A DNA stretch of 53,116 nucleotides from Acidobacteriaceae bacterium. GTDB taxonomy: Bacteria; Acidobacteriota; Terriglobia; Terriglobales; Acidobacteriaceae. The notes under the pieces were generated by a model. It had not been told where the DNA came from and did not search any database. It saw only the letters and a list, made by a program, of their open reading frames with translations. The stretch spans positions 1 through 53,116 of the forward strand of contig JASHQH010000242.1 in NCBI GenBank assembly GCA_030037635.1, given 5' to 3'. Of the stretch, positions 1 to 53,116 are shown piece by piece. How positions within the stretch are numbered: the stretch's first letter is position 1; each line of letters begins with the position of its first letter. The position numbers and the translations under genes are program-made.

Positions 1-515
1 CGTAGTTCGGCGCTGAAGGGAACAACTCGGGTTTTGTTGCCCTTCCCGTCCAGCCGCACCAGCAGATTGTCGAAGTCAATGGCGTCTGTGCACAGCGAGA
101 GCACTTCGCTGATGCGTGCTCCCACATCGAACAGGAACAGCATGATTAGGTGCGTGCGCAAATCGGCTGCACTCGGCTTGTAGGCCACCAGCCGATGAAT
201 TTGCTGCTCGGAATAGACGGCCAAGTTGTTCTGTGGTTCCTTGAGCCGTGCAAGTCTAGGATGCTTGCAGCCCGGCCCGCACTTTGTCTCAGGGGATGCA
301 AGCCAATGTGTGTAGGCATTCCAGCATGTAATTGCGCTGTTGATGCCAGTGGGCTTCAGGGCGCGTTCGCGCATCGCAATCACGGCGCTCTGGAGGTCTG
401 CTTGTGAGGGGTTTTCTGGAATCAAGGCCAAGCAGTATTCGTACCAGCCGAGCGTCGCGGGCGAGACGCAAACGAAGTATTTACGGTGTTTGATGAAGTC
501 AGAGAAACCAGCCAT
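1..515 (-). CDS. Tyrosine recombinase/phage-type integrase (C-terminus off window)
   Basis: The minus-strand frame opens at an ATG (513-515) and stays open to the left window edge, giving about 171 residues. It begins MAGFSDFIKHRKYF. Residues near the edge read FLFDVGARISEVLSL, the box I motif of tyrosine recombinases that carries the first catalytic arginine, followed by an acidic strand-turn segment and RLDGKGNKTRVVPFS, the lysine-bearing beta-hairpin typical of the XerC/XerD/integrase fold. The rest of the catalytic domain (H-x-x-R and the tyrosine) lies outside the window. The N-terminal part is a SAM-like core-binding domain by position. The gene starts only 60 bases from the 5' end of tRNA-Pro and points away from it, which suggests an integrated element extending to the left. 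A Xer housekeeping enzyme is less likely because of that tRNA adjacency. Confidence 0.8.
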   Translation of the reverse strand, partial: MAGFSDFIKHRKYFVCVSPATLGWYEYCLALIPENPSQADLQSAVIAMRERALKPTGINSAITCWNAYTHWLASPETKCGPGCKHPRLARLKEPQNNLAVYSEQQIHRLVAYKPSAADLRTHLIMLFLFDVGARISEVLSLCTDAIDFDNLLVRLDGKGNKTRVVPFSAEL

Positions 516-574
516 CGAATTTTCTCCCCAAGGGGTCAAATTCGAGGCGAAATGTTGTAAATACATGATTCTAA

Positions 575-651
<77 letters not shown>

Positions 652-1057
652 ATAAAATCAATAGTTTAGACCGAAGTTAGCGGAGTCTCATCTTCTTGAG
701 TAGTCATTTCTCTCAGAGAACCGTGCGGACCGTGGTTGGCGAGACATCTCCCGGAATGGAATTTCTCCCTGAACGATCCCCTACTGCTTCGTAGCAACCG
801 CTTTTTGCGCGAATCTCGCAGCCATTCAATGTAAATTCGTGGCAATCAACAGGCCGCATCCGAGTGCGAAGGCTACGAAGTCTCTTCCGCTTTTGGGCGA
901 GCTACGCACGACCGTTCGTGGCGCATCGCTCGAAATCATGAGAAGCGAGTCGCACGGCACCTGACAGCTCGACCGGGCAGTGTTTTGTTTGAGGTGGCCC
1001 CGTAAGCGAATCGTGTCAGCGTGGACTCCAAAGGAATAGGGAGAAAGGTCACGTGCA
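652..1057. other. Intergenic region between tRNA-Pro and bactofilin gene
   Basis: About 400 bases follow the tRNA. I see no convincing open reading frame, tRNA-derived direct repeat or terminator with a T tract. The last bases before the next gene contain a usable ribosome binding site (GGGAGAAAGG). Confidence 0.5.
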
Positions 1058-1678
1058 ATGTGGAGATCAAACCAGTCAGAAGTGAGTTACTCCGCTCCGA
1101 GTGCTATACCCGCAACACCATATCCAGCCAACGTCCCGTGGCCCGTTGAGTTTGATACGTGCACTGTCGGCATGGCCAATCACGAATCTTTCATCGGCAG
1201 AGGCCTGTTCCTCAAAGGAGAAATCACGGGCTCAGGGTCGCTGTTAATGGACGGAGTGATCGAAGGGAGCATCAATTTGCGCGGCGACCGCGTTACGCTG
1301 GGCCGTCACAGTCAAGTGGCCGCAAGGATTACCGCCGGCGAACTTGTCGTTCACGGCGAGGTCCGCGGCGATCTTCGTGTTGCTGACCTCATAACCATAT
1401 GTTCCGATGGGTCCATGACCGGCGACGTCACGGCCGCACGCATCCTCATTGAGGATGGAGCTTTCCTGAATGCGAGTGTCGACGCCCGCCAGAATAAGAC
1501 AGAGACGTCTGTTCCAGCCGCGCCTCGGCTAGATGCATCTCAGCCAGTTGGATTTCGGCAGGTTGAACTGCTCGGAAAGAAGCTGACCACGGGGGCGAAG
1601 GTACCACTCGCGAAGAAGCATCGTCAAAGCGAGGGCCGTCAAAGCCGTCAATTGGAAAGTGCATCTTGCATGGGCTGA
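1058..1678 (+). CDS. Bactofilin family polymer-forming cytoskeletal protein
   Basis: The 206-residue product has a bactofilin (DUF583) core at about residues 42-148. It starts ESFIGRGLFLKGEITGSGSL, and the repeats after that fit a right-handed beta-helix with hydrophobic residues every few positions (MDGVIEGSINL, ELVVHGEVRGDL, ITICSDGSMTGDV). Bactofilins polymerise without nucleotide into cytoplasmic or membrane-associated filaments that organise cell-envelope or polar proteins. The unstructured 40-residue N-terminus and basic C-terminal tail (KKLTTGAKVPLAKKHR) are normal for the family and often mediate membrane or partner binding. GGGAGAAAGG lies upstream of the chosen ATG; an internal ATG at 1172, just before the core, is an alternative start. 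No M23 peptidase gene, a frequent bactofilin neighbour, is adjacent. Confidence 0.88.
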   Translation: MWRSNQSEVSYSAPSAIPATPYPANVPWPVEFDTCTVGMANHESFIGRGLFLKGEITGSGSLLMDGVIEGSINLRGDRVTLGRHSQVAARITAGELVVHGEVRGDLRVADLITICSDGSMTGDVTAARILIEDGAFLNASVDARQNKTETSVPAAPRLDASQPVGFRQVELLGKKLTTGAKVPLAKKHRQSEGRQSRQLESASCMG

Positions 1679-1911
1679 ACCCCCGTTCACAAGCAGCTCA
1701 GCTAGTGGCGCTCACATAACAGCCTTCCCTACGTTTACGGAGGGCCTCAAAGACTCCGTTGATACCGTCGCCGGGGAGGCCCAAACACCGTGTCCACGCC
1801 CCACTCCGCCGGCCGCTTGACAAGTACATCCGAAGCATACATAAGGGCAATCCTCATTGATCTGCGATGCCAGGCGAGTTCCGAGTCAACCCCGACCGTC
1901 GCGATGAGTAG

Positions 1912-1930
1912 CGCAATCCGGCGGATTGCG
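1912..1930. repeat. 9-bp perfect inverted repeat with one-base spacer
   Basis: CGCAATCCG and CGGATTGCG flank a single G in the gap between the bactofilin gene and the small minus-strand gene at 1960. There is no T tract, so it is more likely an operator-like dyad or a remnant than a terminator. The rest of 1679-1959 shows nothing convincing. Confidence 0.4.
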
Positions 1931-1959
1931 TCTCGACATGCTTGCGATATCAAACGCGC

Positions 1960-2202
1960 TTAGGCCGCCTTACGTGCGTCGATCTTTCGCACGCGCGTAA
2001 TGAGAATTTCCTTCACCCGCTCGAGGCTTTGTTTTTGTGAGACGCTTAGTCGCTTCCCGGCGTACGCGATATATACGGTGAGTAGCCGAAGCCCTCCGGC
2101 CGGACCGCTTGAGAAAAGTTCCGTTGAGGAAAGCAGGTCGGCCATAACTTGGGGAGGTGTTGTAAATATGCCTGCGAGCGAGGCGGCGTTACGCATTTTC
2201 AT
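1960..2202 (-). CDS. Small hypothetical protein, 80 residues
   Basis: An 80-residue frame begins with ATG after an AAGGGTGATC-type ribosome binding site and ends with a strongly charged amphipathic helix (SVSQKQSLERVKEILITRVRKIDARKAA). I do not recognise a family. It is co-directional with, and 31 bases downstream of, the DUF892 gene, so co-transcription is plausible. Residues 1-45 are of low complexity and uncharged. Codon usage does not settle the matter by eye, so this is only a moderately supported gene. Confidence 0.4.
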   Translation of the reverse strand: MKMRNAASLAGIFTTPPQVMADLLSSTELFSSGPAGGLRLLTVYIAYAGKRLSVSQKQSLERVKEILITRVRKIDARKAA

Positions 2203-2233
2203 TTAAAGATCACCCTTCAATGGAGTAAACAAT

Positions 2234-2743
2234 CTAAACGACTTTCTTGGTTGTTGTATTTATTCGCGTTGCGATGTTTGCGAGCTGCTGCGCCACTTCG
2301 CGCTCTTCGCGAAATGATTCTTCGAGTAACCGGAGATCGTCGTCTCGCCCAAGAGCCATGGCGAATTGACAAAGAGTTTCATAGAACGAAAGTTCGTAGT
2401 GCTTGATACGACGCGCCACAGCCAGCAGCGCTGTGTTGCGAACGGACTCGTGCGCCGCTTCCCGAGCCAGGTCTTCCGCCTCATCGAACAATGCATAAGC
2501 GGTCTTGCATTTGATTGGCTGAGACTCGTCGCTTACCCGGCTCAGCATTTCCAGCAGCCGACCGGCCTGCCGTTCGCTGTCTTGCCAATGCGTGTTGAGG
2601 ACCTCCCTGAGCTCCTCATCCACTGCCGCGTCATGAAGAAACAACGACTTCATTGCGATGGTTTCCTCGGCAGAGAGCAGCAAACGCAGTTCCTGAATAT
2701 AGAGAGATTGAAGATCAGGAATCTTCTCGATCATCATTTTCAT
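2234..2743 (-). CDS. DUF892 (YciE/YciF-like) ferritin-like protein
   Basis: The protein (169 residues) matches the DUF892 ferritin-like family. It has a start IPDLQSLYIQELRLLLSAEE, two long acidic helices, DEAEDLAREAAHESVRNTALLAVARRIKHYELSFYE in pieces around residues 100-135, and a final helix rich in E and R. Members form four-helix bundles with E-x-x-H type metal ligands and are induced by stress, stationary phase or desiccation; their exact reaction is not settled. I chose the ATG at 2743 because GGAG lies six bases before it. ATG 2755 and ATG 2737 are in frame alternatives. The family often sits with DUF3309, lmo0937-type proteins and SDR dehydrogenases, as it does here. Confidence 0.85.
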   Translation of the reverse strand: MKMMIEKIPDLQSLYIQELRLLLSAEETIAMKSLFLHDAAVDEELREVLNTHWQDSERQAGRLLEMLSRVSDESQPIKCKTAYALFDEAEDLAREAAHESVRNTALLAVARRIKHYELSFYETLCQFAMALGRDDDLRLLEESFREEREVAQQLANIATRINTTTKKVV

Positions 2744-3059
2744 CGGTGTCTCCATGACTTGGGGCGTAGCAACCCGCCGTCGGGTTGGATCCCGCGCGTT
2801 CTATTGACAAATCCGGCTGTCGAATCGCGACTTGCGAACCATCTCGTGTTGGAAGTTGCCGGAGTGAACTTGCCCTTACGCTTTGGGATGCAGCGATTTT
2901 TGGCTTCGTTGCTCCTCTCTGGTGCTGGGGCCTTTCAAGCGAGGGAGCCGCAGACTCTCGTGGGCGATCCAAGGGAGCTGCGGCGGTTCCGCTGAAAGAC
3001 GAAAGCAACCTTCATCGACCTTCCTGTCTCTACCAGAGTCAGATGGCGGAGGAAGCGCA
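2744..3059. other. Intergenic region upstream of the DUF892 gene
   Basis: This divergent gap separates the DUF892 gene from the 54-residue membrane protein. Frames that cross it lack ribosome binding sites and family features. I see no convincing promoter pair or hairpin. Confidence 0.4.
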
Positions 3060-3224
3060 ATGTCGATCGTAGAGTGGGCCGGCGGGCAAACAAATGGTCT
3101 CGGGTCCCAAGCGAGTAGCTCAACCGGGGCCGAGTATTTTGTGGTTGCCCTTATCGCAATTGTGCTGGCGCTAGTTGTGTGGGTCTTCATCCGAACGAGC
3201 ATGCGACAGTCATCGAAACAATAA
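3060..3224 (+). CDS. Small single-pass membrane protein, 54 residues
   Basis: ATG at 3060 follows GGCGGAGGAAGC, a strong ribosome binding site. The product has a soluble Gly/Ser/Thr-rich N-terminus of about 24 residues, one hydrophobic helix (FVVALIAIVLALVVWVF) and a short basic C-terminus (IRTSMRQSSKQ), so an N-out/C-in orientation is likely. I know no named family for it. It lies among other small stress-type membrane proteins. Confidence 0.55.
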   Translation: MSIVEWAGGQTNGLGSQASSSTGAEYFVVALIAIVLALVVWVFIRTSMRQSSKQ

Positions 3225-3459
3225 AGCTGCAGCCGCGTCGGGATGCTCGATCGATTTGGCGAAAAGTCTCTGTCTTATCGGTTAGCAGGCGCACCTGCGG
3301 ATATTGTCGTTGGAGGCGACAATCCAGTGAGATGCGCACTTGAGGGAAGCGGTTTGCCAAGCGCGCCGGTCAGACTGCAGTTCAGTGAGGCGTCTGCGGA
3401 ATTCAGTGACTCCTGCGGGAGCGGCTCCGTGCCTGACCCTGCGGGAAGGGGCTCGAAGG

Positions 3460-3609
3460 TTAATGTCTCTTGAAGTTCTGCACCTCGCGCTCGTGCTGCT
3501 TCGCCTTTTCCAGAGTGGCGAATGTGCCCAAGTTGCGCCGCTTGCCTGTTGCAGGATTTTTCTTGCGCGAATATAAGCGGAACTGTCCGGATTTGAGCCG
3601 CCGAATCAT
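3460..3609 (-). CDS. Conserved very small basic protein, 49 residues
   Basis: The translation MIRRLKSGQFRLYSRKKNP continues with TGKRRNLGTFATLEKAKQHEREVQNFKRH and then TAA. It resembles a widespread uncharacterised bacterial family of about 50 residues with the pattern RLKSG-YRLYSRKKNPKTGKRRNLGTF-T-EEAEKHEREVQ-FKR, reminiscent of the short N-terminal arm-binding beta-sheet domain of integrases. An upstream GTG at 3618, preceded by AGAGGG, would add three residues. The product is about 30% Arg/Lys. It may bind nucleic acid, but that is inference. Confidence 0.72.
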   Translation of the reverse strand: MIRRLKSGQFRLYSRKKNPATGKRRNLGTFATLEKAKQHEREVQNFKRH

Positions 3610-3828
3610 ATTCACCACGGATGCCCTCTACGATCAGCTCGTTGTCCACGGCTGATATTCCCTGCCAACGATCAAGCAATCCGGCTTTTCGCTAGGCGGC
3701 CTTCTTTCGTTTTTCGTGCCGCTTGCACCTAAATTGTGTCGTAGCAGATTCACAGTCCAGTGCGAAAGGGGCGTCCAGATCGCCACAAGGAACGTAGCTG
3801 TCCTGACTCAAGCACGAGCGGCCAGATT

Positions 3829-3978
3829 TCAAATCACTCTCAACAAGAGGAGGATGACGACAATCAGAAGCATCAATCCAAGGCCTCCGCTTGGGTACGG
3901 CCCCCAATTGCGGCTGTAAGGCCAAGCCGGGATTGCGCCAATCAGCAGGAGAACCAGAATGATTAAGAGAATTGTCAT
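3829..3978 (-). CDS. DUF3309 family small membrane protein
   Basis: The 49-residue product MTILLIILVLLLIGAIPAW continues PYSRNWGPYPSGGLGLMLLIVVILLLLRVI. This is the DUF3309 pattern: two hydrophobic helices joined by a W-P-x-S-x-x-W-G-x-x-P-S-G-G-L-G loop. The family is common in soil bacteria of several phyla and its role is unknown. GAGGAG lies seven bases before the ATG; a GTG two codons upstream overlaps that site and is less likely. Confidence 0.85.
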   Translation of the reverse strand: MTILLIILVLLLIGAIPAWPYSRNWGPYPSGGLGLMLLIVVILLLLRVI

Positions 3979-4189
3979 AGCCACGCTCCTCGGCCATCAA
4001 GGTCCTGTCTGCGCCTGCAATCAACCGAAATGAGCAAGCGTCAGTCGTCCTTGCTATATTGCGATGATTCTTGGATTGGATAAGTTGGCTCTAAACGGGA
4101 AGCCGCAGAGTTCTTGCGCATTAAAGCAGCTGCGAATCCTCTTCGGCAGCTTTCTCGGAGAATGGGATTTGGTCGCTGAGTTTCCGCGC

Positions 4190-4960
4190 TTATTGCTCGT
4201 GGTAATTGCGCATCAGTCCACCGTCGATAACAAAAGTGGAGCCGGTAATGTACGAAGCATCATCGGAGCAGAGGAAGGCAACCATCCCTGCCACATCTTT
4301 CGGGGTTCCCAGGCGCCCGAGGGGAATATTCGCAAGCAGTGCGTTAAGCTTGGGCTTGTCTTCGAGCAGAGCTCTGTTGATCGGCGTGGCGATGGCTCCG
4401 GGGGCGATGTTGTTGACGGTGATTCCCAGCGGCCCCAATTCAACTGCGAGGTCGTGCATCAGCATGCGCAGCCCACCTTTGGCGCAACAATACGTGGCGA
4501 ATCCAGGAAAGGCCATATCCTCATGGACGGAACTGATGTTGACAATGCGGCCTGGCTTGTCGGCTTCGCGCAATCGACGCACAAAAGCCTGGGTAAGGAA
4601 GAATGGTCCGCGCAGGTTTACGGCCATCACCTGGTCGTAGTCTCCTTCCGGAGTGTCCCAAAAGTCCGACTTCCGCTCCATTCCGGCGTTATTAACCAGG
4701 ATGTCCGCAGAACCAAAGCGCTCCCACGCGGCGCCGATGAGTTTCTGCACGTCGTGCATCCTGGTAACATCAGCCTTGACGATTTCTCCGTCGCTGCCCG
4801 CATCTTTGATCGCGCGCTCAGTCTCTTCTGCTCCTTCCGGATGGCCGATGTAATCGACAATCACCTTGGCGCCTTCGCAGCCAAGGCGCGTGGCAATGCC
4901 CTGGCCGATGCCCGAGCTTGCTCCTGTGACGATCGCCACCTTACCCTTTATTCCTCGCAT
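4190..4960 (-). CDS. SDR family oxidoreductase, glucose 1-dehydrogenase-like
   Basis: This 256-residue classical short-chain dehydrogenase has TGASSGIGQ (residues 13-21, Rossmann NAD(P)-binding turn), VNNAG (near residue 90), a catalytic serine in NISSVHE, and Y-x-x-x-K as YCCAK (near residue 160). The segment GPLGITVNNIAPGAIATPIN and the ending YITGSTFVIDGGLMRNY are typical of the glucose 1-dehydrogenase (Bacillus Gdh) branch. That enzyme oxidises beta-D-glucose to gluconolactone in the cytoplasm, but paralogs act on other sugars and polyols, so the substrate is uncertain. It stands alone on the minus strand with MgtC divergent. Such SDR genes often lie in stress-response clusters with DUF892 proteins. 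Confidence 0.88.
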   Translation of the reverse strand: MRGIKGKVAIVTGASSGIGQGIATRLGCEGAKVIVDYIGHPEGAEETERAIKDAGSDGEIVKADVTRMHDVQKLIGAAWERFGSADILVNNAGMERKSDFWDTPEGDYDQVMAVNLRGPFFLTQAFVRRLREADKPGRIVNISSVHEDMAFPGFATYCCAKGGLRMLMHDLAVELGPLGITVNNIAPGAIATPINRALLEDKPKLNALLANIPLGRLGTPKDVAGMVAFLCSDDASYITGSTFVIDGGLMRNYHEQ

Positions 4961-5120
4961 ATTCTCTCCTTGCGTGCTCTAAGTCCCGCAGCTCTCTCTA
5001 ATTGGAGGCCGAAACGGTCGCGACGAGTTGCAAAAAGACTTCTAAGCCGTGGTTAAACGTCTGCGCGCAAGTCGATTCTTATTGGGCAGCTCGCTCCGAA
5101 TAGCATCCCGTTTGCCTGGA

Positions 5121-5852
5121 ATGGAATCCAAGTTCAACGTGCCAACCGAAATCCATTGGCCTGCGATCGCTCTTCGGCTCCTGCTGACCGTGGCTGCTGG
5201 GAGCTTGCTAGGCATGGAACGAAGCAGGACCGGACATCCCGCCGGGCTACGCACCACCTTGCTGGTGACGCTGGCGGCGTCTGTGGCAATGATTCAGATG
5301 AACCTGCTGATTCCCACCAATGGGAAACCTAGTGACTCCTATGCGGTGATGGACCTGATGCGTCTTCCTCTGGGAATCCTAACCGGCGTAGGGTTCATTG
5401 GCGCCGGGGTGATTGTCAGAAAGAATGAACTGGTTCTGGGAATTACAACCGCCGCAACCATGTGGTTCGCCACGGTGGTCGGACTTTGCATGGGCGGAGG
5501 TCAATTGATCCTCGGGTCAGTATCTGCTGCAATTGGATTTGTGGTTTTATGGGGTTTTCGCGCTGTGGAACGGCGATTTGAGCGATATCAGCGTGCGCAG
5601 TTGAAAGTCTTGGTGCAGGGTGATGAAGTTACGCCGCAGCAGTTGCGGGAGAAACTTAAGGCTTCAGACTTTCAAATCAAATCATTTTCTCTGTCCAGTT
5701 ACAATACCCAACGGCGACGGAGTATGGACTGTGATCTGCGTTGGGCTTCGAGTTCAGGGAATGAGACCTCCGTTCCGGCATTGGTGGCGGAACTTGAGCG
5801 TTTGCCAGGAGTGATCCAGCTGGAATGGACCGCATCGAGTTCAGGACCTTAG
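5121..5852 (+). CDS. MgtC/SapB family membrane protein
   Basis: The product (243 residues) has four or five hydrophobic segments followed by a cytoplasmic C-terminal domain of about 90 residues. Family signatures are LLGMERSRTGHPAGLRTTLLV (in pieces) and LTGVGFIGAGVIVRK, which match the MgtC/SapB membrane domain. The C-terminal part resembles the ACT-like domain found in longer MgtC relatives. Proteins of the family support growth at low magnesium and modulate membrane energetics; many environmental homologs have no proven role. I chose the ATG at 5121 because the first helix follows at a normal distance; an in-frame ATG at 5049 would add 24 mostly basic residues. Confidence 0.85.
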   Translation: MESKFNVPTEIHWPAIALRLLLTVAAGSLLGMERSRTGHPAGLRTTLLVTLAASVAMIQMNLLIPTNGKPSDSYAVMDLMRLPLGILTGVGFIGAGVIVRKNELVLGITTAATMWFATVVGLCMGGGQLILGSVSAAIGFVVLWGFRAVERRFERYQRAQLKVLVQGDEVTPQQLREKLKASDFQIKSFSLSSYNTQRRRSMDCDLRWASSSGNETSVPALVAELERLPGVIQLEWTASSSGP

Positions 5853-6001
5853 GCGGTCGATTCACCTGGGACACAAAGAACGATAACTCGAGCGGCTGCA
5901 GCCAGGCAGAGCACAGAAGAGGCAAAGATACCATGCAACCGTGACCTGCGCGGAACCATCACATAATCAGAGCTATAAAGCCCTTCGCGAGAGGCCGTCA
6001 A

Positions 6002-6154
6002 ATGTTGTGGACTATTTTCGTAATTCTCTTGATTCTATGGCTGATTGGTTTTATTGGGTTCCACGTGATCGGATGGTACATTCATCTGCTTCTTGTGGTG
6101 GCCCTCATTGTTCTGCTGATCCAATTGATCACGGGCAGAAGGCCCGCGGTGTAG
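6002..6154 (+). CDS. lmo0937-type small membrane protein
   Basis: The 50-residue product MLWTIFVILLILWLIGFIG continues FHVIGWYIHLLLVVALIVLLIQLITGRRPAV. It matches the lmo0937 family: a start MLWTI-VILL-LWL-G, a central G-x-x-I-H-L-LLV-A-IVLL and a basic end G-R-R. It should form two short transmembrane helices. GAGG lies seven bases before the ATG. Family function is unknown; it is frequent in general-stress regulons and beside DUF3309 and DUF892 genes. Confidence 0.85.
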   Translation: MLWTIFVILLILWLIGFIGFHVIGWYIHLLLVVALIVLLIQLITGRRPAV

Positions 6155-6421
6155 CCAACGGAGACGGAAGTACAATCTACCGTAGTTTTGCATACCAGGT
6201 TGTGCACCGAATTGAGCCTTTCAAAGGTGACAACATAAATAGCCAGGCTTGTGCTGCGGCCGCGGACTTATGCCGCATGAAGTGCATGTTGATGAATCGT
6301 TTCTGAGATCTGGGTCAGCTTTCTTGTCGGGAGCTTTTTCTTCATCCACAGTTTGCTGGAGTACGCAGAAGACTTGCCCCTTGCCTAGCTCCTTTGCATA
6401 ATTGCGGACTGTCCCATAAGG

Positions 6422-6868
6422 GGCCATCCGATTACGCTCTACGTCTACGCTAGCGCCGACGCCCAATTCATGCTGTATGAATATCAGGGCACAACGTTCG
6501 ACTACGAAAACGGCGCCTTCTCGCAGATTCCCATTCACTGGAGCGACAAAGCCGGAGAGCTGGCCATCGGGCCACGTTCGGGAACGTCTGAAGGTATGCA
6601 ACGCAGCCGGACCTTCAGCATCGTGCTGGTGTCGAAAGCGCGTCCGACAGGTTTCTCTTTCGCGCCCTCCTCGACACGAACGGTGACGTATACCGGCGAT
6701 GAGGTTCGTGTAAAGCCAAAATCGCCGTCCGCCACGAGCCTTTCAGCGAATCCGGAAAGAGAGAATCTGCATAATGAGGCACGTTCGGCTCTTCATGTTT
6801 GTAGCGCGCCGATCGACACTAAAATGCTGAGCGCGGCTTCATCTGGTTTGTTGCCAGGTCAGAGGTAA
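6422..6868 (+). pseudogene. Remnant of GH31 alpha-glucosidase/alpha-xylosidase C-terminal domain (DUF5110)
   Basis: From about 6425 the plus strand reads HPITLYVYASADAQFMLYEY, then QGTTFDYENGAFSQIPIHW, SDKAGELAIG, GTSEGMQRSRTFSIVLV and TYTGDEVRVKP. This is the order of the C-terminal beta-sandwich of GH31 glycosidases (L-x-V-Y-x-G-x-D-A-x-F-x-L-Y-E-D-x-G-x-x-x-Y-x-x-G and G-x-x-x-G-M-x-x-x-R-T-F). The catalytic barrel is absent: the frame is closed by a TAG at 6386 and the 270 bases upstream show no GH31 sequence. The recognisable part ends near 6719, and the frame runs on into the 3' end of the histidine kinase gene. It is a truncated relic, perhaps left by a deletion during rearrangement of the region. 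Confidence 0.75.
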
Positions 6869-8191
6869 CCGGACGATCGCACGGGCGCCGTCGGCGTCTT
6901 CTCGATTGACGAGCGAGATCTCGCCGCCATGTGCCCGGGCGATTTGTCGGGCCAGGACAAGGCCAATGCCGCTGCCCGCGGACTTGGTTGTATAGAACGG
7001 GACAAACAGATTCTCCGGGTTGGCGATGCCCATGCCGCTGTCCTCAATCGCGATCTGGACATTCGAACCTGCCGAACCCCATCCGACTCGTACCGGATGG
7101 CCGCCGTTGGCTAACGAGGCGTCGGCAGCGTTGGCCAGCAGATTGATGAACATCTGTTCCAACTGGTCGGGATCGGCATCGAGGGTGACGGGTGGGCCGG
7201 AGTCAAGCTGTACAGGAAGCCGCTGTTCCAAAAGTGTAATGCGTTCCAGCAAAGGCCCTAAAGCAACAGGCCGCAGGCGTGGCGGGGGCAACTGTGCCAG
7301 CAGCCGGTAAGACTGCACGAATCGGTGCAGAGCGTCGGCGCGGCCCTCCACCACGCTTAGGCCGCGGCGAAAATCGTTCGCAGCGCTTCCGTCGACGTGC
7401 AGGTCTTCTATTCGCGCAAGCAGGCTGCCGGCAATCGATTTGATGGGCGCGAGCGAGTTCGAGAGTTCGTGTCCCAGCACGCGAATGAGGCGTTTCCAGG
7501 CGGCCTGCTGTTCTTCCTGAAGCGGCACGCTCACGTCGGCGAGCAGCAGCAGCGTGTGGGGCGCGCCATCCTGGCGAAAGACGGCTTGACGCAGGAGCCA
7601 GCGCGCCGGTGTGGCGCCGAAAGAGCGAATGGCCTGGTCCGGCGCGGCCAGCAGGCCATCGAGCCGCAGCTCAGCTGCGGAATACCCAACGCATCGCGCG
7701 TAGGGGCGGTCAAGCAGCTTCAGGCCGGCGTTGTTTACGAGTTGCAGGCGGTTTTCGCGATCGAACGCGAAGAGCGGCGCGTGCATCACTTCCAGAATGC
7801 GCGCCAGCAGCGCGGTTGCCTCAAGCGACCGCACACGCTGTTTTTGCAACAGATCGGCGAGCGCGTTAATCTCGGCGGCCAGTTCGCCCAATGCGTCGGC
7901 GGCTGCGGCTCCGCGCGCGCGAAATGAGTAGTCGCCTTCGCGGAGTGACGCAACCACGTTGGACAGCGTTTGCAGGGGACGAACAAAGCTGTCTACAAGG
8001 GCCGAGGCGACAAGCGCGAGGTAAATGAGCAAACAGACGCCGAGCAGCAGTGCAGGCACGAGGTCGAACTGGCGCTGAGAAAAAAAGATGCCAACAAAAA
8101 TCAGCGCAGGCAGAGACAGGAGCATGGAATAGAGCCATGCCCGGCGGACAGCTTGACGCGTACGCCGGTGCGATCTCGTTTCATAGGCCAT
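6839..8191 (-). CDS. NtrY-like sensor histidine kinase
   Basis: The protein has 450 residues. Two hydrophobic helices (about 19-37 and 44-66) are separated by only a handful of residues, so there is almost no periplasmic domain. A HAMP-like linker (about 68-118) and a PAS-like region (about 130-225) follow. The phospho-acceptor motif is VLGHELSNSLAPIKS with H241, and the ATP-binding domain has NLLANAADAS (N box), EDSGMGI (G1) and SGIGLVLARQIARAHGGEI (G2). It is the last gene of the operon and overlaps the preceding response-regulator gene by 11 bases, so it surely phosphorylates that regulator. The compact input region suggests sensing of the bilayer or of a partner such as the transporter itself; that is inference. 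Confidence 0.9.
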   Translation of the reverse strand: MAYETRSHRRTRQAVRRAWLYSMLLSLPALIFVGIFFSQRQFDLVPALLLGVCLLIYLALVASALVDSFVRPLQTLSNVVASLREGDYSFRARGAAAADALGELAAEINALADLLQKQRVRSLEATALLARILEVMHAPLFAFDRENRLQLVNNAGLKLLDRPYARCVGYSAAELRLDGLLAAPDQAIRSFGATPARWLLRQAVFRQDGAPHTLLLLADVSVPLQEEQQAAWKRLIRVLGHELSNSLAPIKSIAGSLLARIEDLHVDGSAANDFRRGLSVVEGRADALHRFVQSYRLLAQLPPPRLRPVALGPLLERITLLEQRLPVQLDSGPPVTLDADPDQLEQMFINLLANAADASLANGGHPVRVGWGSAGSNVQIAIEDSGMGIANPENLFVPFYTTKSAGSGIGLVLARQIARAHGGEISLVNREDADGARAIVRLPLTWQQTR

Positions 8192-9635
8192 ATTTTTCCA
8201 TGCGCCGGTAGAGCGCGGCGCGGCTCAAACCCAGCGATTCCGCAGCTTGCGAGATGTTGCCATCGCAACGTCGCAGCACTTTGCGGATGAGCATAGCTTC
8301 CATTTCGTCGATGCTCATATTATCGAGCGGCATCGCCGCCGGGCGCGCGGCGCCAATAGAAAGATTGGCCGGCTCGATCTCCTCGCCGCTGCAAAGAAGC
8401 AGGGCTCGCTCGATGCTGTGTTCCAATTCACGCACGTTGCCCGGCCAAACATATTGCATCATCAACTGTATCGCGCCTGCCGAAAAGCCATTCACCTGCT
8501 TGCGATAACGCGTGCGCAGCCGGGAGAGAAAATGTTGCGCCAGCAGCGGAATATCTTCGCGCCGGTCGCGTAGCGGTGGCAGGTGAATCTCAACGGTATT
8601 GATGCGGAAGAGCAAGTCTTCGCGGAAATTGCCTGCCTTGACCTCCTCATGCAGCTGGGCATTGGTGGCACAAAGAAGGCGTGCGTCAACCCGCCGGGTT
8701 TGCGACGATCCAACCCGTTCCAGTTCGCCCGTTTCCAGGACGCGCAGCAATTTGGATTGCTGGCGCAGCGGTACGTTGGCAATTTCGTCAAGAAAGAGGG
8801 TCCCTCCATTGGCTAGTTCGAAACGTCCCACGCGGTCAGTGCGAGCATCGGTGAAGGCGCCCTTGACGTGGCCGAAAAACTCGCTTTCAAAAGTCCCTTC
8901 GGGCAGTCCGCCGGCGTTCACCGTCACTAGCGGCATGCGAGCACGCGGCGAGGCGCCATGAAGGAGACGCGCGACGATTTCTTTGCCCGTGCCGTGTTCT
9001 CCGGTGATGAGCACGTTCGCTTCGGAAGGGCCGACTCGCGCGATCACTTCCAGGACAGGCCGCATTGTGGGAGCGGAAGCAATAAACTCGGGCATGCCTT
9101 CGGCGCGGAGCAGGCGGTTTTCGAGTTCCAGCTGGCGGGCGCGGCGCAGCGCCTGGCGCAGCTCAGCGTGAACGCGGATGAGGGTGACCAGCCGCTCGTT
9201 CTCCCAGGGCTTTTGGATAAAGTCGCGTGCGCCGCGCTTGATGCACTCGACGGCGAGGCCGATGTTGCCCCACGCCGTCATCACGATGACGGGAATATGC
9301 GAATCGAACTCCTGGATGTTGCCCAGCAGATCGAGGCCTTCCTGGCCGGAGGTCGTGTCCCGGGTGTAATTCAAGTCGATCAGCACAACATCATAGTCGC
9401 GCTCACCGAGCGCTTCCATCAATAAATGCGGCGAGCGCACGCAGTCGACATCGATTCCCTGTGGTTTGAGCAGTAGCTCCACCGCTTCGAGAACGTGCGG
9501 CTGGTCGTCGGCAACCAACACACGAATTTTGTCTTGCTTACTGGAAATGGCACGCCTCCACGAGCCCCGATTTAGCGCTGGCGATGGCGCCTGCTGATTC
9601 GACCACTCGTCCGGCTTTTGCTCACTCTGCATCAT
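8181..9635 (-). CDS. NtrC-family sigma-54-dependent response regulator (GAFTDA variant)
   Basis: This 484-residue regulator has an N-terminal receiver (residues 37-155; VADDQ, phospho-acceptor D87 in VLIDLNY, T120, K142), a AAA+ sigma-54 interaction domain and a Fis-type helix-turn-helix (ISQAAESLGLSRAALYRRM) at the end. Walker A is GEHGTGKE (212-219) and Walker B GGTLFLDEI (277-285). The loop that contacts sigma-54 reads GAFTDA (259-264) instead of GAFTGA. The receiver carries the insert NYTRDTTSGQEGLD, typical of a subfamily that neighbours MacB-like ABC transporters. I start at ATG 9635 because GGAAGG lies eight bases upstream; the frame stays open to 9686. It probably activates this operon from sigma-54 promoters. 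Confidence 0.9.
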   Translation of the reverse strand: MMQSEQKPDEWSNQQAPSPALNRGSWRRAISSKQDKIRVLVADDQPHVLEAVELLLKPQGIDVDCVRSPHLLMEALGERDYDVVLIDLNYTRDTTSGQEGLDLLGNIQEFDSHIPVIVMTAWGNIGLAVECIKRGARDFIQKPWENERLVTLIRVHAELRQALRRARQLELENRLLRAEGMPEFIASAPTMRPVLEVIARVGPSEANVLITGEHGTGKEIVARLLHGASPRARMPLVTVNAGGLPEGTFESEFFGHVKGAFTDARTDRVGRFELANGGTLFLDEIANVPLRQQSKLLRVLETGELERVGSSQTRRVDARLLCATNAQLHEEVKAGNFREDLLFRINTVEIHLPPLRDRREDIPLLAQHFLSRLRTRYRKQVNGFSAGAIQLMMQYVWPGNVRELEHSIERALLLCSGEEIEPANLSIGAARPAAMPLDNMSIDEMEAMLIRKVLRRCDGNISQAAESLGLSRAALYRRMEKYGL

Positions 9636-9716
9636 AACCAATGCCTTCCGGTTTAGCGCAGCTTCTTCATTCTGGATGGGCCGCATTGCGTCAAAACACT
9701 TGATGGCCTGGGTGAT

Positions 9717-11786
9717 CTACGGCCCGTGCGACACGACTCCTGCCTTCGCGTCGTCGATCGAAACCCCGGTTTGCTCGAGTGTCTCTCCGGTGGCCCTGTC
9801 AATGTCGACCTTTGCCTTCTCAAAGGCTGTCTGTGCGGCCACAAGAAGCGATTCGGCAAGCGACAGGTCATGCTGAGCCGCCAAAGTATCACTGCTGGAC
9901 TTGGCCCCAAGCTGCTGCTCCTGCTGCGTGACTTCGAAGGTATGTTGTGCCAGGTCGCGAGCCTTCGTCGCAGCATCGACACGCGCCTGCGCCTGCTGCA
10001 GCGCAAACAGCGAGTTCCGCACGTCGAAGCGGATGCTTTTCTTTTGCTCCTCGAAGGTGATCTGACGCTGCCTGAATTCCAGCGAGGCGCGGAATTGATC
10101 GGCCTTGGCAACGCGGTTGCGAAGGTTGATCGACAGGTTCATTCCGAACTGATATTCCGGCGAAGAGTAATTGAATGTGTTCTCGAACATGCTGCCGAAC
10201 CCCGTGGGCAAATCAGATGTGCAGTCGGCGGCTCCCAGGTCGCAGTTCGGGTTCTTCGGTCCCGCGATACCGGCGCCGGCATAGAAGCCGTAGAGGTTTA
10301 ACGTGGGCAATAGCTCACTTCTGATCGATTTGAGGCTCATCTCGGCTACCTGCATGGCGAGCTCGTCCTGGGTGACGTCAGGCCGGTTCTTCTCGGCTTC
10401 GGTAATGAGAGCATCAATCGATTTAGAAGCGTTGGGGTCGGGGGGGCCGGCGCGATCCAGGGGAATCACCGGCATCTCGTCGATCGCCTCGTCGTCCGTT
10501 TTGGTGAGTGCGTTCTTGATAAGAAGCTCGTTGAGTCGCAGATTGGCGCGGGAAACCGTGAGGTCGCCTTCGCTGGTAGCCACGTCCGACTCGTCCTTGT
10601 CGACCTGCATAGCTGGAATGGCCTGCAGTTGGAGCTGCTTCTGGTCATCCTGAAGCGTGCGCTGCGCAAAGGTCAGGGAGCGCTCCTTGACCTGTTCGTC
10701 CTGATAGGCGTTCACAAGATCCCAATAAATATTCTCCACCTGCGTGACGGTCGCAATCACTTGCGCGCGAAACGCCAGATCAGTGATCTGGAGATTCTTC
10801 TTGGCGATGTGCATGTAGCGTTCATTGGTGGAGATGCCAAAACCTGCGAGCAGCTGCTGGGTAAGCATGAATTGGAAATTCGAGTAGAGCGAAGGGTTGA
10901 TGGCTTCGTAAGGACTGTTATTGGCGTATCTTTGCCCCTCGTAGTTGACGGTCACGCCTGTTCCCAACGGAAAGTTCTGGGTATAGTTTGCGAGCGCCTC
11001 GATGGTGTTTTGCTTGAAGGTCAGAATGCCATAGCTAAAGGCGTTGCCCTGTTGCGCGACGTAGTGGTCGTCGAAGGCCTTGAAGTTCAGGAAAGGATCG
11101 AAGGGAGCGACAGCAGTTCCGGCGCCGAGCGTCGAGGTGACGATGCCGCCGGCACCGGCAGCCGCTGAGCCCGAGCTGGCGCCCCCGGAACTGACGCCGC
11201 CGCTGGAGAATCCTCCCTGTGTGGACGACTGCACGACTGAAGTATTGACGCCGTTCACACTCCCGCCTGCCTTGGTGCGTGCGTAGTCGGTTTGCGCAAT
11301 CGGGAAGTTATAGCGGAAGTAAGCCAGATCGAGGTTGTTTTCGATTGCAAGGGCGATGGCATCGTGCAGAGAGATGTACAGCTTTCCGTCGCGGATGAGG
11401 TTCTGAAGTCGCGGAGAGTTGGCGAGATCGAGCGGGGGCGCCTCACTGGGTTCGTAGGGCGAGAGCGGGCTGTGCGAGTGGGGAAGCTCCACGTGAAATG
11501 GGCGCTGTGGGGTGATCGCCTGCAGCTGCGTCTGCTGCATCTGCTGGGCCAGCGTAGGAGGCGGCGATGCAGCGTCGTTCGCGGCCGGCGCCGGGGCCTC
11601 TGGTGCCGGTTCTGCCGCCGGTGAGCTTGCCGGCGCAGATTGCGCTTGTGGAGGCTGGGCCGCGAAGGCCAGGTTCACCGGCACGAGCAGAATCGCTGCC
11701 ATGGCCTGAAGGCTTGAAAGAGCCCAATTGCGGAAGTGGGAATTCATGCGTGTCTCTCGAACCGATGGGGTGAGTTTGTTGTTCAC
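9717..11786 (-). CDS. TolC-family outer-membrane efflux protein
   Basis: The 689-residue protein has a signal sequence (hydrophobic SSLQAMAAILLVPVNLAFA, cleavage near AFA-AQ), a Pro/Ala-rich linker of about 40 residues, and the two repeated outer-membrane efflux (OEP) domains that trimerise into a beta-barrel plus periplasmic alpha-helical tunnel. Long helices with heptad pattern occur around ATVTQVENIYWDLVNAYQD and FEEQKKSIRFDVRNSLFALQQAQARV (shown in parts). A Gly/Ser-rich insertion (about residues 190-225, SSGGVSSGGASSGSAAAG) is unusual against enterobacterial TolC. The first codon is GTG, overlapping the ATPase stop as GTGA; an ATG 13 codons later is an alternative. It should be the exit duct for the transporter encoded by the same operon. 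Confidence 0.87.
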   Translation of the reverse strand: MNNKLTPSVRETRMNSHFRNWALSSLQAMAAILLVPVNLAFAAQPPQAQSAPASSPAAEPAPEAPAPAANDAASPPPTLAQQMQQTQLQAITPQRPFHVELPHSHSPLSPYEPSEAPPLDLANSPRLQNLIRDGKLYISLHDAIALAIENNLDLAYFRYNFPIAQTDYARTKAGGSVNGVNTSVVQSSTQGGFSSGGVSSGGASSGSAAAGAGGIVTSTLGAGTAVAPFDPFLNFKAFDDHYVAQQGNAFSYGILTFKQNTIEALANYTQNFPLGTGVTVNYEGQRYANNSPYEAINPSLYSNFQFMLTQQLLAGFGISTNERYMHIAKKNLQITDLAFRAQVIATVTQVENIYWDLVNAYQDEQVKERSLTFAQRTLQDDQKQLQLQAIPAMQVDKDESDVATSEGDLTVSRANLRLNELLIKNALTKTDDEAIDEMPVIPLDRAGPPDPNASKSIDALITEAEKNRPDVTQDELAMQVAEMSLKSIRSELLPTLNLYGFYAGAGIAGPKNPNCDLGAADCTSDLPTGFGSMFENTFNYSSPEYQFGMNLSINLRNRVAKADQFRASLEFRQRQITFEEQKKSIRFDVRNSLFALQQAQARVDAATKARDLAQHTFEVTQQEQQLGAKSSSDTLAAQHDLSLAESLLVAAQTAFEKAKVDIDRATGETLEQTGVSIDDAKAGVVSHGP

Positions 11787-12481
11787 TTGGCTCCCGTTGC
11801 CGCTGTCTGAAAGGATTCGTCACGTGTGATCCAGCCGTCATGCAATTCCACAATGCGCTGGCCGTAACGCGCATTCTCTTGGGAGTGCGTCACTTGCACA
11901 ATGGTCGTTCCCTGTCGATTGAGTTCGCAAAACATCTGCATGATTTCGCGCCCCTGTGTGGAATGCAGATTGCCGGTAGGCTCGTCGGCGAGAAGCAATG
12001 CGGGAGCATGCACCACGGCACGCGCGATGCCCACCAATTGCTGTTGGCCGCCCGAGAGCTGGCTCGGAAACAGGTCTTTCTTGGCCACGATCTGAAACTT
12101 GTCGAGGATGTCGGCGACCATGCCCTGGCGCTCATTGGACGGAAGGTTCTTGTACGACAGCGGAAGGTCGATGTTTTCCGCGACAGTTAGGTCGTCGAGC
12201 AAGTGGTAGCTTTGAAAGACCATGCCGATGCGCTGGCGGGCCAGATCGGCGCGCTGTTTGCGGTTCAGCGCGTGCACTCCGACGTCGCCGAACCAATATT
12301 CGCCTTTCCAGCCGTCATCAAGCAGAGCCAGGATGTTCAGCAGCGACGACTTTCCGGCCCCCGACGGGCCCATGATGGTGACAAAGTCTCCTTCGCGGAT
12401 AGTGAGTCCGATGCGGCGCAGCACCCAAGTCTCGGTGTAGCCAGCCTTATAACTGCGTTCGACTTGTTTCAGTTCAATCAT
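11783..12481 (-). CDS. ABC transporter ATP-binding protein, MacB/LolD type
   Basis: This 232-residue ATPase has Walker A GPSGAGKS, the Q loop in [18 protein letters not shown], the ABC signature LSGGQQQ, Walker [10 protein letters not shown] and the switch histidine in QVTHSQE. The pattern of L-x-D-L-T-V-x-E-N and N-L-H-S is that of the MacB/LolD/FtsE group. The signature helix continues LVGIARA, where most relatives have RVAIARA. The ATG lies four bases after the stop of the upstream permease gene, so translation is probably coupled. It should energise one or more of the ADOP permeases of the operon by mechanotransmission rather than moving substrate through the membrane. Confidence 0.9.
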
Positions 12482-12485
12482 TTCT

Positions 12486-14945
12486 CTACTCCAATCGCAA
12501 GGCTTGAATAGGGTCCACCTGTATCGCCCGGCGTGCGGGCAGCCAGGCGGCCAGAAATGCGGCAGCCGCAAGCACAACAGCGACTGCGGCGAAAGTGAGG
12601 CTGTCGTGTACCTGAACGCCAAAAATGTAGCTGCGCGCCAGATCCGCGGCAAACCAGGCGATGACCGCGCCGATCGCCAATCCCGCGGCGACCAGCACCA
12701 GAGCGCGATGCAGAACGAGATTGAGGATGTTGGCCTGCGGAGCGCCCAGGGCCATGCGGATGCCGATTTCACGCGTGCGCTGCGCGACTGCGAATGAGAG
12801 CAGTCCATAGAGTCCGACGGAGGCAACCATCAGGGCGATGGCCGCGAAGCTTTCCAGCAGATGTGCGATGAGCGTCTGGCTCCCAAAGGAATCCTCAACC
12901 GCTTCGTGAATTGTTTTGACATCGGTAGTGGTGGCGTCGGGCGCAACCTCGTGCAGCGCCTTGTCGAACTGCGGCCGCAAAGTGTTGGCAGGAACCGAGG
13001 CGCGGATCGCCACTTGGATGAAAGCCAGCGCAATCCCATAGAGCGGCGTTCCCGGCTCAACCTGCGCCAGGCAAAAGTAAACTTCGGGCACTGCAGCATC
13101 GGTAACGCTGCCCTGCTTGGTGTCGCCGATAACGCCGACGATGCGGCTGTTTTCGTAGAAACCTTTGCCCATAGAGTAGATGTGCCCGATGGGATCTTGC
13201 CCGGGCAGGAATTTATTGACGAATGCCTGGTTGACCACGACAACTGGAGGCGCGGAGGCATTATCTTCCTCTGTGAAGAAACGACCCTTCATCGTGGGGA
13301 TTCCCAACGCTTCAGTAAGACCCGCCGAAGCAAGCCGGCCGTCAACAACGGCTGCATCGGCAGCAGAAGTTTTCCTGTGGTCAAGCTCGCCCCAAAGCTT
13401 GACTGCGAATTCAGGGCGGAGCGGAAGCACAGAGCTGAGCGCGGCCACCTGCACGCCGGGTATGGCCTGCACGCGTTCAAGCAGTGGCAGATACATGGTC
13501 TGGACGACGTTGGGCAGTGCCGGCGAGTTGGCTTCGGCTGTGCTGTTGGAGGGATGCAGGATAATGCCGCCCGTGAGCACATTCTGCTGAGTAAAGCCGA
13601 GCGGCACGTGGCGCAGGGCATCGACGGTGCGCAAGAAGAGTCCCGCGCCGGCAAGAAAGACCAGAGTGAGCGCGAGCTGCGCGACCACAAGAGCCTCACG
13701 TGTTCGGTTCTGGGCGGTCGACGCGGTGGTGGTGACGCCGCGCAGCCGCTCGTGCACATCGCGACCAGTGGCGCGCAAAGCCGGCAACACGCCGACGACA
13801 ATGGAAGTGATGCCCGTAAGCAAGACCAGAAAGGCGACGACGCGCCAATCGACGTGGACCGTCCGATAGAGCGGAAGATGACGGCCGAGTTGCCTCCACA
13901 AGAGCTTTATGGCGCCCTCGCCAAGCACCAAACCGGCGATGGTGCCGATTGCCCCCAGAAGTAGGCTTTCAATGAGAGACTGCTCGAGCAGCCGTTTGTG
14001 GCTCGCGCCCAGCGCGGCGCGCACCGCCTGCTCGCGCGTACGCGTGACGGCTCGGGCCAGCATCAGGCTCGTGACATTAAGGCAGGCGAGCGCCCAGACG
14101 CCGAAAACCACCGCGTAGAGGAGCCACAGCGGCCTGCGGGCGTCTTCATTCAGCGACTGTTGATAACTCTTGACTTTGACACGAGTGGGCAAATCTCCGT
14201 CGGGAACTTCCTTGGCGATCACAGCCTGGGCGCGATCGAGCCCTGCCGTAAGCTGCTTGACGCTCATTCCGACGGGCAAACGCGCGATCAGGCTGCCTGT
14301 GACCTCAGAGTCACCGCCCTGCATCGAGGTGCGATTGGCCGAGGTGATTTCGGCCGGGGACCAGATCTGCATCGCCTCGCCAAACGGAAACGAAAAACTT
14401 CGTGGCATCACGCCGATAATCGTGTACGCGTCTCCACGGATAGTTAAAGTCCTGCCCACAATTGCGGGGTCGGCGTCATAGAGCCCGCGCCATACGTCTT
14501 CTCCGATGAGAACCACGCGATTGCGGCCGGGATCGTCCTCCTCTGCGCGGAATGTGCGGCCGAGGATGGGCTGCACGCCAAAGAGCTTCATCAGGCTTGC
14601 GTCGGTCTCGGTGCGCATCACCTGTACGCGCCCCCCTGGTCCAACGACGCTCGCATGGGCGGTGCCAAAGTCCGTGCCGATCTCCATGCCCATTGCATCG
14701 CGTAACTGCAGCATATTGGCATAGCTCATGGCGAAGTAGGGCATGGGGCTGATGAGATCGACGCTGACAATGCGATCCGGGCGCGCGTAAGGCAAAGGGC
14801 GCAGTAGCACTCCGTTAAGAACGGTGAAGACTGCGATATTCGCTCCGAGTCCGAGGGCCAGCACCGCGAGGGCGGCAAAAGTGAACCCCGGCGCGTGTCG
14901 AAGCTGGCGCAGCGCGTAGCGTAAATCCTGGACAAGCGCGTTCAT
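12486..14945 (-). CDS. ADOP-type FtsX/MacB permease (third of operon)
   Basis: The protein (819 residues) starts MNALVQDLRYALRQLRHAPG, the conserved ADOP N-terminus. It has the duplicated MacB layout: a first transmembrane helix, a periplasmic MacB_PCD domain (about 60-245), an FtsX-like three-helix block (about 280-420), then a repeat of the whole arrangement ending PARRAIQVDPIQALRLE. With both halves fused it can replace a MacB dimer. GGGAGGA precedes the ATG at 14945. It is followed after four bases by its probable ATPase gene. The substrate is unknown; family members export antimicrobials, lipids or peptides, or transmit force across the periplasm to partner proteins. Confidence 0.9.
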   Translation of the reverse strand: MNALVQDLRYALRQLRHAPGFTFAALAVLALGLGANIAVFTVLNGVLLRPLPYARPDRIVSVDLISPMPYFAMSYANMLQLRDAMGMEIGTDFGTAHASVVGPGGRVQVMRTETDASLMKLFGVQPILGRTFRAEEDDPGRNRVVLIGEDVWRGLYDADPAIVGRTLTIRGDAYTIIGVMPRSFSFPFGEAMQIWSPAEITSANRTSMQGGDSEVTGSLIARLPVGMSVKQLTAGLDRAQAVIAKEVPDGDLPTRVKVKSYQQSLNEDARRPLWLLYAVVFGVWALACLNVTSLMLARAVTRTREQAVRAALGASHKRLLEQSLIESLLLGAIGTIAGLVLGEGAIKLLWRQLGRHLPLYRTVHVDWRVVAFLVLLTGITSIVVGVLPALRATGRDVHERLRGVTTTASTAQNRTREALVVAQLALTLVFLAGAGLFLRTVDALRHVPLGFTQQNVLTGGIILHPSNSTAEANSPALPNVVQTMYLPLLERVQAIPGVQVAALSSVLPLRPEFAVKLWGELDHRKTSAADAAVVDGRLASAGLTEALGIPTMKGRFFTEEDNASAPPVVVVNQAFVNKFLPGQDPIGHIYSMGKGFYENSRIVGVIGDTKQGSVTDAAVPEVYFCLAQVEPGTPLYGIALAFIQVAIRASVPANTLRPQFDKALHEVAPDATTTDVKTIHEAVEDSFGSQTLIAHLLESFAAIALMVASVGLYGLLSFAVAQRTREIGIRMALGAPQANILNLVLHRALVLVAAGLAIGAVIAWFAADLARSYIFGVQVHDSLTFAAVAVVLAAAAFLAAWLPARRAIQVDPIQALRLE

Positions 14946-14967
14946 TCTGATCCTCCCGGGCGGCGAA

Positions 14968-17532
14968 TTACTCAGTCCGCAATGCCTCCATAGGTTCGAC
15001 AGAAGCCGCACGCCGAGCCGGAATGAAGGCCGCAGCGGCCGCGAAAACCACCAGCAACAACGGTGCTCCGGCCAGGGCCGCCGGATCGTAACTGTTCACG
15101 TTGTAGAGCAGAACCTTCATCAGGTATCCGACATAAAGGGCCGCCGGAATTCCAAACAGAAGGGCAATGAGTATCTGCCAGAGCGCGCCGCGCATCACCA
15201 TGGCGACTACGCTCTGCCGCGTTGCGCCCAGCGCCATGCGAATGCCGATCTCACTGGTGCGGCGAGCCACGAAGTATGACATCACACCGTAAAGGCCAAC
15301 CGATGCGAGCACCAACGCCAGCAAGCCGAAAAGGCCGGTCAGCCGAGCGACAGCGCGCTGTTCGACAAAGTTGCCTGCCACCTGATTGCCGAAGGAGCGA
15401 AGGTCTTGCACCGTCAGATTCGGATCGATGCCGGCGAGTGTATTGCGAACCAGCACATCTACGTTGGGCGGCGACGCATGGAAATCAAGGATTATCGCGT
15501 TTACATACATCGAGCGCGTTTCGGTCCGAATCATGTCCGACTCTGTGTATCCGGTAAACTGCTGTGTCATCGGGCGCAGATAAACGGGGTGCACCCCTTC
15601 GTTCCCATACTGGAGATTCATCTTGAAGTCGCGGAAGATGCCGACGATTTCAAAGCTGCCTGAGTACTTCGGGTAATCGATGCCAAAATGCCGGCCGATG
15701 GGGTCCTGATCGGGAAAGAACTTCTTGGCGAATGCTTGGTTGACGATCGCCACTTGCGGGGATGTGGCCGTATCCTGCTCGCTGATCCCCCGGCCCCGCA
15801 TGACGGGCACGCCAATGGCGTCGAGAAAGTGCGGGTCGACGCGACTCCACGTTGAGTCGCAATCCTCGTCCTGCCGTGGCGCAGGATGCCCCTGCTGGAT
15901 GACGCACTCGCTCCAGTTGTCGCCTTCGAGCGGGCTGTAGAGCGCCAGGCTTGCATTGGCGATGCCCGGCAGAGCCGAGAAACGATCCTGGATCTGGCGA
16001 TAGAGGGCGGGCAGCTTATCGACGGTGTATCCCGCGCCCTGCGGATCGAAATGGGCCACGTAGCGGTTGGCCGTCACAATGCCAAAGTGCTGATTCTGAA
16101 GATTGGTGAGGGTCTTGGTCATCAGAATTGCGCCGGCCAGCAGAACTACCGATAGCGCCGCCTGAAACACAACCAGAGCTTTCTGCGGCAGCGACGAGCG
16201 GTCACGCGTGGTGCGGCTCACGCCGCGCAGCGCCTCGGCCGGTTGCGCATGGAAGGAGAGCCACGCAGGGGCCGCGCCGAAAAGAATGCCGGTGACAACG
16301 GAAACCAAGAGTGCGAAACCCAGCACCGGCAGCGAGGGATTGGCGCTGATGGGCATGTTTCTGGCATCGGGAAAAACCAGAGCCAGAATGGTGCGGCAGC
16401 CGGCGTACGCCACGAGGAGTCCAGCCAGGCCTCCGATGCAGCTCAGAACGACACTCTCACTGAGAATCTCGCGCAAGATGCGACGCTTGCCTGCGCCCAG
16501 GGCGGTTCGCAATGCGATATCGGCCCGTCGTGTGGTGGCGCGCGCCAGCATCAGGTTGGCGATGTTCGCGCAGGCAATGAGCAGCACAAGCGTGGAGAGA
16601 GCCATGAGCATCTTCAGGCCCTCGCCGGCCTGGTTTTGAAGAATCTGGATGCCGCCGCCGCCCGGCGAGAGCACGACGTGCATCCTGGGGACGAGCGCGA
16701 CGCCGCCGTTGGCCATCAAATCCGGTCGCGACCGGAGCCATTGCTGCAGGGCGACCGTAAGTTTGCTCTGCAATGCGGCGATATTGGTGCCTGCTCGCAC
16801 TCTGCCCAGCGGATAGAGCCAGTTTGACTCGGCGTTGTTGAGAATCGCGTCTCCGGCTTCCACGTAAGGCTCGGTATGGATCGGCATCCAGAAGTTAGGT
16901 GGCGCGTCGGTGACGCGATCACCAAAAAAGCCAGGCGGCGCGATGCCGACGACGGTGAAGGGCTTGGCCTGTACATATAGGGTCGAGCCGACGATTGACG
17001 GATCTCCGGAGTACTCGCCCTGCCACGTCGCGTAGCTGAGCACGACCGCCGGAGCAGCGGAAAAAGCATCGTCATTTGAAGAAAAGAGGCGGCCCGCATA
17101 GGCGTTGAGGCCAAGAGTCAAGAAAAAATTCCCCGAGACAAACTGGCCGTGCAGCGATTTTGCCAGTTCGCTTCCGCGCCGTACGCTCCACTGCCAAATT
17201 CCGGCCTGGGTGGCGGCAAGCTGCTCAAATTCAGGAGCCGATTGCTGGAGGTGCTGATACAAATCGTAGGAGAAGATCGAAATGTCGCCGGTTTCCGGAG
17301 CATCTTCGGGAAAGGCGCCGTCGACGCAGCACTGGTTTTTGTCGCCGATACGGTAGAGTTGCGCGGAATCGGCAACGGGGAGCGAGCGTAGCAGGATGGC
17401 GTGGACCAGCGTGAAAATGGCAGTGGTCGCGCCGATGCCCAGCGCCAGCGTGGCCACGACCGTGGTCGTGAAACCAGGTGACTTGCGCAACTGGCGCAGC
17501 GCGTAGCGCAGATCGTGAATGAGAGCATTCAT
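14968..17532 (-). CDS. ADOP-type FtsX/MacB permease (second of operon)
   Basis: This 854-residue duplicate MacB-type permease starts MNALIHDLRYALRQLRKSPG and ends PARRAASVEPMEALRTE. GAGGAGGT lies upstream of the ATG at 17532. It has the two MacB_PCD periplasmic domains and two FtsX blocks; the first FtsX block contains ACANIANLMLARATTRRADIALRTALGAG in pieces. Four cysteines in the first periplasmic domain (KNQCC near residue 70) and in ECVIQQG and DEDCDST could form disulfides outside the membrane. It is 22 bases from the next permease gene. It is more like the flanking permeases in architecture than in sequence, so distinct substrates or hetero-oligomers are possible. Confidence 0.9.
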   Translation of the reverse strand: MNALIHDLRYALRQLRKSPGFTTTVVATLALGIGATTAIFTLVHAILLRSLPVADSAQLYRIGDKNQCCVDGAFPEDAPETGDISIFSYDLYQHLQQSAPEFEQLAATQAGIWQWSVRRGSELAKSLHGQFVSGNFFLTLGLNAYAGRLFSSNDDAFSAAPAVVLSYATWQGEYSGDPSIVGSTLYVQAKPFTVVGIAPPGFFGDRVTDAPPNFWMPIHTEPYVEAGDAILNNAESNWLYPLGRVRAGTNIAALQSKLTVALQQWLRSRPDLMANGGVALVPRMHVVLSPGGGGIQILQNQAGEGLKMLMALSTLVLLIACANIANLMLARATTRRADIALRTALGAGKRRILREILSESVVLSCIGGLAGLLVAYAGCRTILALVFPDARNMPISANPSLPVLGFALLVSVVTGILFGAAPAWLSFHAQPAEALRGVSRTTRDRSSLPQKALVVFQAALSVVLLAGAILMTKTLTNLQNQHFGIVTANRYVAHFDPQGAGYTVDKLPALYRQIQDRFSALPGIANASLALYSPLEGDNWSECVIQQGHPAPRQDEDCDSTWSRVDPHFLDAIGVPVMRGRGISEQDTATSPQVAIVNQAFAKKFFPDQDPIGRHFGIDYPKYSGSFEIVGIFRDFKMNLQYGNEGVHPVYLRPMTQQFTGYTESDMIRTETRSMYVNAIILDFHASPPNVDVLVRNTLAGIDPNLTVQDLRSFGNQVAGNFVEQRAVARLTGLFGLLALVLASVGLYGVMSYFVARRTSEIGIRMALGATRQSVVAMVMRGALWQILIALLFGIPAALYVGYLMKVLLYNVNSYDPAALAGAPLLLVVFAAAAAFIPARRAASVEPMEALRTE

Positions 17533-17551
17533 TCGCGTACCTCCTCGAGGA

Positions 17552-19987
17552 TTATTCCGTGCGCAAGGCCTGCATCGGATCGGTGGATGCGGCACGGAGC
17601 GCCGGGATAAGCGCGGCCAGCAGTCCCGCGGCGACAAGCAGGACTGCAATCAGGACAAGGTAACCCGCTTCCTTTTGCGTATCGAAATAGATGACGACGC
17701 TGATGAGCTTGCGAGCAGCTACTGCCAGCGCCAATCCCCCAACCGCTCCCACGCCCAGCATCCATGCCACTCGCTGCAGCACCAGCGTGAGAATCGACGG
17801 GCGCGTTGCTCCCAGTGCCATGCGGACGCCGATGTCGCGGGCTGCAAGTTCCACCTCGCGGCTTACTAGCCCGTAGAGGCCGACCAGCGCCAGCACCAGC
17901 GCCAGCGCGGCGAAGATTCCAAACAGCCAGCTTTCGAGCCGGTTGAAGATCAGCGCCTCGGAAACAACATCGCTCATGGAGCGCGGATCGGTGAACGGAA
18001 CCGTGGGATCGAGTTCGTGCACGGCGGAGCGCAACGCGTTCACCACCAGCATTGGGTTACCGGACGTTCTCACCAGCAGATACATGTTGGCGAACAGCGC
18101 GCTGCTCAGATTCTGCGGTATCTCGCTCATCAGCCAATCGCGCTCGGCGAGCGGCGGCAAGTAAATGCTCTGGCGTACATTGCCTACCACGCCAACGATC
18201 TCGGTCCATTTCTCCTGCTCGTTGTTGTCATCGAGCCGTTGCGCGATCGGGTCAAGGCCGTTGGGAATGAACTTGCGCACGAAAGCATCGTTCACCACGA
18301 TGGTGGGCGCGACATTGTCAGGGCGGTCGAGGGCTGGCGCAAGATAGCGGCCGCGATGCAGCGGGATCCCCATCACCTCGAAGTACCCGGGGCTGGCGAT
18401 GCGGTTTTCCGCCAGCATCTCCTGGTTGGGTGGATACGGCGGCTGCCCGGCGATATGAATATCGGAGTTGCTGCCATACTGCTCGATGGGCAGCAGATTG
18501 ATGAAGCCAGCAGCCTTGACTCCCGGCAAGTGGCTTACCCGTTCCTCAAGCGGGCGGTAAAAATCAGCCAGAATATCGTGCCCCTGATAACGGACCGTGG
18601 AAAGATCGATGCGGACCGCGAGGATGTGCGCGGGATCGAATCCGAGATCGGCGTGGCGAAAGTATGAAACCACGCGCAACAGCATTCCTGCCACTACCAG
18701 CAGCACCAGCGTGAGCGCCACCTGCGTCACCACGAATCCCGAGCGCAAACGATTCTGGGCGCGCCCGGTTCCGGCGCCTTGGCCGGCCTTGAGCGCACGA
18801 TTCGGATCGACGCCCGAAAGCCGCAGCGCCGGCAACACAGCAGCAGCAAGCGTGACTATGATGGAGGCGCTGATGGCGGCGGCAAGCACGGCCCAGTTGA
18901 GATGAATGTCGGCTCCGCGCTCCAGCGCCTTGATGAGAAAGGCGCCCATCGCGCTGAGCATCAGATCGGCCACCAGCACACCCCCGCCCGCACCAAGCAG
19001 AGCCAGCAGCAATCCTTCCATTAGTAATTGACGGACAAGTTGCCCGCGCCCCGCGCCGATGGCCGTCCGCACTGCCATCTCCCGCTCGCGCTTGACACCG
19101 CGGGCCAACAGCAGCCCGGCCACATTCACGCAGCCAATGGCCAGCACCGCCAGCACCGCGCCCAATAGAGTCCACAGCGGACCCTTGCTCTGGCTGGTCA
19201 CGCTTTCGGCGAGCAGTTTCAATTTCACCGTGCGTCCCTGATCGGTGCTCGCATAGGCGCGGCCAAGATCGGCGAATACATGCGACAGCTCAGCCTGTGC
19301 CTGTTCGATGGTCACGCCAGGCTTGAGGCGGGCGACAGTCTGCAGCCAGTGGTTGCCGCGGCCGTTCATCCACCATTGGTCAAGATGGATGGGCGTGTAC
19401 ACACCGTTGTGCGTGCTGAGCGGAAAACGGAAACCGGCCGGCATCACACCAACCACGGTGTAAGAGCGGCCGTCCGCCGTTACAGATTTGTTGATGATGT
19501 CGGGGTTGCCGGCAAAGTAGTTTTTCCACACCTCGTAGCTCAGCACCAGGATGTTGTTCCGCCCCTCCTGATCCTCGCCCGGCAAAAACGCGCGGCCCAG
19601 AAGCGGCGGCACGTCAAAAACCTGGAAAAAGTTGTCGGTGCCGCGAACCTCGGGAAACTCGACCGGGCCGTTCGATGGCGTCAGGATGGAGACGAAGTCG
19701 TAGTTGGTGTAGCCCGCCAGTGCGGAGAAGTCGTGCGCCTGCGCGCGTTCATCCTGGTAGCTCGGCCATGACGGCGGCTGGGTGTAGTTGCTGCGGCTCT
19801 GGCTTTGAACATCGACGATCCGTTCTGGATGCGAGTAGGGCAACGGGCGCAGAATCACGTTGTCGATGACGCAGAAGACCGCCGTAGCAATGCCCACGCT
19901 GAGCGCGAGAGTGAAGGTGACCGTGAACGTAAAGCCCGGTGTCCGGCGCAACTGGCGCAGCGCGTACCGCAGATCACGGAGCGTCAT
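17552..19987 (-). CDS. ADOP-type FtsX/MacB permease (first of operon)
   Basis: The product has 811 residues, MTLRDLRYALRQLRRTPG at the start and PALRAASTDPMQALRTE at the end, with the duplicated MacB_PCD/FtsX layout. The start codon overlaps the stop of the preceding ATPase gene as ATGA, which argues for a stable ATPase-permease pair. Hydrophobic blocks lie near residues 18-40, 270-300, 325-350 and 365-390, and again in the last 130 residues. As with its neighbours, the mechanism should be ATP-driven movement of the periplasmic domains, working with the adaptor and the TolC-like protein; substrate unknown. Confidence 0.9.
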   Translation of the reverse strand: MTLRDLRYALRQLRRTPGFTFTVTFTLALSVGIATAVFCVIDNVILRPLPYSHPERIVDVQSQSRSNYTQPPSWPSYQDERAQAHDFSALAGYTNYDFVSILTPSNGPVEFPEVRGTDNFFQVFDVPPLLGRAFLPGEDQEGRNNILVLSYEVWKNYFAGNPDIINKSVTADGRSYTVVGVMPAGFRFPLSTHNGVYTPIHLDQWWMNGRGNHWLQTVARLKPGVTIEQAQAELSHVFADLGRAYASTDQGRTVKLKLLAESVTSQSKGPLWTLLGAVLAVLAIGCVNVAGLLLARGVKREREMAVRTAIGAGRGQLVRQLLMEGLLLALLGAGGGVLVADLMLSAMGAFLIKALERGADIHLNWAVLAAAISASIIVTLAAAVLPALRLSGVDPNRALKAGQGAGTGRAQNRLRSGFVVTQVALTLVLLVVAGMLLRVVSYFRHADLGFDPAHILAVRIDLSTVRYQGHDILADFYRPLEERVSHLPGVKAAGFINLLPIEQYGSNSDIHIAGQPPYPPNQEMLAENRIASPGYFEVMGIPLHRGRYLAPALDRPDNVAPTIVVNDAFVRKFIPNGLDPIAQRLDDNNEQEKWTEIVGVVGNVRQSIYLPPLAERDWLMSEIPQNLSSALFANMYLLVRTSGNPMLVVNALRSAVHELDPTVPFTDPRSMSDVVSEALIFNRLESWLFGIFAALALVLALVGLYGLVSREVELAARDIGVRMALGATRPSILTLVLQRVAWMLGVGAVGGLALAVAARKLISVVIYFDTQKEAGYLVLIAVLLVAAGLLAALIPALRAASTDPMQALRTE

Positions 19988-20712
19988 GATTCGGCCTCTG
20001 CCTCTTCCTCGAGATTCTTCATCTCCTGCTCGCTGACGACCTTGCCGTCGAACAAATGCAGCTCGCGTTCGGCGTGGCGCGCAAATCGCGGATCGTGGGT
20101 CACCATGCAGATGGTCGAGCCCTCGCGGTGCAGGTCGCCGAGCAGCCGCATCACCGCCTCACCGTTCTTCGAGTCCAGGTTGCCGGTGGGTTCGTCGGCC
20201 AGCAGGATCGAGGGCGAGCCGGCCAGTGCGCGCGCCACGGCCACGCGCTGCTGCTGGCCGCCCGAAAGCTGCGCCGGATAGTGCCTCATACGATGGGCCA
20301 TGTTCACGCGTTCCAGCGCTTCCTTTACTCGCCTTTTCCGCTCCGCCGAGGGCATTCCGGCGCGATAAGTGAGCGGCAATTCAACGTTCTCTTCAACAGT
20401 GAGATCGCCAATCAGGTTGAAGCTTTGAAAAATGAAACCGATCTCCTGGTTGCGGATTCGCGAGCGCTCGCTGAAGCTCAAATTCTCTACCGGCTTGCCG
20501 TTCAGCTGGTAGCGGCCGCCGGTAGGTGTATCGAGGAGGCCGAGAATCGAAAGCAGCGTGGACTTGCCGCAACCGGACGGTCCCGACATGGCCACGTACT
20601 CGCCCCGTTTGATGGTCAGGTGAATGCCGGAGAGCGCGTGCGTCTCCACTTCGTCGGTGTAGAAGATTTTGGTAAGATCTTCAATCTCAATCAGTGTTCC
20701 ATTCGATGCCAT
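19984..20712 (-). CDS. ABC transporter ATP-binding protein, MacB/LolD type
   Basis: This 242-residue ATPase has Walker A GPSGCGKS, the Q loop IGFIFQSFNLIGDLTVEENV, signature LSGGQQQRVAVARAL, Walker [13 protein letters not shown] and switch histidine MVTHDPRFA. All catalytic residues are present. The C-terminus carries an acidic tail (EQEMKNLEEEAEAES). AGGAGAAGG precedes the ATG. It overlaps the first ADOP permease gene by four bases and follows the adaptor gene after a 110-base gap, giving the classical MacA-MacB-like order. The second ATPase gene of the operon differs clearly in sequence, so the two are not a recent duplication. Confidence 0.92.
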   Translation of the reverse strand: MASNGTLIEIEDLTKIFYTDEVETHALSGIHLTIKRGEYVAMSGPSGCGKSTLLSILGLLDTPTGGRYQLNGKPVENLSFSERSRIRNQEIGFIFQSFNLIGDLTVEENVELPLTYRAGMPSAERKRRVKEALERVNMAHRMRHYPAQLSGGQQQRVAVARALAGSPSILLADEPTGNLDSKNGEAVMRLLGDLHREGSTICMVTHDPRFARHAERELHLFDGKVVSEQEMKNLEEEAEAES

Positions 20713-20822
20713 TGCCTTCTCCTGCAGTTCTCAGTTCTTGGTTCACGGTTCTCAGCCGGTAATTCGTGGTTCGTCGCCGTTCATCCGCAATCCACGCGGT
20801 GGACTGCGAAATTGCGCCACTC

Positions 20823-22091
20823 CTAATCCAGCCGTATGCGATCCACGTTGTCCCAACGCGACATATCCGAAAGGATCACTGTGTCGCCTTCCTTCAAGCC
20901 CTCGATCACTTGAATCTCGTTCACTGAAGCGCGGCCGACCTTGACCGAAACGCGCGTGGCGCCCTTGCCATCGGGATCGACCTTAAACAAACTCAGTGTG
21001 GAGTCCTCGTTGCCCAGCGCCGGCCGGCCCACATAGAGCACATCCTTCATGCGCTCCAGGTCAATGGTGCCGTCGACGCTCAACTGCGGAACCGCACCCG
21101 GCGGCAACGGCCCATCCAGTTCTACGTCTACGGTGCGCGTTCCGTTCACTACCGAGGGATCGATGCGCGTGACATGGCCAGGAATAACTCCATTGTGCGT
21201 GTCGATCGTGGCCGGTTGGCCGATTTGGATGTCGCGCGCCTGCGTCTCTGCAATCTGCAGGGCGGCCTTCAGCTTATCGCGCTGGATAACCTCGGCCACG
21301 CTCGTTCCTGCGGTCACGTGCTCGCCTACCTGCACCGGCGTGGCCAATGGCGCCAGTGTTCCTGTAATGGTAGAGCGCACCTGGAGCGCCTGCGCCTGCT
21401 TTTCATACAGGTCGAGCAATGCTTGGGCCTGGTCGATCTTGGTTTGCTGCGAGGCAAGCTGCACTACGATCGCCTTCTGATTCACATCGAGCTGCTGCTG
21501 GCTGAGCTGCTCCTGCGTGGTCAACTGGTCGGCCGTGCTCTTCGACTTCTGGTAGGCCAGGCCCGAGATAACGCCCAGGTCGTAAAGCGCTTTGTCGGTC
21601 TGCGCCTGCAGCTGGTCCTGTGTGTAGTTGGCATTCACTTCCGCTGCGGCAGTCTTCTTGTCCATCAACGTGCTGTCAAGCTGCGCCTGCAGGCTCTTGT
21701 AGTCGGCTTGGGCCGCCTTGAGCTGCAGCCGCGCGTTCAACAACTCCTGCTCAAGCTGCGGGTCGTCGAGATCCATAATGATGGTGTTGGGGGTGACCTG
21801 AGCTCCGGGCAGGATGCGAATGCGCACCACGGTCGCGTCGGTCTGGGCCGGGATTAATTCGATAGAATCCTCGCGCGGCGCCAGCACCCCGGTTGACGAG
21901 CGCACCTGGCGCACCAGCGGGCCGCGCTTTACCGTGTCGGTCCAGATGGTGGAACGATCCACTTCGGGCGCTGCTGGCTTCAGACGCATCACGATCACAG
22001 CAAGGGCCGCAACGGCCAGCACTGCAGCGCCAGACCAGAGCAGCGTCCGGCGCATCTTCTTCTGCTTAATATCAGGGCGGGCGATATCCAT
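20823..22091 (-). CDS. Periplasmic adaptor (HlyD/MacA-like membrane fusion protein)
   Basis: The 422-residue protein has a short basic N-terminus (MDIARPDIKQKKMRR), one membrane helix (about 13-34), a lipoyl-like beta domain, and a long alpha-hairpin with clear heptads (about 110-230: NARLQLKAAQADYKSLQAQL, then DVNQKAIVVQLASQQTKIDQA). The second lipoyl half, a beta-barrel domain (AALQIAETQARDIQIGQPATI) and a membrane-proximal domain follow. It should join the ABC components to the TolC-like duct. I start at ATG 22091 because MDI-R is a common beginning in this family. It is the promoter-proximal gene of the nine-gene operon and has the candidate sigma-54 promoter directly before it. Confidence 0.88.
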   Translation of the reverse strand: MDIARPDIKQKKMRRTLLWSGAAVLAVAALAVIVMRLKPAAPEVDRSTIWTDTVKRGPLVRQVRSSTGVLAPREDSIELIPAQTDATVVRIRILPGAQVTPNTIIMDLDDPQLEQELLNARLQLKAAQADYKSLQAQLDSTLMDKKTAAAEVNANYTQDQLQAQTDKALYDLGVISGLAYQKSKSTADQLTTQEQLSQQQLDVNQKAIVVQLASQQTKIDQAQALLDLYEKQAQALQVRSTITGTLAPLATPVQVGEHVTAGTSVAEVIQRDKLKAALQIAETQARDIQIGQPATIDTHNGVIPGHVTRIDPSVVNGTRTVDVELDGPLPPGAVPQLSVDGTIDLERMKDVLYVGRPALGNEDSTLSLFKVDPDGKGATRVSVKVGRASVNEIQVIEGLKEGDTVILSDMSRWDNVDRIRLD

Positions 22092-22104
22092 CGCCGAAAT
22101 TGGG

Positions 22105-22121
22105 AGCAAACCGCTCGCCAA
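22105..22121 (-). promoter_or_regulatory. Candidate sigma-54 promoter of the nine-gene operon
   Basis: Read on the minus strand the bases are TTGGCGAGCGGTTTGCT. GG (22119-22118) and GC (22107-22106) are separated by exactly ten bases, and both the -24 TGGC and the -12 TTGC(T) cores match the sigma-54 consensus; only the usual C after TGGCA/G is an A. The predicted start, near 22094, is just before the adaptor ATG, which would make a very short leader. The operon encodes its own sigma-54 activator, which raises the prior for this site. Confidence 0.55.
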
Positions 22122-22213
22122 ACCGACTCCGCGCTGATTCATTGAAAACAAAAAGCTTGACGCGGTCGCGCCGTCGCGGAGAACCGAAAAAATTGACCGC
22201 TTCCGCTCGGCAA

Positions 22214-22231
22214 CTGTTCGATTTCGGACAG
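22214..22231. promoter_or_regulatory. Candidate NtrC-type upstream activator dyad
   Basis: CTGTTCG-ATTT-CGGACAG is an inverted repeat with one mismatch in seven-base arms, centred about 128 bases upstream of the predicted sigma-54 start. This distance is usual for enhancer-like sites of NtrC-family regulators with Fis-type DNA-binding domains. It also lies about 150 bases upstream of the divergent permease gene, so it could serve both. Confidence 0.45.
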
Positions 22232-22373
22232 TCCGTCGCCGGCGTGGGGCTTGGGGGAACCGCGCACGCGCGGCTTGCGTAAACAGGCTCAACGAGCGGC
22301 GCACGAATCCCTGTTAACCATTACCCTGTATGGCCCGTGTTTTTTTCGACAACCCTGAAAGGCGCGACACCAA

Positions 22374-24803
22374 ATGCTCAGCGACCTCAAGTTTGCTTTC
22401 CGGCAATTGCGCAAGTCTCCCGGTTTCGCCCTCACTGCCATCGTTACCCTCGCGCTGGGAATCGGCGCAAATGCCGTGGTGTTCAGCGTTCTGAATGCGC
22501 TCGTGCTGCGGCCGATCAATGTTCCCGGCGCAGAAAACCTCTACATGGTTCAGCGCGCGTGGGACCGCACGCAAACGCCATCGGAGTCGTATCTCGATTA
22601 CATCGACCTGCGCGACCGCAACCGCACCTTCGAAAGCCTCTGCTCGTATTGGATCATCGGCACGGTGGGCGTAGATACCGGCGGGAATCCTTCCACCGCC
22701 TGGCCCTACCTGGCCAGCGGCAATTACTTCGACGCTCTCGGCATTCAACCCTATCTGGGCCGCTTTTTCCACGCGTCCGACGAGAAGGGTATCAACAGTG
22801 CTCCCTACGTGGTCTTGAGTTATGCCTACTGGCACGGCCATTTTCGTCAGGACCCGGCCGTGATCGGCCGCAATGTCGACATCAACAAGCATCCCTTCAC
22901 CATCATTGGCGTGGCGCCGATGGGCTTCCGTGGTACGGAACTCTTCTTTGCGCTCGCGATGTGGATTCCACAGGTCGAGGAACCCACGGTGCAGGGCGAC
23001 AACAATCTGCAATATCGTGGCGATCACTCGCCATGGGTAATTGGGCGCCTCAAGCAGGGAGTTTCACCGGCGGAGGCCACGGCAGACCTGAACGCGATTG
23101 GCGCCTGGCTGGCAAAGACGTATCCCGCAGACGATGCGGGGATTAAATTCAGCCTCGCTCGCCCGGGCCTCGTCGGCGATATGCTCGGCGGACCGGCGAA
23201 GGCATTCATGGCGGGATTAATGCTGCTCGCCGGGCTCATCCTGCTGGCGGCGTGCGCCAATCTCGGCAGCTTGTTCACGGCTCGCGCGGCCGATCGTGCC
23301 AAAGAAGTGGCGGTTCGCTTGGCCCTGGGCTCCCGCCGCGCCACCATCCTCAGGCAACTGCTCACCGAAGCGTTGCTCGTTTCCTTCGTGGGCGGAGTCA
23401 TCGGGCTCGCCGGCAGCATCGTCATTCTGCATTTCGTCAGCGCATGGAACCCCATCTCCAACGTGCCCATTAATGTGCCGGTGAATCCCGACATTCGTAC
23501 TTACGTCGTGGCGCTGCTGCTGGCACTCGTCAGTGGACTCCTTTTTGGCGTTGTGCCGGTCGGCCAGGTCATGCGCTCCGACCCGTGGCAGATCATTCGC
23601 ACTGGATCGTCCGGCGCCGGCGGCATGAAGCGGTTCGCACTGCGTGACGTCCTTCTCGTGGCCCAGATTGCCATCTGTGCCGTTCTGGTCACTTCATCGC
23701 TGGTTGCGGTGCGAGGGCTGGGGCGATCGCTCAGCGGCAACTACGGATTCGTTCCGCAAAACGTAATGCTCGTCGACACTGACCTCCACATGGCAGGGTA
23801 TTCCGGCGACGCTGTTCCCCAAATGCAGCGCCACATGATCGACTCAGCCGCGGCCATTCCGGGTGTCACGGCCGTTGGAAGTACCACCACTGTCCCGTTA
23901 AGTCTCGGCGGCGGCGACTCCGATGTTTTTGCCGACACCACAACCGATTATCGGCCCACCAACTCCGCTGCCGATGCCATGAACTACGACATCTCGCCCG
24001 GATATCTTGAAGCGGCGGGCACGCGGTTGCTGGCGGGCAGAGATTTGAAATTTAGCGACGACAAGAAGGCGCCGACAGTGGCGCTGGTCAACCGTACCTT
24101 CGCAGTGAAGGTTTTTGGATCGGTCCAGCAAGCCATCGGCGGCCATTTCAAGTTCTGGGGCGGAAGCCGCGCGGAAGTCGTGGGCGTGGTGGAAGACGGC
24201 AAGTACCGTACCATGACCGAAGATCAGCAACCCGCGATGTTCTTTTCGTTCCTCCAGCATACCGAGAGCGACACCTACCTCGTTGTCCGGTCGAAGCGCG
24301 ATCCGCAGGAAATGGCCCAGGACCTCAACCGCACCCTGCACGGGCTGGATTCGAGCCTGCCCCTCGTCGTCCGTCCTTGGACCCAGGAGATGGATTCCGC
24401 GCTGTTCGTTTCGCGCGTGGCTACGGTAGCCTTGGGAGTGCTCGGATTTCTCGGCGCCATGCTGGCAGTGACGGGAATCTTCGGCATGGCTTCGTACGTT
24501 GTCAGCAAGCGTCTGCGCGAGCTTGGCATTCGCGTGGCTTTGGGCGCAGGGCAGCGTGAAATCCTGCTTACTGCGTTGGGCCGGGCTTTTCGATTGTTGC
24601 TCGCCGGCTCGGCCGCGGGCGTGGTGCTGGGAGTTCTGGGAACGCGCGTGTTGTCGTTCATCGTTTACCAGGCCACGCCTAAAGATCCGCTGGTGCTCGG
24701 CGGAGTGACTGTGACCATGCTGCTTCTCGGCCTGATGGCATCATGGATTCCGGCGCGCCGCGCCCTGGCCGTGGACCCGCTGATCCTTTTGCGCGACGAG
24801 TGA
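22374..24803 (+). CDS. ADOP-type FtsX/MacB permease (divergent)
   Basis: The 809-residue permease starts MLSDLKFAFRQLRKSPGFAL and ends PARRALAVDPLILLRDE, with the doubled MacB_PCD/FtsX architecture of its neighbours. The first FtsX block has AACANLGSLFTARAADRAKEVAVRLALG in pieces. No ATPase gene follows, so it is a true orphan permease or borrows one of the two ATPases of the divergent operon. It shares the 282-base promoter region with that operon. A sequence TGGCCCG before its start resembles the -24 half of a sigma-54 promoter but lacks the -12 half, so I do not call a promoter for it. Confidence 0.9.
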   Translation: MLSDLKFAFRQLRKSPGFALTAIVTLALGIGANAVVFSVLNALVLRPINVPGAENLYMVQRAWDRTQTPSESYLDYIDLRDRNRTFESLCSYWIIGTVGVDTGGNPSTAWPYLASGNYFDALGIQPYLGRFFHASDEKGINSAPYVVLSYAYWHGHFRQDPAVIGRNVDINKHPFTIIGVAPMGFRGTELFFALAMWIPQVEEPTVQGDNNLQYRGDHSPWVIGRLKQGVSPAEATADLNAIGAWLAKTYPADDAGIKFSLARPGLVGDMLGGPAKAFMAGLMLLAGLILLAACANLGSLFTARAADRAKEVAVRLALGSRRATILRQLLTEALLVSFVGGVIGLAGSIVILHFVSAWNPISNVPINVPVNPDIRTYVVALLLALVSGLLFGVVPVGQVMRSDPWQIIRTGSSGAGGMKRFALRDVLLVAQIAICAVLVTSSLVAVRGLGRSLSGNYGFVPQNVMLVDTDLHMAGYSGDAVPQMQRHMIDSAAAIPGVTAVGSTTTVPLSLGGGDSDVFADTTTDYRPTNSAADAMNYDISPGYLEAAGTRLLAGRDLKFSDDKKAPTVALVNRTFAVKVFGSVQQAIGGHFKFWGGSRAEVVGVVEDGKYRTMTEDQQPAMFFSFLQHTESDTYLVVRSKRDPQEMAQDLNRTLHGLDSSLPLVVRPWTQEMDSALFVSRVATVALGVLGFLGAMLAVTGIFGMASYVVSKRLRELGIRVALGAGQREILLTALGRAFRLLLAGSAAGVVLGVLGTRVLSFIVYQATPKDPLVLGGVTVTMLLLGLMASWIPARRALAVDPLILLRDE

Positions 24804-24883
24804 GTTGGAACGCGCCTGTCGCTAGAACAGTAGACGCATGCAGATCCCCAGGCGCCAACCCGAGCGAAACCCGAGCCCAATGA

Positions 24884-25630
24884 TCAGCGGGACTTTCCCG
24901 TGCTTGCAGCTCCGTGAATTGCGGCCTCAATGCGTTCGGGCTCGCCCAGATAATAGTGATGGACCGATTTCAGATTGTCGTCGAGTTCCTCCACCAGGGG
25001 CACTCCGGTAGGGATGTTCAGATCGACAATCTCTTCGTCCGGGATATCTTGAAGGAATTTCACCAGCGCACGAAGGCTGTTTCCGTGAGCCGCGATCAGA
25101 ATCTGCTTGCCTGACCGGATACTCGGGGCAATCAGTTCGTGCCAGCACGGCAGAACGCGCTCCACTGTGTCCTTCAGGCATTCCGTCAAGGGAAGTTGCT
25201 CCTTAGTCAGTTGCTTGTAGTGCGGATCGCTCCCCGGATAACGCGGATCCGATTCAGTGAGCGCGGGCGGGCGAATATCGTAGCTCCGGCGCCAAAGCTT
25301 CACTCGCTGATCGCCGTATTTTTCAGCGGTCTGCGCCTTATTCAATCCTTGTAGTGCCCCGTAATGCCTCTCGTTGAGCCGCCAATCGTGGCGCAAGGGA
25401 ATCCACATCAGATCCATCTCATCCAGGGCGATCCAGGCAGTGCGGATGGCGCGCTTCAGTACCGAGGTGAAGACCAGGTCGAAAGTATAACCCTGTTGCT
25501 TCAGCGTGACGCCCGCTTCCTGGGCCTCTTCCAGGCCTTTCGCTGAAAGATCAACGTCGGTCCATCCGGTAAAAAGGTTCTCCCTGTTCCAGACACTTTC
25601 TCCATGGCGAAGCAATACGATCTTGTACAT
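24884..25630 (-). CDS. gpmA: 2,3-bisphosphoglycerate-dependent phosphoglycerate mutase
   Basis: This 248-residue enzyme interconverts 3- and 2-phosphoglycerate in glycolysis and gluconeogenesis in the cytoplasm. Signatures are [18 protein letters not shown] (phospho-histidine H9), the substrate-binding [20 protein letters not shown] region, and [12 protein letters not shown] with the second catalytic histidine. Length is normal for the family (about 250). The start at 25630 gives [10 protein letters not shown] with AGGAA upstream; an earlier in-frame ATG would add five residues. It lies tail-to-tail with the divergent ADOP permease gene and has no metabolic neighbours. Confidence 0.95.
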
Positions 25631-25797
25631 AGCAATTCCTTTCACGGTCTTCAGGCTCGATGCCAGGCAAGAAAAACCACAGAGTCAATTCCGATAGTCA
25701 TAGTCATGTTCGATCAAACTTCGCGGTGTTCTTTTTCTATTTTAATCAGAGCCCGCCCTTCATGGCGCTGGATGTCTGCTGCGAATATATTTTGTGT

Positions 25798-26364
25798 TCA
25801 TGCTTTTTTGAGGCCTGGACTGTTGCGGTCCAGCGGTCCCATTTTGGAGCTGTGAAACCAAACTGCCAATGCAGTGAGGAAACTGATCAACATCGGGAAC
25901 CACACTTGCGCGATCCAGGGACGGGGAATCAGGAAGAGAACGTCGGTATCGAGCAAAGAGCCAGGCCAGCCGATGGTAACGCGAAGCCAGACATAGTAGA
26001 AGAAGTCCCAGAAAGCAAACGTCCACAAGAATGCCGCGACTCTCTCGTAGGCGCCATGCCCGAACAGCCATGAAATCCCGCAGAGCATGGCGAGTGTCGC
26101 AGCTTCTCTTGAGCACTCAATCTTCAGCAGATTCGCGGGTGCGGCGACGATGACTTTCGCTGTCGGGCCAGGCAATAGTCCCGTGGCAGCTCTCAGGTAG
26201 ACTACTGCCGCTGCCTCAACAAACCCGAAGGCAATACCGAAAAGGGCGGCAACGAGAAGCCGCTTTTTGGGAATCCTCTTTTTCGATAAGAAAAATGGAA
26301 GCACAGGAACAAGAATGAAGAGGTTAACCCACCACGGCGAAGCCAACGGAACAAATGCCGACAT
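25798..26364 (-). CDS. Polytopic membrane protein of unknown function
   Basis: The 188-residue product has about five hydrophobic segments (around 10-27, 35-58, 90-103, 110-135 and 155-172). The central part FGHGAYERVAAFLWTFAFWDFFYYVWLRVTIGWP is rich in aromatic residues, a pattern I have seen in unnamed membrane proteins of acidobacteria and related soil bacteria but cannot assign. There are no obvious catalytic motifs apart from conserved-looking W, D and Y in the FWDFFYYVW segment. It lies between gpmA and the TonB-dependent receptor on the same strand, with 167 bases to gpmA, and may be transcribed on its own. Confidence 0.7.
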   Translation of the reverse strand: MSAFVPLASPWWVNLFILVPVLPFFLSKKRIPKKRLLVAALFGIAFGFVEAAAVVYLRAATGLLPGPTAKVIVAAPANLLKIECSREAATLAMLCGISWLFGHGAYERVAAFLWTFAFWDFFYYVWLRVTIGWPGSLLDTDVLFLIPRPWIAQVWFPMLISFLTALAVWFHSSKMGPLDRNSPGLKKA

Positions 26365-26502
26365 GAGCTAAGTTTATGCCCCGAGAGATCGTGCCGCATT
26401 GAGCGTCAGCGGAACGGAAGGGATGAGGTGTGGTCGCCGCACGCGATCGTCGCCTCGATTGTTTCTCTGCGTCTGCGGCACAGGCGAACGCCTGGAGTAA
26501 AG

Positions 26503-26533
26503 AAAAAGCGCGGCAGGCGAGTGCCCACCGCGC
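26503..26533 (-). terminator. Rho-independent terminator of the TonB-dependent receptor gene
   Basis: On the minus strand GCGCGGTGGGC and GCCTGCCGCGC form an 11-base stem with two mismatched positions and a four-base loop, followed directly by TTTTTC. It begins about 20 bases after the receptor stop codon. Confidence 0.75.
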
Positions 26534-26552
26534 ACGGGTTCGGTGAAGGTCT

Positions 26553-29500
26553 TTAGAACAGGAATTTGCCGCCGAACTGGAACACGCGCGGGTCATAGGT
26601 GCTGGTTACCTGCCCGTATTGGCCGTCGGTGCTCCCTGTGTCTATGCCGTTCCACTCCGTGTGGTTGAAGGTGTTGAACGACTCAAAGCGCACCTCGATG
26701 CGCGGGCCCTCCGCTTTAGTGAGCGGAAAGTCCTTGTAGAGAGACATATTGAAGTTAAAGAGACCCGGCTGCACGATGGTGTCTTTCCCCGCATCGCCGA
26801 AGCCGTTGGTAGTGCCGCCGGCCCAGGGCGCAACCGGATTGGTGAAGTCAGCCTTGGTGAACCACGCGGTCCGCGTATGCGGGAAACTGACTTTTCCGGG
26901 GGTCACGAACGACATCCGCGAGGTCGCGTTGCCACCCAAGCCCAGCACGTCGGGACCGTTGTAGTAGATGTTCTGTGGCGAACCGCTCTCCGCCACCGTT
27001 ACGTCGGCAAGCTGCCATCCGCTCAGAAACGAGCGCTCCATCGCGTTCCCGCTCTTGAAGAATGGCTCGGCATAAATAAAGTTCGCGTTGAAGATGTTCC
27101 GACGGTCGAAGAGCCCTGATCCCCGATCGTACCTAAGGTCGTAGGGATCGGAGATGAAGCTGGTGCCGGATTCATTGGCCGTGGTCAGATCGGCGCTCTG
27201 GATGTCGATTTCATGCGACCACGTATATGCCAGTTCCATGGTGAGCCCGTGGCGGGCTTCCATGCGCAGCGAGGCTTGCAGCGAGTTGTAGTTCGCGTTG
27301 GTCGCATCCTCCTCTACCACTGTGTTGCTGAATCCCAGGTAGGGGCGATACAGGTTCGCGGTGAGGGTGCCGTTCGCAACCCCCTCGCGATCGGTCACAG
27401 CGCTGAGGGGCAGGTCGTTGGTTTCGCGCTTGTCGTCCTGGTCCCATGCTCCAGAGCCTACGTACATGACCACGGCCACCACGGAGGGAGCCAACTGGTG
27501 CTGGATTCCCAGGCTGTACTGAACCGTCGCCGGGTTGGGGTAGTAGTCCGACGTCTCGCTCCCCATTCGGGTCAGGCTCGCCGGAGCGATGGGAACGGAG
27601 GCGGTGGCGCCGGTGGTGATGCTGGTTGCCGGCGAAGAGAAGAACACGTTGCTAACGCTCGGCTGGTAGGCGAACGGCGGAGTCGTATCCGTGTTATAGA
27701 TGTCGTTGCCCTGCATACGCTCGTAAAAGAAGCCGACTCCACCGCGCAGCACCGTCTTGCCCCCGCCAAACAAGTCCAAGGCAAAGCCGAGACGCGGCTG
27801 CCAGGTGAAATAGTCGTTATTCACCATGCCCCTGGGGTAGCCGTTCACGCCGGCCTCCTGGATGCCGTTGAGGTAGAAGGTTGCTCCCTGGGCCGCGGTG
27901 AGCCCAGGGCTGGCCGCCGTACACCCGGCGTTGGTGGTTGCTGTAGCGGCCGCTGTGCAAAGCGTACCGGAGCTGTTGAAGGTGGCGGCATCCGTCGTAT
28001 TGTATGTGTCCGGGACGAAGTTCGCTACGTCATTGAACTTTTCGTAAGTGTGCGGCAGGGCGTCGTAGCGGAGGCCAAGGTTGAGCGTGAGCCGCGGCGT
28101 CACATGCCAATCATCCATGGCATAAGCAGCGTAGTTATCGCTTATCCAGTAATCCGTGCGCTGCTGCTCCAACTGATCGTACGATGAGGCAAATCCGAGC
28201 AGGAAGTTCACGTAGGAGTCGTCGGCGAAGGCGCTATTACCGAAGCTGTAATCGCCTTCCGTATCTGCCTGAAGCTGCTGGTTCTTGTCTTCGCGCATCA
28301 GCCCGATGCCGAATTTCCAGCTGTGTTTGCCTTTGGTCCAGGACAGGTCGTCCCGAATCTGATAGTCCAGGAAGGAGTTCTTCCAGGGCCAATAGATCAC
28401 GCTCCAGGTGGTGCCGAGCGGCGCACCGAATCCGATCTGCGGCATGCGGTTGTCCAGATTGTTGTTCGTGAAGAAGCTGGATGCGCTCCAGCCGCTGGGC
28501 TGGGTATAACCTTTGGAGCCGAGCGGGCTGTAGGGGCTGACGTGGATATAGTTGCCGTTGACGTAGAGGCCGGTTTCGTTCACCACGCTAGGAGAAATTT
28601 CCTGTGTGAGACGAACCGCCGCAGACCAGCTGGGGTTTCCAAAGAGGTCGCCGATCGTGTCGTAGTTGTCGCCGCTCCACTGCGTGGGAATGATGGTCTG
28701 CGACATCGCGTCGTGAATCCAGCTTCCCATCAGGTGAAGCTTGTCGCTGATGTTGTGATCGATGCGCACCACCTCCTCACGGACAAACGTAGGCTGCGCG
28801 GGTGACGCGATGTACTGGTCCAAAACGCCGTTCGCATCCGCGTGGTTCGGCTGAGGGATCGCTCCGGTTCCCATAAACAACTGCGCGTTGGGATCGATCA
28901 TGCCGGCCGGAATCGCGTAGCAAGCCGGCGCCCCCGTTGTGGACGGCCCCGAAGTCCCTGAGCAGTAAGGAAACGGGCTTCCCGGCGTCAGGCCCTCGTA
29001 GTTGTAGGTGGTGAGTCCCGTCGTCGGAACAACGGGGGCTTTACAAGGCGTTTGACCGGAGGCCGTACCGCAATTGAATTGCTGGTAGTTTAGGTAGCCG
29101 GAAGACAAATTGGCCGAGCTTGGGAAGTCCTGGGCCAGAGGCGTCTCCACTGGAGAGGGAGAGACGCCTGCAATGTACCGGCGGTCTTCCTCGTTGAAGA
29201 AGAAGAAGGTCTTCTGCCTGTTTTCGTTGTAAACGTGCGGAATAAAGACAGGACCGCCGATATTGCCGCCGAAGAGGTTCAGCCGCAGCTCCGGAACCGC
29301 CGTGTAGGGGGTTGAAATCTTGTCGAAGTAGGGAGTGGCATCGAAGTCGTCGTTGCGGTTGAATTCCCACAGGGTGCCATGAAACCTCTGCGTGCCGCTT
29401 TTCAACTCCACCAGCACCGTGCCGCCTGAGGCGATGCCGTAATCGGGCGCATAATTGCTGCTGAGTACCTGGAACTGGCCGATGGCATCGGGCGAGGGCA

Positions 29501-30158
29501 GCACGTCGAGCTTGCCGCCGGAGCCGCGATCATAGGCTTCGCCGCCATCCACAAGAAAATTATTGTGGTCAGGGCGCAGGCCGTTGAAGCTGATCGTGGC
29601 TGTGCTGTTCTGCGCGGTCACGCCGTTGAAGGCCGGGCCGTTCCAAGATACGCCCGTACCTAGCGTGGTCAGGCTGGTGATGTTCCGCCCGTCGGTAGCG
29701 ATGTTCAGAACCTGCTGGCCGCTGATCAGCGTGCTCACTTCGTTGGTTTCCGCCTGTACCTGCAGGGCGGCTGCCTCTACGGTCACCGTCTGCGCGCTCG
29801 CGCCCACCGAAAGCCTAACGTCTTCGCGCACCGTCTGTCCGGCATTGACCGTGATGGCTGTCTTTCGGTAGGTCTCGAATCCCTTGGCCGCGACGACAAG
29901 GTTGTAGTGGCCCACAGGCAGCCCCGGAGTCGCATACAGCCCGACGTCGTTCGAGAGTGTCGTGTACATCGTACTGGTTTCCTGGTGGGTGACAGTCACC
30001 TTCGCGTTAGGGATCACTGCTCCGCTAGGGTCTGTCACCGTGCCGGTAATGGAGGATGTTTCCTGAGCAAGCGCCTGATAAGAGAAGAAGAGCAACACCA
30101 CGCCGGCAGCAAACAGCCAGCGTGTCACTATGTTCATGAGAGAAATCCACTGCCTCAT
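26553..30158 (-). CDS. TonB-dependent receptor, Oar-like with carboxypeptidase-regulatory-like domain
   Basis: This 1201-residue outer-membrane protein has a signal peptide (ends near QALAQ), a CarboxypepD_reg-like beta-sandwich (about 33-110: SSITGTVTDPSGAVIPNAKV, GLYATPGLPVGHYNLVV), a plug domain (about 125-240, with TDGRNITSLTTLGTG and GLRPDHNNFLVDGG) and a large beta-barrel ending in the aromatic residue of GGKFLF. This architecture is greatly expanded in acidobacteria, where it is thought to import plant-polymer fragments or metal complexes with TonB energy; the ligand is unknown here. AGGAGG lies eight bases before the ATG at 30158. The divergent membrane-bound DNA-binding protein at 30975 may control it. 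Confidence 0.92.
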   Translation of the reverse strand: MRQWISLMNIVTRWLFAAGVVLLFFSYQALAQETSSITGTVTDPSGAVIPNAKVTVTHQETSTMYTTLSNDVGLYATPGLPVGHYNLVVAAKGFETYRKTAITVNAGQTVREDVRLSVGASAQTVTVEAAALQVQAETNEVSTLISGQQVLNIATDGRNITSLTTLGTGVSWNGPAFNGVTAQNSTATISFNGLRPDHNNFLVDGGEAYDRGSGGKLDVLPSPDAIGQFQVLSSNYAPDYGIASGGTVLVELKSGTQRFHGTLWEFNRNDDFDATPYFDKISTPYTAVPELRLNLFGGNIGGPVFIPHVYNENRQKTFFFFNEEDRRYIAGVSPSPVETPLAQDFPSSANLSSGYLNYQQFNCGTASGQTPCKAPVVPTTGLTTYNYEGLTPGSPFPYCSGTSGPSTTGAPACYAIPAGMIDPNAQLFMGTGAIPQPNHADANGVLDQYIASPAQPTFVREEVVRIDHNISDKLHLMGSWIHDAMSQTIIPTQWSGDNYDTIGDLFGNPSWSAAVRLTQEISPSVVNETGLYVNGNYIHVSPYSPLGSKGYTQPSGWSASSFFTNNNLDNRMPQIGFGAPLGTTWSVIYWPWKNSFLDYQIRDDLSWTKGKHSWKFGIGLMREDKNQQLQADTEGDYSFGNSAFADDSYVNFLLGFASSYDQLEQQRTDYWISDNYAAYAMDDWHVTPRLTLNLGLRYDALPHTYEKFNDVANFVPDTYNTTDAATFNSSGTLCTAAATATTNAGCTAASPGLTAAQGATFYLNGIQEAGVNGYPRGMVNNDYFTWQPRLGFALDLFGGGKTVLRGGVGFFYERMQGNDIYNTDTTPPFAYQPSVSNVFFSSPATSITTGATASVPIAPASLTRMGSETSDYYPNPATVQYSLGIQHQLAPSVVAVVMYVGSGAWDQDDKRETNDLPLSAVTDREGVANGTLTANLYRPYLGFSNTVVEEDATNANYNSLQASLRMEARHGLTMELAYTWSHEIDIQSADLTTANESGTSFISDPYDLRYDRGSGLFDRRNIFNANFIYAEPFFKSGNAMERSFLSGWQLADVTVAESGSPQNIYYNGPDVLGLGGNATSRMSFVTPGKVSFPHTRTAWFTKADFTNPVAPWAGGTTNGFGDAGKDTIVQPGLFNFNMSLYKDFPLTKAEGPRIEVRFESFNTFNHTEWNGIDTGSTDGQYGQVTSTYDPRVFQFGGKFLF

Positions 30159-30974
30159 AAATTCGCCTCCTTGAGGGCATTCGCTGGAGCTTCAACCGAG
30201 GGTTTCCACTTCGGCAGCGGACTTCAAGCCACCGCTGCTTTGCGCGCTCTCCGGTCGAGACGGCAAGAATGTTGGCCATCTTTGTCGTCATCATTTGCGG
30301 TGACATCGTCCTCCGCTTGCCACCGCTCCACCGCTTGCTTTGCGCCGACACCCTTCAGAGTGCAGCGAGTCCCGCGCTGCCACATGGCCCGCTAAACTGA
30401 ATTCAACCGGCATTCGTTATTCCGGCGCAGAAGGGAGTGTTGGCGAACTCAGCATCGGCCCGAAAATATAGGAGCAAAAATGAACGATTGTCAACCCGGA
30501 GAGGCGCCTAAATCTTTGAGAAAAACGATTTATTTAATACCTGCCCCGGGAAAGGACATGTCCAATGACATCACTTTTCCAAGCTCGCTCCGGCATCTAC
30601 GCCGCATACTCCCGTGAGTTTCCATGAACTTCCTTTTAAGGCGACGGCAACAGGCCGTAAACTTCCGGCTTCGATCAAGCTGGCGGTCGCGGACCGTCCG
30701 TGACGGTCATCTGAAGTGAATGGAACGCCGAGACCTCCGAAATCTGCCGCGCTGCATCTCAACCTTCAAAGGGAGTCGAATTTCAATCTTTCGCCGGAAC
30801 AGCGTCTGCGCGGATGGGTTGAGCTGCTTCTTCTAGGAGGGCCGGTTCGGTTTTTTAGTCGGCTTTAATGCACACACAAATACCAGGGTTGAAACTCGCC
30901 GCAGTTCTGCATTACTGGAGTAGATCGATCTACTTACCTGCTATGCTCCGTTCGATTTCAGGAGGTTGTGCCGT
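30159..30974. other. Divergent intergenic region between receptor and regulator genes
   Basis: About 815 bases separate the two divergent genes. An AT-rich tract near 30465-30545 contrasts with the surrounding GC-rich DNA. Inside it, 30480-30617 holds a 45-codon frame starting MNDCQPGEAPKSLRKTIYL with AGGAG five bases before the ATG; the peptide resembles no family I know, so I treat it as a possible leader peptide or chance frame. The tract may hold the receptor promoter and operator. Confidence 0.4.
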
Positions 30975-32252
30975 ATGGTTTCGCATGGCGTGCGTGCGGC
31001 AAGGCCGGCCGTCCCTGCTCTAAACGAGGCTATGGCGCCAGCCCATGAGTTTGAGAGCGACGAGGTGCGCCAGCAACTCAATCGCATTCTCTTGAGTCCG
31101 GCCTTTCACAATAGCAAACGCTATGCCGCAGTCCTGAGATTCATCGTCGAGCAAACTCTAATGGGCTTGGGCGATCAGCTGAAGGAGCGGACGATCGGCA
31201 TCGAGGTTTTTGGCCGTCGTCCGGACTACGACACGGCTACAGACCACGCGGTGCGCAGCGCCGTGGCGGAAGTGCGCAAGAGGCTGGCCCAGTACTACCT
31301 GCATGGGAGCCAGGGAGAACTGCGCATCGAGATTCTGCCCGGTTGCTACATGCCGCAATTTCGACGCGCCGAGGAGGTCTCCAATCTTGCCCCATTCCCC
31401 TTGCCCACGGCTACGATGCGTGCCAAGCGAGACGAAGTTCAGGTTTGGCCGGGGACAAAATGGGGAAGAAAATGGATCTTCGTCGCGGTCACGGTTGCGG
31501 CGTGTGCGCTGGGGTGTGGCGCGTTCCTGACGGTTCGGGCTGTCGATCGAGCGCACGACCCGCTGGAGGCCTTCTGGAGGCCGATTATCTCCTCGCACGC
31601 GCCGATTCTGCTCTGCGTTGGCAACGTAGAAGGTGGCGAAGCCTCACCGCCTGCCAACGCTGGCCTGCCGTCGCAGCTCTTATTGGGCGATTTTCAAAAT
31701 TCTCCCCGCTCCACGGTGAATAAATATGATGCTTTCACGACGGCCAGATTTGCAGCCCTGCTCGAGGCGCATGGCCGGGATTTCCGGCTTGCGTCGCAAT
31801 CCGACGCCACCTTCACTGATTTGCAGACAGGACCGGCCATCCTGGTGGGATTGCTCAACAACAACTGGTCGGAACGCCTGATGCCGAAGCTTCGCTTTAC
31901 CGTGGTGCAGCCAGCTCCGGGAAAGTACGTCATTCGCGATAATCAGAATCCCTCCAATAACGCCTGGACAGTGGACTATTCATCTCCCTATCTCGACCTG
32001 AGCAAGGACTACGCGCTGGTTTTGCGCATGGTGGACCCCAAGACCGAACAAACGGTGCTGATTGATGCCGGGATCACCGTATTCGGCACTTCAGCGGCGG
32101 GCAATTTCCTCACCAACAGAAGAGAAATGAGGAAGCTGGCCAGCATCGCACCGCCGGGCTGGGAGAAGAAGAACATCGAGCTGGTGTTTTCGACCGATGT
32201 CATCAAAGGTCAATCGGGCCCGGCCTCAATCGTTGCCGCACAATTCTGGTAA
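30975..32252 (+). CDS. Membrane-anchored protein with N-terminal DNA-binding-like domain
   Basis: The 425-residue product begins with a domain recurrent in acidobacteria (EVRQQLNRILLSPAFHNSKR, AAVLRFIVEQTLMGLGDQLKER, TIGIEVFGRRPDYD, EVRKRLAQYY, IEILPGCYMPQF). It resembles the winged-helix N-terminus seen on proteins often annotated as adenylate cyclase-like or TPR-containing transcription regulators. A single membrane helix (about 165-187) follows, then a roughly 230-residue extracytoplasmic domain with no motif I recognise (LLNNNWSERLMPKLRF, NNAWTVDYSSPY). This CadC-like topology suggests a one-component transmembrane regulator; the adjacent divergent receptor gene is the likely target. GGAGG lies nine bases before ATG 30975, which I prefer to the TTG at 30966. 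Confidence 0.72.
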   Translation: MVSHGVRAARPAVPALNEAMAPAHEFESDEVRQQLNRILLSPAFHNSKRYAAVLRFIVEQTLMGLGDQLKERTIGIEVFGRRPDYDTATDHAVRSAVAEVRKRLAQYYLHGSQGELRIEILPGCYMPQFRRAEEVSNLAPFPLPTATMRAKRDEVQVWPGTKWGRKWIFVAVTVAACALGCGAFLTVRAVDRAHDPLEAFWRPIISSHAPILLCVGNVEGGEASPPANAGLPSQLLLGDFQNSPRSTVNKYDAFTTARFAALLEAHGRDFRLASQSDATFTDLQTGPAILVGLLNNNWSERLMPKLRFTVVQPAPGKYVIRDNQNPSNNAWTVDYSSPYLDLSKDYALVLRMVDPKTEQTVLIDAGITVFGTSAAGNFLTNRREMRKLASIAPPGWEKKNIELVFSTDVIKGQSGPASIVAAQFW

Positions 32253-32318
32253 TCGGCGCCGGATCTACGCGCATCCAATCTGGAGCCGTTCCTCTCCCGC
32301 CGCAAGCAGCCGCCCTTT

Positions 32319-32600
32319 TCACGAGGCAAGCGTATCGGCGCGGCCTGCCAGATCGAAATCCTTGCGAGTAAGTCCGCCGGCATCGTGCGTAACCAGGCCC
32401 AGGCGTACGCGATTGTAGCGGATGTCGATGTCGGGGTGGTGGCCGGCTTGCTCGGCGGCTTCTCCCACGCGGTTGACGAACCGCAGCGCAGACACGAAGT
32501 CCTTAAATTGGAAAGTCCGCACGAGTTCGCCGGACTCGATTTTCCAATTCGGCAACTTGGCCAGGTGCGACCGGGTTTCTTCAGATGACAATCGATCCAT
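32319..32600 (-). CDS. phhB: 4a-hydroxytetrahydrobiopterin dehydratase (pterin-4a-carbinolamine dehydratase)
   Basis: The 93-residue protein has the single PCD/DCoH domain. The active-site motif is AGHHPDIDIRYNRVRLGLVTHDAGGLT (shown as AGHHPDIDI and LGLVTHDAGGLT); the histidines of H-H-P and T-H-D catalyse dehydration of the carbinolamine left by aromatic amino acid hydroxylases. It normally recycles tetrahydrobiopterin for phenylalanine hydroxylase (PhhA), which is not in the window. Many bacteria carry stand-alone PCD genes linked to folate or molybdopterin metabolism. It ends head-on against the regulator gene at 32252. Confidence 0.92.
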   Translation of the reverse strand: MDRLSSEETRSHLAKLPNWKIESGELVRTFQFKDFVSALRFVNRVGEAAEQAGHHPDIDIRYNRVRLGLVTHDAGGLTRKDFDLAGRADTLAS

Positions 32601-32762
32601 GGGTGAACTCCTTAGAGATGTGAGTGGGAATACCGCAAGTTGGCCCCGCTTTGCGGCGTAACCAGTCGGCGAGCTGCGCCGATGCGATGAGCGCTCGCGC
32701 AGACACCGAAATGCCCGTTCTGACTATTGATGATAATCGCGGGATCGCACGAAGAGCGATGC

Positions 32763-33908
32763 TTACGAACCGGGGACGCGGGCCATTTCGAAGGTGGAGA
32801 AACGCTTATTCTGGCCGCTAATTTCGGAGCGTAGCTCCTGCCAAAGTTCGTTGGGAATCTTCAGAAAGACCTCGACCACGGCAGGATCGAATTGGGATCC
32901 AGAACAGCGTAAAATCTCTTCGCGCGCCACGTCGAAGCCGCGTGCCTTCCGGTAAGGACGGTCGCTGGTGATGGCGTCGAGCGTGTCGGCAACAGCAAAG
33001 ATGCGCGCTCCGATGGGGATTTGGTGACCGCTCAAGCCATTGGGGTAGCCATTTCCGTCGTAGTGCTCCTGGTGGCAGAATACGATTTCGGCCGCGCCGG
33101 CAAGGAAGGGAATTTTGCGCAGCATGTGGTAACCGCGCGCGCAATGCTCACGCATCAGCTCCTGCTCCTCCCGGCTGAGTTTGCCCGGCTTGCGCAGAAT
33201 TTCGTCGGGAATTGCCATTTTGCCGATGTCATGCAGAAAAGCGCCGCGCGCGATGATCTTGATTTCTTCAGGAGGGATACCCATGGCGCGGGCCAGCGCG
33301 ATGGCATAAGCCGTCACTCGCTTGGAGTGGCCCTCGGTTTCGGAGTCCTTAAGGTCCAGGGCGTCACCCAGAGCCTCGAGGGTCACGTCGTAGGAGTGCT
33401 CGAGATCTTCCATGGCGTGGCGCAGCATTTCAGTTCGAGCGCGCACCATTTCTTCAAGGCTTTGATGGTAACTTTGCGTTTCCTCAAGAGCCTGGCGATG
33501 ACAGAGGGCGCGCTCCACAGTGGTCAACAACTGATCGCGCTCAAAGGGTTTGAGAAGGTAATCGTAGGCGCCGCGGCGCATGGAATCGATGGCCACACTG
33601 ATGTCGTGAACGGCGGTGACCATCACCACGGGAAGATTGGGCTGCAGCGCATGGATGCGCTCCAGAAGTGCGATGCCGTTCAGGTCCTGCATCACGATGT
33701 CGGTGAGCACCAGGTTAAAAGTGTTCAGCTCAAGAGCTTCGAGCGCCTCGCGGCCGCCGCCGGCCAACTCAACGTTATAGCCCTGGCACTCCAGTGTCGA
33801 CGACATCATGGAGCGCACCGGTGCCTCATCGTCGACCACAAGAATACGCGCCGGCTTGCGAGCGCGCGGAGCACCTTCGCCCCGCGCACTGCCGACAAGT
33901 TGCGGCAT
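32763..33908 (-). CDS. Response regulator with HD-GYP c-di-GMP phosphodiesterase domain
   Basis: The product (381 residues) joins a receiver domain (about 20-138; VVDDEAP, D70 in LTDIVMQD, K at YLLKPFERDQ), a coiled-coil linker (about 140-180) and an HD-GYP domain (about 190-370). Metal-binding motifs are FLHDIGKMAIPD, an HxxxGxxxL-type helix with HCARGYHML, and HYDGNGYPNGLSGHQIP. These indicate active hydrolysis of cyclic di-GMP to GMP controlled by phosphorylation. GGAGGAGAGG precedes the ATG at 33908. No histidine kinase is adjacent, so it is an orphan regulator likely acting on motility, adhesion or biofilm output. Confidence 0.92.
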   Translation of the reverse strand: MPQLVGSARGEGAPRARKPARILVVDDEAPVRSMMSSTLECQGYNVELAGGGREALEALELNTFNLVLTDIVMQDLNGIALLERIHALQPNLPVVMVTAVHDISVAIDSMRRGAYDYLLKPFERDQLLTTVERALCHRQALEETQSYHQSLEEMVRARTEMLRHAMEDLEHSYDVTLEALGDALDLKDSETEGHSKRVTAYAIALARAMGIPPEEIKIIARGAFLHDIGKMAIPDEILRKPGKLSREEQELMREHCARGYHMLRKIPFLAGAAEIVFCHQEHYDGNGYPNGLSGHQIPIGARIFAVADTLDAITSDRPYRKARGFDVAREEILRCSGSQFDPAVVEVFLKIPNELWQELRSEISGQNKRFSTFEMARVPGS

Positions 33909-34326
33909 CTTCCTCTCCTCCAATTTCAAAGCCAAAAGGCTGCCTCCGCCATTCTTACGCTCATCGCGCAGCCACAGAGTTGATTGGACTTGTGCATGTT
34001 GCCTCAAAACTGATCCCGTATACCGCTCAGGTAGTGCAACGACCGCCATGGTGGCGCTGGCGGCAGCGGCACTTCACGCTTTCGTTCAAGTTATGCGCAA
34101 GGCAATCAAGCACTTGCGCAATGTTTTCCTCTCGTGCTCTATTCCTTGCAGGGGGCGACGCGGCACATTCCCCTCTTCGATGAGGCTACCACCATGGCGG
34201 TCGCGCCTCAATGGTCCGGGTGTGGCAGCGCTGCTGCCTCGAACCTTCACCGCAAATTCCACTTTTTGGTGAGAGGAAAACGAGGTCGAAATCGGCAATG
34301 GAAGTGCGAGAAAAGACGAGAGATGA
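33909..34326. other. Intergenic region between the HD-GYP and GlmU-domain genes
   Basis: About 420 bases upstream of the HD-GYP gene and downstream of the acetyltransferase gene. No frame has family features. I see no strong hairpin or promoter pair. Confidence 0.4.
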
Positions 34327-34992
34327 TCAGGATTGCCGGGTTTCGCGCCTGGCGCGCCGTGCCGCCGCCCATCCCTCTTTGGTGATCTGACGGCCGCGAC
34401 CCACGGCAAGCGCGTCGGAGGGGACATCTTTGGTGATGCATGAGCCGGCGCCGATATAGGCGCCGTCGCCCACGTTGATGGGCGCCACCAGAGTGGTGTC
34501 GCTGCCGACAAAGGCGCCCTTGCCAATGCGGGTTGCGTGCTTGTCCACGCCGTCGTAGTTGCAGGTGATGGTGCCGGCGCCCACGTTAGCCCCTTCGCCG
34601 ATCTCAGCATCGCCGAGATAGGTGAGGTGGTTGGCCTTCGCGCCTTTGCCGAGCTTGGCTTTCTTGGTTTCAACAAAATTGCCGACGTGGGCATTTTCTC
34701 CAATTTCGCTTCCCGGCCGCAAATGCGCAAACGGGCCGATTTGCGCGCCGTCGGCTACGGTCGACTCCTCGAGCACACAGCTTTGGCGGATGAGCACGTC
34801 GTTGCCCAGCGTGCAATTCTCAATCACTGAGAAGGATCGGATGCGGCAGTTGCTGCCGATCCGCGTGCAGCCCAGCAGCTGGACAAATGGCTCAATGATC
34901 GTCTGCGCGCCAACCTGCACATCGGAATCGATGACGCAGGTTTCGGGGCGTTCGATTTTGACTCCGGCATCAATGAATCGTTTTGTAGTCAT
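34327..34992 (-). CDS. Stand-alone glucosamine-1-phosphate N-acetyltransferase domain (GlmU C-terminal half)
   Basis: The 221-residue protein is a left-handed beta-helix of hexapeptide repeats matching only the C-terminal domain of GlmU. Active-site residues known from E. coli GlmU are all present: the R and preceding AHLRPG (R92), K110 in FVETKKA, H122 in [12 protein letters not shown]125, N136, NYDG (N145, Y146) and K151. It should transfer acetyl from acetyl-CoA to glucosamine 1-phosphate, the step before UDP-GlcNAc in peptidoglycan synthesis. The uridylyltransferase half, with its GxGTRM loop, is missing and not encoded nearby. ATG 34992 is preceded by a GAGAAGAG site. The gene lies 22 bases after a small secreted protein gene. 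Confidence 0.87.
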
Positions 34993-35014
34993 CGGCTCTT
35001 CTCTCGCTGTTGGT

Positions 35015-35278
35015 TTATTGCGCGCCGACCTGCTCGCTGGACGCGCCGGCCGGCATCGGAATGGTGATGTTGATGGTTTTTGGAGCGCCCATGCCGAGCG
35101 CATCGAGCGGAATCTGCAGCCGGGGTCTGTTCTCCACCACCAGCACCGCGAGCTTGCCGGGGTGTGCGTATTCCTTCGTCGCGCGCAGATCCTGAGCCTG
35201 GATCAGGCTCCATGCAGCCAAGGCCAGCAGAGAGATCGAGATCTGCGGCCTAAACCTGGGGAAAACCCTGGGATGCAT
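35015..35278 (-). CDS. Small secreted protein of unknown function
   Basis: The 87-residue product has a signal peptide ([20 protein letters not shown]) and a short mature part ([33 protein letters not shown] and so on) predicted mostly as beta-strand. GGAGGAGGC lies just before the ATG at 35278. It is 22 bases upstream of the GlmU-domain gene on the same strand, so the two may be co-transcribed. I do not recognise a family. Confidence 0.6.
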
Positions 35279-35455
35279 CCAGCCTCCTCCATTTCGACAA
35301 TCCAATTCGCGCGGACTCGCATCTTCAAAGCTATTGCCCGCGAGCGGGGGCGTCAAACAGAAAGCGCCTTTTCTTCCACAGAGAAAGCCGCCGCAATCGT
35401 CCTTCAGTTGCGCATGAATCAGGAAAAATTCGCCAGCACGAAATTTTCAAACCGC

Positions 35456-35461
35456 TATAAT
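35456..35461 (+). promoter_or_regulatory. -10 box (TATAAT) of first tandem paralog
   Basis: A perfect TATAAT lies 12 bases before the ATG at 35474 and is followed by GGGCCC. A start point about seven bases downstream would leave a leader of only about five bases, and no ribosome binding site exists before the ATG. The same GCTATAATGGG-CC core recurs before the second paralog. Confidence 0.55.
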
Positions 35462-35473
35462 GGGCCCACTCAT

Positions 35474-36667
35474 ATGGGTCGAAGAAGACACTTCCTCAAA
35501 GTCGAGTCTTCTGCGAGGACTTGCATCCTTCTGATGCAGGTGTTCATGCCGCTCGCTTTTGCAGCGACTCCTCCGGCGCCGACGAGTTTGACAGTCGCAC
35601 AATTGGACCAGCTGCTGGGCCGGCTGCAAAGAGAAAGCGACGCGAAAGCTGCGCGTGAACTGGCGGGCGTGAATCTGACAGAGCGCGCCAACGCTGTCTG
35701 GCTTGCGAAATGGGAGGCCAATCTTAAAGGCGATCGCACGCGCAAGGCTCTCCTTGCGGTTGCCGATGCATCCGCGTTTCTTGAGCCTCCTGCGAAGGAG
35801 CTTCCTTCTATACCGCCGCCTGGCCCAGTCGCCCAGCAGCAGATTATCGCGCGCAGCACGGAGTACGTGAAGCAAGCGCTCCCCAGGTTGCCCGATTTTC
35901 TTGCCCTGCGCACCACCACATCGTTTGAATTTGCGAGCGCCGGTGACCTGAACTGGCAGGGCTCGCTGAGCGAGATGTTCAAAACGCGGCGCAAGGAACC
36001 AGTCCCCTACGAAACACTGGGACCGGCCAAGGAGAGCGGTTCGTCCACACCGCAACTGTTTTTGACCGGATCCTTCGCCGAGCAGGTGGCCTACCGCGGC
36101 GGATTCGAAGTTCCCGATTCGTTAGCTGGAGGCAGTACCAGGGCCGATCCTTCAGATTCCCGTTTGACCACTGTGGGCGAGTTTGGACCGGTCCTCCAGC
36201 TTTTCCTCACCGATGCCAGCTCGAGCACGCTGGCCTGGGATCGCTGGGAGCAAGGGGTAGCCGGGCCTCTGGCTGTTTTCCGCTATTCCGTGTCTGCCGA
36301 GAGATCGCACTTTGAAGTGGATTTTCCCAACGGAGAGTCCGAATTCCCCGCGTACCACGGCGAAGTCGGCATCGATCCCGCAAACGGTTCGATTTGGCGG
36401 ATCACGATTGTCACCAGTAGCACGGGGACCAAAACCATCCGCGAGTCGTCGATGCTGGTTGAATTCGCCCGCACTGAAATCGGCGGAGCCGGCTATGTCT
36501 GTCCTGTTCGCGGCGTGGCCATGGTTCGGTACTTCGATCGCCCCGATAACGCAAATACGCTGCGCGCACTCCTTTCCTTCCAAACCTCGATCAACGACGT
36601 CTCGTTTACGAAGTATCATCTCTTTCGATCGGAGTCCCGCGTCGTTTCAGAAGCATCGAAGCCGTAG
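35474..36667 (+). CDS. Secreted protein of unknown function, tandem paralog A
   Basis: The 397-residue product has a basic signal sequence ending near AFAATP. The mature part begins with a helical region containing DQLLGRLQRESDAKAARELAG and LTERANAVWLAKWEANL, a Pro-rich hinge (PSIPPPGPVAQ), then a domain with LRTTTSFEF, VAYRGGFEVPD, RLTTVGEFGPVL, WDRWEQGVAGPLAVFRYSV, YHGEVGIDPANGSIWRITI and a final YHLFRSESRVVSEASKP. It aligns end to end with the next gene at roughly half identity by eye. I have seen similar unnamed families in acidobacteria but know no function. The motif DGSIWRI is reminiscent of beta-sandwich outer-membrane-associated proteins. Confidence 0.75.
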   Translation: MGRRRHFLKVESSARTCILLMQVFMPLAFAATPPAPTSLTVAQLDQLLGRLQRESDAKAARELAGVNLTERANAVWLAKWEANLKGDRTRKALLAVADASAFLEPPAKELPSIPPPGPVAQQQIIARSTEYVKQALPRLPDFLALRTTTSFEFASAGDLNWQGSLSEMFKTRRKEPVPYETLGPAKESGSSTPQLFLTGSFAEQVAYRGGFEVPDSLAGGSTRADPSDSRLTTVGEFGPVLQLFLTDASSSTLAWDRWEQGVAGPLAVFRYSVSAERSHFEVDFPNGESEFPAYHGEVGIDPANGSIWRITIVTSSTGTKTIRESSMLVEFARTEIGGAGYVCPVRGVAMVRYFDRPDNANTLRALLSFQTSINDVSFTKYHLFRSESRVVSEASKP

Positions 36668-36705
36668 ACGATCGGGAGAACGATAAGAGCCGACGATGGA
36701 CTGGC

Positions 36706-36711
36706 TATAAT
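36706..36711 (+). promoter_or_regulatory. -10 box (TATAAT) of second tandem paralog
   Basis: TATAAT again in the context GCTATAATGGGTCC, duplicated with the gene. The true start codon is probably the ATG at 36741, preceded by GGGAGG, which would give a leader of about 23 bases; ATG triplets at 36721 and 36729 lie closer. Confidence 0.5.
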
Positions 36712-36740
36712 GGGTCCGCTATGGCGCAATGGGAGGACCG

Positions 36741-37898
36741 ATGGGGAAACGTGCGTGCCTCCTTTTCCTGATTGTGCTTGCCGCCGCAGCGCGGCCGGCG
36801 CCGCTCTCTGCGGTGATCGATGTGACCGTCAACAAGCTGGATCAGACATTGGCTGGCATACGCCGGGAGAATGATGCCAAGGCAGCGCGCCAGATCGCGG
36901 GCCTGAGGCTAACCGAGCGCGCAAGTGCGGTTTGGCTCGCCAAATGGGAGGCCGATTTTCGGGGTAATCGCGCGCGTGCGGCTCTGATGGCGGTCGTGGA
37001 TGCCTCTGCTTTTCTCAAGCCTCCTGCGGCTGAGATTCCCGCAACGCCACCGCCCGACGCGGCCGGCCAGCAGCAGATGGTGGCGCACGCGAGGGAGTAC
37101 ACGAAGGAAACGCTCCACCGGATGCCGAACTTTTTTGCGCTGCGCACCACCACGTCGTTCGTCGTCGCCACCGAGGGGAACGTTGACTCGGCGCAAGAGA
37201 TGAACAACCTGTTCCAAAAGCAGCGAGAGCCGAAACCAGCCTTCAAGGATTTGGGTCCGGGTGCGCCAGACAACCGCAGCGAACCCCAGTTGTTCTGGAT
37301 GGGGACCCTGGCGCAGCAAGTGACCTACCGGGGAGGATTCGAAGTTGCGGATTCGTCCTCCGTTCCCGGCCAGGAAGCTCGTTCACCCCTGCGTTTGACA
37401 ACGGTTGGCGAGTTCGGATCGGTCCTCGAGCTTTTGCTGCGCGACATAGACCCGGACAAAATGACTTGGGACCATTGGGAGCAGGGCGCGGTGGGGCCCC
37501 TCGCCGTTTTTCGCTACTCCGTGCCGGCTGAGCGATCGGACTTTGGGGTCGATTTCGCGAACGGACAGCACGAAAACCCCGCCTACCATGGTGAAGTCGT
37601 CGTCGATGCGGCAGATGGATCGATTTGGAGGATCACCATTCTGGCCAGCGGCAGCGAGACGGGGCTCGTCGAGGAATGGTCGATACTCGTCGAATTCGCT
37701 CCCACCGAGATCGGCAAAGTGAGCTATGTTTGCCCCGTTCGCGGCGTGGCGATCGTTCGATCCTTCGACACTTTCGAGTATGCAAATACGCTGCACGTAC
37801 CCGTTCCTCTTCAGACGTCGATCAACGATGTTTCATTCACCAGGTATCATCTGCTCCGCTCGGAGTCGCGCATCTTTTCCGGAGCATCGAAACCATAG
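36741..37898 (+). CDS. Secreted protein of unknown function, tandem paralog B
   Basis: The 385-residue protein has a signal peptide (MGKRACLLFLIVLAAAARPAPLSA) and the same domain order as paralog A: LDQTLAGIRRENDAKAARQIAG, LTERASAVWLAKWEADF, LRTTTSFVV, VTYRGGFEVAD, LRLTTVGEFGSVLELLL, WEQGAVGPLAVFRYSV, YHGEVVVDAADGSIWRITI and YHLLRSESRIFSGASKP. The strongest conservation between copies is in the last 200 residues, so that is the likely functional core. I prefer the ATG at 36741 because GGGAGG lies before it. Tandem duplication with duplicated promoter suggests selection for dosage or for diverging ligand specificity. Confidence 0.75.
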   Translation: MGKRACLLFLIVLAAAARPAPLSAVIDVTVNKLDQTLAGIRRENDAKAARQIAGLRLTERASAVWLAKWEADFRGNRARAALMAVVDASAFLKPPAAEIPATPPPDAAGQQQMVAHAREYTKETLHRMPNFFALRTTTSFVVATEGNVDSAQEMNNLFQKQREPKPAFKDLGPGAPDNRSEPQLFWMGTLAQQVTYRGGFEVADSSSVPGQEARSPLRLTTVGEFGSVLELLLRDIDPDKMTWDHWEQGAVGPLAVFRYSVPAERSDFGVDFANGQHENPAYHGEVVVDAADGSIWRITILASGSETGLVEEWSILVEFAPTEIGKVSYVCPVRGVAIVRSFDTFEYANTLHVPVPLQTSINDVSFTRYHLLRSESRIFSGASKP

Positions 37899-37932
37899 GC
37901 GGTCGGGCAAGGCGGCACGCATCGGCCGACGG

Positions 37933-37938
37933 TATAAT
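37933..37938 (+). promoter_or_regulatory. -10 box (TATAAT) of larE, probably leaderless
   Basis: TATAAT ends eight bases before the A of the larE ATG at 37946, which is where the transcript should begin. No ribosome binding site is visible, so the message is probably leaderless. Confidence 0.55.
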
Positions 37939-37945
37939 CGGGTGC

Positions 37946-38809
37946 ATGGCTACGGGCGCGGAATCATTCGGGGAGCGCGGAGACGTGGGAAAGCTGCGAG
38001 CGTTGGAAGCCCACTTGGCCAGGCTAGGCAGCTTGATGGTGGCCTATTCGGGCGGCGTGGATTCGGCATTTTTGGCCGCCACGGCCCATCGCGTCCTCGG
38101 CTCGCGCATGCTTGCTGTGATGGCCGATTCGCCCTCGCTCGCGCGCCGCGATATGGAGCAGGCTGTCTCCTTTGCCGCCTCGTTGGCCATGCCGCTTGAA
38201 GTGATCGCCACTAAGGAATTGGACCGGCCCGAGTATGCTCGCAACGACGCCAACCGCTGCTTCCATTGCAAGGATGAGCTCTTTTCGGTCATGGAGGAGC
38301 TGCGCACCAGGCTTGGTTTCGAGCACATCGCATATGGAATGAACGCCGACGACACTAAGGATTTCCGTCCCGGCCAACGCGCCGCCGAACAGCACGCAGT
38401 ACTAGCCCCGCTTGCCGACGCGGAGTTGACCAAACTTGAAGTGCGGTCGCTCGCCCAGGCTGCCGGCTACCCGGTTTGGGACCGACCTGCTGCGCCGTGC
38501 CTTTCGTCACGTGTGGAATATGGACGCACCGTCACCCGCGAGGTGCTTGGCCAGGTAGAGCGCGGCGAAGAGGGCCTGCGGCAGTTGGGTTTTCGCGAGT
38601 TTCGCGTGCGCCATCACGGGGAGCTGGCGCGCGTTGAGATTGCACGCGACGAGCTGTCTCGCGCGCTGACCATGGAGATGCTGGACGCGATCACCGCGGC
38701 GCTGAAACAGGCCGGCTTTAAATACGTGACGCTCGATTGCAGCGGCTTCCGGTCGGGATCAATGAACGCGGTCCTGCCCGCTGAGGTCCTGATGCGTAAA
38801 GGCGCGTAG
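37946..38809 (+). CDS. larE: ATP-dependent sacrificial sulfur transferase LarE
   Basis: The 287-residue protein has the PP-loop SGGVDS (residues 35-40) for adenylation of a substrate carboxylate, the family motif NRCFHCKDELF (C105, C108), YGMNADDTKDFRPG and APCLSSRVEYGRTVT with C185. C185 corresponds to the cysteine that LarE of Lactiplantibacillus plantarum sacrifices, donating its sulfur and becoming dehydroalanine. LarE converts the two carboxylates of pyridinium-3,5-biscarboxylate mononucleotide to thiocarboxylates during synthesis of the nickel-pincer nucleotide cofactor. It is followed by larC and larB, so the cofactor genes are complete apart from any target enzyme. The start at 37946 is supported by an adjacent TATAAT. 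Confidence 0.93.
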   Translation: MATGAESFGERGDVGKLRALEAHLARLGSLMVAYSGGVDSAFLAATAHRVLGSRMLAVMADSPSLARRDMEQAVSFAASLAMPLEVIATKELDRPEYARNDANRCFHCKDELFSVMEELRTRLGFEHIAYGMNADDTKDFRPGQRAAEQHAVLAPLADAELTKLEVRSLAQAAGYPVWDRPAAPCLSSRVEYGRTVTREVLGQVERGEEGLRQLGFREFRVRHHGELARVEIARDELSRALTMEMLDAITAALKQAGFKYVTLDCSGFRSGSMNAVLPAEVLMRKGA

Positions 38810-38844
38810 AGTTGGTTGCACAAACCCGGCTTCAAAAGTGCGCA

Positions 38845-38867
38845 GCTTTCAGCCGTTGCGTGAAAGC
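38845..38867. repeat. 7-bp inverted repeat in the larE-larC gap
   Basis: GCTTTCA and TGAAAGC are separated by nine bases, shortly after larE. There is no T tract. The rest of the 273-base gap up to larC holds no gene I can support. Confidence 0.35.
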
Positions 38868-39067
38868 CGCCTAAACGCTAGGGGCTCTTAGCCCTGAGGG
38901 ACGTTCGTGAGCCGGCCGAGGGTATTCGTGCAACCGCCTCTAGAACCCCGCACGAATTGCTCTCTGCTGTCATCCTGCAGCGGAGGAAGAGAAGGATCTG
39001 CGGTCGCTCTTCGCCGGCGGCTGTGCGCCTGAATCCGGGATTTCCCCTTTCCCTCCATCCGGCAATT

Positions 39068-39073
39068 TACAAT
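39068..39073 (+). promoter_or_regulatory. -10 box (TACAAT) of larC, probably leaderless
   Basis: TACAAT ends ten bases before the larC ATG at 39083 and no ribosome binding site precedes the start codon. The spacing matches the larE case. Confidence 0.45.
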
Positions 39074-39082
39074 CACAAAGCG

Positions 39083-40402
39083 ATGCGAATCGGCTATCTG
39101 GAGTGCTTTTCCGGCATCAGCGGCGACATGCTGCTGGGCGCGCTGGTGGATGCCGGCGTTCCTTTCAGTGTGCTCGCGGATACGGCGTCGGCGTTGAATG
39201 TCGGCGCGCGGCTGGAGATGCGCCAGGTGGAACGTGGAGGGTTGGCCGGAATCAAGGTCGATGTAATACAGGCAACAGAAGACCAGGGAGCGGGGGAGCA
39301 AGGGAGTAAGGAAACGGAACTGGCGCGCGGCCACGCGCGCCCGCACGAACATCACGAGCGTTCGCACGAACACCGCACGCACGAGCCCAGCCACGCGCAC
39401 CGGTCGCTGTCCACCATTCTCGAAATTATTCGCGCCGCGCCGCTCAGCGAAAAGGTCCAGCGGTCCGCGTCACGCGCCTTTCAACTGCTGGGCGAAGCCG
39501 AGGCAGCAATCCATTCGATCCCCATTGAACAGGTCCATTTTCACGAGGTGGGCGCGGTCGACACGATCGTCGATATTGTCTGCGCTGCGGCTGGGTGCCA
39601 GGCGCTTGGCGCCGGGAAGGGTATTGATCGCTGGATGGCATCGCCCTTGAACGTGGGCAGCGGGACGGTGAACTGCGCGCATGGCACTCTGCCCGTTCCT
39701 GCGCCGGCAACCCTGGCTCTGCTTGGCGACGCACCGGTGTATGCCGCCGGGCCCCCCATGGAGCGAGTGACGCCCACAGGCGCCGCAGTATTGCGGATGT
39801 TGGATGTCGAGTATGGTCCGCTTCCGGCCATGCGTGTCCAATTGCACGGCTACGGCGCCGGCGGCCGCGACACGCCTGGTGAGCCGAACCTGCTCCGCCT
39901 GCTGGTGGGCGAGTCGGCCGGCGACTCTGCCGGGGCCGAACCGATCGCCGTGATTGAGACCGTGATTGACGACGCCAACCCGCAATTGCTGGCTTATGTA
40001 AGCGAGCTTCTGCTCGAAGCCGGCGCATGGGATGTGTACAGGGTAGCGGTGCAGATGAAGAAGGGGCGCATGGGCGTGCAGGTAACGGTGCTTTCGAGCC
40101 CTGAACGCATGCCCGCGCTGCGCGATTTGCTGCTGCGCGAAACCACCACCATTGGCCTGCGCTGGCGGCTTGAGAACAAAATGGCCCTGGCGCGCGAGTT
40201 CGCCGAAGTGGAGACACGGTGGGGCAAAGTGCGGATGAAGGTCGCGCGTTGGCCCTCCGGTCAAGTGGCCAACGCATCGCCGGAATTTGAAGTTTGCCGC
40301 AACCTCGCGCGCATGCACAGCGTTCCGCTGAAGCAGGTGATGCGGGATGCGATGCAGGCGTGGGCCGAATTCGAGCATTCGCCGGCAAAAAAGAGGCACT
40401 GA
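39083..40402 (+). CDS. larC: Nickel insertion protein LarC
   Basis: The 439-residue protein begins MRIGYLECFSGISGDMLLGAL, the LarC start, and has VHFHEVGAVDTIVDIV, ASPLNVGSGTVNCAHGTLPVPAPAT in pieces, and ETVIDDANPQLLAYVSELLLEAGAWDVY. LarC is a CTP-dependent cyclometallase that inserts nickel into the dithiocarboxylate nucleotide. Residues 83-107 are a histidine-rich insert with nine histidines (GHARPHEHHERSHEH, EPSHAHRS) that may store or deliver nickel. Here the gene is one continuous frame; in L. plantarum it is split and joined by ribosomal frameshifting. The stop overlaps the larB start as TGATG. Confidence 0.94.
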   Translation: MRIGYLECFSGISGDMLLGALVDAGVPFSVLADTASALNVGARLEMRQVERGGLAGIKVDVIQATEDQGAGEQGSKETELARGHARPHEHHERSHEHRTHEPSHAHRSLSTILEIIRAAPLSEKVQRSASRAFQLLGEAEAAIHSIPIEQVHFHEVGAVDTIVDIVCAAAGCQALGAGKGIDRWMASPLNVGSGTVNCAHGTLPVPAPATLALLGDAPVYAAGPPMERVTPTGAAVLRMLDVEYGPLPAMRVQLHGYGAGGRDTPGEPNLLRLLVGESAGDSAGAEPIAVIETVIDDANPQLLAYVSELLLEAGAWDVYRVAVQMKKGRMGVQVTVLSSPERMPALRDLLLRETTTIGLRWRLENKMALAREFAEVETRWGKVRMKVARWPSGQVANASPEFEVCRNLARMHSVPLKQVMRDAMQAWAEFEHSPAKKRH

Positions 40403-41148
40403 TGGACCGCTCGCAAATTGAAGCACTGTTGAACGAAGTGCGCTCGGGTTCGGCCACCGTGGCCGACGCGCTGGAGCGGCTGCGCGATCTGCCTTTCGAG
40501 GATTTGGGGTTCGCCAAACTCGATCACCATCGCGCGCTGCGCACTGGCATGCCTGAGGTCATCTTCGCCGGCAGCAAGACACCGGCGCAGGTAGCAACCA
40601 TCTTTGCGCACATGGTTAAAGCCGGTGGCAACGTGCTGGCCACGCGCGCTTCGCGCGAGATCTTTGAAGCGGTGCTGGCGGCTGAATCGCGTGCCGAGTT
40701 TCACGAGACCGCACGCGCGATCACACTCAAGCAGACGGAGCCGGAGAAGGGCAAGGGAACAGTCGGCGTGGTGTGCGCCGGAACCAGCGACCTGCCTGTG
40801 GCCGAGGAGGCTGCAGTCACCGCGCGGCTGATGGGCAACATGGTGGAGCTGGTCGCCGATGTGGGCGTGGCCGGCATTCATCGCCTCCTCGCTGCACAGC
40901 ACACGCTTAAGTCGGCGCGCGTGCTCATTGTGTGCGCGGGCATGGAGGGGGCGCTCCCAACGGTAGTCGGCGGACTGGTTCATTCGCCGGTTATCGCCGT
41001 TCCCACCAGTGTGGGCTATGGCGCGTCGCTGGGCGGTGTCGCGGCGCTGCTCGGCATGCTGAATACCTGCGCACCCAACGTTTCCGTGGTCAATATTGAT
41101 AATGGATTCGGCGCCGCGTGTATCGCTTCGTTGATCAATCATTTGTGA
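40402..41148 (+). CDS. larB: Pyridinium-3,5-biscarboxylate mononucleotide synthase LarB
   Basis: This 248-residue protein has a helical N-terminus and a PurE-like (AIR carboxylase) C-terminal domain with GVVCAGTSDLPVAEEAAVTA, LMGNMVELVADVGVAGIHRLL, VCAGMEGALPTVVGGL and VPTSVGYGASLGGVAALLGML. LarB carboxylates and hydrolyses nicotinic acid adenine dinucleotide to start cofactor synthesis. Its ATG shares one base with the larC stop, so translation is coupled. It is the last gene of the larECB set; the polyferredoxin gene starts 145 bases further. Confidence 0.94.
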   Translation: MDRSQIEALLNEVRSGSATVADALERLRDLPFEDLGFAKLDHHRALRTGMPEVIFAGSKTPAQVATIFAHMVKAGGNVLATRASREIFEAVLAAESRAEFHETARAITLKQTEPEKGKGTVGVVCAGTSDLPVAEEAAVTARLMGNMVELVADVGVAGIHRLLAAQHTLKSARVLIVCAGMEGALPTVVGGLVHSPVIAVPTSVGYGASLGGVAALLGMLNTCAPNVSVVNIDNGFGAACIASLINHL

Positions 41149-41292
41149 CCCGTGCTTCCTCGGCTATCTGTGCAGACCTGCCGTGCGCGCCGTGACCCGG
41201 AATTCGTGACCCACATCACTGTTGGCGCGTTCCTCCAATCCTGATCATGGTGAGGTGTGTGCTCTGCGCCCTCGCGGCGCGTGGAGGAGTGT

Positions 41293-42933
41293 GTGGCGGG
41301 TTCTCGATGGCAGCGATGGCGACGAATCTCGCAGATCCTCTTTCTGCTGCTCTTCCTGGGCTTGTTGGTCTTCACGGCACTGCGGGCAATACCAGGCACC
41401 ACCAGCGACATTCACGTACACGGGCCGGTGCGGTTGTTCTTTGAGTGGGACCCGCTGGTTGCCATCAGCAACGCCATCGCGAGCCACGCGCTCTATCGCG
41501 GGCTGGCCTGGAGCCTCGTCATCCTGCTGCCCACTTTCTTTCTCGGGCGGTTTTTCTGCGGTTGGATATGCCCCATGGGCTCGATGCAACACTTTGTGGG
41601 CAACATGCCTTCAGAGTCGAAGCGCGGCAAGCAGCGAGTCGAATCGAATCGATACAAGCGCTGGCAAACCATAAAGTATGTGGTGCTGATCGCCGGGATG
41701 GTCGCGGCTGCATTCGGCTCCATGGCGATTGGCTGGCTCGATCCGTTGAGTTTGCTGGTGCGCTCCTTCGGGCTTTCGATTCTCCCGGCGTTCAATTATG
41801 CGGCGCGCGCCGTGCTGGCGCCGCTTGCCACCAGCCCGGTCGCAGCGATCAAGGGCTTTGGTGAAGTCGCTCAAGCGGTTTTGAACGCGCTGGTTCTTGA
41901 ATTCCGCCAGCCGCACTTCTCGCAGGCGCTGGTGCTTGGAATCTTGTTCCTGGTCATTCTCGCGGCCAGCCTTCGTGTCACGCGGTTTTGGTGTCGCTCC
42001 ATCTGCCCGCTGGGCGCGCTGTTGGGCGCAGCTTCGCGATGGTCGGTGCTGGGCCTGCATAAGGATCCAGCGCAGTGCAACAACTGCAATCGCTGCCTGC
42101 TCCATTGCCAGGGCGGCGACGATCCCGTCGGCAGTGCGCCGTGGCGTAAGTCCGAGTGTTTGATGTGCATGAATTGCCTGGGCAGTTGCCCCGAGCACGC
42201 GTTGGCGTTTCGCTTTTTCTGTAAAGAGAAGGAAGTGGCCTTGCCCGATCTGGGCCGCCGCCGTACGATCACGGGACTGGTTGCCGGTGTCGCGGCGGTG
42301 CCCCTGCTGCGCGCCAACACCGGCCTTGGCAAGAGCCGCAACGATCGACTGCTGCGGCCGCCGGGCGCTCTGGATGAGCCCGACTTTCTGGCGCGTTGCA
42401 TTCGCTGCTCCGAATGCATGAAAGTGTGCCCCAACAATGCCCTGCAACCCACGCTTGAAGAAGCCGGCCTGGAGGGATTGTGGTCACCCACGTTGGTGCC
42501 GCGCATCGGCTACTGCGAACCCAGCTGCGTGCTGTGCTCTGAGGTTTGTCCCACTGGCGCCATCTGGCAGATCACGCCGCGCGAAAAGGGATGGGTAGTG
42601 GGAGTGGGCACGGCGCAGAACCAGCCGGTGCGGCTGGGCACAGCATTTTACGATCGCGGTCGTTGCCTGCCCTGGGCCATGGCCACCGATTGCATCGTGT
42701 GCGAGGAGTGGTGCCCGGTTTCGCCAAAGGCCATCTACCTCGAGGAAGCGGAAGTGGCCGATTCGGCGGGCAAAATGAAAACCGTAAAGCAACCGCGCGT
42801 AGATCTCAATCTTTGTGTGGGATGTGGAGCCTGCGAGTACGCCTGTCCGCTCCAGGATCACCCGGCCGTCTACGTCACCAGCATCGGCGAAAGCCGCTCC
42901 CCCAGAAGCCAGATCTTGTTAACCCGGAAGTGA
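41293..42933 (+). CDS. NapH-NapG-like fusion: membrane polyferredoxin
   Basis: The 546-residue protein joins two electron-transfer modules. The N-terminal half has about four membrane helices with CGWICPMGS and CRSICPLGA (the paired C-x-x-x-C-P motifs of NapH/CcoG) and two 4Fe-4S sites, CNNCNRCLLHC and CLMCMNCLGSCP. The second half begins with a twin-arginine-like RRRTITGLVAG and LLRPPGALDEPDFLARC, as in NapG/MauM, and has four more clusters: CIRCSECMKVCP, CEPSCVLCSEVCP, CIVCEEWCP and CVGCGACEYACP. It should oxidise quinol or another cytoplasmic donor and pass electrons to the outside. I favour GTG 41293 with GGAGGA upstream; GTG 41257 is possible. It probably serves the exported proteins encoded next. 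Confidence 0.82.
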   Translation: MAGSRWQRWRRISQILFLLLFLGLLVFTALRAIPGTTSDIHVHGPVRLFFEWDPLVAISNAIASHALYRGLAWSLVILLPTFFLGRFFCGWICPMGSMQHFVGNMPSESKRGKQRVESNRYKRWQTIKYVVLIAGMVAAAFGSMAIGWLDPLSLLVRSFGLSILPAFNYAARAVLAPLATSPVAAIKGFGEVAQAVLNALVLEFRQPHFSQALVLGILFLVILAASLRVTRFWCRSICPLGALLGAASRWSVLGLHKDPAQCNNCNRCLLHCQGGDDPVGSAPWRKSECLMCMNCLGSCPEHALAFRFFCKEKEVALPDLGRRRTITGLVAGVAAVPLLRANTGLGKSRNDRLLRPPGALDEPDFLARCIRCSECMKVCPNNALQPTLEEAGLEGLWSPTLVPRIGYCEPSCVLCSEVCPTGAIWQITPREKGWVVGVGTAQNQPVRLGTAFYDRGRCLPWAMATDCIVCEEWCPVSPKAIYLEEAEVADSAGKMKTVKQPRVDLNLCVGCGACEYACPLQDHPAVYVTSIGESRSPRSQILLTRK

Positions 42934-42948
42934 GGAAAGGAACTGAGG

Positions 42949-43440
42949 ATGTTTGGTTCATGTAGGAAGAACGCCGTTGCCATGTTCCCGATCATTGCTC
43001 TTCTGGTCTGTATGGGGTGCAAGACGAAGAGCATTGATCCCTTTCCCGCATCGGGCGCTGTGGCGGGATGGGAGAAGACCAGCGATACGCGCACGTTCGC
43101 GGCCAAGGATCTGTGGCAGTACATCGACGGCGATGCAGAGCAGTACCTTCAGGCCGGCGTTGTTTCCGCCTCGACCTCCGACTACAAAGATCAAAACCAG
43201 TTGGAGGCAGTGGTCGACGTTTACACCATGGAGGATGCAGCGGGCGCGCGCACCGTCTTTGAGAAGGCGCAGACCAGCGACGCTGCAAAACTGGTTCTGG
43301 GCGATGCAGGGATCGCATATGCGCAGAGCGTTGTTTTCAGGGAGGGGCCTTACCTGGTGCGCATCGTGGCCTATGAAGATACGCCAGGCGCGCAGGATGC
43401 ACTGATTGCGCTGGCGCGTGGCGTGGAGGCAAAACTGTAG
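42949..43440 (+). CDS. DUF6599-like putative lipoprotein
   Basis: The 163-residue product has an N-terminal hydrophobic helix ending LLVCMGCKTKS, a loose lipobox, then SGAVAGWEKTSDTRTFAAKDLWQYIDGDAEQYLQAGV, a pattern I associate with DUF6599 proteins (F-x-x-x-x-LWxYIDG-A-x-x-Y-x-x-x-G). The rest (VVDVYTMEDAAGARTVFEKAQ, REGPYLVRIVAYED) is an alpha/beta domain. Family function is unknown. It begins 16 bases after the polyferredoxin gene and is 70 bases before the first DUF362 gene, so the four genes look like one operon. Confidence 0.72.
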   Translation: MFGSCRKNAVAMFPIIALLVCMGCKTKSIDPFPASGAVAGWEKTSDTRTFAAKDLWQYIDGDAEQYLQAGVVSASTSDYKDQNQLEAVVDVYTMEDAAGARTVFEKAQTSDAAKLVLGDAGIAYAQSVVFREGPYLVRIVAYEDTPGAQDALIALARGVEAKL

Positions 43441-43510
43441 GAATCAGCCCGGAGAGCGGGTCGATTTCAAGCAAGACGAGGTATCAGCCGTGATGGAGGT
43501 TAGTAAGCAA

Positions 43511-44539
43511 ATGAAGAGCCGCAGAGAGTTTCTGAAGCATGCTGCAGCAGGCGCAGCCCTCCTCGGGGCTTCTGGGGCGGCAGAAAAATGGGCGCTCGCC
43601 GAAATGCTTGGCCGAAAGGTCCCGCCGCAAGCGGCGACGGGCAAATCCAGAGTTGTGATTGCGCGCGATGCGTCGCTTCACGGTGCCGGCGCCAGCCTCG
43701 ATGAGCAGCACGTGCTGAATCTGCTGGAAAAGGCATTAGCGGTCTATTCCGGGCGCGACAAGCCGGCGGAGGCGTGGAAGAGCATTGTGCCGGCGAGCGT
43801 GCTTGCCGGCCAGGTAATCGGGCTCAAGGTGAACGGCCTGGGTGGGCGCGGCATCTCCACGCATGCGGCGCTGGCGATGGCCGTTGCCGAAAGTTTGCAG
43901 CAGGCGGGCGTGCGCGCGGCCAACATTCTCATCTTCGAGCGCGATGCACGCAGCCTCGCCGCGTGCGGGCTTTCTGAAAACACCAATCCCGGCCGCGTGC
44001 GCTGCTACGGCAGCGACCTAAGCGGCTACGAGGACGCACCCGTGGCGTGCGGCCCGGCGTCGGTCCGATTGACGAAAATCCTCACCCGCGAGTGCGCGAT
44101 GATCATCAATCTCCCCATTTTGAAAGATCACGAGATGGCGGGCATTACGTTCTCGATGAAAAACATGTACGGCGTGGTCGACCGGCCGTATCTGCTGCAT
44201 GGCAACAACTGCAATCCGGCCGTAGCGGATTTGAACGCCATTTCGGAAGTCCGTGCCAAGATGCCGTTCACGATTGGCGATGCCATCTCCTCGGTATACG
44301 ACGGGGGGCCCGGCTTCCGCCCCGAGCGGCTGTGGTATCCGAATGCACTTGTTCTAGGCGCCGACCCCGTTGCGGTGGACTCGACAGCATGGCAGATGAT
44401 CGAGTGCGAGCGGGCCGATGTCGGCATGCCCACACTCGAAGCCGTGGGGCGCGCGCCCGCCTACATTGCCACGGCTGCCGATGCGGCGCACCGGCTGGGC
44501 ACGTGCGAACCGCAGCGCATACAACTGGTGGAAGTCTGA
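43511..44539 (+). CDS. Tat-exported DUF362 protein A
   Basis: The 342-residue protein starts MKSRREFLKHAAAGAALLGASG, a twin-arginine signal, and contains the DUF362 motifs GLKVNGLGGRGISTH, IINLPILKDHEMAGITFSMKN with MYGVVD, and LGADPVAVDSTAWQMIE. DUF362 proteins are alpha/beta enzymes or redox partners of unproven function, often linked to 4Fe-4S proteins. The K-D-H and K-N pairs are candidates for an active site or metal site. Tat export implies folding, perhaps with a cofactor, before transport. GGAGGT lies ten bases before the chosen ATG. It is probably served by the polyferredoxin encoded upstream. Confidence 0.82.
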   Translation: MKSRREFLKHAAAGAALLGASGAAEKWALAEMLGRKVPPQAATGKSRVVIARDASLHGAGASLDEQHVLNLLEKALAVYSGRDKPAEAWKSIVPASVLAGQVIGLKVNGLGGRGISTHAALAMAVAESLQQAGVRAANILIFERDARSLAACGLSENTNPGRVRCYGSDLSGYEDAPVACGPASVRLTKILTRECAMIINLPILKDHEMAGITFSMKNMYGVVDRPYLLHGNNCNPAVADLNAISEVRAKMPFTIGDAISSVYDGGPGFRPERLWYPNALVLGADPVAVDSTAWQMIECERADVGMPTLEAVGRAPAYIATAADAAHRLGTCEPQRIQLVEV

Positions 44540-44561
44540 GGTCCCGGCAAGGAGATTCTTG

Positions 44562-45590
44562 ATGGCTGGTGAAGACGCTGCAGCGAAAGGCCCCAACAAG
44601 CAAACCGCGCCATCCGCGTCGGGAATGACGCGGCGTGAAGCCCTGCTGCAACTGCTGCGCGTGGGCAGCGTAGCTGTCGGCGCGGCGGGCGCGGCATTCT
44701 GGCTGAGCGAGCGCAGTAAGCGGCCGATTGCCGGGCAGGCGGAACAGGCGCAACGCGATCATCGCATCGTATCCGATGCGCAATGGCCCCAGATAACCGT
44801 AATTCAAGGGGGAGAGCCGCGTGCGCTGGCAGCGCAGGCGTTCGAAAATCTGGGCGGCATAGGCCGGTTCATCGGCAGGCAGGACGTGGTCGTGCTCAAG
44901 CCGAACATGGCGTGGGACCGCACGCCGGAGCAGGCGGCGAACACCAATCCGGAGCTGGTGGCCGAGGTGGTGCGCCAGTGCTGGCAAGCGGGAGCCAGGC
45001 GCGTAATCGTCACCGACGTGAGTTGTAATGAGCCGCGCCGGTGCTTCCTGCGCTCCGGCATCCAGGCTGCGGCCCGGGCCGAAGGAGCAGAAGTGATCCT
45101 GCCCGACGCAGATCGTTTTCGCGAAGTGGAACTGGGCGGCGTGGTGCTCAAAAACTGGCCGGTCTTCGCTCCGTTTCTCGAAGCCGACAAGATCATCAAC
45201 CTGCCCATAGCCAAACATCACGCGCTGACCGGCGCCACGCTGGGCATGAAGAACTGGTATGGCATTCTGGGCGGCGAGCGCAACCGGCTGCACCAGCAGA
45301 TCCACCAGAGCCTGGCAGACCTGGCCGGCTTTATGCTGCCCACGCTCACGCTCTTGGACTGCTACCGCGTGCTCGTGCGCAACGGGCCGACGGGCGGCAA
45401 TCCCGAGGACGTGGCCTTGAAGAAAACGCTCATCGCGGGCACCGATCCCGTGGCCATCGATGCTTATGCGGCCAAGGCCTACTGGGACCTGGATGCGGAG
45501 CGGCTGCCCTATTTGCAGATGGCCGCGGCGCGTGGCCTGGGCACGCCCGACTTTGCTTCACTTCACGTGAAAATCAGCCAGATCGCCTGA
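44562..45590 (+). CDS. Tat-exported or anchored DUF362 protein B
   Basis: This paralog also has 342 residues. It begins MAGEDAAAKGPNKQTAPSAS, then MTRREALLQLLRVGSVAVG and a hydrophobic stretch, so a Tat signal or uncleaved anchor is likely. DUF362 motifs are VVVLKPNMAWDRTPEQAAN, NLPIAKHHALTGATLGMKNW with YGILGG, and IAGTDPVAIDAYAAKAYW. AAGGAG lies eight bases before the ATG and the gap to gene A is 22 bases. Equal mature size with divergent sequence suggests a heterodimer or sequential action on related substrates. Confidence 0.82.
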   Translation: MAGEDAAAKGPNKQTAPSASGMTRREALLQLLRVGSVAVGAAGAAFWLSERSKRPIAGQAEQAQRDHRIVSDAQWPQITVIQGGEPRALAAQAFENLGGIGRFIGRQDVVVLKPNMAWDRTPEQAANTNPELVAEVVRQCWQAGARRVIVTDVSCNEPRRCFLRSGIQAAARAEGAEVILPDADRFREVELGGVVLKNWPVFAPFLEADKIINLPIAKHHALTGATLGMKNWYGILGGERNRLHQQIHQSLADLAGFMLPTLTLLDCYRVLVRNGPTGGNPEDVALKKTLIAGTDPVAIDAYAAKAYWDLDAERLPYLQMAAARGLGTPDFASLHVKISQIA

Positions 45591-45769
45591 CTGCATTCCC
45601 AGGCCTCGAATCTCTGAGACCTGGGCTCGTCCAGACACACCTCTCGTACTTACGCCTGCGGTTCTGCCTGGGCCTGTGATTGCATCCCACGAAAGTTGCA
45701 GGGCGGCTGCACTTGAAAAGGGGGATTCTGGTCGGGAGCGCGGGCAACCTCAGCGCCGGGAGACCTTGC

Positions 45770-46744
45770 TTGAAGCAGTCTTGCGGATTTTCTGTTTTGG
45801 TTTTGCTTTTGGCCGGAGCTGCTTTTCTGATTCCGGCGCCAGCAGGCCAGGCGCAATCGCCTGGGGATAAGGCGCAGCAGCCCCCTGCGCTTTTGAATGC
45901 GCCGGATGCTCCAAGCGAGCAAAGCGCCAACGCAGTTCCGCAGCCCCCGTTCGCCGCAGAGATGGCCGCCGCCAGCAAAGGGGAATCCTTTGAAAACGTG
46001 CCGGCGGTCGTGGTACACCAGAATCCATTTTCGCGGGCCGGGATTGGAGTGGGCATTTCGCCGCTCGGAATTGGCGTGAACTCGACGCTTCTTCTGACGC
46101 AGATCTTCGATGCGCGGCTGTCGGGGAATTACTTTGCGTATAACAACGGGCGCATCGAAGTGGACGAGTTCAACATCTATGGAGGGTTGCACTTCGCCAC
46201 GGCTGCAGCTTCGCTCGATCTTTATCCTTTCAACACTCCCATCCGGCTGAGCGCGGGCCTGATGCTTTATAACGACAACCACGCCGCGGCGGTGATGCGC
46301 ATCGATCCTGGAACCAGCTTCACCATGAACGGGCAGACATTCTACGCAGGCGGCAGCAATTCGGCTCCGTTGATGGGCAACGTAGCGCTGGCGTTCCACA
46401 CCGTGCGGCCCGCACCCACCCTCACCATGGGCTTCGGTAAATTCATTCCGCGCTCCAGCCGCCACTGGTCGTTCCCTTCCGAATTTGGCGTCGCCTTTAC
46501 CGGCGCACCCTCAATTGACCTGAGCATGACAGGGACGATCTGCACCAATGGGCAACTGACCAATTGCGGCAATGCCGCCAACAGCTCCAGCCCCGCCGGC
46601 GCGGCCTTCAACAGCGCCCTCCAGGCCAAGCTTGCCAACTGGCGCCATAGCCTGAACCGGGTGCCGTTCTTCCCCATCGCTTCAGGTGGCGTAAGCTACA
46701 GCTTCAATACGCCGTGGCCGGGAAGGCCGAGCGCACGGTTCTGA
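45770..46744 (+). CDS. Putative outer-membrane beta-barrel protein
   Basis: From a TTG at 45770, preceded by GGGAG, the product is 324 residues. It has a signal peptide (KQSCGFSVLVLLLAGAAFLI, ending near AGQAQS), a Pro/Ala-rich linker and alternating beta-strand segments typical of an outer-membrane barrel (GIGVGISPLGIGVNSTLLLTQIFDARLSGNYF in pieces, ending SGGVSYSFNTPW). A two-cysteine loop TGTICTNGQLTNCG may form a disulfide. The frame remains open upstream to TTG 45680, which would hide the signal peptide. I know the family only as an unnamed acidobacterial protein. It follows the DUF362 genes by 180 bases and may be independent. Confidence 0.62.
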   Translation: MKQSCGFSVLVLLLAGAAFLIPAPAGQAQSPGDKAQQPPALLNAPDAPSEQSANAVPQPPFAAEMAAASKGESFENVPAVVVHQNPFSRAGIGVGISPLGIGVNSTLLLTQIFDARLSGNYFAYNNGRIEVDEFNIYGGLHFATAAASLDLYPFNTPIRLSAGLMLYNDNHAAAVMRIDPGTSFTMNGQTFYAGGSNSAPLMGNVALAFHTVRPAPTLTMGFGKFIPRSSRHWSFPSEFGVAFTGAPSIDLSMTGTICTNGQLTNCGNAANSSSPAGAAFNSALQAKLANWRHSLNRVPFFPIASGGVSYSFNTPWPGRPSARF

Positions 46745-46840
46745 GCTGGCCCTGGGCGCCTGGCGCGCCGCCTGCCTCCCCTCCATCACACAGCGTCACA
46801 GTCTCACAGCCCTGCAAGACACCCCCCATACCTTTTAGGG

Positions 46841-46910
46841 CTAAGTGGTTTGTCTTCAATCACATGATCTTTGATCATTTTCTCTGACCCTCTGAAAACA
46901 AACCACCTAG
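46841..46910. repeat. Nested inverted repeats (long hairpin with inner palindrome)
   Basis: Outer arms CTAAGTGGTTTGT (46841-46853) and ACAAACCACCTAG (46898-46910) pair with one mismatch. Inside lies ATGATC-TTT-GATCAT (46864-46878), a perfect hairpin followed by TTTTC on the plus strand. The tract is AT-rich against its surroundings. It could end the preceding gene's transcript or be a mobile-element remnant. Confidence 0.5.
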
Positions 46911-47315
46911 AGTCTAAAGTGGTCGAAGATGAGGACTTAGGGCGGCCTTCCGGGCCGTAGGCCAATCGGCAGCCCTGTTCCTCGATCTTTGACACCAGTC
47001 TAGCGACTTGGCGGAAATAATCTGCAAAGTTGCCAGAAAAAAGATTGCGTTTGGAATGAACGAGATGGGGCGAGCGCGGGTCGGCGAAGGGGGTTGACGA
47101 GGCAGGACCGAGTGGCGCTGGCTTAGCCCTGGCGACAGTGGACTTTGCCAATGTGATTGGAGACACGCGCAATCGAAAGCGTGGCGCGTACCCTTGTCTT
47201 GCCTTCTTTGCGAGTGGGAAGCGGTAGCGAAAGATCGGCCCGGAAGATCGGGCTGTCGGTCCGCAGGCCGCATGCAACGACCTGCGGGCCGTGCTCACGC
47301 AAAGGAGGTGAGGAC
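46911..47315. other. Gene-poor stretch before the 34-residue membrane protein
   Basis: A 206-codon frame on the minus strand (46804-47424) crosses this stretch. Its C-terminal third (NLFSGNFADYFRQVARLV, SKIEEQGCRLAYGPEGR) looks protein-like but has no ribosome binding site or family I can name, and its 3' end runs through the nested inverted repeat. I do not call it a gene. Nothing else is visible. Confidence 0.3.
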
Positions 47316-47420
47316 ATGGATGAGAAATCATCCTGGATGCGATTCGCCATAACAATCGCCGTCGACTGGCGATTTGTGCTGGCGGTCGTAATCCTCGTCC
47401 TGGTGCTGCTGATGAAGTAG
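47316..47420 (+). CDS. Very small membrane protein, 34 residues
   Basis: The product MDEKSSWMRFAITIAVDWR continues FVLAVVILVLVLLMK and is followed by TAG. One strong transmembrane helix fills its second half. AAAGGAGGTGAGG before the ATG at 47316 is a near-perfect ribosome binding site, which is the main evidence that this is translated. There is no family assignment. A GC-rich hairpin (around 47427-47455) follows the stop. Confidence 0.6.
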   Translation: MDEKSSWMRFAITIAVDWRFVLAVVILVLVLLMK

Positions 47421-47558
47421 CCAACTCCCGGCAGGGGTCCCGCCCCTTCCGGGACTATCCTAAGTATAGCAAGATGGATGCGAGTATGGTGCGGCTATCT
47501 TGGTTTCGTGGCATCGTAACTCGCAAAATCGGGGTCTCGCATACCTGGGGAGCGACCG

Positions 47559-48308
47559 TTATTCCACGAGTGAGAGCTGGGTGTTCTCGGCGGGTTCCGC
47601 AGCCCCTTGGACCAGTTCAAGTGCATCGCGATAGAGGAAGGGCACCCAATACTCCGGTTCTTGTGTGGTGCCGCGCTTTTCGAAAAAGCCGACGCTCACT
47701 AATTGATTTGCCCTGGTCGTGGCCTCCTCTCTCGAAATGCCCCAGATCGCAGCCAGGGATTCCGGTTTGTGCGACGTCTTCTCGCCTCTGAGTCGTTCGA
47801 GTGGCTCTTTTAACTCAGGATATTCGGCGTAAAGCGTTTGCTCCAGCCTGACTTTAGAAACTTCCGGAAGCGCGTCCTTAAACGCTGGGCGGGAAAAGAG
47901 TTGTTGGCCTTCTGGTTCGGGCTCTCCGACCTCGAAGCGCTTGACTTGGACTTCTCGAAGCGAGTTAAGGAAGTGAATGAGTTCGCGTGGGGCATTCAGT
48001 TTGGAGCCGTCCCTCGTGCGGCCGAGAAGCCAATCGAAAGTATTCGGCTTGTTGGGCCCGACGTCTACTTGCTCTGGGCACATGCGGAAGAAGAGGGCTT
48101 CCTGTTCGGGGACGGGTCTGCGCGCGAGGGCCTCCGAAACACCGAAGGCATCCCGAAGCGATGGATTGTGAATTGACCGACGGACGACCAGATTCAGCAG
48201 TGAGTTACGGTTCCAATTTACCGTCAGGTGGCGGGTGATGTGACTCGCTTCACGAAAACCCTGGGCGGTAATTCTCGAGCAAATATCAGTCCGAAGGAAG
48301 ATCTTCAT
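47559..48308 (-). pseudogene. 5'-truncated P-loop ATPase remnant (C-terminal region)
   Basis: From MKIFLRTDICSRI at 48308 the minus strand encodes about 249 residues resembling the C-terminal part of large bacterial P-loop NTPases of the Sll1717/KAP-like kind: KIFLRTDI, a region ending LTVNWNRNSLLNLVVRRS, NTFDWLLGRTRDGS, APRELIHFLNSLREVQV, LPEVSKVRLEQTLYAEYPELKE and a winged-helix-like end SLAAIWGISREEATTRANQLVSVGFF. Walker A and B, which should lie upstream, are missing; the frame instead continues into hairpin and tandem-repeat DNA up to 48641. Such ATPases are often found in defence islands. A decayed remnant is the simplest reading. Confidence 0.6.
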
Positions 48309-48431
48309 TGTCACGCGCGAGAGTGCGCCCAGGTCACCGGGGCAAATTGCCACAGCGTACGTCGGAGTCGCAGGGAAAGATGACTTCGAATCGGATGTCG
48401 AAAGGCTGCTTGCAGAACCGTATTTCGGTGC

Positions 48432-48479
48432 CCAACGCACGAAGGCCGTCCGCACTGGCGGACGGCCTTCGTGCGTTGG
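48432..48479. repeat. Perfect 22-bp inverted repeat with ACTG loop
   Basis: Two perfectly complementary 22-base arms (48432-48453 and 48458-48479) flank ACTG. The core is GAAGGCCGTCCGC / GCGGACGGCCTTC. No T tract follows on either strand. Such a long GC-rich perfect hairpin without a gene is typical of interspersed palindromic elements rather than terminators. Confidence 0.7.
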
Positions 48480-48544
48480 AGAGAACCAAGGGGTCAGTGA
48501 ACGTTGCTTGCCTTTGGTGTTTCTTGCTGAGGCGCGGTTGCTAT

Positions 48545-49013
48545 CCCGCCCTAAACGCAAAAGCGCGTTTAGGATGGGGCGCCCCTTGTTCGTGCTGTCC
48601 CACCCTTGCGACAAAAACAAGGCAGTCACAAGGATGGGCAACTGAGGTCTGCGCTATCCCACCCTAAACGCAAAAGCGCGTTTAGGATGGGGCACCCTTT
48701 GTTCGTGCTGTCCCACCCTTGCGACAAAAACAAAGGAGTCGCAAGGATGGGGCAACTGAGGTCCTGCGCAATCCACCCCAAGCGCAAAAGCGCGTTTAGG
48801 ATGGGGCACCCCTGTTCGTGCTGTCCCACCCTTGCGACAAAAACAAAGGAGTCGCAAGGATGGGGCAACTGAGGTCTGCGCAATCCCACCCTAAACGCAA
48901 AAGCGCGTTTAGGATGGGCACCCCTTGTTCGTGCTGTCCCACCTTTGCGACAAAAACAAAGGAGTCGCAAGGAAGGGGCAACTGAGGTCTGCGCAATCCC
49001 ACCCTAAACGCTC
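48545..49013. repeat. 113-bp tandem repeat, four full copies plus a partial one
   Basis: Units begin at about 48545, 48658, 48771 and 48885, with a partial fifth from 48998; the period is 113-114 bases. Each unit has two hairpins, CCTAAACGC-aaaagc-GCGTTTAGG and CCTTGCGAC-N-GTCGCAAGG, joined by GGATGGGGCACCCCTTGTTC and a TGTCCCACC segment. Copies differ by single bases and small indels. Frames through it (GWDSTNKGCPILNALLRLG repeats on the minus strand) are by-products of the repeat. Confidence 0.85.
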
Positions 49014-49095
49014 AACCGCCCCACGGACATAGGCCCGTTCCTTCGCGAGCAAGGCGACCGCCGGGACCCGTGGGACCGCGGACCAGGGGCGCCCG

Positions 49096-49297
49096 CTACT
49101 CTTTCCTGCCCTTAAACGCCGTGTAGATGGCCATGGCGTGGCCGTGACCGAGGCCGTGCTCTTTCTTCAGCCAGTTCACGACCTCCATTGCTTTGACGCC
49201 GGGCTTCAACAGGCCTTTTTTCTCGGCCAGACTGCGGAAATCGTCGGTGTCTTCCGGTTTTCGCGTAGATGTTGTCGATGTAGGCTTTGAAGGTCAT
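49096..49297 (-). pseudogene. DUF4287 domain protein gene with frameshift
   Basis: The ATG at 49297, preceded by AGGAA, gives MTFKAYIDNIYAKTG, the start of a DUF4287 domain. In another frame the DNA continues DDFRSLAEKKGLLKPGVKAM, then EVVNWLKKEHGLGHGHAMAIYTAFKGRKE and TAG at 49096. The two parts fit together as one DUF4287 protein of about 67 residues if two bases are missing around 49249-49258 (the expected GKTPDDF). It is either a recent frameshift mutation or an assembly error. The domain is a small helical module of unknown function common in soil bacteria. Confidence 0.75.
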
Positions 49298-49471
49298 GGA
49301 AGTTCCTGACGACGGCGAGCGTATCAATTCACAATAATCGCCCGCCAAGGCAGAGCATGACGGATCGCCGATGTCCGAAAAGTGACCGGAGATCCGAGGC
49401 CAAAATCAAAAAGCTGCCTGGGAAACGGTAGGCAATTTTTAGAAGCAACCGCAGATCCTTCGCTCCGCTTA

Positions 49472-49498
49472 CCCCATGATCGTGACACGATCATGGGG
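49472..49498. repeat. 27-bp perfect palindrome
   Basis: CCCCATGATCGTG and CACGATCATGGGG flank a single A. The flanks GCAGATCCTTCGCTCCGCT and GCTCCGTTCGGAATGACAGG look like dispersed intergenic repeat sequence. The interval 49298-49551 otherwise holds no gene. Confidence 0.65.
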
Positions 49499-49551
49499 CC
49501 CCAAGCCGCTCCGTTCGGAATGACAGGCGAAGCTAAGACGGGCACCCCAGT

Positions 49552-49616
49552 TTTTCGCTGAGGTGCGGTTGCCATCCCACCCTAGACGCAAAAAGCGCGT
49601 TTAGGATGGGGCACCC
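49552..49616. repeat. Solitary copy of the tandem-repeat head
   Basis: About 65 bases match 48525-48590 with a few changes: CGCTGAGGTGCGGTTGC, then CATCCCACCCTAGACGC and GCGCGTTTAGGATGGGGC. It lies 13 bases from the radical SAM stop codon, so its hairpin may act as the transcript end of that gene. The two related copies flank the tandem array and the DUF4287 remnant. Confidence 0.7.
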
Positions 49617-49629
49617 AAAATCAGTGGAA

Positions 49630-51753
<2,124 letters not shown>

Positions 51754-52112
51754 GATTGCGTTTCTCTCCTCTGCTGGTTTCGATGCCCCGGGGAACGAAG
51801 GTCTTGCCCGGCTCAAGCCTCGCGTTTTCATAGGGCAACCGCGAGGTACAAAAGGTCATTACGAGGGTAATCCGCAGGGGCCGTCAACCTCCAAGCCGCG
51901 TGCAGCGAATGGCGGATTCGGGGGCTGGATGGGGAAATGAAGGCGGTGAGCGGGGTGTGGAAGCGCCAAGTGATAGATGCGGTGGGCGTTAGATGGAAGA
52001 TGCCGGCGCTTCAGGCGAGTGGGTCCCCGAGACCTGCGCCAGAATTCCCTTGCTGAATTCTGAGGCACTCGGATTAAATTATCCGCAATTACCCATAGAG
52101 GAGGGCTTGAAG
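51754..52112. other. Divergent intergenic region
   Basis: About 360 bases between the radical SAM gene and the small secreted protein gene. An AT-rich patch (GGATTAAATTATCC, 52070-52083, a near palindrome) may be the promoter of the plus-strand gene. No other feature is evident. Confidence 0.35.
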
Positions 52113-52478
52113 ATGATCATCGTATCGAGGTCTGTCCCGTTGAGGATACTCTGCCTGGCGTTTGCGTTGCTGATGCTTGGCGTGACGAACACCGGGGTCG
52201 CCAAGGCGCAAAACGCACCCGCGCCCATCGGAACCTGGAACACTGTGAACAATGTGAACACGCTGGTGGTGGAGCAGAACGGCACCTGCGGCTTTCTGGT
52301 TCAGGGGAAGGCCAAGTGGTCTGGAAAGTGCACGTGGCAGGCGTCGGCACGAGGCGGGATTTTGACCCTGACCTATCCCATGCCGCTGAAACCCGGGCAA
52401 ATTCGCTGGAGCGTTGTCTATACGAATCAAACCAACATCACGCTCGACGGCGAGGCATTTCACAAGACGGGCAACTGA
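52113..52478 (+). CDS. Small secreted protein of unknown function
   Basis: The 121-residue product has a signal peptide (PLRILCLAFALLMLGVTNTG, ending near AKAQ) and a mature all-beta-looking domain of about 85 residues with two cysteines (GTCGF, GKCTW) that could pair. Motifs PIGTWNTVNNVNTLVVEQN and ITLDGEAFHKT resemble small lipocalin-like or DUF-type extracytoplasmic beta proteins, but I cannot name a family. GAGGAGGG lies eight bases before the ATG at 52113. Confidence 0.65.
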   Translation: MIIVSRSVPLRILCLAFALLMLGVTNTGVAKAQNAPAPIGTWNTVNNVNTLVVEQNGTCGFLVQGKAKWSGKCTWQASARGGILTLTYPMPLKPGQIRWSVVYTNQTNITLDGEAFHKTGN

Positions 52479-52536
52479 AGGCGGCGATCGGCTGAGGGCG
52501 GCGATGGGGCCGAGATAAGGCAGCGTGTTCCAGCGC

Positions 52537-53116
52537 TCACGGGGCAGTACTGTCGTTGCGCGCCACCTGGTTGATGACGCGCTGGATGACGACGATCTGG
52601 ATGTGGATGTGGCGGGCCACGTCGGGCAGGAATTCGGTGACGTAATTGTCAATGGGCGCGGTGGCGAGGCCGGTGAAGTAGCGCTCGGTGGTGGCCGTGC
52701 ACCGCGTTTGCTGCCCTGGCACGTAGAGATTGCCGATCTCGTCGTCGATGGCGAATCCAACCAGATCGGCGTAGTTGATCATGCCGCGGCCGTTGTCGCC
52801 CTGCGTCCACAGAACCTGCAGCGCGGCGTGCGCAATGCGGTGCCTGATGGTGGCCGTGGGCTCGCGGTGATAATGCGGATCCTGGTGGACCAGCGACGGA
52901 ATGAGAAATGTGCCGAAGAATTCGCCGGTCATGTCCTGCGTAAAGCTCACGCCTACATAGCGCCGCCATCCGGGAAAGCCGGGGCCGTAAGGCGAGTGCG
53001 AATTTGCGGCCACCGAGATGGCGGCTTCACCCCCAATGGTGATCAGGTTGAAGGGGTCGAGCAGATTGTGCACGGCCAGCCAGGCTTTTTCATCAGGGGT
53101 CATCGGCTTCACCTCG
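52537..53116 (-). CDS. Acidobacterial conserved protein, N-terminus off window
   Basis: The frame is open to the right edge, giving about 193 residues of the C-terminal part. It reads MTPDEKAWLAVHNLLDPFNL, AANSHSPYGPGFPGWRRYVGV, TQDMTGEFFGTFLIPSLVHQDPHYHR, RHRIAHAALQVLWTQ, MINYADLVGFAIDDEIGNLYVPG and ATAPIDNYVTEFLPDVARHIHI in pieces. I recognise this as a recurrent acidobacterial family of unknown function, usually longer with a signal peptide. Its small residues and amphipathic helices suggest a membrane-associated protein. The GTG/ATG codons at 53112-53104 are probably internal. Confidence 0.65.
   Translation of the reverse strand, partial: EVKPMTPDEKAWLAVHNLLDPFNLITIGGEAAISVAANSHSPYGPGFPGWRRYVGVSFTQDMTGEFFGTFLIPSLVHQDPHYHREPTATIRHRIAHAALQVLWTQGDNGRGMINYADLVGFAIDDEIGNLYVPGQQTRCTATTERYFTGLATAPIDNYVTEFLPDVARHIHIQIVVIQRVINQVARNDSTAP

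Follow-up and report, generated by a model that had tools for sequence, protein, structure and literature searches.

Computational analysis of a predicted sigma-54 switch at an export-pump operon of soil Acidobacteria and its putative control by the operon's own sensor-regulator pair

The window analysed here is a stretch of 53,116 nucleotides, contig C329 of a 4.77-Mb Acidobacteriaceae assembly that comprises 352 contigs and is 91% complete. Its near relatives by name are Acidobacteriaceae and other Acidobacteria MAGs; the nearest named relative is isolate bog_373 (adaptor identity 92%), and the isolates among the relatives include Silvibacterium bohemicum and Edaphobacter lichenicola. The window carries a putative operon, entirely on the minus strand, whose first gene encodes an HlyD/MFP periplasmic adaptor (20823-22091; PF13437, PF16576, TIGR01730). 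This is followed by an ABC ATPase (19984-20712; PF00005), three ADOP permeases that all score above the TIGR03434 cut-off of 622.3 bits (17552-19987, 819 bits; 14968-17649, 847 bits; 12486-15011, 753 bits; the starts of the second and third are uncertain), a second ABC ATPase (11783-12484; PF00005; start inferred) and a TolC-like outer-membrane efflux protein (9717-11786; PF02321; start uncertain). The far end is occupied by an NtrC-family response regulator, the predicted activator (8181-9686), and a sensor histidine kinase whose gene overlaps that of the regulator (6839-8191; PF02518, HATPase) and whose HAMP and PAS domains score below the Pfam cut-offs only. A gap of 110 bp (20713-20822) follows the adaptor gene, and the other listed ORFs abut, overlap or lie 30 bp apart, several of their starts being uncertain. 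The long ORF of the second ATPase is matched by the G005 and G002 homologues only from residues 115 and 94, respectively. Adaptor homologues in the genus align from residue 1 and begin at the same MDI residues; in-frame adaptor start codons further upstream were ruled out because these homologues share the start residue.

For comparison, 79 genomes were searched, including the window's own, and 60 of these yielded an adaptor homologue with an E-value of 1e-50 or lower. These 60 genomes provided 61 adaptor upstream stretches (G078 supplied two), with 35 rows derived from 47 same-genus genomes (own included) and 26 rows from other families. The operon order in G005 and G002 was adaptor, ATPase, four or five ADOPs, second ATPase, channel (matched in G005 and not in G002 at the cut-off used), regulator and kinase. 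The operon ATPases of these two genomes are 79-92% identical to those of the window, whereas eight of their nine operon ADOPs are only 28-38% identical to the best window match (one is 70% identical), indicating that the core of the operon is constant and its permeases vary. As a separate observation, the number (3-5) and sequence of the operon ADOPs differ among the three species compared, with the ATPases highly conserved (L225 and L226 versus window positions 12486-19987).

Immediately upstream of the adaptor gene, at 22105-22120 on the minus strand, lies the -24/-12 promoter TGGCGAGCGGTTTGCT, which reads TGGC-N7-TTGCT here. The first-pass annotation had described it as TGGC-N8-TTGCT with GG-N10-GC spacing; the GG-N10-GC is exact, and the spacer is N7 rather than N8. 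The 16-mer has two mismatches to TGGCACGNNNNTTGCW and carries its GG-N10-GC in a TGGCAC-N5-TTGCW context. The pattern TGGC-N7-TTGCW has two exact matches in the window, the other being at 52156, and it arose 40 times when the 282-bp intergenic region was dinucleotide-shuffled 20,000 times. With one mismatch allowed there were 44 matches in the window against 33.6 expected, so that the promoter pattern alone is weak evidence. Among the same-genus orthologues, a GG-N10-GC was present 28-32 bases before the start codon in 35 of 35 (search zone -45 to -16), at -29 in 17, at -30 in 12, at -28 in four, and at -31 and -32 in a single orthologue apiece. A second set, which overlapped the first in part, consisted of 37 loci, of which 35 were examined after exclusion of the partial L212 and L216, and the best GG-N10-GC was at -28 to -32 in 32 of these. 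The three exceptions were L184, L210 and the Gemmatimonadales locus L215; L210 has a copy with three mismatches by eye, and the start of L215 was guessed. L184 is from a near relative and has no promoter at the expected place, which counts against the region being the switch proposed below. The first-pass annotation had named the lack of rpoN as a finding that would overturn a sigma-54 assignment, and the genome has one rpoN match (PF04552, E 5.8e-57). That the promoter is of the sigma-54 type is, as a sequence, near certain.

The dyad CTGTTCG-ATTT-CGGACAG, the predicted regulator binding site, is exact at 22214-22231 and its centre falls near -128, just where it had been placed in the first-pass annotation. 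Its arms differ by one mismatch. When up to two mismatches were allowed, the window held one match against 0.98 expected, and the match found has none; the exact dyad did not arise in any of the 20,000 shuffled versions of the intergenic region. In the same-genus rows, which were searched 86-135 bp before the promoter, the distance from the best dyad to the promoter was 109-113 bp in 34 and 123 bp in the remaining one. This best dyad had no mismatch in six rows, one in 18, two in nine and three in two, i.e., at most two mismatches in 33 of 35. This conservation is, at the level of sequence comparison, stronger proof of the promoter and dyad than the chance statistics. Based on the GG-N10-GC in 35/35 and the 109-113 bp spacing in 34/35, neither element is attributable to chance. 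Inverted repeats occur frequently, and taken alone the promoter pattern is only slightly above chance in the window, as would be expected if the dyad were a repressor or nucleoid-protein site and TGGC...TTGCT a chance match. We consider that explanation highly improbable given the near-fixed spacing, the invariant GG-N10-GC and the paired recurrence of the two elements before other genes, for which the control matches were zero.

A second, degenerate enhancer site is predicted 21 bp downstream of the first (22193-22210, minus strand), with its right half-site CGGTCA at 22199-22194. CGGTCA with at most one mismatch was found downstream of the dyad in 34 of the 35 same-genus rows (exact in 27), at an offset of 20 in 17 rows and of 21 in another 17, which is about two helical turns. 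For NtrC, a separation of roughly two to three turns is typical of paired sites. L206 and L207 also show a pair of sites 20 bp apart. Four Edaphobacter strains (L194-L197) have a strong dyad at about the position of the downstream site, and their upstream site is unrecognisable. Outside the genus the dyad was less regular. Of the 26 adaptor rows from other families, nine had a dyad with at most two mismatches at 108-113 bp and three had one at 91-101 bp; the other 14 showed no clear dyad by this measure, and we count them against the proposed switch. This is a genuine limit of the interpretation for the other families, where either the site has diverged or the regulator works in a different way.

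Setting the C of the GC (22106) as -12 places +1 near 22094, three nucleotides before the ATG at 22091 (predicted leader 22092-22094, minus strand). A leader of only a few bases had been flagged as an oddity. It is conserved: a leader of 2-6 nt is predicted for every one of the 35 same-genus orthologues, 32 of which have a G at -3, and the alignment of the same-genus homologues from residue 1 indicates a conserved feature rather than a mis-called start. Leaders this short are nevertheless unusual, and in a more distant relative, G078, the promoter is at -47 with AGGAGG inside the leader. These points would be accommodated if the -24/-12 motif works and the leader is longer, either with the main transcript arising from another, unseen promoter and the sigma-54 start being secondary, or with the true start codon lying downstream. 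We regard this as unlikely, based on the promoter-ATG distance of 28-32 in 35/35, the G at -3 in 32 of 35, the shared MDI residues and the presence of SD-like 4-mers near the adaptor ATG in just 4 of 35 same-genus rows. Thus the adaptor mRNA is likely near-leaderless from its predicted start, and the longer leader of G078 raises the prospect that the near-leaderless form may be derived. The leaders of the trans members described below are longer, many with GGAGG-like sequences by eye, and among the members seen in the genus the near-leaderless promoter is the adaptor's only.

A further ADOP permease gene (22374-24803, plus strand; TIGR03434 750 bits) diverges from the operon and is not counted in the switch. 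By eye, a decayed promoter-like sequence, TGGCCCG-TGTT-TTTTT, is located at 22331-22346 (plus strand), 117 bp from the dyad; a script scan of the divergent side of the dyad gave no good GG-N10-GC, the best having six mismatches. In relatives L180 and L181 the divergent gene is preceded by a dyad of its own and a sigma-54-like promoter, spaced 87-88 bp apart by hand count, and the same 87-88 bp arrangement was obtained by script for L240. Bidirectional use of the window dyad was not adopted, owing to the degenerate promoter here and to the divergent gene having its own dyad and promoter in these relatives.

The sigma-54 activator that the first-pass annotation had reported at the operon end is present. 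The product of the gene at 8181-9686 has a receiver domain (PF00072), a sigma-54 AAA+ domain (PF00158) and a Fis-type HTH (PF02954), the domain set of the NtrC family. The sigma-54 contact loop motif is GAFTGA. This loop reads GAFTDA in the window protein and in all 29 orthologues read, which counts against the switch, and GAFTDA also occurs in L056, one of the other regulators of this genome. A regulator orthologue, defined by 56% identity or more (three genomes with just 41-47% paralogues were scored absent), was found in 54 of 60 adaptor-positive genomes and in none of the 19 adaptor-negative ones. Six adaptor-positive genomes lacked it, namely G007, G031, G052, G056, G062 and G072. In the first three of these the contig ends soon past the adaptor, so that the missing regulator may be an assembly effect; G007 and G052 keep the dyad, and the G031 dyad has three mismatches. 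G056, G062 and G072, whose listed completeness is 82%, 100% and 100%, respectively, showed no good dyad in the adaptor upstream stretch.

The co-occurrence of pump and regulator, together with the dyad and promoter being kept in the genus, gives good inferential support to the positive feedback loop suggested in the first-pass annotation. We strongly infer from these sequence relationships that the operon's own regulator controls the predicted dyad and promoter. Alternatively, the promoter and dyad could be real and the dyad bound by a different enhancer-binding protein, with the operon regulator controlling something else. Candidates for such a protein exist, as P0002 finds matches with E 1e-20 or better at 12 more places in the genome. 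In addition, binding of the regulator to the dyad is a prediction only, G012 has a site and no detected orthologue, and 11 of the 14 dyad-less rows from other families come from genomes that keep the regulator. Against this, the regulator accompanies the adaptor (54/60 versus 0/19) and matches to the enhancer-promoter pattern are rarer where it is absent (see below). Among the 29 orthologues read, the HTH of the regulator hardly varies, and it differs from the HTHs of the genome's 11 other enhancer-binding proteins for which this domain was at least partly readable. We therefore judge binding by another protein to be quite improbable.

A scan of the genome for further sites, proposed in the first-pass annotation as a check, found four occurrences of the core dyad TGTYCG-N4-CGRACA, compared to one for a reversed-pattern control, and three of the four were paired with a sigma-54 promoter 109-124 bp away. 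One of the three leads the window operon. A second (C123:9450) is 109 bp before TGGCAGCGGAGTTGCA, which is followed by an ADOP gene, and the third (C58:23755) is 124 bp before TGGCAATTGAATTGCT, which is followed by a gene for a 171-aa recombinase-like HTH protein and then an ADOP gene. Both of these trans ADOP targets score above the TIGR03434 cut-off of 622.3 bits. The fourth core dyad, on C112, is inside a coding sequence and has no convincing promoter.

Scans for a composite of dyad, gap and promoter gave 87 matches in the 79 genomes and none for the reversed pattern (39 + 22 with gaps of 82-108 and 10 + 16 with gaps of 52-81; four phylum rows and four duplicates were excluded, and two of the 87, in G046, share one dyad). 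The genes downstream of these matches were the adaptor operon in 34 cases (five assigned by coordinate), ADOP genes in 22, Toastrack genes in 14, recombinase-like HTH genes in seven, outer-membrane channel genes in three and others in seven. Since the adaptor operon served to define the motif, the 34 matches there do not count as independent evidence. Among the 53 matches off the adaptor operon, 25 precede ADOP or channel genes, families known from the operon beforehand, and 21 precede two families that were recognised only through the matches. The remaining seven precede none of these families and are counted against the switch. In the first two scans a composite match was present in 36 of 54 regulator-bearing genomes and in 4 of the 25 others (Fisher p 3e-5, uncorrected for kinship). 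Nine of the 87 matches come from the 25 genomes scored as lacking the regulator: four in G007, two in G052, two in G062 (both before other genes) and one in G012. The G012 match is Toastrack-associated, yet neither regulator nor adaptor was detected in that genome, a further point against the switch.

A narrower pattern with one dyad arm was applied to a phylum sample of 149 genomes, own included, and gave five matches in four genomes, namely this window, an ADOP gene (L255), the adaptor and the channel of G127 (listed as 'same phylum') and one other. Just one of 13 same-family genomes of other genera was matched (L255), which we also count against the switch. At one-arm stringency the enhancer-promoter code is rare across the phylum, and it seems not to be confined to this class.

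The recombinase-like HTH protein (L091:825-1337, minus strand; 171 aa in this genome; weak PF07508) is behind the same enhancer in seven genomes, the other loci being L132, L137-L139, L174 and L178. Its dyad is at 120-124 bp in six of the seven, approximately one helical turn further from the promoter. For the ADOP dyad-promoter spacings (n=22) the Rayleigh test was suggestive at 10.5 bp (p ~7e-4; p 0.04 for the 13 distinct values), with the rows being non-independent. Helical phasing was dropped as evidence, as periods of 11-12 fit at least as well and the rows are not independent. In relatives a Toastrack (DUF4097) protein is behind the same enhancer at 90-93 bp (L227, L228, L231, L238, L239, L243, L244, L248 and L249). 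The Toastrack homologues of this genome were considered as regulon members and rejected, since there was no site within 450 bp of either match, and this too weighs against the switch.

Taken together, we put at roughly 85% the probability that this region governs a positively autoregulated sigma-54 two-component regulon, comprising one tripartite pump and scattered ADOP permeases in trans, with a near-leaderless start. In this scheme the histidine kinase would sense an envelope or efflux-related signal and phosphorylate the NtrC-type regulator, whose dimers would bind the strong dyad at 22214-22231 as well as the weak site located 21 bp closer to the promoter. The bound regulator would then oligomerise, and the DNA would loop over ~110 bp so that the sigma-54 closed complex could be opened at 22105-22120. 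Transcription would begin ~3 nt before the ATG, with the adaptor translated from a near-leaderless mRNA, and a single transcript could extend from the pump genes (adaptor, two ATPases, three ADOP permeases and channel) into the regulator and kinase genes, which would complete the loop. The regulator would also act in trans, activating the further ADOP permeases and the recombinase-like HTH protein and, in relatives, the Toastrack-domain protein. The make-up of the pump and the Toastrack partners in relatives, considered with the accessible part of PMC11237479, suggest that the signal is envelope stress or toxic compounds.

It is possible, though doubtful, that the scattered 'orphan' ADOPs are interchangeable subunits of one tripartite pump, such that one switch raises a constant core together with varying ATPase-less permeases. 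Sharing of the operon ATPases by the trans ADOPs is speculative. If this were true, the shared regulation would widen the range of compounds exported, in the core operon via a fixed near-leaderless sigma-54 mRNA.

With respect to leaderless genes, the strict definition given in the available text of PMC3616915 is a start at the AUG itself, and the predicted 3-nt leader falls outside it. An excerpt of PMC3160421 reports an average of 13.3% predicted leaderless genes in three acidobacterial genomes, which makes such translation plausible in this host. That survey, as excerpted, looked for Pribnow-type (sigma-70) promoters only, and a sigma-54 leaderless case would have escaped it. The leaderless genes described for Campylobacter and Bradyrhizobium in the excerpts of PMC3847290 and PMC4842269 likewise have sigma-70-type boxes. 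Among the open-access papers searched, none dealt with conserved leaderless sigma-54 promoters, judging by title or abstract start. Against these surveys, which link leaderless genes to sigma-70-type boxes, a fixed near-leaderless sigma-54 promoter would be a case joining enhancer-controlled transcription and leaderless translation.

The arrangement resembles NtrC-family enhancers in its -24/-12 promoter, its response-regulator activator and its dyad within the 70-150 bp upstream zone that the accessible part of PMC3844500 quotes for many sigma-54 enhancers; the binding sequence, the near-leaderless start and the ADOP-centred regulon differ. In Desulfovibrio vulgaris, DAP-chip mapping of sigma-54 response regulators gave mostly palindromic sites, with arms of 4-6 bp and spacers of 3-8 bp, and some of these regulators target their own gene or operon (PMC3333781, in part). 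The site here is likewise palindromic and would be self-targeting, but has 7-bp arms and is a predicted motif, and the consulted part of that study holds no like ADOP/efflux operon. In PSP/Lia envelope-stress systems, Toastrack (DUF4097) proteins are found alongside two-component systems and transporters (PMC11237479, accessible part). The link here is a shared enhancer in relatives only, and the two Toastrack homologues of this genome are without a site. The protein in relatives also looks secreted by eye, whereas the same part of PMC11237479 makes the case for an intracellular Toastrack.

Work on ADOP partners and their control seems scarce, as among the open-access papers searched the phrase 'duplicated orphan permease' was found solely in a species description. 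No paper on a sigma-54 regulon of ADOP genes was found there by title or abstract start. The three operon permeases, the divergent gene and the two trans targets all match TIGR03434 above its cut-off. The model is silent on regulation or partners, whereas scattered members here appear to share a switch with the operon that supplies ATPases, adaptor and channel. The enhancer-promoter code could help to catalogue the ADOPs that operate jointly, along with the ATPase and channel they work with, and it supplies a named regulator and a motif that are open to testing.
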